From: Dacryopinax spathularia
Taxonomy: Eukaryota; Basidiomycota; Dacrymycetes; Dacrymycetales; Dacrymycetaceae
Reading direction: 5' to 3'
Length of the DNA: 64,000 bases
NCBI GenBank assembly: GCA_037974965.1
Contig: JBBPFI010000014.1
Span: forward strand, 992,001-1,056,000
The notes under the pieces were generated by a model, which saw nothing but the letters and a program-made list of their open reading frames with translations, made no database searches and was not told the origin of the DNA. A program made the position numbers and the translations under genes. Each line of letters opens with the position of its first letter. The first letter of the stretch is position 1. Positions 1 through 64,000 of the stretch are shown piece after piece.

Positions 1-279
1 CAGTTTCCTGGCGCGTTTCAAGGCATCAAGAGCTTGTTCAAGGTAAGTAAAGTCTTCTTTTGGCATTCATTACTAACTCTACATAAGCTTATCTGGGGGC
101 GCACCCCTTCGTTCGAAGCCCTGCTGCAATTCGCCAATCGGGCCCATAAGTTGATCGCGGCCATCAACCTTGTCCTCACTGGCCTGAAGACGATGAGGGG
201 ACTGTTGAGGGAGTTGAGGGATGGAGGGGAAAGGGGGGGAAGGGGGAATGGGGGGGGAGAGGGAAATAACCATGTGTAA
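1..279 (+). CDS. 3' end of an unrecognised gene inside the CACTA element
   Basis: The window opens inside an exon (1-42). A clean intron follows (43-87, GTAAGT donor, CTAAC branch, AAG acceptor), and the last exon (88-279) ends at TAA 277-279. The visible C-terminus has an amphipathic stretch (roughly 30 residues, rich in Leu, Ala and Ile), then a Gly/Arg/Glu-rich tail encoded by a purine-only run of G and A. It has the same strand as the second gene at 4147-5303. It could be a third element-borne gene or cargo captured by the transposon; no family is recognised, and the missing 5' part prevents a better call. Confidence 0.55.
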   Translation, partial: QFPGAFQGIKSLFKVSKVFFWHSLLTLHKLIWGRTPSFEALLQFANRAHKLIAAINLVLTGLKTMRGLLRELRDGGERGGRGNGGGEGNNHV

Positions 280-383
280 CTGAGATTGCCTCAGTATAAT
301 CTTTTCTAATGTTTTTGTGAGTTATCAACTCGTCGAACGCATTTCATTACTAACTACTTTCTTTAGACTCTCTAGCTACTTTT

Positions 384-3300
384 CTATCGACTCATAGCTC
401 TAGGGGTCGTTTCCAAATGGTAATCACCGATTCCCTTTTTTTTCTTTGCACTTCGCAACAGTCCCTTGGGGCGGGGGATGAGCTCTTTCGGAGATTGGGC
501 CGGAATGACCTCTGTCAAGAGGTCGTTCCTGCTCATCTCGATCGTTTTGCTCTCCTTCCAGTTGTTCTCCCCCATCTTCGGCTCCTCCTTCAGCTCCTCC
601 TCCTTCTTCTCCTGCTGCTTCTGCTTCTGCTTCTTCTGCTTCTTCTGCTTCTTCTGCTTCTTCTGCTCCAGAATTCGCTCGCTCATACTCTTTCGCAGGG
701 CTATATTCTTTTCAAGGGGACACGCGATCAAGGGATAACGCGATGCATTGGTCTAAGCTACGAGTAAGTTTTGTATCTATGTCTTTGTATTCTATTGATC
801 ATCTTCCGCAGGCGCGCGAGCCAGTTCTTCGGCCGTATAAACGGGAAGATGCAAGCCGACTCGGTCGATTATGCAGAAGCGACCTCGGCAGTCAAGGACG
901 CGCCCGACTACCGCCTTCACTTCGCACAAGTCCACGACTTGCATGCCGGCGAGCATCTTGAACGCCATTGCTGCGCCTGGTGGAGCCGCTTGGGTGTCTC
1001 GCTTGCAAGGCTTGATGCATGCGATCTGGTATTGCGTTCCGCCCAGCTGGATCACGATGATGTGCTGAAGCTGGCCATAGCACACATTTGGCAGACTCCC
1101 CTTGCGAGAGGAGTGCTCGTACTGCTCAAGGTAAGTCGCAGTTCATCCTGCAGAGAAACGTGCTTACCCTGATATAGGTCATATCGCGAAACTGTCGCGT
1201 ACCCACCATTTGGGCAGCGTGTACGGTATCCCCATGTCCGGGAACGCGTGCTTTGGCCCATTGTACGAGTTCGCCGCCTAGCAGGTCAGCCATGGCCTCA
1301 GGGACGATTCCCAAGTGATCTTGCAGGTGAGCCTTGAGCAGTCGTTTCATGACTGGGCTGATCTTCATTACAGACCTTGGGAAGAGCAACTTGTAGCTCT
1401 CGCCTTCGACATCGGCAACGTCTCCTGGTTCGGGCTTCAGCTCAGAGTACCTCAGTATGAGGTGCTTCCACTGAGCCCGCTCCAATAGACTACAATCGAT
1501 CCCTGGGTAAGGATTCTTTCTTGCTGTGACCGCGCGCTGAAGCATTCCGCAGAATCGCTCCATCGCGAACGACCAGGTAGTCCAGACCGGTCCGACCCAC
1601 TCGATGTAGTCCGCGACGTGCAAGAGTCCATGGATCGTGCCCGGACAGAGGGCCGCTCGCTCAGGACGTCTGCGGACGTACAAGCTCTCGTACTTAACGA
1701 CCCAGTCGGCCAACGCCTCACGGATCTTGGAGGAGAAGTTGGATGGATACGAGAAGTCGAGGCATTGATTGATGACGCGGACGAGCGTCGTCAAGTGTGA
1801 ATAGTACACCGGCCGTTCAAACCTGTTCCACAGCACAATGGGCGCTAACTGTGTGATCCAGATCATCCACGTCTCGGCAATCCACTCGTGTCGCTTGTCC
1901 AGCAAGTGCGGCACGCGTCTGCCAAACGCTCCTGGTATCGTCTGGCCGCCTTTTTCCACTTGGTCAGCGACAGCCGCCCAGACATCGGGAGGCAGCACGA
2001 AGACTTCGTTGGCGACTTCCTCGACGCGTCCCTCGTTGCCCATCCAGAGTCTCAAGAGCAGCGGGACGACGTTTTCGAATAGGAGGTGCATAAAGTCGAG
2101 GGGGAACGACCAGGGCCAGACAATGCTCCCAAAGCATTGCCATATGCTCTCTCCCTTGACCCCTGTCTCCTTGGCGATTCGCTGGGCTTCTGCATCGGTG
2201 CGTGCCTCCTTGATTCTCTTCGTTGCGTCCAGGAATGACTGATGGGTCCGCATAGGAAGGTCTCGAGGGTCGTACTGGTCCAGGCCAGCTTGCTGTGGAG
2301 CTCGCATAGTACCTCTGTCAAGAGGTACTGAGCTTCCCCTGCCATCCGGTCCCCTCACTGACGTGATTTCGCAGGCACGACATGGCTTGTAGCCATTGTG
2401 TCCCTTCAAGTTCATGAGCTTGGCGACAGCGGGCATATCGCCAAAGAGGAGGATCAGATGGGCGCGCAAGGTAAAGTTCTCTTTCCTGTGCGCATCCCAT
2501 GCCCTAACCCCCTGTGCCAGGTCGAGAAGCTCCTGTACAAGCGGGAAGTGGAAGGAATCCGGGTCCTTCATCTGCTTGGGCCCCGGTATCGCGCATACAC
2601 CGAGGATGTTGGCGGTGAGCATGCGTTGCTCAGGGGGGAGGTTGTAGTTGAAGAGGATGGTGGGCCAGCAAGTGGCCTTTGTGCGTTTGAAGGGGGCGAA
2701 GCCGTCGAACGAGAGGCCGAGTGGGATATCCCTAGGTGCGCCAAAGTACTTCTCGTCCAGTCTTCTGCCGCTGACTTCGATGTAGGAGTCGCAGAGCTGG
2801 CGGTAGAGCTTGCCCTGGAAGATGTCGGTCATCTGGGCTGCCGTTGGGTCCTGGCTTGCTCTGTACAAGCCCAAGACCTTGGCAAGCTCCGGATTCCGAT
2901 ACTGGGCTTGCAGCTGCGGGACCAGGGGCAGATACGACCACTGCCGGCGTGGGCGCTTGTCTGCCGTATACCGAGGTTCCTCGCAGTATGGACAGACGTC
3001 CAGCTCGGTCAAGGCGCCCGTATATGCGACGCACGAGTTGACGCAGCAGTCATACTTGACTGGTGCGAGCTGCGAGTACGCTTCTACACACTTCTTGACG
3101 GCGTGTAGGGGTGGAAAGCGCTCTGGGAATGCCTCGCTCAGGACGTCGTATTGGGCTATGGTAAGTTTCGCTTTCATCTTCACTCGAAATGCTTTGAGTG
3201 TGCACTGATCGGACTCGGACAGGGTGTCTATCTCTTCTATTAGTCTTGCTTGAGAAGGGAGCTTCCTTCAAGTACGTACCTGGTATCTCACGGAGTAGCC

Positions 3301-3811
3301 GCTCAATCAGCTCACTCATCCCCCCTTCCTCCTCCTCAGCCTCCTCCAGCCTTCGCAGCCGTTCATCGTCCTCGCGCACACGCGCCTGCTCCTCCAAGTC
3401 CTCAAGCAGCGCCTGCATCTCTGCCTGTACGTCCCTCTCCCTCTCCTCCATCTCCTCGAGCTCATCCACTTGCTCAGCTTGCGGTCCCAGCGAACGAGAT
3501 GTTAGGGGTATGCCGACAGGCTCCTCCTGCTCCTGCTCCTGCTCCTCCTGCTCCTGCTCCTGCTCCTCCAGCTCCAGCTCCAGCCCCAGCCCCTCCTGCC
3601 CCAGCCCCTCCTGCCCCAGCTCCTCCTGCTCCAGCGCGTCCACCTGCATCTCGTGCACGTCTGCTGCATGCCTGTGACGCGGCTGATAACGGAACTTCAG
3701 CAACTTTAGCAGAGTTGCGACTTCCTTTGCGCGCATAGCATCCAGATGTCGACCAACCGTCGACAAGGGCAACACGTTACCACAGCAGCCACATTTGCGC
3801 GTTTGAGCCAT
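384..3811 (-). CDS. CACTA transposase, Tnp2 family (PF02992-like)
   Basis: This enzyme would cut and paste the surrounding element. The N-terminal exon (3811 to about 3280) starts with a small Cys-rich motif (CGCCG...TVGRH, a zinc-finger-like start common in basidiomycete Tnp2 proteins), followed by a Glu/Gln/Leu-rich coiled coil. The main exon (about 3182-1168) has the Tnp2 landmarks: YDCCVNSC, a CPYC pair, DGFAPFKR, a CWP motif, a PGPKQMKDPDSF block, GYKPCRACE and FPLDFMHLLFENV. A further exon (1121-792) continues in phase after a GTAAGC intron. A Lys/Gln-rich stretch (about 752-384, repeated QKK) looks like the C-terminal tail, but I could not find a convincing donor joining it, so the gene may end at 792. 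The gene is divergent from 4147-5303. Confidence 0.85.
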
Positions 3812-4146
3812 CGTTTCAAGGTAAGTGCAGGAGCAATAGACGTGGATATATGCACTAACGCGACTTGTCGATATAGGTATCCAAATCAGGTAATATTCTT
3901 GGGCGATCATTTCGGTGCGGAACTTATTCTACCTTGTGACATCTACGCGTACTAACCTCACCTCCAGCATATATAGGCGCGTCTCTTCCCTCTCCCCCTT
4001 GCCCCCTTCTCTCCCCCGAACCATCGTGTATGCGCTCTGTGCGTCCTTACCTCCTCGTCCCAAACAGCGATCCCCCCCTCCCCTCCTCTGAGCCTTCCCA
4101 CATCTCAGCAACCCCTTCCCCCCGGTCGACTGCTCGCTCCTCCGCT

Positions 4147-5303
4147 ATGGGCGCCAACAAACCCAAGAAGAACACTAAGAAGACGTCTGCCAAGACGCCC
4201 GCCGACCTCCCTCCGGAGGTCACTGGGCAGCAGACCGCTGGAGCCAAGCGTCCTCGCCCGCGTCCCCTTCCCCCCCAGCAGGCAACCGAACCTCAGGCGC
4301 AACGTGAGCCTGCCCCCCTCCCTCCCCTTCCCCCGACCCCGGCGACCAGCCACGAGTCGGATACCGATGCTGGGGACGAGATCGGCCAACCGCCTGCGAA
4401 GCGGGCTCGCAAGGACGCTGATGCACAGAAGCAGGCGATGAACGCTGCTGACGTCGAAGGGGCGAAGAAGAAGAAGGCAACGCACAAGGATCAGCTGGAG
4501 CAGATCCGCGGGCAGATGAGCGATATGGAGAAGCAGGCGGATACTCAGCAGGGTATGTTCATTTTCGATGCGCATATACTTACTGATACTTGTCTCAGCC
4601 CTCATTGCTGCCCTCCAAGCGCAGTTGGAAGCAGCCACACGTGCCGCTGAGTCTGCTCAGGCGTCGAACAAGGAACAGGCCAAGCCGGAGACCATCAAGA
4701 AGCCCACGGGCACGGCCGGCCGTGCGACAACTTTCAAGGACGACGGCGTCACTGTCATTGAACATGGGTATCGTCTGCAGGAGGAGATGAAGCTTACCAA
4801 CAACAGGGTGACCTATCTTAATGCCATTGTAAGTCCGTTGATACTAACTACAACCTTCTTAACTAACTTTTACACAGCGAGCCGTCCATGAGGCCATCAA
4901 TGGCGCACACATGAACATGGAGACACTATACAAAGACCAGCCTACTGCGAAGATCCTCGAAGTCTGCGTTCTGGTAAGTACGGACTGGCCACTTGGACAG
5001 GAATACTTACCATTGTCATAGGCTAGTGCGAAGGAGCCTCACTTGGCGCTCTGCGAGCGCGACTGGGCGACGAAAGCGATTCTGAAGCAACGCCTGTCCA
5101 ACCTTCGTAACGCGCGGAAGAACAAGATCAAGATCGCCAACGGCGAAAAGGCGAAGCCGAAGTCGTCGCTGCAGAAGGAGAAGGAGAAGGTGGAGAAGCT
5201 GGAGAAGCTGCTGAAGCGTGCGCTGGCAAAGCTGCTCGAGCACGAGATCGAGCTGGACGAGGAGGAGGAGGAGGAGGAGGAGGAGGAGGAGAACAACGAG
5301 TAA
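4147..5303 (+). CDS. Second gene of the CACTA element, charged coiled-coil protein
   Basis: Four exons (4147-4552, 4599-4828, 4878-4973, 5022-5303) join in phase to give 337 residues. The N-terminus is Lys/Pro-rich, with KRPRPRP and KRARK stretches that could serve as nuclear localisation signals. The middle is Ala/Gln/Glu coiled coil. The C-terminus is a long Lys/Glu/Leu coiled coil ending in an uninterrupted Glu run encoded by GAG repeats (5258-5290). An in-frame ATG at 4030 would add 39 residues. By position and character it resembles the DNA-binding accessory genes (TnpA-like) that accompany CACTA transposases, but no sequence family is recognised. The 3' end is followed closely by the hairpin terminus. 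Confidence 0.7.
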
Positions 5304-5543
5304 ACGCCGCTTTCGGGACTGTTTCGCAATAAAAAAAAAACATGTATTATCACGTCGTTTCTACAGTAATGCTATGTCCGTTCCACATTAAACCTACTGC
5401 TGCTGTCCCCAAGCTCGACGCCATAAGATTCACTGAGTTCCTCTGGGAGAACTACTACGGGCGTCGCAACTGTTCCTTTTGCTTTCCCTCGCAGATCGCA
5501 CAGTAAATAGAAGTTTAATATCATTTATTAACACATTAGTTCT

Positions 5544-5714
5544 CATTGGGTACCTCTGTGAGAGGTACCCAATGATTTAACCCACATTACATCTAATCTA
5601 AATGAATACTACTACTGGGGTAGCTAGTAGAACTAGCTACCCCGGAGGACCCTAATACAGTAGTTCTAACTACTGATGTCGGAGTGATTCTCACTCCGAC
5701 GCGCGCGTCTAGTG
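5544..5714. repeat. CACTA right-end subterminal hairpins and TAGTG terminus
   Basis: Four perfect hairpins stand in a row. The first has a 14 bp stem at 5544-5557/5561-5574 with loop GTG. The second has a 12 bp stem at 5617-5628/5632-5643 with loop AGA. The third has a 7 bp stem at 5659-5665/5668-5674 with loop CT. The fourth has a 10 bp stem at 5678-5687/5691-5700 with loop TTC. The element then ends GCGCGCGTCTAGTG. CACTA elements usually carry short subterminal repeats bound by an accessory protein; palindromes with 2-3 nt loops are an unusual form of that. Confidence 0.75.
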
Positions 5715-6141
5715 GGTGTTGTAAGCCTCGATTGCGACTTCGTTTGCCCGGGATATTCATTCGCTCGGAGATGGACAGGGTCCCGCCGGCAGTTTGGCCC
5801 GAAGAGTTGGGTGATGCCAAGTATGTTCATCTAGTCTTGTGAACCAGCTATTCATGGGTTATTTCACTTCAAACCAGCACAAGTACTAGCAAGTAGGGAT
5901 ATAGCTTAGGTAGTAAGAAGGTAGATTGTCATAAGAGAAAGGGATGGATGTGATAGGAGGCGCAGCTTCGGAAATGCACATTTGTTGCGGGGGGCGGTGA
6001 AAAGGGCGGAGAGAGACAGCAACGTCATCCGTCCGCGTACAACCCACGGTCCCTTGTTCAGTCCATCACCGTCTACTCACAGTCACACACCAACGACCAC
6101 CACCCTCCCAACGACTAGTTATCCTACGTTAATAAGTAACG
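5715..6141. other. Intergenic DNA and SEC17 promoter
   Basis: No gene is seen. The last 150 bases before the SEC17 start are CT/CA-rich (CACAGTCACACACC and similar), as expected for a fungal 5' leader. The possible CACTA target duplication GGT is at 5715-5717. Confidence 0.5.
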
Positions 6142-7246
6142 ATGGCCCCCAGCGCAGCGCAGAACCTGCTCGCCAAAGCCGACAAGAAATTCCGCTCCTC
6201 CCCAGGCTGGTTCAGCAGCAACGCGTCCAAATACGAAGAAGCCGGCGACCTATACCAGCAAGCGGCGAACGCGTTCAAGCTCGAGAAACTGTTCAAGGAG
6301 GCTGGGGACGCGCATGCGCGGGAGGCGGAGTGTAGGGAGCTGCAGGGGGAGAAGGACGAGGCTGCGGCTGCGTGGTGGAATGCGGGGAAGGCGTATAAGA
6401 AGGGGTATCCGGAGGGTGGGCGCCTGTTCCCCGTCTCACCACTCGCTACCAGACTTACTCACCTGGATTGGTCGGGTAGATGCGATCAACGCTCTGACGA
6501 AGACGATCACTCTGCTGACACAGGCGGGCAAGTTCCGCCAAGCTGCTGATAGGGAGAAAGAGATCGCCCAGATCTACCTACAGGACTCACACGACCTCGC
6601 CCGCGCCGTCGAGAGCTTCGAGCGCGCTGGCGACTGGTACGCGCAGGAAGATGCCATGGCGTGCGTCCTGTCCCCTTCTCTCTTCTCTGCACTCTCTCCC
6701 CTCTGTCTTTTGCTCTATTTATGATGAATATTGGCGCTGATGGTGAACATGTAGAACGGCAAATGGCTGCTATAAGGAAGCAGCGGACCTGCATGCCGAG
6801 CTGGAACATTACCCGCAGGCGATCGAGCGGTATCAGCAGGTTGCGGACCATTCGCTTACGAGCTCGTTGACGCGGTACAGCGTTAAGGAGTACTGGTTGC
6901 GCGCTCTGCTTTGCGCTCTGGCAATTCCCGTAAGTGCCCACCTACCTCATTCCTCTTTAATTGGAGAGGGAGAAGGAGACCAAGGTCGCTGACGCTCCCT
7001 TGCTCGTAGGACGCCATCTCGGCCAAACGCGACCTGGACCAATACATCGCGAAAGACATCACCTTCGGGAGCACGCGCGAAGCCCAATTCGTCCAAAAGC
7101 TGATCGACGCCGTCGAGAACGACGACGTGGACGACTTCACCGCCGCGGTCGCAGACTTTGACAGAGTCACGAGGCTCGATAATTGGAAGACGGCCGTGTT
7201 GCTGAAGATCAAGAAGGAGATGATGAAGGAGCCGAACCTTACTTAA
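6142..7246 (+). CDS. SEC17: Alpha-SNAP, SNARE disassembly adaptor
   Basis: Alpha-SNAP binds cis-SNARE bundles and recruits the NSF/Sec18 ATPase, which takes them apart after membrane fusion. Exons 6142-6415, 6480-6660, 6755-6929 and 7010-7246 join in phase to 288 residues, close to the usual ~290. The whole protein is the helical TPR-like SNAP repeat fold. It has the family's N-terminal membrane-proximal loop (KKFRSSPGWF), the repeated YEEAGDLYQQAANAFK and FKEAGDAHAREAE helices, the AADLHAELEHYPQAIERYQQ block, and the C-terminal NWKTAVLLKIKK segment whose leucines stimulate NSF. The first intron begins GTGGGC, a weak donor, but it preserves the conserved AYKKGYPE-DAINAL join. NPR2 follows on the same strand. 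Confidence 0.95.
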
Positions 7247-7442
7247 TTATGTGCGCGGCCCGGTGCTGGCCTGAGGGCGGGTGAATAGTGTAGTTGTAGG
7301 ATTTGGATAGAGGATAATGCATTGTTCTGTCCGGACTCTCTCCTGCCTCGTTGTTTCACTCCTGTGGTCCTCGAGGTCGAGGACCCTACCAACCTTCTCC
7401 TCACCGACGCCCTCGAAGACGCACACGATGTCCTAGCCCCCC

Positions 7443-9262
7443 ATGCCGCTCAGCGAGCCTGACGAGTCCTTCCTCCCCCGCATACACGCCGTCTTCTACG
7501 CCGTCTTCGACCCCTCCAAAGGTCCCAAAGTCGCGTACCAAGTGCCCGAAGGCCTCGTCTCATCCCGATACGCCGTCCCCGCCACGCCCACCGTCTCGCC
7601 CACCACCTCAACCGGGTTCAACAACCCCAACCCCAGCAGCACAACAGCCTCCTCAAGCAGTACACTGCTCGCCCTCGCTCCTCCTCCCAACCCCCCTCGC
7701 CCTCCCCCTCTGCCCCCGCAGCCCCTATTCGACTTCGCCGACGTCTCCGAGTTCGTCATCCCCAAAACGCAGCTCTGCAACCGGCTCGTGATCTGCACCA
7801 CCCCCAAGCACAAGATCGCGGGTTTCCCGGTGCTGCTCGAGAGCAGTCGGTATAAGCGGAACGAGTTTCGGTTTAATGTTTGTTTTGTGTTTGCGAGGAA
7901 TGCGGATTTGGGGTGTTATGAGCCTATTGTGAGGAAGGTGGGGAGGGTGTTGACTGAGTGTGAGGTATGTGTGCTCTTTCTGCCCTCTAACTTCCTCCTA
8001 TGCTTCTGAATGCAGAGGACGGGGCTGATATTATTGCGTAGCAAGACCGCTCGTTTCTTTCATCGCCGGAGACGTCACCGCGTATCTACCCGCTCCTCGA
8101 GCAGCTCTACGAAGACCTCAACTCGTACTCCGAGTCCTCGATCCCCCTGACGCAGCACACAACGCTCGACCTCAAGATCTTCCCCTTCTACCCCAACCCG
8201 CCCCAAGTACGGGACTGGGACGTCCCCGTCGCGCTCGTCGACATCGCCTCCAAACTGGACGGGTCGAGCGACGTGACCGTTTCCCGCGTCGTCGGGTGGA
8301 TCGACGGCGTGAGGTGCGTGGGGCGGATCGCGGAGGAGGCGGATGTGGACCTGGATTGGGTGAGGGGGTGCGTGGAGCATCTGCTGTATTATCAGCATAT
8401 TATGCTCCTGGACTTGTTTGCCCCGACGAACATCTATATGCTTACTCCGGCTTTCAAGTACCTCGCGATGGACCCGATCGTCTCCTCCGAATGTCCGCTC
8501 TATGTGACGCCGCCGAGCAAGCCACCGCTGGCGTGGCATACGCTGCTGAGGTTTTATACGAGGTTTAGGCCGGGGAAGACGGTTGCGGAATGGGCGGACG
8601 AGTGTGGGGTCGGGGAGGAAGTCGCACTGGACGCGAGGAGGTTCGTCACGTTTGGGGTCATCAAGGGCTTTTTACGAAGAGTGGAAAGATATCCGGTTTA
8701 CATCCCCGCTCCGGCGCTTCTACCACAGAATGGAGACGACGGCGAGCAAACGCCCGGACGGACAAGAAGTCGGACGCCAACTGCTTCTGGGAGGGAGAGG
8801 ACGAACACGCAGAGCTCGGCGGGAAGAGGGAGCAGCCGTACCCGTGGGCAACACGGGCAGAAAAGCAACCTCACGCGCCAACTGCTCGCACGGCCTTACT
8901 CGCACTCCCGACCCCGAGCTGACAGTCTCACCGCTGCCATCCCGCTCCCCCGTTCCAGTCCAGGCTCAGCAGGCACCACTCCTCCCGCTCCCGGCCTGCT
9001 AGGGACAAACGGCCACCCAAGCACAAGCAACCCAAACAGCGTATCGTTCGCCCCGCCCGCCCAGGTCCCTCCTGAGCTTATACAACTGCTGGATGGCACT
9101 CGCTCGGGGGACGAACTATGCTGGACGTTTGGGGTCGCGTGGGAGGATATGGAGGTTTGGCTCGCTATGATTGGCGGTGTTGCTCCTGTGCAGGACAAGG
9201 AGGGGGAGGGGGAGGAGAAGGTTAGGGCTGATCTGGGCAGGGTTAGGGTCGTTTTTCGGTGA
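7443..9262 (+). CDS. NPR2: Nitrogen permease regulator 2, SEACIT/GATOR1 subunit
   Basis: NPR2/NPRL2 forms, with NPR3 and IML1, the complex at the vacuole that restrains TORC1 when amino acids are scarce. Exon 1 (7443-7964) and exon 2 (8042-9262) are separated by a 77 nt intron and give 580 residues. Near the N-terminus is the longin-like start (FLPRIHAVFYAVFDPSKGPKV), then SEFVIPKTQLCNRLV, KIAGFPVLLE and the RNEFRFNVCFVF strand. Exon 2 opens with DRSFLSSPE, and the C-terminal part holds VRGCVEHLLYYQHIMLLDLF and a winged-helix-like end. Two low-complexity inserts are visible: a Ser/Pro/Thr tract after about residue 45, and a Ser/Arg/Gly-rich one between about 430 and 530. Confidence 0.93.
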
Positions 9263-12200
9263 TACTGATGGTTGGCATCAGCGTGCTGAAGATGGCCGGT
9301 GAGGCTGTAATGTGTCGCACTTCCGTTGTTAGCAGGTGGCTAGGCGGCCGATCGGCTCTAACGACTTGCCTCTGCCGTGGCAGACCAGGCTGATGGTGGG
9401 CCGATTTCTCGCTCTTGGGACGGCATCAAGGCGTGGCTTGGCGGGCCGCCGGCTGTTGCCTGTGCTCTCGTTTTCTCACCGCCGTACGAGAATCGTGATG
9501 ATACCCAGAAATAGGATACCCCTTTGTAACACCGGAAATTGCCCACCGGTAGGCGCCCAGCATAAAGGAAATTTCTAAAGCCCGACGCGTTCGACCAAGT
9601 TTCGGAGGAACATTTCCCCGGCGGAATCTGGAAGATGTAGGAATTTGTGTGGTGTTTGGAAGATCGAGAAGGGATGCAAGGTGCAGCGCCCATCATCGGT
9701 GGCCGGCGATCTCACGCTTCTTCACGCTAGTGATCAAGGATCAGAACTCAGAGCTTTCGCGGAAGATGGAGAAAAGGACGTGGGTCTGCTGGTCTGACAG
9801 CGGGCTTGCCGTCGGCTTTGTTGTGTGGTCTCAAACCAGTGGAAGAAAAGTGTGTTGGAATGCTGGAAGCATCAAGGGCATCGCCGCCGGTGGGCAATGC
9901 CAAAAATAACGAGAATGGTGTCTGCCGACTCGTGCCTGCGGCGCCACAACTTCGACCTGGAAATTGCATGCGTGATATCGGCGGCATTTGACAGGGGCCT
10001 TTGGAGTTATACTCCAGACCTCTTCTCATTGCCAACGTCAACGTAACAAATGTGTTTGTCCAACAAGAAGACGAACACACCGCGGAACGGTTCGACGCGG
10101 TGATGCCGCAATTGTCGGTGGTGCTCAGATGCATCCCTTCTTATTCGCGAAATAAATATAGGTTGGAGCGTCTCCGTTGAGATCGGATATATGGCGGTAG
10201 TCCTGATCCAAATTGCTCCACCGTGTCATCGGTGTTATTGTTGGCGCCTGGCACACCAATGGACGCAGGGCGAACGTTCGCAACTTGCGAGACAAATGAT
10301 GCCGTGGTGGAAGCCGCGGAGACCAAGTACAGCGAAAAGACCTCAATGGACTTTTCTGCGTCCCTTCTGGGCACCATCACTTGCTGATCAGCCTAGCGGC
10401 GGAATCTGAGAGGGTTGAACTCGAGTTTAGCAGATCCTGAGTAAGGCAGGAGGATGATCGATCTGTTTCAATTCTGTGTAGCAAGACTGAAGAGACCCGA
10501 GGGCTACGGCATCCCCTTTGGCCTGTATCAGATGTGTACGCCCGACTGGACATAAGCGAAGCAAAACGGACGAGGTGCTTCGCTTGTGGCCGGCTAGGTA
10601 CCTGACGAAGAAAGAGCCTCGTGTGCTCATTTTCAAACTAGCGGCATGGCAGTTTCGCCTTCATCGGCAACGCATCCATCCGATCGAGTCATACGGAAGA
10701 AGAACCCGTGTTGGAGCAAGGGGTCGCATAGAGAACGGTACACAGTCAAGGCATCCAGTTTACGGCCTAAAAACGTTCAGTACTGGATCATGAGAATCGT
10801 TACGGATAAGTGAGACAGAAACGGAGACAAGCAGGAGCCACGTCGCCTTCACTGCGAAGCTTGTTACGCGTAACCAGTCACGATCGCACGGCCATCGAAT
10901 GGTCCTTCGTGGCACATTTTTGGCACGAGAAATTCGAAGAAGCAGTCTGCCAAGAGCGGGCGAGGCAGTCGAGATCTGGAGGCGTTTCGGCACGATTTGA
11001 GAGAGAAACGGCCGTAAAGCCTCGCAATTCGAAGGAGAGGTGGGTGAACGGAACGACGGGTTGGCGTCCAGGACATCCGGTAGAGTGCTGCACCAGGTCG
11101 ACACCGCCTTAGTTATCCGTTGACAGAGAAAGCGAATTTTTGCTGACCACATCGAACCGAGGAGCTTTTGGTGGAGTTGACGACTGTAGCTCAGAGAGCT
11201 TAGGAGAAGAGCGTTGTAAACACAACTGATGGTCCGCTTCTTGAGCCATCAATAAGGATGCCACAGATCAGCGACATGCCCAGAAGAGGGCTGTATACCA
11301 TGCTCGCGCTGAATTTCTCAGTGAATCCCAGATTGGCTGGGAGGATGGTCGCCCCGTCCCGGACTGAAGGCGATGACGGGGACGCGGTTCCAACGGCAAC
11401 GACCTCACTTGCTGGGGGCTAGCAACATCCCGATGTTCTTCTTTGTTTCTTTGGTCTGAATTGGCAGGAAGGGCTGCCGGACAGGGCCTAGCAACAGCTA
11501 GTCGTGCTTCTTCTGATTGGTGGGAACCATTTATTCACTAGCTCCATAGCATTTTCGATAGAACGTGGGTATCTATCAGACCAAAGTCACCAAATTAGCG
11601 TCTAGTCTCATAGAAAAGCGTTGAAGCAAGTCCCACCTACTGATGCAACCAGTGCCCAGGTTCAACTATCGTCGCCTGATTAGGTGCTTGAGTAACACGC
11701 TCGGAGATGGGCGGGAACTGAGGAAGAAGCGTCTAAGCGGAAAGAGCCGGTCAGGGATACGTTGGTTAGATAAGCAACGCGAGACTCGGCGATCATTTCC
11801 TTTTACGGAAGTGATGCCCGACGCGTCCTCGACCAGTCGTCTAACGCTGCACCGACCGCACCTCCGGCAAGCTGCCGTTCCGGACTGGCACTGCCTCCAG
11901 GCTTCCATTCTAGCTCGAGTCAATCAAGCGCTAGATAACTTTGGCCAGGCACCGGCTAGTCGTCTTGACGAACAGACCCTAGCATTTTGGTGTGGGAGTC
12001 TCTTTCCCACACAATAATACCCGATCGTTGGAATCGCGAAACAGGTTTATTCCAGTGCGTCATCTTTCCGGTATGCAGCAGCTCCGAGTTGTCAAGTTCG
12101 TCAAGCCTACTTTCGTATTACCGGAAAGCCAGAATATCCGACACGCCAAGGAAAGATAACGCTCCAGACGCATGGTCAAAGAGTAAGAAAGACGCGTGAC

Positions 12201-14818
12201 GCGTTCGGTCGACCGCGAGAGCTGACATGAGCAGATAATGCAGCGGAATGCACCGCTTCATCACCTACAATGACGCGGGCGGCGTCGTACCACGATATCC
12301 ATCGCGCTAGTGCGGCTCTCCATGCGGGGTAGCGGGAGAAGTCGGTCCGATCGTTGATGGTGGGTGAGAACCGGTACAGCGGTCTTGAGTTCGTTAGTCG
12401 CCTTGCGTCTAGGCCGGTTATTAGGCGCAAACAACAACTCAGTTGGATCTGCAGTCTTGGAATGACTGAGGAGGCCGTTGTGGTGAACATTCCACTCCTT
12501 GAACACTTCACACATAGCACGACATACGGTTGTTCGACCAAGAAAGACGCAGAATGCCGCAACCGCACGTGCCGCGGCAGAAACCGCTTGAAAGCTTTAC
12601 CGATCCCATTCTTCGCCAGCGGGGTTTTTCGCACACCATCTGGAGAAGTGAATGCGCCATTGTTTTCTTCTCTTTTCTCTGCTTGGCTTCTCCACAGAAG
12701 TGAAGGATGTTATGGGGTCGCACGACTCAAAAAAGTCAATGTATGGGTTGCTTTGGAGCTGGCTTCTCCGCAGTCGACGGTCGTGTGGGGCCTCGCAGCT
12801 TGAATGGGGCTCTTGCAACCGCAGCGATGCAGTATGCGTCAAGATCTTGAACATCCCTTTGAAACTAGCGTCCAGCCTCTTATTAGTATTGGCTGCAAAC
12901 TGTGCTGGCGTTGGTATCTTTCAGACGAAAAGTCAAACGTGCGGTCGTTTCAGCGCTGGATCCGCAATTACACAACTCGAGTCTGCTTGCTGTCCATGGC
13001 GGCGTGTGCGGATGGATCCTCAACTTCGAAAGAGGAGGATGAGCAGATGCGAGATTCAAGCGCACAGAAGGAAATTTAATGACTGGACGCGGAGAATCAC
13101 GATCGCGCAAAGATCGTGCATCTCTCTTTGCCCCTTCCAGATGCGGTAACGCACCCTTTTAGCAAGGACGACCGCCGGATCCAGCAGGGCGATAGGACAG
13201 AACACGAACGACAGCAGTCCCCGTGACCACCACTTCTCCGCATCATTCGTGCTCATTCCGCCCGCCAGCAAGCGACATATTGTGCTGGACATGCGCTAGT
13301 CAGGGTAGATCCTGGAGTAGAGGAGAACATGCCGCCGGCGCTGACTGGGCTGTTTGGGGATCACATGCTCTGGCCTCCGGGGCGCGGGTGTGGCGGCTCT
13401 CGCCTAGATAGCGGCTCTTTCGGCGAAACCCAGTCGGGCGGGAGGAGGGCGTCGGGCGGGCGGCTCGTGCGTCCCGGCCCGGAGAAAGTTGGAGCTCTGT
13501 CTAGCTCCGAGAGGGGAGGATCCGCGAGGGCGGCGCTGTGCCCGCTGTCGGAGGTTCGGATGGGGCTAAGGAACCGGAGGGAGGAGCAGAGAAGCTGTGA
13601 CGCCATTATGAATCTCTGGCATCAGGGAGTTGGAGTCGTCCCGATTAATTGATCCGCGTTTTCGAGAACCGGAGAGAATGGGAAGGCGGGTGAGTGAGTT
13701 GAAGGCAGCCCAGCTGGCGGGACGTTGCCGTGCGACGAGGAAGCCGCGAAGCTCAGGTTCGATCGTGACGAGCGCGGAAGGGCTCCACAGCATTCTGCCA
13801 GGTCCCGCGAGGTAGTATACAACCGTTTCAACAGCATCAGCATGTGCCGATAGCAGTTTGTCGAATGAGCGAGCGGAGAAGAGAAAAGAGGAAGAGGAAT
13901 GTGCCGCGCCGGACCGGTGGTCAAGACAGGTTCGTAAAGCTTTGAAATAAAACGAAGCCTACGCACATGCGTATCGTTGGAGCGCAGGCACGTAAAGAGT
14001 CAGACAAAAGCGAAAAAGCCAAAAGCCGAAGGCAAATCGGACTTTGTCTGCGTACGTGTGTGCGTGTCTTCGGTAGTTCGGCTGTGGCTCTGCCCTTTTT
14101 TTCTTGCGATGAGCAAATGAGCGGATTGGAGAATTGGCGAATGAGAAAGCAGGTAAGCGGGACGAGCGGAAAAGAGCGCCCTCCGCCGCCGGTGTGTTGC
14201 ACAGGTTTCGCATTTCGCAAGGGTTGTAATACGTATGCGATGTGGGACCTAGGGACCAGCGCGCAATTCATAGATCAGATAGGCGTGCGATCCGGACTTC
14301 CATTGGTTTGTCTCGCGGGTTGGTGTGAAAACACGACCGATACTGGAGCGTTTTGGTAGCCCCGCTTGCTGTGCAAAGATGATGGACGGATGACCGGTTG
14401 ATTACTGATTATCCATCTTGTTTATTACTTGATCTGGTCAGAGCCGTGCGCGCTAGCCTTGTGGTGATACGCAGCTTAATGGAAGGGGTAGAAGGGATGG
14501 ATGAAAGGACGAAAGCTGTGCACGGGGACTGACGAGTGCTCTGCGTCTATGTCTCGCCAAACGCCGCGGGCTGAGCTGGTGACCCGCATGGTCCCCTTTC
14601 GGGTGGCGCCTCGGAGGGAGGGACGCACATGTCCCAGGGGTCTCTCTTCCCTCTCCAAGAATCTTGCCGATTTGAGTTGGATTGGAAGAAGGTGCCTTTG
14701 AAAGGGGGGACGATGATTGCCATGGCTGTGCATGAGTCGAACCAAGACCAGAGATTATTTGGGATTTCTCGATCACACACCCTTGGGCCTGGTCGTGACC
14801 CAGCCCAGCCGATAATCT
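9263..14818. other. 5.5 kb stretch without recognisable genes
   Basis: Both strands hold only short open frames with no recognisable domain, no run of plausible exon joins and mixed codon use. Composition is ordinary, with a CpG-rich block around 13340-13560. Two related short segments, GGCTAGCAACATCCCGATGT near 11417 and GCCTAGCAACAGC near 11488, hint at old duplicated sequence. No transposase, reverse transcriptase or long terminal repeat could be made out. It could hold a long noncoding RNA, a heavily decayed element or the distal regulatory DNA of the regulator at 16410. Confidence 0.45.
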
Positions 14819-15845
14819 GGTTCCGGCCGTATGGAAGCCTTCCGCGGACAGCTCCCTGAGCTGTCCGCAGGGGGCTACCGAGCTCGGTCAAAGCTGGACT
14901 TGACCGGGCTCGACCCCCACTACAAGGGTACAGGACCCCTATAATCCGGGCTTTGGCTCAGAAACCTTGGCTTTTTAATATAACAAGTAGGTTGCAAGAT
15001 ATTTCATAACACTTAGGAACAGGAAAACATGTAATTTACTCATTTTGTTTGACTTTTACAGGAGCTGCTTTTATGTTTGTTCCTTTTCTTAGAAGATGTT
15101 CTGTATTTCAGCACCGAAACAAACATGAATTTGGCTATGTTGAGCTTATTTCACAGCTACAGCATGTTAAGTAAACAGCTCAAATTCCCATATCTGATTA
15201 AATGCCTTATGTAGTGTAAATTAACGAATAGTCACCAAACTCTAGCAGTAAGCCAAATTGTCTTTAATTTATGTCCAGAAAAAAAATGCATACTTTGGGA
15301 TACCAGCCATTATAGTATTATTTCAGGGCAAAATACTAAGTGTTTAGCCTACTAAAGCTAGTTGTATTTATTAGCATGAGGTCAAGTCACATACCCCAGT
15401 CTATATCTCTTAATTTACTTTCATTTTCTTACCAATTTCAGAGTTTTTCTATGACCAGCAATAAGGTTATCTGAGCAAGGATGCTTTATTAGAGGTAATT
15501 ATTGCTGAAAATCTATAAGCTCTCTTGAAGATTATACAAGTTTAACTTACCTATTAAATTCCTAATTTACATTTGGTTGTGTTGGTATCTAGTTTAATTA
15601 CATGTACAGGCCAAAAGCAACTTATGCATAAACAAAACCTAAAAGGGTATATTAGTTCCATATTTGTCTCTCATTAGATGCCGTACCAGGGTCCTTTAAG
15701 TTACTACTTAAGACATGTGTCATATTTCTGCTCTCTGGGCCTTCTGCACCTTTGCCTAGCCACTTACCCGGTCCCGCGGTTTTTGGACCCTGAATGGACC
15801 CCGGAGTCGAGCTGTCCGCGGGAGGCTTCCATACCGGCCGAACCC
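14819..15845. mobile_element. AT-rich island bounded by GC-rich inverted repeats, possible non-autonomous DNA element
   Basis: The left repeat (14819-14854) and right repeat (15809-15845) are inverted copies of about 36 bp with a few mismatches; both carry GTATGGAAGCC and GCGGACAGCTC. Inside the left end are two more hairpins: an 11 bp perfect stem at 14844-14854/14858-14868, and CGAGCTCGGTCAA (14879-14891) against TTGACCGGGCTCG (14900-14912). The core, about 14965-15700, is strongly AT-rich with no coding potential and stands out sharply from its surroundings. No target duplication is evident, so the element may be old or the boundaries slightly off. Confidence 0.55.
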
Positions 15846-16409
15846 AGCTTTCCCCCGCCCGGTTCTGAGTGCGATCCGCAACTCTGGGGGAGGAGAGAGG
15901 AACAGGACACGACGCACACACGCAGCAGCGAGACCGCACTAACCCGCTATACCGGGGCAATCCGCCCTTGGCATCCTCCCTCTCCTCCTCCTTTCACCTC
16001 TCTCTCTTACAAGCTACCCCTTGCCAGCAAGCCCATATTTCCCTTCTTAGGTCGCACGGGTCCAGCTTCGAACTTTGGGCTCGTTGTGCCAGTTTCCCAC
16101 ACACGCCCGTGCACACCCTCTTCCTGGACATTCGCGTCTTATCCCTAACAGACCGGCTCATGCTCTGACCCCCTCCTCTCCTGGGCGACAATACCAACAA
16201 ACAGTACAACCAAGGACGTGCCGACCATTCCGACAGCGGTCTCATAGCACCACCACCACCACCAGCCTCTCATTCTCGACCCGCCACCATCTCGATCCCC
16301 CTACAGGCGCTCGAGCCCCCCATCTTGACCAGCTGAACCACCTTGCATCTCTTGCATCCTCTTGCTGCATACATCTACCCCTACTCTACCCATCGTTGTG
16401 AAGAAGCAG
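15846..16409 (+). promoter_or_regulatory. Promoter and long CT-rich 5' leader of the Zn2Cys6 gene
   Basis: The sequence is increasingly pyrimidine-rich toward the gene (CCCTCTCCTCCTCC, then repeated CACCACCACCACCACC near 16250). This is typical of fungal 5' untranslated leaders. An in-frame ATG at 16362 would add 16 residues to the downstream protein. No coding exon is recognisable. Confidence 0.45.
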
Positions 16410-19229
16410 ATGCCGAAAGCAACCGCACCTTCATCATCTGGTCCGACGCTTGCTCGTAACCAGGCCTGCCACACATGTAGGAAACGAAAACAAAAGTGGT
16501 GCGTATTCTCACCGTCTCTATCGCATACCTCCAGCATACTGAGGGCTGACTGCGATCTACAGCGATGCTGCCCGTCCGTTCTGCGGAGGCTGCGTACGGT
16601 CATGGAAGGCCCGAGGGCAGACCATCTCCGACACGACCGGCGGGACGCCTGCATGCACGTACGACGACCCATGGGACTTCGTCCCCGGTCACAATGGGCA
16701 CGACGCGCAGACCATCGACCACCTCAAGGCTCGGATTGGCGAGCTAGAGAAGAACCTGCCCGGCCGGCCCGAAGGACCGATCCGCTCGCATTCTCAACCC
16801 CAACTGCCAACCTCGAACGGTACCAGCACCAGCACCCATAACTTCATACCGAGCGGAGGGATGTTCGAGGGCTTGCAGGCGTCCAAGCCGTTTTCTAATG
16901 GGATCAGCATGCCCTTCAACACCTCGATGAACGGGATGAACGGGATGTTCCGCACACCCGACCTCACCCCATCGCTCAGCACCACCAGCTCTGCGAACGG
17001 TTCACCGCAAAGCTTTGGACCGATGTTCTTCAACAACTGGCCGCCCCACCTCCCTCAACCCGACATGCTACATCATCTGTACGTTAATTCATTCACACAG
17101 CGCAGGACAGACGCTGACACTTGCGACAGAGTCGATGTCTTCTTCGCTCACTTCCCCCTATCAGCCCGCATCATCCACAAGCCGTCCTTCCTCCACGGGC
17201 TCACCCACTCACCCTCCGACCCCTCATTCCCGCCCGCATCCCTCCTCCATGCTATCTGCGCCTATGCGTCCATGTTCTCACCCGCTGTACCCACTCCGAT
17301 CATCCAGGATGCACCTCCTCCAGAACAAGGTGAAGCGCCGAAGAAGCCCATGAAACGGCCTGAGAGCTTCGGTGATTTCCAAGCCAGGCTAGCGAGGAGC
17401 TGCGCAGACGAGAGCACCGCACTCGGCCTCCACCTAGTCGAGAACTTCCAAGGTGCGCCCATCTCCTGCTACATTGACATAGCGCATATACTGACCTTTT
17501 GACCGCACAAACCACAGCAATAACGATCCTCGGCTGGTACTGGTTCGCGCAAGCCCGCTGGGTGGAGTTGTGGATCTGGTCCGGAGTTGCCCTGCGTCAG
17601 GCCGTCCCGCTAGGTCTGAACGTTTCGGACGAGATACCCACCACCCTAAACCGTTCGGGCAAGACAGCTCTGCTGCCCTCTTTGCCGGATACTGAAGAAG
17701 GAAGGATCGACGCTGAGATGAGAAGAAACACGTTCTGGGCGGCGTACCTCCTCGAAAGGGTACGTATATGCGCTTACTTCACGTCAGAACTGTGCTGATA
17801 AGGGAGCAGTACGCTTGTGCCAGCGCAACCTGGGCCAACTCGCTCGACGAGCAAGACATCTCCACCGAACTCCCGATCTGCCAACAAGACTGGGAACAAG
17901 GCACGAAGATCGAGTTCCCTCGCCAGCGTCTCGCTACACCCGATCTGCTCACTTCCCACCCCCAAGAGATCCTCGACGCATTCGGTATGCACGTCAAAGC
18001 GGCCCACTTGATGTCACGCGTGCACCTACACAACCTCCGTTTCCGGTCTACGCCGCAAGCGGCTGGAGTGACGGATCCCAGGGATGCGCCCGCGTTCAAG
18101 CAGCTCGATGGCTTGATTGCCGCGTTTGTCTACTCCCTGCCTGCGAAGTTCAGGGATCCGTTCAAGGCGGATGGGGGGACGGTGTTTGACGCTAATTTGT
18201 ATATGGTCGCCGTGCTTCCTCATTTGTGAGTCTAGACTACCCTATCCAACGCGCATATACTGAAGTTTCTGGTAGGGCCGTCATTCATCTCCATGACCCG
18301 CATGTGGACGCTTCAAACCCTAATGACCCTTCGGCAGACCGAGTCCTCTCAGCAGCACGGGCAATCCTGCACACTGTTTACATTCTCTGCAGTACCTCGT
18401 TTGACATCACCCTTCTTATCCATGCCTGTTGTGTAAGTGTCCCTTCTCCGCTCAGCTTTCAGTAGGGTGTGCTGATTGTATCTATAGCAAGCATGGTATC
18501 TTGCTGCGCGCGTACTTGTGAGGTTCTTGAAAGCTGCTATTGAGCGGCAGGACCGGGATGCGGCGATGACGCTGCGTGGAGAGATCCAGGTCTTCCAGTG
18601 CGTCCATCCCTAAAACCCCCAATCAGGCAATAGCTGACCGGTTTCATCCCAGACTCGCACTATCACGAATAGGGGAGAAAGTCCCGCTCGGTCAGCGGTT
18701 CGGCAAGATGCTCGCCGAGCTGCTCGAGGCCGAGATGGGCGAAGTCGAGGACAAGATGTCATTCTCGTGCGAAGGCAAAGACATCTGGGAAGCCGGCGCC
18801 GGTCCAATGACAGGCGTCGTCAGCGGCGCACAGGCATTCAGTCTCTTCCCCAGTAGGGAGACGAGCGTTTCTGGTGCTGGACCTGGCAGTGGTTCGCTCA
18901 ACGGCGGCGCTACTCTCGTCGAAATGGAGAGCCCGCCGGATATGCACAACTTGCCGCCTAATGGACCGCAAGGTGCCATCTTGCCTCAAGTCCCGCCTGA
19001 CCCGCTGGACGACCTCGGCGGCGGAATGCAAGGTCTTGACGGCCTTCTTTCAATGGATTCGCTCGGCATGTCCATGGGCCTCCCGCATACATTGTCACTC
19101 GGTCCGGAGATCGGCATCGACATCGATTTTGGCACGCTGCAAGCGGGCATGAACACCGGCATGCACGCGAACACCATGGCAGCCGCGAACGCAATGGTGA
19201 ACATGGGCGCGCCCCTCGGAACTGTATGA
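16410..19229 (+). CDS. Zn2Cys6 transcription factor with fungal-specific regulatory domain
   Basis: This is a nuclear DNA-binding regulator. Eight exons (16410-16498, 16563-17078, 17130-17452, 17518-17759, 17810-18225, 18276-18432, 18488-18597, 18653-19229) stay in phase and give 809 residues. The zinc cluster is at residues 20-61: CHTCRKRKQKC, then PFCGGC. The sixth cysteine comes only after a 20-residue spacer, longer than the usual 5-9. A short coiled coil (IDHLKARIGELEK) follows. The fungal_trans domain starts near VDVFFAHFPLSARIIHKPSF and includes YWFAQARWVELWIWSG and RRNTFWAAYLLER. The C-terminus is Met/Gly/Asn-rich and acidic, a likely activation region. The target is unknown; it lies 1.2 kb from the MFS transporter and may belong to the catabolic cluster. 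Confidence 0.9.
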
Positions 19230-20427
19230 TACGAATAACTCACCTGGCTGTTGATTCTTGACCGCGGACCGGACATCCGCACTATCATCATCTGTCCCTA
19301 CTCTCACACTCACACTCCTCTCCCGTATCTGTCTGCTTCTTGGTTACTATCTCTTCCTCCCGTTTCTCTGCTTGACTGCTATAGGCTTATTTATTTTCTC
19401 ATCTGTGAAATTTAGGAGGGCAGCACTTTTGGCCGGTCCTCGGAATGTCTGGAGTTTTTGGCTGGCTCTCGCGGCTAGGTTGGTTGGTTTGGTTGGCTGC
19501 GTAGTATGTGGCTTGTAATCGATTGTGTAGATCCTGTAATATCATCCCCCCTATCGTGCCCGCATCGCTCGGATCCGCATATCTCCGGTGTGCCCATTGT
19601 CGATTGTCACAATCCTCAAACCATCTCAGGCACGATTGTTCGCGAAGATGCAGAAGGGAGGCGCACCGGCGGTAGGGAGAATGACGTACCACCTCGTACA
19701 GCGAAGAGAGCACGAGGAAGCAAGCGAGAATCCCACGGTGCTCGTGCTATTCAGGGGCAAGAAGTGCGAACCGGGCCTAGTCACGCGTACGCCCCAGCTC
19801 GCAAGAGCACGCCGACATTCTGAGCGGTTCCGCCAGCTCAAAGGTGTATCTTCCCTGATCCGGCAAGCCGGATCTGGGGCGAGGTAGCGCGTTACTCCCG
19901 CTTTTGGTAGGAAGGGATTCAGGCCTGTTAGGGTGTGCCGGACTTGACTAGACAGGAGTGTTGGGCTGAGGGAAGGTTGCCGGATTTGGGAGGAGGGAAG
20001 AATTGAGTTCGCGGGAGGATCGTTGGCTGCTACGTTCTCTGGTTAGGGCGTTATGAGTCCCGTATATTGGGATGGTTGCTCTAACGCCGCGCTTTGTGTA
20101 TCCGTTCTGAGAGTGGTTTGCAACCACCGGCACGCCGGCACGGAGTCGCTGCTGGGAAGAATTGACAGCCGTTCTATCGCCGCAAGTGACAGGCTCGGAT
20201 TTCTTCGCCGTTGTTCGCTGATTGAGCGGGCGGCGACCATGATAGCAACGAGCCCTGCTGACTTCTATCGTGACCAGTATTGGTATGCTTAAGTGTCATG
20301 CCAGACCTCAGGTCGTATTATCATCGTATCAAAACTAGTAAACAGGGATACCATAAAACCCAGTTCAAACCCCAAATGGTCCGATCCACCTCCCCCATCT
20401 CGTACATAATATGCAAAGTCAAGTGCG
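19230..20427. other. Intergenic DNA between the regulator and the transporter
   Basis: This contains the 3' flanks of the two convergent neighbours, a small open frame described separately (19648-19887) and a perfect hairpin, GATCCGGC-AA-GCCGGATC, at 19857-19874. Nothing else is recognised. Confidence 0.4.
19648..19887 (+). CDS. Small open frame, possibly a real 79-residue protein
   Basis: The frame ATG 19648 to TAG 19887 reads smoothly, with a hydrophobic strand-like core (PTVLVLFRGKK) inside a basic, Arg-rich protein. Codon choice partly resembles the neighbours. No domain is recognised and no intron is needed. It lies in the 3' flank of the Zn2Cys6 gene on the same strand, so it could equally be chance coding in an untranslated region. 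Confidence 0.25.
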   Translation: MQKGGAPAVGRMTYHLVQRREHEEASENPTVLVLFRGKKCEPGLVTRTPQLARARRHSERFRQLKGVSSLIRQAGSGAR

Positions 20428-22272
20428 TTACACGACGTCCTCGCTGAGCTTTTCCTGGTGCGACATCTCGGAAGCAGCAGTCTCCACCTTGCCGGTGTTA
20501 CCGGCGTTGATCTGGTCGATCCGGTGCTTATAGTCGGAGTCTTCGGCGGCGAAGCCGAACAGGACGTCCATCTCGGGCATGGAGAGACCCTCTGCACAAA
20601 CCGGTCAGCTATCTGAGATAGCGAGTGAGTGCCAGGAGAATGCTTACTGGTCTCGGGGAGGAAGAAGAACGACCACACGGCTGAGCCGAATAGCATGCAG
20701 CCGAAGAAGAGGAAGACACCCCAGCCCATGCTGGTGAACATGCTGGGCAGAGCCTTGGTGAGCACAAAGCCGAACAGCCACTGAAGCATGGCGTAGTATG
20801 CTGCGCAGATACCACGGACGTTGAGCGGGTAGATCTCGGCAGCAACGATCCAAGGCAGGCCATTGGCGCCAAAGGACCAGAAGAAAGAGTAGAGCATGAT
20901 CATGGCTGTGCCGGCCTTGCCACCAGCAACAGTTGACGCGGAGAGGTTAGTTTGGCCGGCCGGGTGGCCAACCTTCACGTAGACGGCGAGGTAGACCATG
21001 CAGATGCAGCAAAGGATGGAAGAGGTAATCCAGGGCTGTCTGCGTCCCCATCGGTCGATGAAATAGAGGTAGAAGATGATGGAGCCGATAGCCTTGATAA
21101 GACCATAGATACCGGTGTAGAGGGAAGTCTGAGTGATACCAATGGCGCCGAAGAGGGTTGGGCTGTAGTAGTTGATGGCTGCTGCACCGGAGAAGTTCTG
21201 CCACATGAACATCATGAAGGAGAGGAAGACACGGTTGCGCATGCCAGGAAGGCTCAGTTCGTGGAACGAGCCACGGAGGTAGCCCCAGAGACTGTCTTGG
21301 CGACCGACAGCGATGGAGCGCTCATTCTCGATCTGGAGCTGAATAAGGGCAATGTCCTCCTGGACATCTATATACGCAGGTCAGGGAGGTTACATCAGAA
21401 CGGGGCTTTGAACAACGTACAGTGGTGATCCACCGGGAGATTGCGAAGCCAGGTCAAGTTCTTGATGGCTTGCTCATCCTTGCCGCGCTTGAAGAGGAAT
21501 TGGGGGGTCTCCACGAAGAAGATGGACATGATGCCAAGCATGGCAGCCGGAATAATCTGGACAGCCATGGGAATCCGCCATGTCTTGGTCTCGTTGGAGT
21601 TCATGTTTTGACCAATTCCGTAGTTAATCCAGAAGCCGATGACTGAAGCGCACTGGTAGGCGATCTCAAAGAAGCCGGTCATTTGGCCACGAATAGGCGG
21701 AGGCGCGATTTCAGCAAGGTAGGTTGGCGTGGCTGCAGTGATACCACCGCACCCAAATCCAGTAAGGAGACGACCGGCATAGATCATGCCGAGTTGATTT
21801 GTGGCTGCAGTACACAGGATGCCGCCGATGAGGAACATGAAGACTGAAGCTTGGAGGGTGACTCGGCGACCGAAGCGTTCCATGATCGGCCAACCGAATG
21901 CCGCACCGAAGAAAGCACCGGCGGAGAAAAGCGCCGTGATGTTTGAGCTGACGTTGTTCTTTTCGGTCGTGGACATGTTGACAAGGCCAAAGTCGCGTTG
22001 GAACGATGCTCTCGTGAGTGTTGTGCCGATGAAAGCACCATCATAACCCTTTTCGGAACGTTAGACATTCGATCCAAGAGGAATTGTCCGGCTATGCACG
22101 GATGTAAAACTTACAAAAGTGAGGGCGCCCCAAGCAATTTGGATTCCAGTGAAGTATGTTTGGAAGTTGTACTATAACCGCCAAGTGTAAGCGACTATAC
22201 GGCGACAGAACGCGTCTGAATACGCACAACTTCCTTGGGCGTAGGCCGGTCCTCGACCCTCTTGAATCCCAT
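20428..22272 (-). CDS. MFS sugar-family transporter (sugar or quinate type)
   Basis: This is a plasma-membrane proton-coupled transporter of the sugar porter family, 12 membrane segments expected. Exons 22272-22228, 22171-22115, 22048-21421, 21367-20648 and 20591-20428 join in phase to 537 residues. Landmarks run in order: FGYDGAFIGTTL at the end of segment 1, ERFGRRVTLQ between segments 2 and 3, AGRLLTGFGCGGITAATPTYLAEIAPPPIRGQ, a central loop with VETPQFLFKRG, DRWGRRQPW, and the PETSKGLSMPEMDVLF tail. The motif set fits hexose, quinate, galacturonate or rhamnose carriers, and I cannot choose among them. It shares a 0.7 kb divergent promoter with the GH106-like gene, arguing for a plant-polymer sugar as substrate. 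Confidence 0.93.
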
Positions 22273-22979
22273 TTCGACGAGAAGGCTGGTTGTGGACGAT
22301 GGGGATTTGCGTGGGGAATGCGGGTCGGAGACGCGGGGAACTCTGCGGGGAAAGAAGAGTGTGCGGATAGAAGCGTGGTTGACGGAGAGAAGCGTAGTTA
22401 TAGTCCTGGCGCTGCCCCTGACGGCATTTCAATTGGCCGCAAATTTAGAATCGCATGGTGTGGGGTTTCGAGGTGCGGGGAAGGCACGGCTCGTCATTCA
22501 GACATCGGTTTCGGTTACCGCTTTAGCGACGCATTCGGGTCTTCGGTATATCGGATGTAGTTCGGCCCGAATCGGATCTTGCCAATCGAGAGCTATCACC
22601 GCCGGAAGCAATCGCTGTTTAAACTTGCGTTCATTGTCTGCCCCACCCACCGCGCTTGCCGGTCGGGGCCCCGCCGAACTGTCGAGCGCGCCAGAAATTC
22701 TCAGAAGTGTCCCGGCACGATCAAACTTCTCACATCTTCGCGCCGGCATGGCAACGTGATCCGAGGCTTTCGCATCATCTTCTTGCGACCGCGATTGAGT
22801 TCTGGCCTGTACCTGAATCAGATCTGGTGAAGTTCGGTCAACTCGAGCGCTTTGCCTCGGGGCGATTGCTACGCCGACGAGGGCTCTAAGGAGTTGCTGG
22901 AGCTCCGCATGTCATATCACTGTCAAACTGGACTCTCGCATTTCTCCGTTTCTCTCCTCTGTTCTGCTTCAGTCAAGTC
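22273..22979. promoter_or_regulatory. Divergent promoter between transporter and glycoside hydrolase
   Basis: These 707 bases separate two head-to-head starts and hold no gene. A 10 bp palindrome CGGGGCCCCG (22663-22672) sits near the middle, flanked by further CGG/CCG triplets; Zn2Cys6 factors typically bind paired CGG triplets. That it is such a site is inference. Confidence 0.5.
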
Positions 22980-25900
22980 ATGGGGGAGCTTCCAGGAGAA
23001 ACCCAAGCTAGGGGCGCAAACCCTCTCACATACCCCAAATCCACCCGACCTTTCGATCTCGCTCTATTCCAGGAGCCGACGGCGGAATACCGAGGTTCGC
23101 CCTTTTGGTCATGGAACAGCAATCTGGAGAAAAACAAGCTACTGAAGCAGCTGGATGCATTCGAGAAGATGGGTATGGGCGGCGTCCATATCCACAGCCG
23201 CATTGGTCTGGATTCGGAATATCTTGGTCCCGAATTCATGGATTGCTTGAAAGCAAGTGTGGAAAAAGCCAAGGAAAAGCATATGCTTGCTTGTTTGTAT
23301 GACGAAGATCGATGGCCTAGTGGATACGCTGGTGGCATCGTGCTGAAAGAGCACCCTGAATTTCGAAGCTTGCATTATCTGCTTACACCATGGAAATACG
23401 GTGAAGCCCCTGAAGGAGCTATAGGGTGCGAAAGACGAGCTTTTGTGCGTCCAGCAGATTATTGATCTGATGCGCAGAGCTGGACGAAAAACCAGTACCT
23501 CGCCTGTTCGAACGGAGCTTGGCGACTATATAACGAGCTTTGACGTTATCCTTGACACGGAGGGAAAGTTGTCCTCGTACAGGCGACTGCAGCCCGGCGA
23601 GAGCGGCAGCAATGTATGGCACCTCTACGTCGAACCGAATCCGCCTTCCGAGTTCTATAACAACGATACTTACGTCGATGTCCTCAACAAGGACGCAATT
23701 GAGTATTTCATCACAACCACCCACGAGGCTTTCAAACGCGAAGTTGGACGAGATTTTGGCAGCGCTGTCCCGTCAATCTTCACAGACGAACCGCAATTTC
23801 AAGCCAAACTTGGTCTCAAGCGTGCGTTGGATAGACTCGATGTTTTCGGTCCCTGGACGCGGGGGTTCGAAGCCTATTTCCAAGCCAGTACCGGCTATGA
23901 TCTGCTGGATCGCTTTCCCGAGCTCATTTGGGATCTCTCAAACGGGATACCGAGTCGGGCGCGCTACGATTACCACAACCTTACCTCGGAGCTCTTCGTC
24001 GAGTCCTTTTTGGACACTATCTCAGAATGGTGCCGAGCCAACGGCATTCTGATGGCTGGGCACATGCTAAGGGCAAGTCGAGCTTAATCATTTTGAGCGT
24101 GCTTCTTACAACGTTTAGGAAGCTACCTTGAACTTACAGACCCAAAGTCTTGGTGAGGCCATGCGGTGTTATCGCAATATGGATATACCGGGCATGGATC
24201 AGCTATGCGACGGACGCGAATTCACAACGGCCAAGCAAGCGCAGAGTGTGGTTCGTCAGAATGGCCTGCGAGGGATGGTCAGCGAAATCTATGGCGTAAC
24301 AAACTGGGATTTCACTTTCGAGGGGCACAAGGGGCAAGGAGACTGGCAAGCAGCGTTGGGCGTTACTCTTCGCGTCCACCACTTGGCTTGGCAAAGTATG
24401 GCGGGCGAAGCAAAACGAGACTATCCTGCTGCTATCGGATACCAGTCCCCCTGGTATGACCAGTACAGGCTGGTTGAGGATCATTTCTCGCGCTTGAACA
24501 CGGCCCTTACCCGAGGCAACCCCGTTTGTCGTGTCGCGGTCATACACCCGATCGAGAGCTATTGGCTGCGTTACGGCCCTTATAACCATTGCGGAGAAGA
24601 ACTAGCGCACCGCGATGCCGCCTTTGCAGACTTGACCAACTGGCTCTTACTCGGGCATATCGACTTCGACTTCATCAGCGAGAGTCTGTTCCCTGAACAA
24701 ACCCCTCTGGACGACATTACCCGAGACTATCTTCCCGTCGGTCATTCGCGATATGAAGCAGTACTTGTACCAGACCTATTAACTATTCGGTCATCGACTC
24801 TTGAGCGGCTTTCTCGGTTTGCCGAGGCAGGCGGAACTGTCATATTCGCTGGCACTCCCCCTAAATATATCGATGGCGACGTGGCGTCTCCCAGTTCAGC
24901 TGCGGCTCTGGTGGCCCTCTCTCAAGGGCGGCGGACGGTCCCATTCGCGAAGTATCATATACTGAAAGCAGTGGAAGGTTTCAGAGACCTGGATATTCGT
25001 CTCAGCGAAGATACTCTGTATCTTAGGAACGGAGATAGGGCAACCACCATTCTTTACCAGCTTCGGGCTGATGCCGCCGACAACTACCTCTTTTTATGCA
25101 ACACCGATCGAAAAGAAGCATGCCCTGCTGAAGTCACTTTGAAGGGTTTATGGCACTTGCGGGTACTCGTTTCCCTGATAGCTTGCTATGCGCATCTGAA
25201 AGTTCATATAGGTTCTGGATACTCAAACGGGGAACACATGGTCCTTGAAGTCTGAACAACATGATGGCCGTACCACTTTCAAATACTGGTTCGATGGATG
25301 TGCCAGCCTCCTTCTCAGACTTACCCGTGAAGAAACGCTCTCTCCAGCAAAGAATTATGTCTCTCTGCAAAACTCATTCGCTGAGTACGGTGAGGTAGGT
25401 CCACGTTATTACCATCCCGCCTTTCGGAATCTTCACACTTGAATAGGTTACGCTCGAAGGTGTCAGCCTGTCGGAGCCCAATGTGCTGCTGCTGGATTGC
25501 GCAGAGTGGAGAGTGAATGAGGGCCCGTGGGAAAAGGCGGAAGAAATCCTCCGCATAGAAAATCTCGTGCGCGCAAGACTCAATCTACCGTTCAAGTCGG
25601 CTGGAGGGCGACAACCATGGATGATCAAAGAAGACGAACGTGGTACTCGGGGTAATGTCTTCGTCCGATTCTCGTTTGACTGCAGATGTGATGTTCCCGG
25701 CACCGTGCAGCTCGCTCTAGAAGATGCGGAAAGTGTTCAAATACGCTTCGATGGCCAGGAAGTTCCGTCCGTCGTGAATGGATGGTGGGTGGATGAGGAT
25801 ATCAAGACCTTAATACTCCCGCCCTTACGCCAAGGAGTCCACACTGTGGAAATCACGTATAACTTCAGCATCGTCACCAACCTGGAACGGGTATATCTCC

Positions 25901-26418
25901 TTGGAGAGTTTGGAGTGGAGCTTCGTGGCGCCAAGACGGCAATCAACCCGCTGGATTTGGCTAGGATAACCTTTGGCGACTACACGCGCCAGGATCTGCC
26001 ATTCTATGCTGGCAATATCACGTACAACTGCGAATTCGAGAATCCGACTCCGGGACCCACGGCAATCCAAGCAACACGTTTCGCGGCTCCCGTTCTGACC
26101 GTGTCGCTAGATGGGCAGCCGGTGGGTCATATAGCATATGAGCCCCACATAATCGCCATCCCCGATCTCCCTGCCGGAAAGCACAAATTGTCTATCACTA
26201 CCTATGGAAACCGGGCCAACGCTTTCGGCCCGCTTCACCTGCCAAAAGGTCTCACCAATTGGTATGGCCCGAACGCTTGGAGGACCGATTTCGACTGGTG
26301 GTCAAAGGAATATAATCTTGTGGAGATGGGTCTATTAGAGACGCCAAGGGTGAAGAAACCGGGGAGGGAACAACCAGCAGCTAGAATGGGGTATCGCTTC
26401 GAGCTGAAAGCATTATGA
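22980..26418 (+). CDS. GH106-like glycoside hydrolase (alpha-L-rhamnosidase type)
   Basis: A large enzyme of 1079 residues, related to the group annotated as GH106 alpha-L-rhamnosidases. Exons are 22980-23425, 23478-24072, 24119-25162, 25212-25394 and 25447-26418. The second intron is GC-AG (GCAAGT donor at 24073). Near residues 41-46 is PFWSWN, then GGVHIHSRIGL and YDEDRWPSG (107-115), all characteristic of this group. FTDEPQ (250-255) and HPIESYW carry acidic residues likely at the active site. After a linker with LDTQTGNTWSL, the C-terminus is beta-rich with repeated jelly-roll-like strands. I see no obvious signal peptide, so the enzyme may act inside the cell on imported oligosaccharides. 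Substrate specificity is inferred only from the family. Confidence 0.85.
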
Positions 26419-26585
26419 AAAGAAGGCAAGGAGACGCCGCGAGAGGCAGCATGGGCGTAGATTAATCGCACTAACACGCTTGGGCATCCCGATGGTGTAC
26501 TTTTATAATTATGCTGAGGTAGTATACAATGTTGCACGAGATGCACTTCGGAAGCGCACACAAAAAGAAAACTAGACAGAAAGGA

Positions 26586-29131
26586 TCACTGGGGCTCATA
26601 CCACAGATTGGCCAGCGTAGGATCAATGAAGAACCCAAACGGGTCCAAGTTGTTATTCCACGTCGACGCAGCAATGTGGGCCGCCAAAGTTGCCTCGTCC
26701 AGGTCTGTCGCAGGCGGCAGATTTTGAGAACTGAGGAGGACTTCAGCAAACGAGAAGGTCCTGGGAAGCAACACTACTCACGAAACGTCGAAAGAGCCAC
26801 CGTTGTGAAATGGGCCAGTCATTGGCGTGCGCGCAGGAGGGGGATCCTTAGAGCGGTTCCCGTCGAGGTATAAGCCTGCTCGAGCCGCTGTGGCCTGCAA
26901 CTTCCTGCTCAGGAAAGTAGCCAAGCCAGTTTTGCTCCGGTCTCTGCGCGACAGTGCATCTGTGAGCGACTTCAGCAGGTAGATAGCAGCATTTTCATCC
27001 GGTCGTGCATCGGCAACATCGGCAGCTTCGACTGGATTCAGACCAGCGCTGAAGCCATCCCAAACGTCTGGGCCAGGCCGGGCCAAAGAAATAATGGCGA
27101 GACCAGCTTGAGCAAGGGTGAGGATGTTGTAGTCCGGCGCGAAAGAGATGGCTTCGTCCGTACTTCCGGAGTCAATGGCTTCTTGGATAATGATAGCTTT
27201 GGCGGACTCCACGGCAGCGGACACCACCGTAGACAATTTCGGTCCTTCAGGAGTGCTACCATCTTTCGCAATAGTCTTGAGCACGAACAGTGCCAAGCAT
27301 AAACGAACATGCTCTCCGTATAGCCGTGAGATCGGAGTTGATGCACAAACAAAGCGGGATCGGCGACGGACCCATCTCGTACTCCAGTCTTCAAGGCGAG
27401 GTGCTAGTTGTGCCCACAAGAGACCTGGTCCGGAATCAGTCAGCGAAGTTGCACCAACCTCCTGCAAGATCTGCTTACTGCCCGGGATAGGTTGCACCCC
27501 CGTGGCTCTCCAGTCATCTGCCCATTGAACCAACTGCAGACAGATGCTAGCCAGCTCCGATTGACAGGCCACAAAGATGTCAGATGATGTGGCACTCGCG
27601 CTCAAAGATGCCGATCTGCTTGGACGTTGGCAGAATGTGCCGGGTCGTCCAAAGCCCAATGTATGACTGAGGCCATTTTGAGCAAACGTTAAGAAGCGGA
27701 GGGGCATCTGGCACTTACTAGCAATCGAATACGCAGGCCAGCTGCCATACACGTTCCCTCTCCTTCTCACTATGCTGAGATGCCGCACTTCCAGCGCTGT
27801 CAAGACCCAGCTTCTTCGCCATGCGCAGTGCATGACCTGACAATATCCAAGCGTCCGGTCCTTCTCCATTGGCCCGCAGGCCCCACCCAGTCATCAAGAG
27901 GGTAGCTTGCACATCCTCGAGAATGAGTACTTTTCTTGTCATAGTGGAACCCAGCGAGCCTTCCGAATGATCGGCGAGTGCTTCGTAGAGTGCTTGCTCT
28001 TCCGCTTGTCCGGAAGAGATTCGTGCTCCAAGAGCAATGCATACCGTTGAGAGAAAGGATGATCGAGCACGGAGATTGTCTAACGTTGGTGGTGGTTCTT
28101 CGGCGAATATTGGTAGGAATGGTAGACAGTGCTCTAGGAATCTGAAAGTTTGTGAGCTGACGGCGTAGAGACTGGAATGGACAATGCCTCACAGGTTATA
28201 ATAGTAACCAGCCATCTCCATCGAAAGGAGACCAGCTTCCACCACATCGTTTGACGGTAAGCGCCGTCCCACTTGGGGTGCTGGACTGGGATATCGACTC
28301 AACTCCCGATTTTCGAAGACAGACTTGTTGAAGACAACATCGCCGAACGGTGCCTGCACTCGTTCATCAGGCGGATCTTCAAGGGGCCGCTTGGTACCAT
28401 GGGGAAGCACAGCGGCGGATGGTGATCCTCCTCGAATCCAGCTTGTAGGCAGGGTGACGGCCGCATTGCTGGGAACACCATGATTCTGCGGTAGTCTCGT
28501 ATTGGAGAGTACACCTGTGGGTGGATATTCTGCTGGCCTCCCAGGATGCACAGCAGACGATAGCGGGATAGCCTGTGTTTGCTGTAGCCGTTGAAGAGAT
28601 TCTGGGGATGATGACGATGGCCAAGACGCGTCGGAAGGCGTTGTTACTGGCATACCGCCAACGTGGTTTTGGGAAGAAGGGCTGATTGGAGTTGGAAAGA
28701 CGTTTGAGGGGGGCGGAAGGGATGCTGCTTGGGTTGGAGGGTGAGCAGTAACACCTTGAGTATACACCGAAGGCTCTTGCGGTTGCCCCATCGCTCTTCT
28801 CAGGTTCAATAATTCATTCTCGAGCTGTCCTATGCGGGCAGTCGTAGAGCGCACGCCAGGATTAGCGCGGGGAGGTGGGAGATGGCATTCTCTCCCAAAT
28901 CCCAGCTTCTCGCATCGTTGACAAGGTTGACCACCAGAGCATCGTAACTACAGCACGAAACGTGGGTGATGAGACCGGACATTCCTCGATTGAATCAGAG
29001 TGACAGATTTAATTACGCACCTTCTGCTGCCTGCACCTCGCGCAGGCTACTGACGTCCTTGCCAATGGCCGAGATGTTTTCGGTCTCTTGTCCGTCCGAT
29101 GCTGATCACCCTGTACACCATCTTCAGCCAT
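26586..29131 (-). CDS. Zn2Cys6 transcription factor, cluster regulator candidate
   Basis: Exons 29131-29021, 28947-28193, 28141-27719, 27666-26782 and 26730-26586 give 772 residues. The zinc cluster lies at residues 30-58 (CARCRQQKLRC, PCQRC, GREC) with standard C-X2-C-X6-C-X5-C-X2-C-X8-C spacing. A Leu-rich coiled coil (IGQLENELLNLRR) and a long Pro/Ser linker follow, then the fungal regulatory domain (ILEDVQATLLMTGWGLRANG, DAWILSGHALRMAKKLGLD). The last intron (51 nt, GTGAGT donor, GCTGAAG branch, CTCAG acceptor) removes an in-frame stop and attaches the typical NNLDPFGFFIDPTLANLW tail. It is divergent from the aldolase gene with 493 bases between starts and tail-to-tail with the hydrolase, so it is the best candidate for controlling them. 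Confidence 0.9.
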
Positions 29132-29624
29132 AGTATGTTGTAAGAGTATACCGAGTCGGGTAGTCGGTGGGCCAGGATGAACGGCGAACCGGCGATGTGG
29201 CGACCGAAAGCAGCTGAAGCTGGTGGAAGCTGTCAGGGTGGTCAGCTCGGAGGAAGCGGAGGCGGGGTCAGGCGGGGTCGACCCCGAGGTGGCGGGATGC
29301 CCGCTTCCCACGGCCATGGCTCTGGTAAACCATTCGGGAAACCCTTATCGGCCCCTCGGGATCTCCCGAACCGAATTTCATCTCGTGCGAGTCTTTCTTC
29401 GCTTCTCACTGCCGCCGGTCAATATGTATGTCAATCATCATCCTATAGCCCCGGCACCGGGAACTATGGAGCTACCGGCACACAGAAGACAGAAGGCGGC
29501 CCGACGTGTAGGCGAGTGCCATCGAGGCCCAAAATGATCTCCGATCCGGGATATATACACCTATGTTCAAGTCGCAATCTGTAGAACTCCACCCTCGCAA
29601 CTGGCAATCTCTCTTCAATCTACA
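29132..29624. promoter_or_regulatory. Divergent promoter between regulator and aldolase
   Basis: These 493 bases hold a perfect 14 bp palindrome CGGGGTCGACCCCG (29273-29286), whose left arm is repeated directly just upstream (GGCGGGGTCAGGCGGGGTC). A second inverted pair, CGGGA-TC-TCCCG, lies near 29358-29369. Palindromes with outward CGG/CCG triplets are the usual shape of Zn2Cys6 sites, so autoregulation by the adjacent factor is a reasonable inference. Confidence 0.55.
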
Positions 29625-30741
29625 ATGTCCCCTGTTGCCGTCACCAAGACCCGCAAGCTCAAGGCGGGCATCCATGTCCCTGTTTTGACATTCTTCGAGA
29701 ACACTGCGGCGCAGGACATCGACATCCCTACGTATGAGAACCACGTTCGCCGAAGTACGTTCAGACAGCTGTCAAGGAGACGAGGTTGCTGATAGATGAA
29801 CAGTGGCGGCCGCTGGTGTTGAGAGCATTGTTGTGCTGGGGTCGACCGGCGAGGCGGTGACGCTAAGCTTGGAGGAGAAGAAGCAACTACTTTCCGTGAC
29901 GCGCAAGGTCCTGGACGAGATGGGCTTGGAGGAGATGCCAGTCATTGCTGGGTTGGCGACTCAGAGCACAAGGGAGGCGATCTCAACGGCCGATGCTTTC
30001 GCTGAGGCTGGTGCGGACTTCCTCCTGGCCTTGCCGCCTTCGTACTATGCTGGTGCGATGACCAAGGCAGCCATCAAGGGCTTTTACACCGAGGTGCGTT
30101 GAGCAAACTGGTTGAGGGCCGTCTTATCTGACCCCGAGTTCAGCTCGCCGATGCCTCTCCTCTTCCTGTCATCATCTATTCGTATCCTGGTGTCAGTTCT
30201 GGTCTGGAGCTCGACTCCGAGGATGTGCTCGAGATTTCGAAGCACCGGAATATCCGGGGTATCAAGCAGACGGACCACAATGTCGGCAAGATGGCTCGCA
30301 TCGCTGCTGCAAGCCCCGATTCTTCATCATTCGCAGTGCTGGGTGGTGCCTCCGAGTACCTGATCGGCTCCCTTGCTGTCGGTGCCATCGGGTGCATTAC
30401 CGGCATGGCCAACCTCACGCCTGTCACTTGTGTTCGGGCTTATAAGGCTTGGGTCTCTGGCGACTACGAGGAGGCGCAGCGGTTGCAGGGCCTAATTGCG
30501 ACCGGAGAGTGGGCTTTCGGCAAGAACTCCCTTCCAGGGGTCAAGGTGTGTATCAATTGGCATTATGTTGCGGATTGCGTTCCTAATGGCCGATCAACAG
30601 GCCGGTATGAACCACTATGTCGCGTACGGCGGCGTCTGCCGCAAACCTGTCCCAGAAGCGTCTGCCGAGATCAAGGCTTGGACGGTCAAGCAGCTCGCCT
30701 CCCTGTTTGCTCAGGAACGTGCCTTCACTTCGAAGAACTAG
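29625..30741 (+). CDS. DapA-family aldolase (dihydrodipicolinate synthase/NAL superfamily)
   Basis: This is a class I, Schiff-base aldolase of 320 residues from exons 29625-29754, 29804-30093, 30144-30545 and 30601-30741. GSTGE (56-60) forms the substrate carboxylate pocket, Y152 in YSYPG is the conserved catalytic tyrosine and K181 in GIKQT the Schiff-base lysine. Fungal members of this superfamily include L-threo-3-deoxy-hexulosonate aldolase (GaaC/LGA1) of D-galacturonate breakdown and similar 2-keto-3-deoxy acid aldolases; fungi do not use DapA for lysine synthesis. With the GH106-like and MFS genes nearby, a sugar-acid aldolase is the likely role; the exact substrate cannot be read from sequence alone. 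Confidence 0.88.
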
Positions 30742-30963
30742 ATGTACCGCATACTAGGATAATCCTGTAATCTCTTTGCTTGGGTTAGGTGTACAGTTGG
30801 AACATCGTGGAATTATTATTCTTAACTTAGAAACCGTACAGTCATATGTGGAGGCGCAAGTTCGGCCGCGCGAGAGTCCAGAGTCTCAGGGAGGACGCGC
30901 TGTATCGCTGCATAACAACAACGCTCCGGAGGGAGGCTTGTCCCCTCTTCTCTCTCAGAATAC

Positions 30964-32051
30964 ATGTCGACGCTACCGTGTGTCGCTTTCCTTGGGCCAG
31001 AGGGGACATATTCGCACCAAGCAGCGCGTGAGCTTTTCGGCGACGCGGCGCGGTACCTACCCCGACGCACTATCACCGGTACGCAACCAGTGCGATCGTC
31101 CATCCGCGAACTCCTGTTGACAGTTGAACTGGGGCTGCTGTCCTTTACTAGACACGTTCGATGCATTGGAACATGCTGCACAATTTGCTCTTTTGCCGTG
31201 GGAGAACTCAATACATGGCATCGTGATCGACACGATTGACATCCTTCGACACTCTTCGATCGGCTCGCAAATACACATCAGAGGAGAAAAGACGATCGGA
31301 GTGCAACACTGTCTGCTCGTGAGGAAAGGAGTCAAATTAGCAGACGTGAAAGTGGTGTTGAGTCATGAGCAGGTGCGCACGAATGGACACTATCTTTGAG
31401 TCGCACACTCAAACTGAATTGCAGGCTCTGGGCCAATGCGCTGGCTATTTAACCAAGAACCTATCGCATGCTAGGCGAATAAAGGTGCCATCAACAGCGC
31501 TCGCTGCTGAACGTGTTGCAGACGGGAACGGAGAGGATGCCTTTTCTGCTGCAATCGCATCCAGCATGACGGTGGCCTTATATCCCGGGTTGGAGGTCCT
31601 GGAGGAAGGAATCCAAGCGGCAGAAGGTGAGCAGATGGTTCTCCTCACAACCAGACTAGAACCTCAAACATGTCCAGAGAACTATACCCGCTTTGTACTG
31701 CTATCCACAATCCAAGATACCCCTGCGTCCGTTCGTCCAGCGGAGAAACCGTATCGTCAAGCAGTCATCCGATTCAGTTTCCCACAGGAAACATCAGTCG
31801 CCCTGATTGACGTGCTCTCCATCTTTCGTGACGGTAGTGGATGCTCGGTATCACGGCTCGACCGAAGACCTAGCGAAGATGGCCGGCCCTTTGATGATGT
31901 CTACTTTGTGGTGGTCAGAGCACCATCGCCCGGCCAAAGTAGCATTCCGGGCTTGGATCCATTATCCCCTTATTTGGACAATGTTATGGTTCGCTTACGG
32001 ATCATGCTGAACCAATTCTCAAATAGACCAGCGTTATTAGGTGTCTGGTAA
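30964..32051 (+). CDS. PHA2: Prephenate dehydratase with ACT domain
   Basis: This enzyme converts prephenate to phenylpyruvate in phenylalanine synthesis. Exons 30964-31078, 31152-31372 and 31425-32051 give 320 residues. The N-terminal part has [13 protein letters not shown] and [10 protein letters not shown], both hallmarks of the family; the mid part has VLSHEQALGQC and the NYTRFVLL strand, which carries the conserved TRF motif. The C-terminal ~100 residues form the ACT regulatory domain ([32 protein letters not shown]), so feedback control by phenylalanine is expected. A 15-20 residue insert ([14 protein letters not shown]) before NYTRF is unusual but in frame. The start lies 222 bases after the aldolase stop. 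Confidence 0.92.
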
Positions 32052-32466
32052 TGAGATACAGATTATCAGAGAGATGCATTGGTTTCTCCAGTCCGCCAAA
32101 CCGAGTTGAGGCCAATATTTCAGGTGTGATGACTTCGACAAGAGATCCAGTCCAGCGCTCGTCAGGGTCCGGCGAGGCAAAGCCTGCCCTAAAGAATTTG
32201 CTAGAAGGAGACCCATACTTACGTACGGCCTTGTACCTCAACCTTCTGGTCAGTGACGGGGTGCAGGACATACGAGCAACGCGAATAATGGAGTAAGGTG
32301 GATTATAAATCAAGTTCTGTATTTTCTTAGAGGCCATTGCGGTCTTACCAGCTTTCGAGCATCTGGCAGCTCTCCAAAGAAGGCGGCGCATATGAGAGTC
32401 CAAAAGCCTCCGCAGGCGACGGCTCCCTTCCGCCTGGCTTGACGCGTCCACGCTTTTAAGCCGCAC
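32002..32466 (-). CDS. Unrecognised open frame opposite the PHA2 3' end
   Basis: A 154-codon frame divergent from importin alpha and overlapping the last 50 bases of PHA2. Internal ATGs at 32394 and below give shorter basic starts (MRRLLWRAARCSK) that could be mitochondrial targeting sequences. A strong GTAAGT donor lies inside the frame and an alternative frame near 32230-32280 also reads well, so the true exon structure is unclear. No family is recognised; it may be noncoding. Confidence 0.25.
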   Translation of the reverse strand: MRLKSVDASSQAEGSRRLRRLLDSHMRRLLWRAARCSKAGKTAMASKKIQNLIYNPPYSIIRVARMSCTPSLTRRLRYKAVRKYGSPSSKFFRAGFASPDPDERWTGSLVEVITPEILASTRFGGLEKPMHLSDNLYLITRHLITLVYLRIGSA

Positions 32467-32538
32467 CTCTCGTGTCCGCCACGCCTATCATTTACCTTCT
32501 TTTCTCGCTATCTCCTATTCTTCTCTCCCAACTACAAG

Positions 32539-34415
32539 ATGGACCGTACTCTAGAACACAGACGTCAAAGTAAGCTCATTCACGTCTTGATTCGTGCGCA
32601 TATAACTGACCTTTCATTCCAGATTTCAAGGCGAAGGGCCAATTTGGCAACTTCAAGTCGGATGATCTCCGTCGCAGGCGCGAGGATCATCAAGTCGAGA
32701 TTCGCAAGGCGAAGCGTGAGGAGAATATCGCAAAGAGGAGGAATCTTGCGTTCACTTCTGGGATGGAGTCGGACGATGAAATGCCAGAGGGAGACTGGGA
32801 ACCGGAAGTGAGTCCCTTCATATATGCCTGCCCATTCGCAACAGTCGCTGACCCGCCATCTCCAGCTTGCGAAGCAGATGATTGATGATGTATTTTCAAA
32901 CGACCCCGATAGGCAGCTCGATGCAACGACGAAGTTCCGCAAGCTCCTCTCGAAAGAGAAGAACCCGCCGATCGACCGTGTCATCGAGTGCGGTGTCGTC
33001 CCGCGTTTCGTGGAGTTCCTACAAACTGCCCACCACATGATTCAGGTGAGCTGGACATACACTGACGGAAAACTCAATGCTAACGTTTTGTGTTCCACAG
33101 TTCGAGGCGGCTTGGGCACTCACGAACATCGCGTCGGGAACGGCTGAGCACACTCAAGTCGTTATCCAGTCCGGCGCCGTTCCGATGTTCATTCAGCTCC
33201 TGCAGTCGAGCTCTCCCGATGTGCGCGAGCAGGCGGTTTGGGCTCTCGGTAACATTGCGGGTGATAGCCCTCGATGCCGTGATTATGTTCTTCAACAAGG
33301 GGCGCTTAAGCCTCTTCTTGCACTGCTCACTGAGCACAACAAGCTCAGCATGCTTCGGAACGCAACCTGGACTCTCAGCAACTTCTGCCGCGGCAAGAAC
33401 CCACAGCCTGACTGGGATTTGGTATGTGTCATCAATGCTTGAATGACTGACACTCCTAACTGACGCTCGCACTGTTCAGATCTCTCCCGCCCTCTCCGTC
33501 TTGACGAAGCTTATCTATTCCCTTGATGAGGAGGTTCTCATCGACGCTTGCTGGGCAATTTCCTATCTGTCGGACGGCTCCAATGACAAGATTCAAGCTG
33601 TCATCGAGTCCGGCGTCTGCCGCCGACTGGTAGACCTTCTTCTGCACGGGTCGACGTCGGTGCAGACCCCGGCTTTGCGCTCGATCGGCAATATTGTCAC
33701 TGGCGACGACCTGCAGACGCAGGTTGTTATTGCTTCCGGGGCACTGCCGGCCCTTCTCTCTCTGCTATCATCTCCGAAGGACGGTATCCGAAAGGAGGCC
33801 TGCTGGACCATCTCGAACATCACGGCTGGCAGCCCTCATCAAATTCAAGCTGTCATCGACGCCAATATCATCCCGCCCCTCATCAACATCCTGCAGAATG
33901 CCGACTTCAAGACGAAGAAGGAGGCGTGCTGGGCAATCTCCAACGCAACTTCGGGTGGTCTACAGGAGCCGTCCCAGATCCGATATCTGGTCTCGCAAGG
34001 ATGCATCAAGCCATTGTGCGACCTCCTTAACATGATGGACAACAAGATCATTCAAGTTGCACTCGACGGTCTCGACAACATCCTGAAGGTTGGAGAAATG
34101 GATAAAGAGGCTGCGGGACCCGGCGCTGTCAACGTCTACGCACAATATGTTGAGGAGGCCGGCGGCATGCTCACGATCCACAATCTCCAACATCATGAGA
34201 ACATCGAAATCTACAAGAAGGCATTCTTCATCATGGATCGCTACTTCCCTGACGATGAAGATGAGGACGCCGCAATTGGTGCCAGCATGGATGAAACTGG
34301 TGGATACGCTGTAAGTACAAACACCACAACTCATAGCTCTGATGCTGATAGCATTGTGCAGTTCCAGCAAGAGATGCAAGCACCGCAAGGCGGATTCAGC
34401 TTCGGCAACAACTAA
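32539..34415 (+). CDS. SRP1: Importin subunit alpha (karyopherin alpha)
   Basis: This is the adaptor that binds basic nuclear localisation signals and joins importin beta for import. Six exons (32539-32569, 32623-32807, 32866-33045, 33101-33421, 33480-34310, 34362-34415) give 533 residues. The N-terminal importin-beta-binding domain is present ([32 protein letters not shown]). Armadillo repeats follow with the W-N ladder that holds the cargo: [55 protein letters not shown] and [11 protein letters not shown]. The acidic [10 protein letters not shown] stretch precedes the C-terminal tail. The last intron (34311-34361) is 51 nt with no stop and in frame, so its retention would add 17 residues. 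Confidence 0.97.
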
Positions 34416-35077
34416 AGGAGTACTGTGCTCCGCTAATAGCTTATATACCGTTTTCGTCACGCCACGTCCGTTACCTCACGATTTCTCATGGGCCATCTTT
34501 CTGTACTTCGATATGTTGGCTGTAGGCCGACCTACTTTGCATTGCTCAGCACGCCGCAATCACTCACTGCACGAACCACATTTCTCTCTGCTGATCCCCC
34601 AATTCCGATTCATTCCCATCTAGTACCGAGGGTAACTTGTTCTGCTGCGCTCTAATGGTTATGGTCCTTAGGATAGCGCATGATCCGATAGTCGTAGGGA
34701 GAAATAGAACAAGGAAGTTGTACTAGCCTTCGAAAATGATATGCCCCTCCTCGTTGTTGTTATCCGCCACGTGCCCTGGACAAAAGTAATGAACCCCTGG
34801 CCAGCTCACGGTATCCTCGATCTCATCGTCCCGCTCGATAGCGCTGGGTTCTGGTCGGAGCTCAGGGGACACGATCTTACGGCTGCGGTCTGTGCAATAT
34901 GTCCTTTCTGTCCAGCAGCGGTGCGCCAGGTTGGCGGCCGATCTCGTCTCCCGACGCGTCGTCGTCGCGTCCAACACCTTTCGCCCGGTGAGCAACGACC
35001 GCGTTTGTCTTACGGCACTCACCTACATGCACCCTCATAGACCGTCATGGCCCTGGTCGGCCTACTCACACCGTCAT
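34416..35077. other. Intergenic DNA, importin alpha 3' flank and BTB gene leader
   Basis: No firm gene is seen. A minus-strand frame at 34723-35022 ends in a curious GVHYFCPGHV motif, but it has no family match I recognise and the opposite strand is the open leader of the BTB gene. An in-frame upstream extension of that gene could begin as far back as 34892. Confidence 0.4.
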
Positions 35078-37205
35078 ATGCCATCTCTCTCATCAAGTAG
35101 CGGCGCATTGAATACCCTGTCCAGTTCACCCGACCACAGCGGTCTACTTTCAACGTCGGCGTTATCGATTCATGGATCTCCTCCAAGTCAGACGACTAGG
35201 CAATGGAACTTCACTGTATGCTATCTAGCAGAACCCATTCCTCTTACGTAACTGATCACTGTTTAGGCATTCGAGTGGACTGTTAACGATGCTCGAGCTC
35301 TATGCGATACGATTGAGCGCTCTACTGCGCCGGAAGGGTCGGCTGAACGGGTGCATGAAGATGAACCGTTCGAGATCCTCCGGGAGCATCCTTCCATTGG
35401 CGATGGCAAGTTCATCCTCGAGATCGGTCAGTCTTCTCATCTTCTGTCTCTTCCTGCTCTGATCTTTTGGCAGCGCGGACGCCAGCTGAGCCGAGGATAC
35501 CCACGACGCCGCTCGAGGCGCCAGGACGGTCTACGACGGCTCGGTTTAGTCCGCAGACTCTCTCTCTTTACATAACCAGCCTTATGGATCACACCAACAT
35601 GGACTCCGACATGTCAGCATCTCTATTGGTCGCCATTAAATGCGTCGATGAACGAGGCAGCGAACGGGGTACGCCGGCGGAATGGGTCTGGGAACACTGG
35701 GAACAGAACTGGTGCTTCAGGAAAGAGAGCGAATTCTGGGGTGAGTGCAGGGCTGCGATTCATGCGACGCTAAGTCACTGAGCCGGTGACAGAGTGCCCA
35801 CTGCCGCCTTTATCGACGCTGCTGGAGAATCAGAATATCGGCTCGTCCGATTCCTTCATTATATGCGTGCAAATCCACAGTCCAGTTGGACCATTCGTAC
35901 CGCAACTCCCATCCGCCCACTACATCCCTCGCAACCTCTTAGACGGCTTCGAGGCATCTCTGGACAACGCCCACACTGGCGATATAGCCTTTGTCGTTCT
36001 GGAACGGGCTGGCTCCCTGGCACAGAGCGCGCCACAATCACCCCGCTCCGCCTCCTCTCGCCTCAGCGGTGGCCGTCCTCAGCTGGCTCGAAAACGGGTT
36101 ATTTACGCTCACAGTGATATTCTCAAGAGCCGGTCCGACTACTTCAAGACCATGCTGAACTCTACCTTTGCCGAGGCGTCGTACAGTCTTTCGAAGGAGC
36201 GAAAAATTTATACGATCGTGGTTGAGGATGCCGACTTCATCTCAGTATATTGGCTCCTGAAGTGGGTATATACCAACTGGATACTTTTCAAAGAGGAGGA
36301 TGACCCTCGGGTGGTCTTTGATACCGCAGTTGGGAGTCTGTCAGCCAAACGACTGGCCGGTGGGGTTGCCGAATGGGAATGGAGAACACTCATACGTGCC
36401 GATCCGTCAGCCGACAGCGTTGGTAGCCGTGACGACATCGACAGCGAAATGCGAGGGTCTCGTAGTGTGGGCAGTGTCGAGAGCCTGTCATCTGTGGTGG
36501 CAGCAACACGCACAGTGGAGACTATCCCCGAACGCAATACACCAGGTCCGGACACGAGCACGCCTGCACCTAATACACCAGTTCCGGCTGCGTCTACTAA
36601 CGACGTTTTCTCGCGGCTTCATCCGGGGAGTAGCTCGCGTCCCTCTGGTATTCCTACGTCTACTCACCGAAAGACGTCGTCCATTCCGCTTCCGGCCAGC
36701 TCGACAACACCGACGTCCGGTTTCCCGAAGCGTGGCGTGCAACCTCGTCCATCCAGATCACCCCATCATACCCGATTCCCTGCACACAACCTGGCCACCG
36801 ATCCGCATCCACACCCTGCCATTCAGCCGCCGCCAGCTTCTGCGCTGTCCATCTACAAGATCGCGCACCGGTATCTACTACCTGGGCTGGCTAGCTTGGC
36901 TCTTGATCACATGATGAGCACAATCACCCCACAATCTGCATTCCCACTTCTTCTCGCTTCACACTTTTGGGATGACTTGCACGGCTTGATTGAGGTGAGC
37001 GATCCATGAAGTTGTCTTGAAAACACGTCTGATTCTGTATTAGGACTATATCGTGGAGCACTGGGACATTGTTTCGCAGCAAGAAGACTTCGAATCGTGC
37101 TGCGAAGAAGTTGCTGCTGGTGAATGGGGACCGCATGGGGGTAAGACGCTGGCGGCCCTGTTCCGACGGCTCCGCTCGCCCTCCATGACCAGCCTGGCTC
37201 GCTGA
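35078..37205 (+). CDS. BTB/POZ domain protein
   Basis: Exons 35078-35215, 35267-35426, 35474-35740, 35793-36994 and 37044-37205 join in phase to 642 residues. An N-terminal MATH-like beta region (WNFTAFEWTVNDAR; SLLVAIKCVDE; WVWEHWEQNWCFR) precedes a BTB domain with YAHSDILKSRSDYFKTMLNSTFAE, the usual start of BTB dimers. It is interrupted by a long Ser/Thr/Pro-rich insert, after which helices typical of the BTB end (YKIAHRYLLPGLASLALDHM) close the domain. Such proteins are abundant in basidiomycetes and often act as CUL3 substrate adaptors; no partner can be named here. The start codon is uncertain because the frame stays open upstream. Confidence 0.8.
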
Positions 37206-37626
37206 CCTGGTTTGGGATGTGTTCCATATGTATGCCTTTTATGTACAGTATGCATCCTGGTGATGTTGTGACATTGGTTGTCCTATAGCCGAATCGGCTT
37301 CACCAGTAGTTTTGGCAATTGGCGGGAATAATGTGCCTGACTCCACCACTCTTGCAGTCGTACGGACCCTGGGCATACACTCCTTGGCTCTTACCTTCAA
37401 CCTATCTGATAAATCGGATCGTCGCAAAAGGTCTGACTCTGACAGTGATACCAAACTGGGTTACGACAAAAATATAGCGTTATCTCTCGCTGCTTGCCTC
37501 ATGTCTACCTCGCTGTTGGCAACAAGCACCATGTCGCAAACCCTTTGCTGTGACTGTTATTTGCCCCTGGCTTGCAAACATTGATATGCTACCTGACTCG
37601 AGCACTCGCAAAGTATCGACTCCGCA
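37206..37626. other. Intergenic DNA between the BTB and SET genes
   Basis: No gene is seen. The last ~100 bases are the leader of the intronless SET gene. Confidence 0.4.
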
Positions 37627-38541
37627 ATGGCCTGGAAAGCCTGGTACCCGAGCTGGCTGCACCGGTTCGGAGATGCTGTCATCGAACAAGCCCATCTCGA
37701 CTATGCCCCAGGACCGAAGAAAGACGACCTTTTCCCGCGAGACCCCGACTATCGCATTGTTGATATCCCCGGCAAGGGCAAGGGGATGATCGCGACTCGG
37801 CCTCTGGCTCGCGGACAGCTCATCTTCACCGAATCACCTGTCTTTCTGTACAACGGCGACATAAAGCCCGTCGGGGTTGCGCAGTTCTACTGCGAGCTTC
37901 CGGCGGGTGCGAAGACCGCGCTGCTCTCCCTCGCCGACTCCAGTCGACCGCGCGTAGGACCGGAAAGCACGCTCGAAGCCCAACTGCGGCGGATTATCGA
38001 CATATGCGACACGAACTGCTTCGATATCTCGCACGTGGCCGACCAGGAAGTGCTGGGCATCTTCTGCCTAGGAAGCAGGATCAACCATTCCTGCTCGCCG
38101 AATACGACGCGTTACTTTACGGGGATGCGGTTCGAGTTCCGCGCTGTGCGGGCAATCGAGAAAGGAGAAGAGATTACGATCACGTATATCGACGCTTTCC
38201 ACACTTGTCGGGAGCGGCAGGCTGTGCTGTACAAGCACTGGAACTTTAGCTGCAAGTGCGAGGCTTGCTCTCTGAGAGGGATCGCGTTGGTGGAGAGCGA
38301 CAAGAGGAGGACGGAGCTGAGTACATTACTGAGAGTGTGGGAAGCGGATGAAGCGGGAAAGAACTTTACAAGGGCGATGGAGCTGCTGGAGAAGGAGAAG
38401 TACGCCTCGGGGAGGGCGCAGTTCTGTGCGAGGCTGGTGAGGGCGCTGACGGCCGCTGGGAAATCAGAGGAGCTGGAAGAGTGGAGAGCGAAGCTCGTGG
38501 AGATCCTGACAGCGGAGAGGGGAGCGACGGTTGTTAATTAG
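37627..38541 (+). CDS. SET-domain protein, SMYD-like without MYND finger
   Basis: A single exon gives 304 residues, unusual in this intron-rich window. The SET domain starts with YRIVDIPGKGKGMIATRPLARGQLIF and includes the S-adenosylmethionine and lysine-channel motif GSRINHSCSPNT and the closing GEEITITYI. A post-SET-like CKCEAC provides zinc-binding cysteines. No MYND finger interrupts the SET domain. A likely protein lysine methyltransferase; the substrate is unknown. Retrocopy origin is possible given the lack of introns, but there is no poly(A) remnant to support that. Confidence 0.85.
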   Translation: MAWKAWYPSWLHRFGDAVIEQAHLDYAPGPKKDDLFPRDPDYRIVDIPGKGKGMIATRPLARGQLIFTESPVFLYNGDIKPVGVAQFYCELPAGAKTALLSLADSSRPRVGPESTLEAQLRRIIDICDTNCFDISHVADQEVLGIFCLGSRINHSCSPNTTRYFTGMRFEFRAVRAIEKGEEITITYIDAFHTCRERQAVLYKHWNFSCKCEACSLRGIALVESDKRRTELSTLLRVWEADEAGKNFTRAMELLEKEKYASGRAQFCARLVRALTAAGKSEELEEWRAKLVEILTAERGATVVN

Positions 38542-38659
38542 ACTTGTCATTGGACGTTTCTTTCTGGGCTAGAAGGATATGTCTTACAAATTGTTGTACA
38601 ATGGTATGATCTCTCGGCCGCGCCGGTAGCGGTCTCATGTAATCGTTTTCCGTCCTGGG

Positions 38660-39700
38660 CTAAGCAGCCTGCACCTCCTTCGCTTCAAACCCGGATGGAG
38701 CGAGCTCATCCTCCGTTACTTTGTTGGTCGTCACTTGTCCTTCTCCGGACACGGGCGGCGCAGCCGGGTCAACATCAGACGACGGCGTCGGTTCCGGCTT
38801 CTTGGTTTCTGGCTCTTGTTTGGTAGGTTCTGATGAGGTCGTAGGGGCAGGTCTTAGCGGCGTTCCAGAGACTTTGCGCACGGCGAGAGGCTTTACGGCT
38901 AGAGGAGCCGTCCCAAATGCACTGGATGATGACACCTTTCTCGTCTCCGTCCGCTCCTTAGCCAACCTCGCAGCCTCTCCTCCCAAAGCGCCAAATCCCT
39001 TCGGCTGCTCCTGGCTCTTCGCCTCCGCGCTCCCCTCTACCGTCTCCTTTCCCTCGTTCTCCAACCCCAAACTCTCCAAAAGCTCCGCAATCTGGTCATC
39101 CGTCACATCCAAGCTATCCAAATCCTGCTCAAACTGTTCCGAGCTCCTCGGATTTCTCTTCCCCCCCTCCCCAGCGCCATACCCAGAGCCATACCCAGAG
39201 CCAGGAGGCCTAAGCGAGCTCGAGCTGCTGTTCGCCAGAGGCTGCGTCTGGGATGGGAGTTGCGCGCCGGGGACTGCTATGGCCTGCTGGGGCAGGGGAG
39301 GAGCGAGCTCGAATGCTAGGTCCTCGTCCCACGGTTCGTTCAGGCGGAGGAACCGGTCCAGCTCGGCGAACTCGACTGCTTCTTCAAAGTCCTGGAACGT
39401 CTGTCTCCCCCATCAGCACCCAGTATCCACCTCTCACCTCTCACCAATGAACACGGCAGAAAAGATAAGGGATAGACGTACACCAGGACAAGTCCCCCCC
39501 ACGAGTATACCCGGCAGCTCCGCATTCCCGCTAGGCGCCTTCCGCCTCCAAAGCCGTTTTGCACTCTCGTCACTCGCGACGTCGTAGCTCGTAAACGGGA
39601 TCTTCTTGGCCTGCAAGATACGGAGGATGTATTCCTGTCTTTGGCGGAGGACGGGCTGCATCGCTATTGTCGTGAGGAAGACTTGGATGGGGGGCGACAT
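38660..39700 (-). CDS. SH3BGR-family thioredoxin-fold protein
   Basis: Exon 1 (39700-39482) and exon 2 (39400-38660) give 319 residues. The first ~100 residues are a glutaredoxin-like fold of the SH3-binding glutamic-acid-rich family (IQVFLTTIAMQPVLRQRQEYILRILQAKKIPFTSYDVAS, then PGILVGGTCPG and DFEEAVEFAELDRFL). They lack a CXXC redox centre, as the family does. The rest is low-complexity Pro/Ser/Glu sequence with LDVTDDQIAELLESLGLENE as a possible short helix. Function in fungi is not established. It lies downstream of the HPP gene on the same strand, 313 bases away. Confidence 0.82.
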
Positions 39701-40013
39701 CGTGCGTTGTATGCTCTACTATGTGGGAGAGGAGGGGATGGTGGCGAGGGGAGCGTTGTAATGTGGACTGAGCGAGGAATGGGGGACGCGTCGCGGAACG
39801 TGGGGGGAATCTCCGGACGCTGGGCCTTTACGACGTTTGTTCACCATCTTCGGCCACATATATGCGCTCTTCCACAAAGCTTATGCGCCCGCATTTTCGC
39901 GGTTGAGAAAGATGCGATGATAGATTCTTCCGATACAATGATGGAGTGATATGTGCAATGACGTCCGTCCAACTCGTCCTCCCCGCTTCCTACAGCTCCT
40001 CCCTTGCAAACGC

Positions 40014-40897
40014 TCACACGGTCTCCGTCTTGACCGTCTTATCAGACACCTCATCCCTCTCCTTCTCCTGGTTCTGAGTCTGTGTCGGGCTGTCAGCCTG
40101 TTTCCGACTTTCTTGGATCTTGCGCGCTAGCGTCGGTGAGATCCAGTACTGGGGATAGGTTCTCCGTCCGACATTGTTGATTATGCATGCCCAGCCAATC
40201 ATGATCACCGAACTTCGCACATCTATCAGCCCGTCACTCTCCGGAAATCCGCACGAGAAGGGACGCACCTGCTAAGCATAACGGGCACTAACCACCACCC
40301 CAGCGCGTTGATCTCCGGGTTCGCAGCTGCCAACAGGGCCGTAGCGCCCCCAGGCGGATGGGTAAGGTCCAGGATCTGGCAAGCGGTCAACGCGACCGCC
40401 AGAACAGTCGCGGCGCTTGCCCAGCCCACTCCGTTCAGCGGTTGCGACAAGCTGAGGCGGCCGGAGAGGGCGAAGAGCTTCGTTACGCCTACGCCGAGGA
40501 TCGCGCAGAGTGCGTTGCCTAGTATGATACAGCGTGGCTGGGCTTGGGGGCCGTTGAAGGAGACGAACATGAGGACCGCTTCTGCTCCGAAGGCTGTCTC
40601 ACCACGTCAGCTGCTAGGTATCTCGAGCAGGCGGGGAGAGCAAGGCGCACCAGCGATGACAACCGGTACATGCCTTTCCTTAAACGCCGCCCCTTGCGAC
40701 ATCAACGCAAGGAGCACAATAGACACCCACGTCGCCACGAACGTATGCGCAACGCGTTCCACGCTCTCTGCCCATTTCCCACTCCTGAGCCGCTTCAGCC
40801 AGCGGGGACACTGCCAGTTACTGTTCGCTGGTCTGTACCCGAGGAAATGGGTGAGTGGGTAGAGGGGCTCGCCGATCCAGGGAGGGATGTCGCTCAT
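40014..40897 (-). CDS. HPP-family integral membrane protein
   Basis: Exons 40897-40651, 40593-40269 and 40212-40014 give 256 residues. Several hydrophobic helices are visible: TFVATWVSIVLLALMS, CIILGNALCAILGVGVTKL and WASAATVLAVALTACQ. The name-giving HPPGGATALLA motif is intact, and an INNVGRRTYPQYW end leads into a polar tail. HPP proteins are uncharacterised in fungi; plant and cyanobacterial members have been linked to nitrite transport. The third intron acceptor is the second AG after the branch site, chosen because it preserves the membrane helix. Confidence 0.85.
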
Positions 40898-41752
40898 CGC
40901 ATCAGCTCGGAGAGGATGGTCCTATGGCCGCCAGGAGGAGAGGTGCAAGAGTGCGGGAGATAGCATCAAAGATGGGTTTTGCTGAGCTGGTGTATGGGTA
41001 CAGACAGGCCATTGTCGGACCATATTTACGTTGACTGGCTTTGTACTGTGCCAAGGCGGGCCAGAATGTATCGGGAGAAGACCTCCGCAACCCTATGGGA
41101 CGCACACGTGACGGACTGATCGACATGGCCAAACCTGCTGACAACGAGCGAAGGTAAGCATTATTGACAGGGATTCGCAGTCCGTCTCACATGCATCCCA
41201 AGCGTATGGGGAAGCCTATAAAGAGTAAGAGTAGTTGCATGCCCAGTCCGAGTCCTCCATGAAGCACAAGAGGCAGAAGGCGGTCTGAACCCAAATGGGA
41301 AGGTGGCGCTCCCTCCGATCAATCGGTTCCGGAAGTCAACGGATGACGCCCGTTGGTCTCGCGCTTCTCCCACCACAGGCGGCATGCATCGGCCTTTCGC
41401 GATTCTTCCCTCATCTCTGGCTGAGGTTCTGTGCCGATTCCCGGCGAGATCGCCGTGCTGCTAGCCACCCCTTCTGCTTCTTCGCCTCGCCTGCTTGCCT
41501 GCAGCCTGGCCTCATCGGCATGGCCAGCCCTTGCGTGCGAGGTCCTCCGATTACCTTGTGCCGACGTGCACCGAGCGACGGCTGGCGGGGGATGACGCAA
41601 CGGCCTGTAACATTTTGACCATGCGCTGCTATTCTCGTCCTTGCTGCTCGAGGATGCCGCGCACGACTCATCGCCCGCTGACCTATATGGATTCCTTCGT
41701 CTCCATCAACGAGCAAAGAGCCGTAACGAGCTGAACGACAAACGACGACCAA
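40898..41752. other. Intergenic DNA between HPP and small membrane protein genes
   Basis: Divergent promoters of the two flanking genes. Open frames here are short and on both strands without recognisable motifs; no RNA gene is seen. Confidence 0.4.
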
Positions 41753-42225
41753 ATGTCAGAAATCCAACCTAACGCGCCAAAGACGTTCAATGCATCGCTC
41801 ATAATCCGTATGTCCCGCTCCTAGCTACCCAACACTAAATGTTAGCTGACGCTCGAGCAGTCCTAGCAGCCCTCGCCATAATAGCCGCCGGCACGATCCT
41901 CCTCCTCATCTGGTACATCCGGCACCACCGTCGGTCGTCCTCCCTCACATCAATCCCAAGCAGCAACGCGATCCTCCAGCTCCCAGACCTAGACTATTGG
42001 TTCCGGCCTCCCCTCTCCAACAGGCCTACATGGGCGGACGAGGCGCCGACGTATTGCGCCGTGGCGCCGCAGATGGAGGAGGTTGAGCGGGACGAGGCTG
42101 GAACGGGGGCGAGTGGGGGTGGTTGGGCGGCGGGAGCGGCGACCAGACCGGCAGTGATGAGCAGGCAGGGGAGCAGGATGTCGTTGCCGCCGCCATATAG
42201 CGTTGCTGTTGCTTCGCCGGTCTAG
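41753..42225 (+). CDS. Small single-pass membrane protein, unknown function
   Basis: Exons 41753-41807 and 41861-42225 give 139 residues. A single strong transmembrane helix (VLAALAIIAAGTILLLIWYI) follows ~20 polar residues and is backed by RHHRR, predicting an outside or lumenal N-terminus. The C-terminal ~90 residues are Pro/Ala/Gly-rich with a PPPYSVAV motif near the end, a PPxY type that can bind WW domains of NEDD4/Rsp5 ubiquitin ligases. It may be an Rsp5 adaptor or substrate, but that rests on the motif alone. Confidence 0.65.
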
Positions 42226-42643
42226 GATGCGCGATGTCGAGCTTCCGACCTGCGGAGGAGGCGGTCGATCCATCTCCATCGAATACCTCGGGAAGACACT
42301 GGATGACGCTCGGGCCTACCCTTGCCGACGAGGCGCTCTTCCCTCTCGTTTCAACTGTAACTGAGGGGTGATGTGCATATTGGCCTGGGATGGACTGGGC
42401 GGCGGTTGCCGTGCGACTGGGCAAGACGCCCAGGTCTGTAGCGATACTTACTTACGACTCACGATCTCCCACGATATATCAATCAATATCATTCTGACAA
42501 CTTCTTTCTCGCCATCGTTGAAAACTAAAAACTACAATATAAAGCCAGTGCGATCGTGTTGAATAGTTTACTAGAGATACATAAATGCAGACTAAGAGCC
42601 CAGAAGGCTTCGGCCAAGGGTCATAGGGAGATCAAAAGGGAAG
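42226..42643. other. Intergenic DNA left of the MITE
   Basis: 3' flank of the membrane-protein gene. The last ten bases (42634-42643, AAAAGGGAAG) are the left target duplication of the element that follows. Confidence 0.5.
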
Positions 42644-43200
42644 GAGCGAATGACCCGGATGACCCCTTCGGCCCGCATAACTGCCTCGGATGACCCCATC
42701 GGCGGGAATATGCCTCGGATGACCCCTCATAAGGGTCTTTAGAGCAAAAATAAGCATGTTATGGTCGCTCTTTCATGTAAAAGACACCGATATGTTAATC
42801 GAAACATATAGTATTAAATTTTCCGAAAGCTAATGGAAAAGACAATGTGCTGGGGCAATTTAAATTGATTCGGAGCAAAGCATTTTCATTACAACTTAAG
42901 GCTTGATAAGTCGACTAGAAACCCTATACACCGGTAACTGTTGCAGAGTATTTGATTGTGTGGGCTAACTCTCACTTAAAGATTTTATTGCTAATGAAGT
43001 GTCGGGCCCGAGCTCTTTTTCCTCATTTGCTTAATATATAATTTCGCTCAAAAAGCTGTACCTTGAATAGTTAAAGCAACAAAATGGAAATTTAGTCCCA
43101 CTTAAAGACCCTTATGAAGGATCATCCGAGGCATATTCGCCCGCGAAGGGTCATCCGAGGCAGTTATGCGGGCCGAAGGGGTCATCCGCGTCATTCGCTC
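42644..43200. mobile_element. Non-autonomous DNA transposon (MITE), Mutator-like by TSD and TIR
   Basis: The element is 557 bp. Terminal inverted repeats of about 95 bp start GAGCGAATGAC and end GTCATTCGCTC, with only a few mismatches. Each repeat contains three steps of a GGATGACC unit about 30 bp apart. It is flanked by a perfect 10 bp direct repeat AAAAGGGAAG (42634-42643 and 43201-43210). The core (about 42742-43100) is AT-rich and noncoding. Long inverted repeats with a 9-11 bp duplication point to the Mutator superfamily. Near identity of the repeats and perfect duplication suggest a recent insertion. Confidence 0.9.
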
Positions 43201-43327
43201 AAAAGGGAAGTCGTGCGCGCTTCCCAGAAGGTGGCTTTTGCACCGCCACCCGCACTCATATTTGCGCGCTTCCTCCTCGTCCTCAGCACATCGTTCCGCT
43301 CGGCCCAACAGTCGCATAGCGCACGAT

Positions 43328-43839
43328 ATGCGACCAACATCCATCCTACTAAAAGGCCGTTCGGCCTGGAAGGGTACGCCTTCATCATCGTCCGTCACAT
43401 ACAAGGACATATGCTGACAATATAGCGCAGGCCCGTACTTTGTCGCTTTTCCCAATCTGAAGGAGGCTATGATCAACGGGACGGCTATCCGGACGCAGGC
43501 GAGGGCATGTACGATCCTGCCGAATTTTGTTGGGTGCGTCCGTTTCCTTCTCACAGATCTGTGGACTTGTGCTAATGTGAGGATATCAGGATCCGGTTTG
43601 AGATACATAATGGCCGAGACGTGCGTCTTCCACCTACCTCTTGTGGTGTGACGAGCGATACTGACGAAATTGATACAGTACATCCCCCTCCAAGTGACGG
43701 ACGAGATGGTCGGCCACAAACTGGGCGAATTCGCTCCTACACGAAAACGGTTCTCGTTCAGGTGCGCCCCCGCTTCCTCGTTCTCTCTCCCGTTCGCAGA
43801 GTGCTGACAGGAGAATATAGGCAAACCAAGAATCGTTAA
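43328..43839 (+). CDS. RSM19: Mitochondrial ribosomal protein uS19m
   Basis: Small-subunit protein of the mitochondrial ribosome. Five very short exons (43328-43373, 43431-43533, 43590-43620, 43679-43761, 43821-43839) give 93 residues. [43 protein letters not shown] and [19 protein letters not shown] are the full set of S19 motifs that contact rRNA. The length equals the bacterial and fungal mitochondrial norm. The MITE at 42644-43200 ends 127 bases upstream of the start and therefore forms most of the promoter region. Confidence 0.95.
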
Positions 43840-43943
43840 GAATCGTTAGGATGGAGTATTTTACAGTGCGGTGTACAGTAAGGAGAGAGATGCGATATAC
43901 AATTTTCATAATCATCACGGAAGCGCCCCTCTAGGGGGCAGGT

Positions 43944-45341
43944 TCAGGCCGGGGAGGTGACCTCGATCGGGGAGAGCGTCAGGTCGCCGAGCCCGGCGGT
44001 CATCGCTACCAGTCTTGGGCTGAGCAGGCCTTTCTCCTCGACGAAGCTTGTTGCGCGTCGGTGGGTTACTGCGTCTGCTGGAGGGACGTGGAACTCGTCT
44101 AGGATCGGGATCTGGAGAACGTTCATCTTAGGTGTCACCACTGCCAATCACGTTCAGCTGTATGTCCCAAGCCGGAGGTGGAGAGGGCTATACCAATGAG
44201 GGTATTGGTCTTGATCTCCAGCCAGTCGGCCTTCTCGAACGTCAGCGGCTCGCTAGCGATCACGACGATATCCTCGCGCTTGTCGCGTTTCGACATCTTA
44301 TAGTGCCCCCTCGACGTTTCCGAGAAGGTCGTCCCGCTCGAAAAGTAGAGCGAGGCCGCTTCCTCCGTTTTGCTGGATATGTAGCGCGTAGCCACGACCG
44401 AGGATCCGTCTGTGACGGCAAAGTTCATCAGGCTTGGCTGGAAGGGTGTGTTAGACGCGCTATTGGGGTGAGGATGAGGATTGCTAACCTCTTTGATGCC
44501 GGCTTCGCGCGCGAACTGGTTGAGCTTGGCGATCGTGGCCAGCATCGTCTTCTGCAGGTCCTTGTACGTGAAGGAGGGAGCATTCAAGTCGGGCAGCTAG
44601 CGCATGTCAGGACCATGCCCTCGCACACATTAATGCCAAACATACCAGTGACAGGAACAAAGCGAATGCCCATTCCGAATCTACAGCAACCGTCAGCAAG
44701 GCAGCTCAAGCACACGAAGGACGAACTAACCGGTATTGCCAAGCACCTTCTCGTATATCTCATCAGGCACAGAAGCCTGCAATCTCCGTTTGTACTTGAT
44801 GAAACCCGCCAGCTCGCCATTATGCATCCACTGCACGCGGCGTCAGCGCGTCAAATGAATAGTTTACACGTGTTCGTACCATTAGCTGGTTGAACTGGAA
44901 GGGGTGGCAGTTGTCCAGTGATAGCGTGCCGGCAGTCGTGGCTCGTACGTGGGCACTATAGCGGGTCAGCACAAGCCATCCAGCAGCATCCATCGCGCAA
45001 GGCGTACAAGACCAGCGGGGACTTGATCTTCTCGGCGAGCCGGATTAGGTTAATGTTGTTCCATGCCTAGAACACGTGTCAAGCCACACGGTGACAGTCC
45101 AAAAACGAGGAAGCAGCCTAACAGGTGTGACACTGGTGAAGATGCAAGGTTGCCTTCCAGCATCTTCGTCCACCTCCTTGTCGTACCAGCCAACACCAAA
45201 TCCATCACCGTTGATAGGTCGCCTAGTATCCAGCCGTAAACGAGAGTCAAACGCTTGATTGATAATCGAGTGAGCAGGTCGAGTCAGGAGATGACAGAGC
45301 TGTATCGGCTCCGTGCCCTTATAGATCAAGAAACGACACAT
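43944..45341 (-). CDS. DUG3: Class II glutamine amidotransferase, DUG3-like glutathione-degradation subunit
   Basis: With DUG2, this forms the gamma-glutamyl-cleaving part of the alternative glutathione degradation pathway. Eight exons (45341-45123, 45066-45008, 44955-44880, 44830-44731, 44680-44646, 44596-44489, 44437-44194, 44140-43944) give 345 residues. Cys2 right after the initiator Met is the N-terminal nucleophile. Also present are INGDGFGVGWY, TPAWNNINLIRLAEKIKSP, VFAHVRATT, NCHPF, MWMHNGELAGF and DSEWAFALFLSL, all glutaminase-domain markers. Three of its seven introns start GTTAG, an uncommon donor, but every junction is fixed by conserved sequence. It is divergent from the M24 peptidase gene. 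Confidence 0.93.
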
Positions 45342-45672
45342 TGTCGACAGTCAGTATGCTCCAAGCAGTAGATCGATACCCAGCGAAGAGAAATGAAGAA
45401 AAGACAGAGGCTGACTCGGGCAGTTTCTTGCTTTGCCTCGACGAGGATGGCATTGCCGCGGAGGCACATTGCACAATTCAGGCGTCGTTGCCCGATAGGC
45501 GGGTATCACGTGCTTTTCAGTGAAGCGTGCACCATGCCGCCGACCTCTCCACCTCCTGCACGTTTGAATGGAACAACTTGCACAGAGTTAACACGCGGAT
45601 GTTATATTAAGGTCCTTGGGACGCTGATAAGATGGGTTGTGGCTTGTCCCTCTTTCCCTGGGTCTCGCGACG
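45342..45672. promoter_or_regulatory. Divergent promoter, DUG3 and M24 peptidase
   Basis: No gene is seen in these 331 bases between two head-to-head starts. A shared promoter for two peptide-degrading enzymes is plausible. Confidence 0.4.
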
Positions 45673-47217
45673 ATGGTGCCTCTCAGAGCTCTGATTGTCC
45701 TGGCCATTTTCTCGGTGCTTGTCGCCGCCCACGTGTCCTTATCAGCCCAGTACAGGCGGCTGCCATCTCCGAGGCGGCGAGCGGAGCTTGAGAACTCTTG
45801 GACTGCTCAAGTTCGCCCAACTTCTTCGATTGCTAGCTGTCTCCTGAAAACACTTGCTAGCGACTATCCATCGTCCCCAAGCTGCTCAAACGCTATGGCG
45901 TCGATGCTTGGCTGGTACGTCGGTCTCATGTGATCTTCCGACATATCTCAGGCCTTTGTCTCTAGATATCCCAGCGCGAGTATGCGGAGGACACCGCGTT
46001 CAGGTCCTACAAGCCCGCAACGACCTTCTACGCCCGCCGGCGCACCGTCTCCCTCTTCCACGCCAACGAGTCCTCCCTCTCCGGCCAGCCCAACCCCATC
46101 ACATGGATCGACATCACCCCCAACGTATGGACGGAACTCAACCGGGTCCTCGAGGCCTACCACCCAGACAAGATCGCCATCGACGACGACCCCACTGGGC
46201 ACATCGCGTTCGCCGATGGTCTGCACAGCGGCGAGAAGAAGGCCGTCATGAAGGCCTTGCACCAGAAATGGGTCGAGAGGTTCACGTCCGTGCCGTTGAT
46301 CGCGATCGAGTTCATCTCTTACCGGGTTGGGGGCGAAGGTCGGGAGGGGCAGCTGTTCTGGTATCGGGCGATGATGGAGAATGTGTGGGCGATGATTGAC
46401 GAGGGGTTCTCGGAACGGATCATCACGCCGGGCGAGACGACCACGACCGACGTGGAATGGTGGTTCAGGGAGAAGATGGACAACAGTACGCTTCAACCTA
46501 TCTTCGCTGGACTTGACTAATGAAGAATTCAGTGAACGTAACCACCTGGTTCCATCCGTCCGTTGAGCGATACCATGCTCCCAACTCGCTTGCTATGGCG
46601 GATCAAGACGAATCCATCATCCAGCCCGGCGACATGCTCCACGTCGACATCGGCATCACCGCAATGGGCATGAACACCGACACGCAGCACCTCGCCTACG
46701 TCCAGCGCTGGGAAGGCGAAGACGTTCCTGACGGGCTGAAAGAGGGGTTGAAGCTGGCTAATAGGATGCAGGACCTGACGCTGCAGTATATGAAAGCGGG
46801 CAAGACAGGTAATAGGGTGCTGAAGGAGGTGCAGGCGCAGATGAAGGAGGAGGGGATTAAGGGCAAGGTGTATTGTCATCCCATCGGCGACTTTGGGCAT
46901 GCTGCCGGGAGCGTCATCGGTACGTCCCCTCGCGTTTTCGTCGACCCGGGCTTTACTGACAAGTCAACGTAGGGTTCGTCGACCACCAGGAAGGCATGCC
47001 CGTCATCGGCGACCTGCCCATCCTCGCCCACAGCGCGTACAGCATCGAGCTGTCCTCGTCCTACACAGTCGACGAATGGGGCATCGAGCTCCCCTTCCAG
47101 CAGGAAGAAGACGTGCACTGGGACTCCGCTTCCGAGAGCTGGAAATGGGTATACGGCAGACAAGAGAAGTTCCACTTGGTCAACTTCCTGCCGTCTTTCG
47201 TCAACCAGGCCGTGTAG
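45673..47217 (+). CDS. M24-family metallopeptidase (Xaa-Pro dipeptidase-like), secretory
   Basis: Exons 45673-45810, 45861-45914, 45966-46485, 46533-46919 and 46973-47217 give 447 residues. A hydrophobic N-terminus (ALIVLAIFSVLVAAHVSL) is a signal peptide or anchor, so the enzyme is probably secreted or vacuolar. The creatinase-like N-domain has SQREYAEDTAFRSY. The pita-bread catalytic domain carries HVDIG and TDTQH aspartates, a GH in DFGHAAGS, and glutamates in SIELSS and FQQEEDV, which match the five metal ligands of the family. Intron positions are supported by continuity (WTAQ-RLSIVPKLLKRYGVDAWL). Substrate preference is unknown. Confidence 0.87.
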
Positions 47218-47331
47218 TGCTTTCTTGGTATAGAATGAACGGGTTGAATGGGTTTACGGACTTAATTCATGTGATACAGTGGTGCCTCGTCTGTAGTAGT
47301 GTACATGTCCTCCCTCCGCGCCACGTGAAGG

Positions 47332-49144
47332 TCAGCGCAAGAACTCCTTCGGCCGCAACGCCGGGTCCATCCCCCCGAAATCGTACGTCCAACCCGCAAG
47401 GTAGTTGGCCAGTTCTAGCAAGCATCATTCAGTCCCCGAAATGAGCCAAAAGAAGACTGAAATGTGCTCACGGTCTGCCTCGAACTTTGTCGCTGCTTCT
47501 GCGTATACACGGACAGCGTCCTCCGTCCCGCTCGGCCTGATGAACCCTCGCCCGTCGGGGTATTTCGCCACTTGCGAATCGACGAACTTTTGCAGCTCGG
47601 CCGGGTGGGTGAGCCGGCGCTCCGCGTCTTCCGTCTTGAAGTCCGCTCGGTTCTTGACGAGCACCTTGACGAGCTTGTTCGGCAGGTCCGTGTATAGGCT
47701 GTCCCACGCACGCGCGTCGTATCGCAGGTGGTTCAGGATAACCTCGACGAGCAACATGTCGCTGATCGCGTCGCCGACAGTAGAGTTGATCAGGTCGATG
47801 AGCGCTTTCAGGTCGTTGGTATTATCGTCCTGCGTCGGCGTCTGCGGCTCGTGCGTGCGGATCATCTCGAGCGTCTCAGGTGAGAAAAGGACCGTCCCAT
47901 GTCCATTCGCCTCAAAGTAGATCCCAATCCCGAACTTCTCTGCCGCGTGATGCAGGTGTTTCACCCCCGTCGGGACGCACACCACCGGCAAGTTGCGTGT
48001 CTTCTGCAGGTATTTTGTAGAGTTGCCGTTCGCGTATGCGGTCTGGACGACTCCGACCCGAGGAGGCTCCTTAAACCCGCACAGCTTGACCTTGTCCACG
48101 AAGTATCCGGCGACAAGGGCGCTGATCTTGTCCCCGTCAAGCATGTGGAACCCGCCTTTCTCGTCCAGGTAGAAATACATCAACCGGTCCGCATCGCCGT
48201 CCAGCGCGCAACCTCTATGTCCGGGCTTGAGGATGCCCTTCAAGGACGGGGGGAGCGCTTGCTGGGTCTTGACGTAGTCCGCGCCGCACTGGTTGTTCAG
48301 GACGCCAGGGACGAACACGTCCGTATTCGCTAGCGTAACCCGGAAGTCGCTGGGCAGGTACTCGAGCAGCTCCTTCATCGCTATAGCGCCTACGCCATTC
48401 GCGCAGTCCACCACGAGCGGGGCCTCCTCCCTCCGCCTGATGAGCCTCTTCCAGGCCCCGGAGAGCTTCTCATAGTACCCCTTGACGCTCGGCTCGCCGT
48501 AGTCGTCCTTCGTCCCGTGGCTGTTGATCGCCCGGGTCAGATAATGCAACTGCGGCGTCGTCCGGATCCCTTCGTTCCGCGTCTCGCAACCTATCGCGCT
48601 CAGACCCAGCTCGAGCGCCTTGACCAGTGCCGGGCCAGAGGGCCGGGTGTCACTAGCATACACGACCCTCGCCGGTTTCGACACGTCAATCTTGAACTTT
48701 GTGCACAGTTCGTCCAGCGCGGTCAGGAACGCAGCCGCGTCGGGCGCGTTGGCGATCATAGTGCAGTATGGTTCCCAGTCTGACTGGAGCATCTCCCCGC
48801 GAGGGTCGACAATCTTGACCCCGTTGTCTTCCTCCGGGTTGTGCGAGGCGGTGATCATCACTCCGATGTACTTCGACGAATGACGCTTGCTTCTGAGGGC
48901 GGCGATGACCCCTACGCGGAAGACGACTGGTTCGAGCCATTTGGCGCTGCGAGTAAACTTGTAAGCTGACAGGTAGGGGAAGGAGGAATGAGATGAGGAC
49001 GCACTGCGACCTGAACCCTGCTGTGCCGTACGAATAGGTATGACCCTCCGGCTTTGGGTACTTGTCGCATGCCGCGGCGAGCTCAGCGACGGGGAGGTTG
49101 TTCCTCAGCTCGAGATGCTTGAGTGGGTTACTAGTGCTTGACAT
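47332..49144 (-). CDS. PCM1: Phosphoacetylglucosamine mutase
   Basis: This enzyme converts GlcNAc-6-phosphate to GlcNAc-1-phosphate for UDP-GlcNAc, the precursor of chitin and glycans. Exons 49144-49005, 48946-47472 and 47414-47332 give 565 residues, the usual length. ITASHNPEEDNG contains the catalytic phosphoserine. DGDADRLMYF is the metal-binding loop, ANGHGTVLFS recognises the sugar and RPSGTEDAVRVYAEA binds the phosphate. The first donor was chosen at GTGCGT because it keeps the spacing between GFR and VVFRVG found in the family. It is divergent from the ICE2 gene. Confidence 0.95.
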
Positions 49145-49473
49145 GGTGGTCGCTTTTTCGGATGAGTAGGAGGTATACTGATGGGTCGTCAGAGGATGAG
49201 GTGGTAGCGCATACACCGCCCTGCTAGTCGAGCGTTGGCTGTGGCTAGGTTGCAGCTTGTTGGCATGCAGCCCCGACTTTGCCGTCGCGTCACGACTGAT
49301 CGGGTCCGATGCCTTGAACGCGCGAACGTGGCTTCGGTGCTTCTGTTCCCCCGCCACCGTCGCGACTTTCAGTGCCACACGCGCGTTTTTCATTGCGAGC
49401 GTGTCGCCTTGTGGTTCAGAGTCGGCCTGGAAGTGCGACGAACGAGGAGAGGACGCTGCTCCGTTCGACGGCG
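49145..49473. promoter_or_regulatory. Divergent promoter, PCM1 and ICE2
   Basis: These 329 bases lie between two head-to-head starts and hold no recognised gene. Confidence 0.4.
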
Positions 49474-50762
49474 ATGGCTCTGTTTATCCTTTACAGAGTC
49501 GCATCATTCATCGCACGATTCTCAAACTTTGCTCAAATCCTCATCTTCCTCCCTCTCACACTCTCAACACTCGGCCAACCCGCTTTCCTCCTCCTCTCTC
49601 TCCTCCTCACCCTCCAATCAACACTCCACTGCTCACTCCAGCTCATCCCACAGCTAAAACCATGGCTCACGTTCTTCCAACTGCCTATACACCCCGTCCT
49701 GCTACTGCTGTCGTTCAACCTCGCCACGCCCGTGAACGGGAAGATCAACACCACCGTCGAGTTTCTCGCTTGGCTATGGGGAGCAACACTCCGCTACTCG
49801 AGCATACTCTTCGTCGTTGTAGAGGGGATCGCAAGTCTCGTGCTCGTACAGAGCTGGGGACAGGAAGCGATGGTTATAGCCGAACGAGGTGACCTCGTCC
49901 AGTTCGGCCTGCTAGTCTTTGCGGCGGCGGCGTACGTCGCGTCGGCAACATGGATCTACACCTGCTTCTCCGTGACGGCCTCGTCACCCGTCTCGGCCGT
50001 TCTGCTGGGAGTGGCAATCACCTGCTTGCTGTTCTTGACCCTGATCGGGTTCATAATGCGACGGACGAACGTGATCGAAAGCGCCGGGCTCGCGCTGTAC
50101 CTGAGCTACAATCTCTGGCTATGCGGTGCAGGTGAAGGCCCAGAAGGACCAGGCCGAAGCTGGGGCTGGAAGGAAGGGAACTTGCAGTGGACAGAGGGAT
50201 AGTGCGTTCTCCCTCTATCTCTTGCATGCTACGTCCATACTGACCGGAGCTCAGCCCACCCCTACTACCACATCTCCTGCCATATCTGAATACCCTCCTA
50301 ACACTCCTCACATCAACGATACCCAAAACCCTCCTCTTCTCGCTCGTCTACCGGCTGTCAGTACTACATCGAGCTAGCAAGGTACTGATGAAGATCACCG
50401 CCGGGCCATGGGAGGATGACGAGACAGCCGAGATGCGGCCGGTATGTTCCCTCCTTCCCTTGCCGAACGGAGAAGCGAAGTTGCTGACTGAGGGGGACAG
50501 AGTCGCCGACTTGCGTACGCACTCATGATCTACCGCCAGACGATCTTCGTTGTCGTCTATTCACATCTATTACGTGAGTGCGGTCCAAGCTTGTGACGCG
50601 ACCTGCAGAGGGGTGCTGATGGGCGATGCAGTACTCGATCATTCCTCTCAGGTCTGGTGGCGATGGATCAACATCTTCTTCACACTGGCATTATGGGCTA
50701 TCGAGCTGAACCTTACGAGCGCGGAGGATCAGGTGCTGGGGAAGGAGTGGAAGGTCGAATGA
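49474..50762 (+). CDS. ICE2: ICE2-family endoplasmic reticulum membrane protein
   Basis: ICE2 supports ER inheritance, ER membrane expansion and lipid supply in yeast. Exons 49474-50201, 50255-50441, 50501-50573 and 50632-50762 give 372 residues. At least seven hydrophobic segments are visible, including ILIFLPLTLSTLGQPAFLLL, HPVLLLLSFNLAT, SILFVVVEGIASLVLV, AVLLGVAITCLLFLTLIGF, LYLSYNLWL and WRWINIFFTLALWAIEL. The family's conserved segment near the C-terminus, PKTLLFSLVYRLSVLHRASK, follows the first splice, which removes an apparent stop. A PIP-poor acidic stretch (WEDDETAEM) precedes the last membrane helices. Confidence 0.87.
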
Positions 50763-50974
50763 TCGGGACCTGGGACTCGGCACGGATCTCCACAGATTGA
50801 GCCGATGTCCGGCACTTCCCGCCGGGCAAGTACATATTTCACTGGGCGCATATAGCAGGGCACACGAGGACACGACATAACGAGATGACGCAAAGCTCAA
50901 ATAACGGGTATCATACGTGCAAAGTACATGACAACGACATGACATGACATAGCATAGACCACCCTCCCACAGGA

Positions 50975-53022
50975 TCAGCTCCGGCGGAACCTAGCCAACG
51001 CGCCCTTCCTCTCCGGCTCGCCCCCTCCGTCCGCAGCCGCCTTCCTCTTCTCCTGCTGTTCCTTGATAGCCGCCATCTTAGCCTTAATTGCGACAGTAGC
51101 AGGATCGATCACGTTCTTCTTCTTCTTCCGGAGGAAACGTTTCATGCTCTTGCTCTTGCCGCGCATCTTGAGCTTGTCCTTTTGTGGGCGTGAGCCATCT
51201 GCGCCCTCGCCGGCTTCGTCCCCGTCCTCATCGTCGTCGTCGTCGCGATCCTGATCCATAGGCTCGTCAGACTTGCCTTGGATCTGCAGCCGTTCTGTTC
51301 GTGGCAAGCGAGAGAAGGGGACAGACTGCCGTTCGGCATAGGGCCGTTTCTTCACAGGTGCGATCGACCCGATGACATTAGCGTCAAGGGAGATCATATC
51401 CGGTTGTAGCTGCATCACCCATCAGCCTCTCACTTATCAAAAACCGCAGGTGTACGTACCTTATCAAGCAAGCTCCGCACTTCCCTCTCTCGTCGCCCAG
51501 CGCGAGTCTCATAAATATCAGCCTCGTACGAATCGGGATTCGGCTCTCCAGACCCGGGTACGATGATCGTCGAGAACCCTGCTGCGTGGCCGATGGCGAG
51601 GACGTCCTCGAATGGCTGGAAACGGATAGAGGAGGATTGGGTTGCCAGGTGGTGGGACATGTATAGGGAAGGGGGCTTGGAGGAGTTGCCGTCTAGGAGG
51701 GTATTTGGGGCATATACCTGCCACAAATGTCAATGGATGTATGCGGCTCAGCGGATACAAGTGCTCACGTTCACTCTCCTGCCTCTTGAGAAAGACAGCA
51801 GTCCTCGTCCACTCCATTCCACTATCCCTCCCGATCCGCTCTCAAGCGGCTGCCACTCCTTCACGCACTTCCCCCAATTCCTCGAGTCCCATATCTTGAC
51901 CTTCGAGTCCAACCCAGCACTAGCCAAATACCGCCCTTCATTCTTCGGGTCCACTGCAAGACCCGTGACAGGGCCCAGATGAGCTTGTAGTTGGACGACA
52001 GGTTTGGGCATGTTGGGTACCCAGAGCGTGATGGATCCGTGTTGGTGGCCGAGGTTGATTACGGCGTTGTGCACGTTTTGACACATCGTCTGGCAGGCAC
52101 CCATCTTCGTCCTCAGCTCTGTTATCACTTGGCCGGTGGAGGTATCTTGGTACTTCAGGTATCCAGCATTTCCCTGTTCGCCAGTGTCAGAAGCTGCATC
52201 TGCAGGAATGGCAACATTCTTGCACTCACTACGCTGACAAGGAGGAAGTGGTATGGCAGGAACTCTAGTCGGTTGACGTCGACATGGGTTGAGAGCTGGT
52301 GCAGCTCAACACCATTGGCATCGTACACGTACACATACTTCTTTTGCGCGACGGCAAACATGGTATAGTCGTGTAGGAATCTGGCTCAAACGATAAGAAG
52401 ACAGTCACTTGGCGGAATGTTGGGTGCTCACGTTATGTCCCGCACAGTTTCTCGCAACTGCAATTCTGCCAGGACGTTTCCTGTCCGCCAGTCAAACGTT
52501 GCGACATGCCCCGTCTTCCCAGCGATTCCAAGATGCCGTCCTATGCACTGTTCAGCACGTGGATCACGTTCGTCACCGAATTGGCTTACCATCCCTCGTC
52601 CATCTTAGCTGGTACGATCCTCCATCCAGCTTGATATCTCTTTGTGCCTTGGCAGTCTCTAAGCCAACTTCTCTCGCAATATCCACCTGCCCAATCTTCC
52701 ATGTTCGTTCGAGCTCCCCTTCCGCCTCCAAACCACCAGGCACATCCGGCAAGAGCAGTTCGGCATCTTTCCGAGCTAACTGAGCGTGTTGTTTCTGAAT
52801 ATGATTTCTAGACAGCCTTGACTGGAGGAATCTTGACGAGACTCTCGTGTCTGCAGGGTGCGTTTTCGGTAGATCGTCGTCTGGCAGTGCGAGGGATTTG
52901 GGTAGGCGTGTATGACTCGCGATGGATGTGACGGTCGCATCCGCTACAGATGACTGGGCGGGCCTCTTCCGACCATTTGTTCTTGGTTTTGATGGGCCTG
53001 CTTTTGCGATTAAGCTGTCCAT
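50975..53022 (-). CDS. UTP7: U3 snoRNP protein UTP7 (WDR46)
   Basis: This is a component of the small-subunit processome that matures 18S rRNA in the nucleolus. Exons 53022-52590, 52540-52432, 52380-52230, 52173-51769, 51717-51460 and 51409-50975 give 596 residues. A basic N-terminus leads to a coiled part ([23 protein letters not shown]) and then WD repeats: [86 protein letters not shown] and [21 protein letters not shown]. The UTP7-specific C-terminus ([12 protein letters not shown], then [19 protein letters not shown] and [18 protein letters not shown]) is complete. Confidence 0.95.
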
Positions 53023-53252
53023 GTCGGGGAGTGGACAAGTGAGCGCGATGTGAGGTGAGCGCTCGAAAATGTCAAAGGGGTTTCTGTGGCGCGAAAAGTT
53101 GGGATCACAATCATTCAGGGTCCATCACTGGGCGCTTCTACTAATATACTGCTTCCTCGCCAACTATCCATCATCGGCCATCCGGTCAGCATAGCACAAA
53201 CCGCCATGGTTATACAGGCCGTTTCCTAACACCTTCCCAACATGTCGAGTCA

Positions 53253-53688
53253 ATGATGGAAGACGCGAAGATGGAAGCAGTACGTACCGTTCTGACACCT
53301 CCCCCTTGGTCTTCTAATGATATATTGACAGCAACGAACTCCGCAAGCGGCCTCTGCCGGCCGACAACCGGTACTTGGCGTTGACTTGGACCCAAACACT
53401 CGTTGCAAGCACTGGCACTCCCCTTTGGACGTCATCGCACTCCGATTCAGGTGCTGTGGTCTCTACTATGCATGCCATGCTTGTCACCTCGAAGTGGCCG
53501 ACCATGAACCCGTCCGGTATCGAGTTCACGAGGACGCAGACGTTCCCGTCGTGCTCTGTGGAAGCTGCAACTGTCTGTACACCTTGAAAGAGTATCTGCA
53601 ACGGAGAGGAGATGCATGCGAGATGTGTGGGGTCCCCTGGAACCCTGGTTGCCGACTACATGCCAACTTGTACTTTGACCCAAGTTGA
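53253..53688 (+). CDS. CHY zinc-finger protein, HOT13-like
   Basis: Exons 53253-53279 and 53332-53688 give 127 residues. The CHY-type zinc finger is clear: RCKHWHSPLDVIALRFRCC, YYACHACHLEVADHEP, and later LCGSCNCLYTLKEYL and CEMCGVPWNPGC, for about three zinc ions. HOT13 in yeast assists recycling of Mia40 in the mitochondrial intermembrane space by removing zinc; the small size without a RING domain fits that group better than the larger CHY-RING ubiquitin ligases. It is convergent with the SGT1-like gene, with 137 bases between stops. Confidence 0.85.
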
Positions 53689-53825
53689 CTGTTCAATGGG
53701 ATGAGGCAAACGCGACGACCTTAATTGCAGTAATGGCTACATGATCTCTCCCAACTACGCTCCAAAACCCAATGATGGAAACGGCCCTCGGCTTCAGTTC
53801 CGCAGCAAGACGGTGTGTATGCCAA

Positions 53826-54671
53826 TCAATCATCGTACTTCGACTTGTACGGCTCCACCTTCCCTTTCTTCACCTCGTCCCAGTTCATGGACAACGACGT
53901 GCCGTTCGACTCTGTGTAGCTCTTGATCATAGCCTTCTTCACATCGTCGTCTGCATCTGCGTACAGCTAAGAAGGGCATTAGCTCTGAAAGAGACCCGTT
54001 AGCACCAAGGGTGACTTGCCTTGGCGAACATCTCGTTGGCCGCAATCTGAAAGAGTGGTTAAGTGGCAGCATGGCTACGAGACCGATCAACTCACGTCGC
54101 CTCCAACATTGGGATCCTCAGACACAGTCTTCTCCTTTTCAGACGACAGGATCTGATTAGTGAGCGCATCCCAATTCTTGCGCTGCTTGCGGGAAGGGCT
54201 GGCCGCAGGCTCAGGCGAGGAGGCTACGTGCTGAACCGCTGCACAAGACCTCAGCTAAGACCAGGCATGCAGCGGTTAGGGGCTGCTGACCTTCATCCTG
54301 TTCCCCAGTGATAGCCTGCCATCTTCCCGGGCTCTTCTTCACCAGCCCGATCTCCACCTTCATCTTGAGCACCTTGAAGTCGCTCGCCTCCGTATTGATC
54401 TCCGTCGGCAGCGGTTCAAGCACGAGCTCATTATCGCCGTATGCGAAGCTGAGCTAGCGTGGTCATGAGCTCAAGTCCGGTGCAATGCTTTGCACAGGCA
54501 TACTTTCTTGGGCGAGAACTCGACCTTCACTTCGTCAGGGTTGGCATTCTTGACATACACCGTGACGGTCGTCTTCTCATCCGTCTGGTACCATTCATAC
54601 CTGTTTCGAGCAGGTCAATTACGTCTACTTCCAGCTTCAAGTAACAGCTCGTGCCTAGGCTGGGTGGGCAT
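53826..54671 (-). CDS. SGT1: SGT1-like co-chaperone with CS and SGS domains, no TPR
   Basis: SGT1 links HSP90 to SCF ubiquitin ligases and kinetochore assembly. Exons 54671-54655, 54600-54504, 54453-54291, 54238-54096, 54046-54020 and 53966-53826 give 195 residues. The CS domain runs from YEWYQTDEKTTVTVYVKNA to KVEIGLVKKSPGRWQAI. The SGS domain has NWDALTNQILSSEKEKTVSEDPNVGGD, ANEMFAKLYADADDDVKKAM and KSYTESNGTSLSMNWDEVKK. No TPR domain precedes the CS domain, unlike yeast SGT1. The fifth intron is GC-AG (GCAAGT). The first intron would also be GC-AG (GCACGA), chosen because it restores RYEWYQ; a GTTACT donor a few bases on is the alternative, so the first exon is uncertain. Confidence 0.88.
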
Positions 54672-55459
54672 CCTTGCTGGAATATGAACAGAAGTGGTAT
54701 GATGAAGCCAACAGCGGAGATGAGCAGTTACATTGTGGCCAAACACGCGGATGCCGCACAGTATATGCACCCCGCCTAAGTGCCACCTTCTAGGGCCTTC
54801 GGCACCCAGTCATACCGCGTCCCCTATGACACCGTTACCTCGGGCCACTACGTTCTAGGGAACATCGTTCACTCATTGTAGAGTCCGACCTCATTATCAA
54901 TATCAATCTATTAGTATTGGTCGCTAAGCTCAGATCCTAAGTCAGCTAAACTTTGTCTCACTGTTTGTTTCTGGCTTTCAGGGTGGTCGACGCTGGTTTG
55001 AGGCACGAACCAGTATACCCCGACAAGGCAGTGGAGGACGGCAGTAGCCCTGATCAAGGGTATTCCCGGGAGAGCTTTATCGGATGTCAAATGGCCGTGG
55101 GAGTGCGGTGACCTGGTAGAATGCAGTCTCCACCAAGCGCTCTACACTTGACCTCTGGGATTGCATCAAGCCCTCTTCGCGCGCGAAGCCCCTATTGCGT
55201 GAACTCAGCTTAAATACGACAAGCATGTTTGAAACGGAGCCCGCTTCAATACCTAACCACTTCATGCATTGCAATGATCTAGCACAGAAAAGCAGCAGAA
55301 CGTCATAATCGCGCATAGCCGCACGGAGATGGGATAGAGTATACGCGCCTAAGCCGCCGTCGCCATAGCATACTACGTCTCCATCAACGAGGCAGACCAC
55401 ACTATAGAGACAACCTAGCATAGAAGTGAGGGCAGATATACTGGGGCCTGTTTGTTACA
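54672..55459. other. Intergenic DNA between SGT1 and RBM39 genes
   Basis: The SGT1 promoter lies at the left. A minus-strand frame at 55077-55421 is open for 114 codons but shows no family and mixed codon use. Short inverted repeats (GTGCC...GGCAC around 54780-54806) are present. No confident gene or RNA is seen. Confidence 0.4.
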
Positions 55460-57961
55460 CTATTGGTGAGCCTGCAGGATTGCATCCGAGATGAAGGCGG
55501 CTTGTATGGCCTGGCCACCAAAGTAACGGCCATTGAGTCCTTCCACAGCTTTGGAGGCAGCCTCGACGGTCTGGAACTTCACGTAGATCTCACCCTGAAG
55601 GAATGATCAGCAACGTCAACCTCCACAAGACGAGCTACCACACCTGAGAGTCGGGCTCTAGCTTGATGAAGTCGACCGGCCCATATTTGTCCTCACATTC
55701 CTGCTTAACGTCATCCGTGAGTTCCTTCGCCCAGTTCGGACCATTTTCTTTTTCCTCCCTGGGACTTGTCAGTTCATTCTCTCCAGTGAGAAAAGCGCAA
55801 GGCTCACAATTCAGGCTCCCTGAACATGTTGCGCAAGAGCACCGAACGCGATTGCATGGCCACTTTCGGCAGATTCGCCATGGGTCTGTATATACCGTGA
55901 GACTCAGCTTCTCAAATGCAAAACGATGACGCACGTGGGGGTCGTCTTCGCCGGTTCGATCCTAGCAAGCTTTTGCATCAGCGCCTGTCGCGAGGCTGCG
56001 TTGAGGTTACCGCCTGATCATGATGTCAGTCACTGATAAACAGCAAAGGGAAAGATAGCGAAGTACCTCCGCTCTCCTCCAAGCTATCCGTTTGTCCCTG
56101 ATAACGGATCGCACTACCCTTCTCGTGCACAGTATTGACCTTGAGCTGAGGCAGGCATTAGTGGTGATCTTACTGAACGAGATGGGTTAACGTACCTGAC
56201 GACCAGCGAGGTCAAATCCGTCCATAGCTTCCAGAGCCATTCTAGCATCTTCAGACCGCTTGTACCTGTCATGGAGAATTAGGAGATCGTAACCTGCAGA
56301 GGCACAGTAGAAGTCTTACTGGACGAAAGCAAAGCCCTTGCTCCTTCCGGTCAAGGGATCCCTGTGTAGGTCGACGAATTCGAGTTCTCCGAAAGGTTCG
56401 AACACCTGCCTGACATCGTTTTCTGTCAGATTGAAATGAAGAGAGCCGACATAGAGTCTGGTGAACAATAAGTGCTAGTTAAGAGGCAAACTTGTTCTGC
56501 TTACTGCATAGATCCAGGGGGAGGGGCGGTGACGCCGGGAGGAAGGTGCATGGAACTGCCGCTTGCTGCAACCTTGTTTCTCTCTGACTCGGTGAGCTGG
56601 ACCATAATAGGCAAACCCATGACAATGGTGCCGGTCAGAGCGATAGCGCGCGAGACCATATCAATGGAGCTGAGCTCGACATACGCGATACTGCAGGCGG
56701 CATCAGCGTCAGCTCTTGGGCGATGCAGCCGGTTTACGCACCCTTTGGAGCGCCTCGAGATGCGGTCAGTGACGATACGAACATCTCGCACCGAACCTTC
56801 GCCGAGTTTTTCTTCGAAGAAGTACCCAAGATCACGAGCCGTAAGGCGGGCAGCAAGCTGGGATACGAACACAGATCTCATTTCCGAATCTTCCGTGTTT
56901 TCCGGCTCAGGCGGACGGTCAGATTCGAGAGCTGGGGAAGAACGCCTGTGTTTTGGTGAGTTGTGGGTCAACTATATGTGCGGGAAAGACGCACCTCCGG
57001 GCCGGCGGCGGTGACCTGCGAGTCCTGGGAGGGCCTGGTTCTTCCACATCACGCGAGCCTCTGCGCTCGACTGCCATAGGGCGAGGAGGGCTACCAGGCT
57101 CACCAGGAATGTACGTGTCAGCTTCAATCGGCCGCGGTCGAGGTCTGCGAGCTGGGGGCGTTCCTCGACGAGGGGAGTCTACGTAGCGATCGCGTGGCGT
57201 ACGCTCTCGGGGCGGAGGGCTACGTTCGCGGTCAATGTCTGGGCTGCGGCGTCTCTCGCGCCTACGTTCGCGATCGAGGTCGATGTCCATATCCACTTCA
57301 CGGCGTCTCTCGCTGTGCCGATCCCTCTCGGAGCCACGCCGGCTGCTCGTTTCGCTTCGGCCATCGCGGCTTTTGACATCCGCATCTTCATCACCGTCGC
57401 GGTCGCGGTTCCTAGCAGAAGCAGCTCCCATGATTGAAAGACCGCTCCTGGGGGGATCTCCGCCACTCTTCAGCCTAGAGCGTTCAGCATGAGGGCTATC
57501 ATCCTCAACCTCGGACCGCCTCCTATGGCGGGATTCTCGATCTCGGTCTCTTTCATGACGATCTGAGCGGTCGCGTTCGCGGTCACGATCTGAATGCCGG
57601 TCAGAGGGTCGATCCTTTTCCCGTTCTCTCTCACGGTGTCGGTCCGACCGTTCACGTTCGCGCTCGCGGTCACGATCACGATCTCGCTCACGATCCCGGT
57701 CACTGCGCTTCTCTCTCTCCCTGTCCCTTTCTTTATCGTAGCGTTCACTCCTGTCTCTGTCACGCCGCTCACGGTCGCGGTCACGAGAACGAGAGCGGTG
57801 GCGTCTCTCTTTGCGCTCTCTGCGATCGTCGCCATCATCGTCGGGGGAGCGCTGTCGCTTCGACCTGCTGCAACGACGGTCAGCATACGATGCGAAACTT
57901 TGAACGTCACGAAGTCGTACCTCAACTCAGAATTTCCATTTGTTGTGGTAGGAGACTCCAT
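55460..57961 (-). CDS. RNA-binding splicing factor RBM39/CAPER-alpha homologue
   Basis: RBM39-type proteins bind U2AF and spliceosome components in early splicing. Eleven exons (57961-57921, 57867-56995, 56945-56742, 56690-56505, 56457-56320, 56265-56196, 56145-56067, 56013-55935, 55885-55808, 55758-55644, 55594-55460) give 665 residues. After a short start comes an Arg/Asp/Glu/Ser-rich domain of ~250 residues with RDRER repeats. RRM1 begins RSVFVSQLAARLTARDLGYFF and ends GLPIMVQLTES. RRM2 begins LYVGSLHFNLTENDVRQVFEPFG and has SKGFAFVQY. A GNLNAASRQALMQKLAR linker leads to the U2AF-homology-type RRM3 (VLLRNMF, EDKYGPVDFIKLEP, GEIYVKF, GLNGRYFGGQAIQAAF). This is the closest fungal equivalent of S. 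pombe Rsd1. Confidence 0.93.
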
Positions 57962-58299
57962 TGATTGGTATGTAGACTCTGTCTCAAGTACGGTACGTAC
58001 AGGCTGCGAACAACGAATGCGGCGGACGACGAGGTGGACGAGAAGACCGGTGAACTCGTCCAGTCCCTCACTATGAGTTGGCTAAGCTGACTGGGGTATT
58101 TTGCTCCCGACTCGCGCTAAGTAGAAGCCGCTCTTTAGGGCCGGCAAGCTACGCTGGTATGAGGCAAGCCAAGCTGGATTTGGGTATAGACTGCATTCTG
58201 CAGGCATTGCACGATCTGAATACGAGTACATAAAAAGAAAAGAGGGATGTATGCTGCGAAAACTGGTATCTAATGCATCGAAACGCCAGAAATCGTCCC
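57962..58299. other. RBM39 promoter and PEX16 3' flank
   Basis: These 338 bases separate two minus-strand genes. No other gene is seen. Confidence 0.4.
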
Positions 58300-59608
58300 T
58301 CAAGTCGCGGTATCTGAACGAGAGAAATTGAGCAACTTAATCTCACTCAGGGGCAGGCGGTACGTACAGTAGTAGTACTCATCGATCAACGGTACCCAAT
58401 CGCGAACAAGTGCACTGAGGACGTTGAGAAGGGGGATCTTCTCCGTGCGAGAGGCGAAGCCCTCCAACCTGGGCCTGTGATACGCGTGAGCCGATTGCCA
58501 CGTCTGCGCTTTAACCGCAAGCATACCTGGTGAAATCGCGCCAGACGGGACCCTTGAAGAGATATAAAGCGAGCTGACGATCGCGCTTCGAGTATTCGTT
58601 TGCCAGGATCTCACTCGACGCCGAGAAAGGGAGCGTGGGTGGCCGTAGACGCCGTGCCAGGAAGTCGAGGAACAGGGAGATCAAGTAAGGGAGTGACTGA
58701 GATTTCGAGTACGTGAGAGACAGGACTGTACAGCGTGTCAGCGTGAAGTGCAACGGGGCCGCTGCATGCGTACCATAGATGAGAGGTCGCAGAATAGAAA
58801 CGATCTCAGAGAGAGCGGCAGTCCCAGACACTTTCGGTACTAACGCCTTGGCCTCTCTCACTGTCGTGACCTTCAAAGCCTTGGGTAGCAAGTATCCATT
58901 GATGTCTGCAGCTTGTTCCGGAGTAACCGGCAGTTTGGCTGGTGGAACACGGTTGTTCTGCAGGTGTGCTGGCGTCTCCGTCGGCGGAGCAGGTGCGATC
59001 GGTTTGGCATCGTAGAGGTCTTCTGGCATTTGGATGTCCCGCTCTGGCAAGGGAGGACTGACAACAGGTCTTGATGTGACGCGGAAGATAGTCAACCGGA
59101 GGATCGCCCTACAACCCGGTTAGTGGGTGAAGCGCGGTTTTGCAGAAACAAGCACGAACTTGAGGAATTCCAGACCAACAACACCTCTCCAAGCACCCCT
59201 CTTTCCAAACTTCCGCCGGAGCAGCATCTCAATCAACAGCTCAGTATGACGGATAGCCTCCAAAGTCCTCGCGGCCCATTTGTACACAGCGCTCCTGTCC
59301 ACCCAGGCCCGAGTATATCGCATATGCGGGGTAGGCGGGATGACCGGTTTCTTGTCTTTTGCCAGAGAGGTCAGGAGGGTATCATGGTACAAAGAGACCA
59401 TGTTCAGCGCAGCTGCGACTGATAGGAGGAATTAGCATTCGTGTCTCCTAGCACTCAGCGCAGACTAACGGCTTTCTGATGCCAGTTCCGCATCTTTGAA
59501 GCGCCCGGGCAGAAACCATGTCAATGATCGTAGAGAGCTTTCAATAGTCGATATAGCAGATAGATGCGAGACGAGGAAAGATTCGTAGGCTGCCACCGGT
59601 GAACTCAT
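58300..59608 (-). CDS. PEX16: Peroxisomal membrane protein PEX16
   Basis: PEX16 helps insert peroxisomal membrane proteins and recruit PEX3. Exons 59608-59470, 59418-59160, 59108-58527, 58474-58368 and 58313-58300 give 366 residues. Markers are YESFLVSHLSAISTIESSLRSLTWFLPGRF at the N-terminus, ESLAAALNMVSLYHDTLL, YTRAWVDRSAVYKWAARTLEAIRHTELLIEM, ARRLRPP, WRDFTRPRLEGFAS and the closing tyrosine run EYYYYTAT created by the last splice, typical of the family end. Three introns use GTTAGT, GTTCGT or GTACGT donors. An in-frame ATG at 59677 would add 23 residues. It is divergent from LSM1 with 204 bases between starts. Confidence 0.93.
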
Positions 59609-59812
59609 CTTGTTCTGCGGACGGACGAGATGGTGATGCTTTGAGAACTCTTGTATGCGCCCAACAGGTGTCGACAACGTGAGGCAGGTGCGTATGCCCG
59701 TGATAACCAGAATGGGAAACTGCTCCCGTTCTCAGGGTTTCGCGTTGAGGCCGGGGTAGACTGCAGTTGAAGTAACCGACCGTCACTGAAGGCGCAGGCG
59801 CGCCGGTTCTCC

Positions 59813-60377
59813 ATGGACTCATTAATACCGTTCACGACTTCAGGTTCTCTGGTCGACTGTGTAGACAGTGAGTGGTTCAGAAGCCTAATGGTGGAACACG
59901 AGACTGAAGGGACTGCAGAGAAGGTGCTGATTGTGCTGCGAGACGGCCGGAAGCTCGTCGGCGTCCTGCGTTCTTACGACCAGTTCGGTACTGGACTTCA
60001 GTTTTGACTTGGTATCCTCTGCTGATACATATGGGCACGGTTAGCAAATCTGGTACTTGAAGATTCGTATGAACGGATATTCCATGGTTTGGAGTATGCA
60101 GACGTGTGGAAAGGTGTCTTCGTGATAAGAGGAGAGAATGTCGTGCTCCTCGGGGAGATCGTGCGTAGATTCTCCCCTTCATTGAAAACGCCTGTTGATG
60201 GCTTTGTAGGATCTGGATGTGGAAGACGAGGTACCATTAACGCAAGTCCCGGTACAACAGATATTACCACTACACAACGCGGAGAATGAGGCTCGGAAGA
60301 AGAAGGAGGTCGAGAAGGCGAAGATACTGATGAAGTACGGATTCGTCAAGGAGGGTGGAGAGGGAGATGGCTACTGA
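59813..60377 (+). CDS. LSM1: Sm-like protein LSM1, mRNA decapping complex subunit
   Basis: The Lsm1-7 ring binds oligoadenylated mRNA 3' ends in the cytoplasm and promotes decapping with Pat1. Exons 59813-59867, 59919-59987, 60045-60160 and 60210-60377 give 135 residues. The N-terminus MDSLIPFTTSGSLVDCVDKK is close to the known LSM1 start. The Sm1 motif ([28 protein letters not shown]) and Sm2 motif (GVFVIRGENVVLLGEI) are intact. The C-terminal extension (VPVQQILPLHNAENEARKKKEVEKAKILMKYGF) is specific to LSM1 and covers the ring face. Confidence 0.96.
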
Positions 60378-61392
60378 GCAATCCGCTACTCCACCGTGTC
60401 GAGAGTATGAGGAGCTGGCTGGCGCACGGTGGGTTCCGACGACATGGCTGCACACGGCGACCGTCAAGAATCGCGCGTGACGGCAGAACCGCAGGATCTG
60501 CGAAGCACAGGAGACGTAGGGCACTTGCGCCGCCAAGACGCGGAGGACATGGACGATACGACCGAGTTGTAGGATGGAGCAAGAAGAGAAGTAATGATAC
60601 TGTAATAGCTCCTGCAGCCTAATTCTACTGTAGGCGAACTGAAAACTCGGGTTCTTGAAGAGGGGATTCCATCACCCAATCCTCCTTGTTCGTTTACTGT
60701 TTCAGGCGAGCGTGTGCGAGACGACGTGCGATCTGGGAGAGCGGCGCAGTTTGGCCCTCGGGAACGGCTATGACGGCTGCTGAAAGAGCGAGATTTAGGG
60801 AAGGTTTACATACACGCCGGGTGCTGGTTAGCTGGCCATGCAAGCTACATGGCCGAGGCTCAGTAGGTGGATCCAAATAATATAGTTTGTTGTGCCGCAA
60901 GAGCTGGTCTAATTAACGGGCGGCCGAGTACAGTTGGAGCGTGGCCGGCTGTATGTACCGCGGCAAGGAGGAATGCATCGCAGCGCGTCTCGACCGTGGA
61001 AGGGACGCGAAAAGGACCCGAATTCAGTGGTTGCCAAGGCGGATGGTGTGAACATGGAAACGCGTGTGTTCCGAAAAAGGAAGCGGGTCGATCAGACGCC
61101 CCTCAAACTCAAATCGAATTCATACCGCGCTTCAATCCCGCGTTCCTGTGTCCCTCCGTACCTTTCTCACCTTCCCACAACCCGTCACTCCCCCTCCCGT
61201 GTTTATTGTCCGTTGTCGGCTGTCTGTCGTTCACTGCACTCCCCCCCACTGTTGGCAAACATTGCCTCGTCATTGTCAGTCCTATCCAGGTCGACGTCCA
61301 TTCATTCACATCAACCCGCTCTCTAAAATCCCGGTCTCGTCTCCTCGCTTGTTCATATCCTCTCATACACGCATTCACGAAGACGGCTCAAC
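60378..61392. other. Intergenic DNA with a 42-codon frame and a long CT-rich leader
   Basis: A small plus-strand frame (60444-60572) encodes an acidic, hydrophilic 42-residue peptide ending EDMDDTTEL, just behind LSM1; it could be chance or an alternative tail. From about 61100 the sequence becomes CT-rich with CCCC runs, the expected leader of the gene at 61393. Nothing else is recognised. Confidence 0.4.
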
Positions 61393-64000
61393 ATGAACAC
61401 GTCCCCATCAACGCCAGCCAAACGGTTCTCTCGGGATGAGGTTGCTGATGCAGCGCGTCACAAGGTGCGCATCGTCGTACCCGCCTTATTAGGAGAACAA
61501 CTGTTGCTGATGCGCCATGGCCCTTTAATAGCTCATGACCTACAAGATGAAGACCAATATACCACCAGGCGCTTCACCGCCCTCGTTGTCAAGGCCTTCT
61601 TCTGGTGTCGGTACTCCTCGTAGCAATCGGCACTCGAGGGGCCCATCACTCACGTCTCCTGCCAACAACACTCAACGTCATTCACCTCCCCTGGCAGCTG
61701 CGACCCCTCCAAGTCGACCTCCGTCTCTGCCCAGCTCACGACCACAGTCCCATCACCGACGCAACTCCTCCTTGTCCACTCGGCGTGACTCGCGCGAGAT
61801 CATGGCAGGCGGTCTGTCACTCCCTTCGTCCCCGAACGCCAACACCGAACACACGAGCGGTCGAGATGACGCTCTTCGCGCTCTCGAAGGTCGCCGACCA
61901 CTGACTTTCGTCAAAGGCTTCGAGCAAGTAGTTGTTCCTGATTGGAAGACACCAGATGTGGAGGCAAAGTTTGAGTGGCCAGCTCGTTAGTACAGTTATG
62001 ACACCCCTTGACCTCGGCTGATCCCTTTACTATAGCCCCCAAAGCTGCACAGGGCACAGCTGCGTTCGGTTCCGCATCTCTCGTCGGCAAGCGGGACAGC
62101 TTCGGCAAGAATCTGGTTGCAATGGCTAGCCTGAAGGATCAGCTGCAGACTTTATTGGAAGAGGAGGAAGAAGAGGAAGGGGCGCAGGCTGGCATGAACG
62201 ACAAGGCGGCGGTCCTACCCTCCTCGCCAACTGCATCTACGAGCTCACCGCTTCGTCAAAGGCCCACAAACCTCCGGCTAGAGCCCGCAGCCCCAATTCT
62301 GCCCCAAAAGGTTGTCGCTGAGCAGGGATCCACCCCCCGCCTACGACAGCTATCGCTAGCCGCCTCCCTTCCATCGCCTGCACTCACACCGTCGCCCCGG
62401 CTCTCCTCACTTGGTGTAGAGCCTTCCTCTCCTCCACTGGGCGCGGCTGCGTTCACAACCTCGCCGGTCAAGAATGCATCTCCCTCTACTCCATCCCAGA
62501 ATGTTCTTCGTCCCCTGTCTCTAGCTGGCGCCACGCTCACCGCTTCTCCTGCCACTCCCTCTGTTGCATCGTCCGGCCAGTCAAGCATCCTCAGCCCTCA
62601 GTCCCTCACAAAGTCATCTTCCGGCTCTGCCGACAGTACGAAGCAGATGCGTCGCACCAGCATGATGTCCTACCGATCCTCGCAGAGTTCGTCCGGTGGA
62701 GGTCGCGGCTCGCCGGCGTTCTCGATGTCTTCCTCCGCAGCCATTGAACCGAGTGCACCAAGAATGGCGTCACCGGCAACTCCCAGCCAAGATCGCGCGC
62801 TTCAGCTGCAAATCACATATATGCAGCAGGAGAATGCGAGCTTACTGGAGCGCATCGCTGGCCTCGAAAGATCTCTCGCACTGAAGGAAAAGGAGGAAGA
62901 GGTCACCGAACAGCTCCGAATCCGTGTCACCGATTTGGAGCAACAGGTCAATCTCCTCAAGAGCCGACTCCAGATGGAGCGGAATGAAGCGAGCTCAGCC
63001 AAGGAGGTCGCACGTAGGTTGAGTGAGCGCCTCTGGAAACTCGAACGCAAGCGGGATGCTGGCTCCGCCAACTCCTCTAACCCCACGTCCCCGTCTCTGC
63101 CGCATTCCAAAGCCACGTCGGCCAGCTCCCCGCGCTCAATGTTTTCGGGAAGACCTACCTCTGGCGCCAGCAGCTTTTGGGGCGGAAGCGTCGATAATCA
63201 CAGCGTCGGCAGTATGACAGATGTGGAAGAGCCCTACAACCCTGGCGCGGTCAACGGCGACCTAGGAGTATTGCCGGAGGAAGACGAGAATGAGGTTCCA
63301 ACGGAGCCGGAACGCAATGATGACGAGGACGAGGATACTCAGGAGGACACCCAAGAGGTTGATCCGGCTCACCAGTCCGGTATCGAGGTCACTCTCCTTC
63401 CCGAGTCCGCCTCTTCCGCCGACTGCGCCTCTGCGCCATCCTCCGCTCGTTCATCTGCTCGAGATAGCTTGTCTGCCTATTCGCTGTCCAGTGCATCAAC
63501 ATCGGAAGCAGAGGCACAAAGCTTGGCCGTGTTAGAAGGCATGGCCGCCGAGGGCGACGCGTTCTTGACGGGCGATCCCTCCGAGAGCTGGGACGGGGGT
63601 TCGCAGGGCATGGAGGGAGTAGTCGAAGGTGACGGCAATTCGGACGACTCGTTTAGGTCCCTGCCAAACCCCTATACTCCTGACGAAGCAATCCAACCCA
63701 CGGCTACGGCCCACGCACCTGTGCTCGCACCTTTCTCCATTCCTCCTACACCAGTCACCCCGACCACCCCGACCCTTCGGACGCCCACGGTCTCTTCCAT
63801 GCAGGCATCCGTCCAGCAGCCTGCCAGGGCCAGTGTTCCGATGAGACACGCCAAAACCCCGTCACAAGCTGCGATGATGTCCTGGAAGTTCCCTTCTGCC
63901 GCGCCTCGGAAAGCCCAAACACTGGCGGACGAGGAAAAGGACCGCTTCTTCGCAACCCTCGAGGAGGACGTGTCCCGGATGGCCCTAGGTCCAATTGGCA
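61393..64000 (+). CDS. Ser/Pro-rich coiled-coil protein, 3' end outside the window
   Basis: Exons 61393-61464, 61532-61985 and 62036 onward stay open to the window edge, giving at least 830 residues. The N-terminal half is low-complexity Ser/Pro/Thr sequence with many SPxx and TPSR-type sites, plus one ordered patch (RALEGRRPLTFVKGFEQVVVPDWKTPDVEAKFEWPA). A coiled coil at about residues 430-515 (LQLQITYMQQENASLLERIAGLERSLALKEKEEE...LRIRVTDLEQQVNLLKSRL) suggests dimerisation. Acidic and Ser-rich stretches follow, then KDRFFATLEEDVSRMALG near the edge. It resembles cytoskeleton or polarity scaffold proteins, but no domain allows a name. The second intron uses a GTTAGT donor. Confidence 0.75.

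Follow-up and report, generated by a model that had tools for sequence, protein, structure and literature searches.

A locus of the Dacryopinax spathularia genome, at positions 20428 to 30741 of a 64,000-nt stretch of DNA (here called the window), is best explained, with a probability of roughly 0.55, as a partial L-rhamnose (rhamnoside) utilization cluster. The gene content, family membership, and open frames come directly from the sequence; the cargo of the carrier, the substrate of the aldolase, and coregulation are inferred. An MFS carrier would import L-rhamnose or, more likely, a small rhamnoside, which is the likelier cargo because the hydrolase is leaderless. A Ram106B-type GH106 enzyme would free L-rhamnose intracellularly, and unlinked enzymes would oxidize it to L-rhamnonate, which would be dehydrated to 2-keto-3-deoxy-L-rhamnonate. 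A DapA-family aldolase would split this compound into pyruvate and L-lactaldehyde (an LRA4-type step), while a Zn2Cys6 factor would sense a pathway intermediate and drive both divergent promoters. Similar rhamnose clusters are already known in ascomycete yeasts; the unusual element here is the type of cutting enzyme for a fungus. If the route is correct, rhamnosides would be imported and then cut in the cytosol by a bacterial-type enzyme, rather than being cut outside with import of the free sugar, which would bear on competition for pectin, on how sugar clusters arose in fungi, and on the conversion of pectin waste.

Layout of the locus

The locus is exactly filled by four intact genes with introns, each open to a single terminal stop (gene models were rechecked; splice sites are predicted). 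As the sequence-only reading had proposed, they form two divergent pairs with shared promoters (carrier and hydrolase, 707 bp; factor and aldolase, 493 bp). The hydrolase and factor genes converge between these promoters.

Table 1. Genes and promoter regions of the locus and one neighboring gene (positions in the window).
Feature	Position	Strand	Details
Second Zn2Cys6 factor	16410..19229	+	809 aa; Fungal_trans E 2.2e-14, Zn_clus E 2.7e-5; convergent with MFS gene
MFS sugar-porter carrier	20428..22272	-	5 exons: 22228-22272, 22115-22171, 21421-22048, 20648-21367, 20428-20591; 537 aa
Divergent promoter region, MFS/hydrolase	22273..22979		707 bp between start codons
GH106 (Ram106B-type) alpha-L-rhamnosidase-like hydrolase	22980..26418	+	5 exons: 22980-23425, 23478-24072, 24119-25162, 25212-25394, 25447-26418; 1079 aa, 122 kDa
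Zn2Cys6 transcription factor	26586..29131	-	5 exons: 29021-29131, 28193-28947, 27719-28141, 26782-27666, 26586-26730; 772 aa (best model)
Divergent promoter region, Zn2Cys6/DapA	29132..29624		493 bp between start codons
DapA-family aldolase	29625..30741	+	4 exons: 29625-29754, 29804-30093, 30144-30545, 30601-30741; 320 aa; Schiff-base Lys181, Tyr152

A pseudogene or frameshift was rejected for the hydrolase, since all frame changes fall at 46- to 52-bp introns (the second read as GC-AG) and the protein keeps 144 of the 148 columns that are invariant across 32 bacterial orthologues. The last splice acceptor of the factor model is uncertain, as is the membership of the second Zn2Cys6 factor in the cluster. 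Extension of the cluster to the right was rejected, the next genes being those for a prephenate dehydratase and importin alpha. Scans of the 64,000-nt window for tRNA genes and Rfam families gave no matches. The two divergent promoters had no common word of at least 9 bases and no clear CGG/CCG spacing; we count both findings against the cluster reading.

The carrier matched Sugar_tr (Pfam; E = 8.5e-101) and the TIGR00879 sugar porter model (E = 1.3e-98; 330.8 bits against a cutoff of 237.8). The factor encoded within the locus matched Zn_clus (E = 2.6e-8) and Fungal_trans (E = 1.6e-8) in a 725-aa model that lacked the final exon, and the domain makeup of RhaR/TRC1 (Zn2Cys6 plus a fungal-specific factor domain) is present. 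The RhaR proteins of A. nidulans and C. neoformans are described as having a common intron approximately 21 residues after the Zn cluster (PMC4245848). That intron is absent from the window factor model (last Zn cysteine, residue 58; introns after residues 37 and approximately 288), which also counts against the cluster. Both gene types are abundant in the genome (283 Sugar_tr candidates at first look, of which 9 were scored, and at least 24 Zn_clus matches), so a carrier and a Zn2Cys6 factor as neighbors say little by themselves. The sequence-only reading had called the gene identities firm. All four families were found, and the word is slightly too strong for the putative RhaR role of the factor and for the hydrolase, whose GH106 label is based on profile and fold and not on a strong Pfam score.

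The hydrolase and its likely product

Pfam GH106 matched the hydrolase at E = 4e-9 (36 bits; cutoff, 29) over residues 274 to 611 only. A profile built from the hydrolase and three bacterial relatives recovered GH106 structures from the PDB (6q2f, E = 7e-29; BT0986, E = 3e-24), and GH106 chains took Foldseek ranks 1 to 3 among PDB folds for the model (pLDDT, 87.7) of an orthologue 45% identical to the hydrolase. The general base is kept (E403, corresponding to BT0986 E593 in the profile alignment) and is invariant in the 32 orthologues. The classical general acid (BT0986 E461) is not matched, TDSIE of 6q2f being aligned with TDEPQ of the hydrolase. The first 60 residues showed no hydrophobic leader (highest 11-residue Kyte-Doolittle mean, 0.36).

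These traits recall the Ram106B enzymes Tm_, Tn_, Cb_, and Ts_Ram106B, described in PMC6828813 as lacking the matching general acid, keeping the base, having no leader, and having masses of 115.8 to 121.3 kDa (window hydrolase, 122.0 kDa). Among the pNP substrates tested, the characterized enzymes cleaved only alpha-L-rhamnoside (PMC6828813). Tm_Ram106B is located with ABC transporters (PMC6828813), as are several bacterial relatives of the hydrolase, whereas the window hydrolase is fungal, intron split, and next to an MFS carrier. The protein best fits an intracellular Ram106B-type GH106 alpha-L-rhamnosidase, a likeness drawn from described traits.

A protein search of the genome found the hydrolase once, as the window gene, although this count may be a lower bound. 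An exon-by-exon PF17132 search of the same genome gave no matches and missed the window gene itself, so it is no measure of how many GH106 genes the genome has. When contigs were scanned for relatives, a single-protein query returned 24 pattern matches and no relative, whereas an alignment query succeeded. A quick maximum-likelihood analysis covered 81 rows, of which the window protein was the sole fungal one. Its branch was long (1.37) and arose from an unresolved fork within the bacterial rows, with no supported sister, so the tree speaks neither for nor against a bacterial donor.

The bacterial orthologues point to L-rhamnose. Among 82 orthologue loci, a reading-frame cluster of RhaA (L-rhamnose isomerase) occurred in 5 and a GH78 cluster in 6, against approximately 0.36 expected of each if one copy is assumed per 3.2 Mb; one representative of each cluster was confirmed by Pfam. 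RhaA lay 9 bp downstream of the orthologue at one locus (L024) and 18 bp upstream at another (L082), and GH78 genes lay 27 bp (L028) and 4 bp (L072) away. RhaA was found in 44 of the 50 genomes with a hydrolase orthologue and the L-arabinose isomerase AraA in 25 (discordant pairs, 22 to 3; P = 1.6e-4). The 97 codirectional neighbors included RhaA (2), GH78 (4), L-fucose isomerase (2), and FGGY kinases (4; best names, glycerol kinase and xylulokinase). The fucose isomerase and FGGY kinase neighbors are counted against the cluster reading. Rhamnose enzymes were among the first 25 families listed (of 259 and 85 matched) for the bacterial neighbors, with no uronate isomerase or reductase among those 25; two members matched a KHG/KDPG aldolase/kinase fusion model. 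L-Rhamnose is thus the likely product of the hydrolase, as had been supposed from the sequence, and the profile and fold, the bacterial neighborhoods, and the co-occurrence of RhaA together give it strong, though indirect, support.

The aldolase and pathway enzymes elsewhere in the genome

The window aldolase matched DHDPS (Pfam; E = 3.2e-42). Its best solved relative is 3qfe, a putative DapA-family protein (37% over 249 columns), and its second best is human HOGA1 (32.5%). It keeps both the Lys and the Tyr used by LRA4 (PMC4891683). The sequence-only reading had assigned the fungal DapA superfamily to 2-keto-3-deoxy sugar-acid cleavage with galacturonate as the example. The emphasis on galacturonate needs revision, as yeast LRA4 appears to belong to the same family: PF00701 is implied, though not named outright, for LRA4 of S. 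stipitis (PMC5674754). Because of this apparent kinship, the window aldolase may itself be a rhamnose-pathway enzyme and is a candidate for the last step. Two observations count against this assignment and the cluster. Deletion of three LRA4-like candidates in A. niger left growth on L-rhamnose unchanged (PMC5674754), and the D. spathularia genome also has an HpcH/HpaI aldolase gene (contig C10), the family of LraD, which supplies the last step in A. nidulans (PMC9699597). For this step, two or more unrelated families of aldolases seem to be in use among fungi.

The sequence-only reading expected the missing steps to be encoded elsewhere. This holds for a predicted L-rhamnonate dehydratase (LRA3) on contig C3 (NCBIfam, 447.5 bits against a cutoff of 393; PDB 2p0i, E = 1.4e-182) and for two GaaB-like dehydratases on contigs C2 and C5 (mutual identity, 78%), none being on the window contig. 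LRA1 to LRA4 are therefore not together here, the unlinked LRA3 being a further point against the cluster, and inspection by eye of the 10 kb around the C3 gene revealed no further rhamnose gene. Bacterial-type RhaA had no match in the genome. The phosphorylated pathway was rejected on this ground, and the genome fits the nonphosphorylated route because L-rhamnonate dehydratase is present and RhaA was not found.

A possible but doubtful alternative is that the locus serves rhamnogalacturonan oligosaccharides: the carrier would import rhamnosyl-galacturonate, the hydrolase would split it, and the DapA protein would be GaaC, the galacturonate-path aldolase, cleaving 2-keto-3-deoxy-L-galactonate. 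The pair of GaaB-like dehydratases suits this alternative, as do the two GaaC copies described in each of two other basidiomycetes (PMC9781776) and the kinship of the aldolase with 3qfe, for which no substrate is stated. The GaaC of the basidiomycete yeast R. toruloides resembles the window aldolase in sitting in a shared-promoter pair, but its partner is the dehydratase GaaB (PMC6918025), whereas the window aldolase is paired with the Zn2Cys6 factor and the dehydratases are on other contigs. Its other neighbor encodes the prephenate dehydratase, with no sugar-acid dehydratase or uronate reductase beside it, and a search for enolase-family dehydratases found none on the contig of either DapA gene. 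The rhamnose enzymes, and no uronate enzymes, among the first 25 neighbor families listed also argue against this alternative.

Linkage and known rhamnose clusters

Only two DapA-family genes (window and contig C4) were found in the 29-Mb genome by a family search whose count may be a lower bound. The chance that one would lie within two genes of the hydrolase is approximately 0.1%, a post hoc figure that assumes approximately 10,000 genes. Related linkage is described in ascomycete yeasts. A 12.8-kb region of C. auris holds LRA1 to LRA4, an MFS gene, a rhamnosidase, and RhaR, all named by homology (PMC11326119). In P. pastoris, LRA1, LRA2, and LRA4 form a cluster with a regulator, and LRA3 lies elsewhere (PMC4891683); one RhaR gene of D. 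hansenii is close to a potential rhamnosidase and LRA4 (PMC4245848). The window shares with these clusters a regulator (Zn2Cys6 or other) with a candidate LRA4-type gene and, with C. auris, also an MFS gene and a putative alpha-L-rhamnosidase. It differs in being without LRA3, in that neither LRA1 nor LRA2 was seen next to the locus, and in its putative rhamnosidase of the intracellular GH106 type. The earlier view that such clusters are poorly described in basidiomycete yeasts thus needs qualifying, since a near-identical makeup in ascomycete yeasts (PMC11326119, PMC4245848, PMC4891683) renders the arrangement less new than supposed. A C. auris isolate without the cluster retained growth on L-rhamnose (PMC11326119), which counts against the partial-cluster reading.

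It is unlikely, in our judgment, that the locus consists of two unrelated divergent pairs, with the carrier and rhamnosidase as one unit and the factor and DapA protein serving another 2-oxo-acid reaction, e.g., 4-hydroxy-2-oxoglutarate cleavage. The rank of human HOGA1, the abundance of Zn2Cys6 and sugar-porter genes, and the two promoters without a common motif fit such a division. The position of one of just two DapA genes found, two genes from the sole hydrolase of its type, and the recurrence of factor, LRA4, and rhamnosidase linkage in the ascomycete yeasts speak for a single cluster. A hydrolase shifted to L-fucose or another 6-deoxy sugar, with the cluster serving that sugar, is very improbable despite the L-fucose isomerase neighbors and two L-fuconate-dehydratase-like genes in the genome, given that RhaA and GH78 were at least as frequent among the same 97 neighbors, that RhaA was so widespread in the 50 genomes, and that the Ram106B enzymes acted only on the rhamnoside among pNP glycosides (PMC6828813).

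Within the preferred L-rhamnose reading, a more specific scenario is tentative. Small rhamnosides, such as fragments of pectin or glycosides from plants, may enter intact through the carrier, and a cytosolic bacterial-type GH106 enzyme, gained by gene transfer, may free L-rhamnose where rivals cannot take it. Together with a DapA-family LRA4, these would form a compact cut-and-catabolize module whose assembly would be independent of that of the LRA clusters in ascomycetes. Importing before cutting would contrast with A. niger and A. nidulans, whose rhamnosidases are secreted. The rhaB-rhtA pair of A. niger likewise joins an alpha-L-rhamnosidase gene to an MFS carrier gene, but it is a tandem arrangement with a GH78 enzyme bearing a predicted secretion signal, whereas the window has a divergent pair with a leaderless GH106-type enzyme (PMC5161314). 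Among the literature matches listed, no title or abstract opening described a fungal Ram106B-type enzyme, and nothing was found joining an intracellular fungal GH106 rhamnosidase with horizontal gene transfer. GH106 is described as overrepresented in soil Tremellales (PMC7147457).

Gene models and limits of the locus

Gene models for the Dacryopinax spathularia genome (29.2 Mb, 24 contigs) were built with a small splice-aware gene finder, and splice sites were then corrected by hand; each final model is open to a single terminal stop. The four genes proposed by the sequence-only reading (an MFS sugar porter [−], a GH106-like hydrolase [+], a Zn2Cys6 factor [−], and a DapA-family aldolase [+; PF00701]) proved to be real, spanning exactly 20428-30741. 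Their introns are 46 to 73 bp long and all GT-AG except hydrolase intron 2 (46 bp; window positions 24073-24118), which starts with GCAAGT and is best read as GC-AG. Given that every frame change in the hydrolase coincides with an intron of 46 to 52 bp, a pseudogene was ruled out on this evidence.

Among the models searched, prephenate dehydratase and importin alpha adjoin the four genes on the right; genes for a SET-domain protein, an HPP membrane protein, an M24 peptidase, and a phosphoacetylglucosamine mutase are found farther out. The left side has a second Zn2Cys6 gene and then a gene-poor stretch, followed by NPR2, alpha-SNAP, and a tnp2-type transposase. On the basis of these flanking genes, the sugar-related unit consists of four genes, or of five including the left-hand factor. 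The stretch between NPR2 and the left-hand factor (positions ~9300 to 16400; ~7 kb) contained no convincing gene model and has a lower G+C content (0.477 at 14001-16000). The transposase suggests a CACTA-like DNA transposon on the left side of the window.

Locus features and candidate pathway genes in the D. spathularia genome (G000; C2 to C10, contigs)
Feature	Location	Strand	Detail
Tnp2-type transposase-like gene	window 792-3736	−	Transposase_21, E 8.9e-25
Second Zn2Cys6 gene	window 16410-19229		left of the four genes
L-rhamnonate dehydratase	C3		447.5 bits (cut-off 393); PDB 2p0i, E 1.4e-182
D-galactonate dehydratase	C8		459 bits (cut-off 311)
L-fuconate/L-galactonate dehydratase-like	G000:C2:1531362		PDB matches: human enolase-superfamily member 1, bacterial L-fuconate dehydratase
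L-fuconate/L-galactonate dehydratase-like	G000:C5:776503		78% identical to C2 paralogue
HpcH/HpaI-family matches	C10 and C8
GH78 match	C5
GH88/GH105 matches			three

Family, fold, and predicted activity of the hydrolase

The hydrolase gave a partial Pfam GH106 match (E 4e-9) and a weak NCBIfam match. A four-sequence profile reached two solved GH106 rhamnosidases, 6q2f (RHA-P; E 7e-29) and BT0986 (E 3e-24). For a Phycisphaerales orthologue, the AlphaFold model (pLDDT, 87.7) had 6q2f, 5mqm, and 5mwk as its top three PDB matches, followed by beta-galactosidases, several labelled GH42. In the profile alignment, E403 aligns with E593 of BT0986, the base according to PMC6828813, and the TDSIE stretch of 6q2f, which contains the classical acid, aligns with TDEPQ. 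The same paper describes four thermophile Ram106B enzymes that keep the base without matching the acid, have no signal peptide, range from 115.8 to 121.3 kDa, are metal dependent, and act only on the alpha-L-rhamnoside among the pNP glycosides tested. By that description, the window hydrolase shares their base-kept, acid-unmatched pattern; its mass is 122 kDa, and no hydrophobic leader was seen. We predict that it is very probably an intracellular alpha-L-rhamnosidase.

A tblastn search of plasmids returned 68 matching records, 3 of them with query coverage of 80% or more; the top match, a Deinococcus plasmid gene, had 44% identity over 93% (51% in the longest single-frame piece). An alignment-based genome scan detected at least 562 relatives among at least 596 stretches, and the best 80 (bacterial by title, near full length, 40 to 46% identical) were retained. 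Alignment of 32 bacterial orthologues gave 148 invariant columns; the fungal protein matches 144 of these and carries substitutions at the other four (W to F, Y to F, F to M, and I to M). The most similar relative among the matches listed (Deinococcus sp. KNUC1210 plasmid; L009, 12001-15022) is spread over three reading frames and annotated as three genes, the result of either an error in sequencing or decay of this copy.

Sugar indicated by bacterial neighborhoods

Across 82 loci (the best 80 relatives plus two plasmid loci), the reading-frame finder recognized the whole hydrolase in 79 (exceptions: L061, L070, and L092). Frame clusters holding L-rhamnose isomerase (RhaA) and GH78 rhamnosidase occurred in 5 and 6 loci, respectively (expectation, ~0.36 each, assuming one copy per 3.2 Mb). 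Two further clusters, interpreted as rhamnulokinase and rhamnulose-1-phosphate aldolase, each occurred in 3 loci. When one representative per cluster was scanned, RhaA and GH78 were confirmed, and the other two could be assigned no further than FGGY kinase and class II aldolase; at one locus (L045), members of these two clusters flank RhaA. Some RhaA or GH78 genes directly adjoin the hydrolase (gaps, 4 to 27 bp). At L024 and L082, Ram106B-like genes lie immediately next to RhaA (gaps, 9 and 18 bp), and these apparent operons could serve as a functional anchor for the clade as a whole.

Direct neighbors (at least 120 residues, at most 600 bp away) numbered 138. Scanning covered the 97 that share the hydrolase's strand, which were mostly unrelated to one another; it matched 259 NCBIfam and 85 Pfam families, of which the first 25 in each list are considered here. 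Among the matches listed were four GH78, two RhaA, two L-fucose isomerases, and four FGGY kinases, the last being no evidence for rhamnose because their best names were glycerol kinase and xylulokinase. In the 50 genomes with the longest of the 80 loci, RhaA was encoded in 44 and L-arabinose isomerase (AraA) in 25 (24 above the cut-off), with discordant pairs of 22 to 3 (p 1.6e-4). Gut Clostridia tend towards plant-sugar use. Since they make up many of these genomes, all of which bear the hydrolase, the RhaA excess is supportive rather than decisive.

Pathway, aldolase, and regulator

The expectation of the sequence-only reading that the missing steps would be encoded elsewhere held for the dehydratases, as none of the listed dehydratase (C2, C3, C5, and C8), HpcH/HpaI, GH78, or GH88/GH105 matches lies on C14, the window's contig. 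RhaA was not found in a search of this genome, and no aldolase was recognized by eye in 10-kb stretches at the C2 and C5 paralogues.

Besides the gene for the window aldolase, one further PF00701 gene was found in the genome. Over aligned stretches, the window enzyme shares 30% identity with this paralogue, 37% with 3qfe, and 32.5% with human HOGA1, and it retains Schiff-base Lys181 and Tyr152. PMC5674754 describes A. niger candidates selected for sharing domains with S. stipitis LRA4 (the last-step aldolase of the LRA1-4 rhamnose pathway) and "the five remaining genes" with PF00701, and PMC4891683 gives Lys and Tyr as LRA4 active-site residues; taken together, these imply that yeast LRA4 belongs to PF00701. 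The former also reports unchanged L-rhamnose growth after deletion of three LRA4-like A. niger candidates, and PMC9699597 reports that A. nidulans uses an HpcH enzyme instead.

The P. pastoris cluster comprises LRA1, LRA2, a regulator, and LRA4, with LRA3 (L-rhamnonate dehydratase) apart (PMC4891683). In C. auris, genes named by homology as LRA1-4, an MFS carrier, a rhamnosidase, and the regulator RhaR share a 12.8-kb region; growth on L-rhamnose persists in an isolate that lacks this region, although the sugar is assimilated differently (PMC11326119). The window matches that region in four roles and lacks LRA3. We tentatively place the locus among the yeast rhamnose clusters, its variant features being a reduced gene set and, for a fungus, a predicted intracellular GH106 of bacterial type. 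The occurrence of GH106 in such fungi is no novelty in itself, since PMC7147457 reports its overrepresentation in two soil Tremellales. We put a probability of roughly 0.55 on the four genes acting as a single rhamnose unit whose aldolase is of the LRA4 type. The aldolase is possibly GaaC, of the galacturonate path, instead; R. toruloides GaaC is paired with a dehydratase (PMC6918025), an arrangement that the window aldolase does not share.

The two divergent promoters have no word of at least 9 bases in common and no clear CGG/CCG spacing. The window factor carries Zn2Cys6 and fungal factor domains; we withheld the name RhaR because its gene model has no counterpart of the intron that PMC4245848 describes in the RhaR genes of A. 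nidulans and C. neoformans. Elsewhere in the genome, five Zn2Cys6 domain matches on one strand within 8 kb (G000:C8:28670-36626) possibly represent a tandem array of transcription-factor genes.
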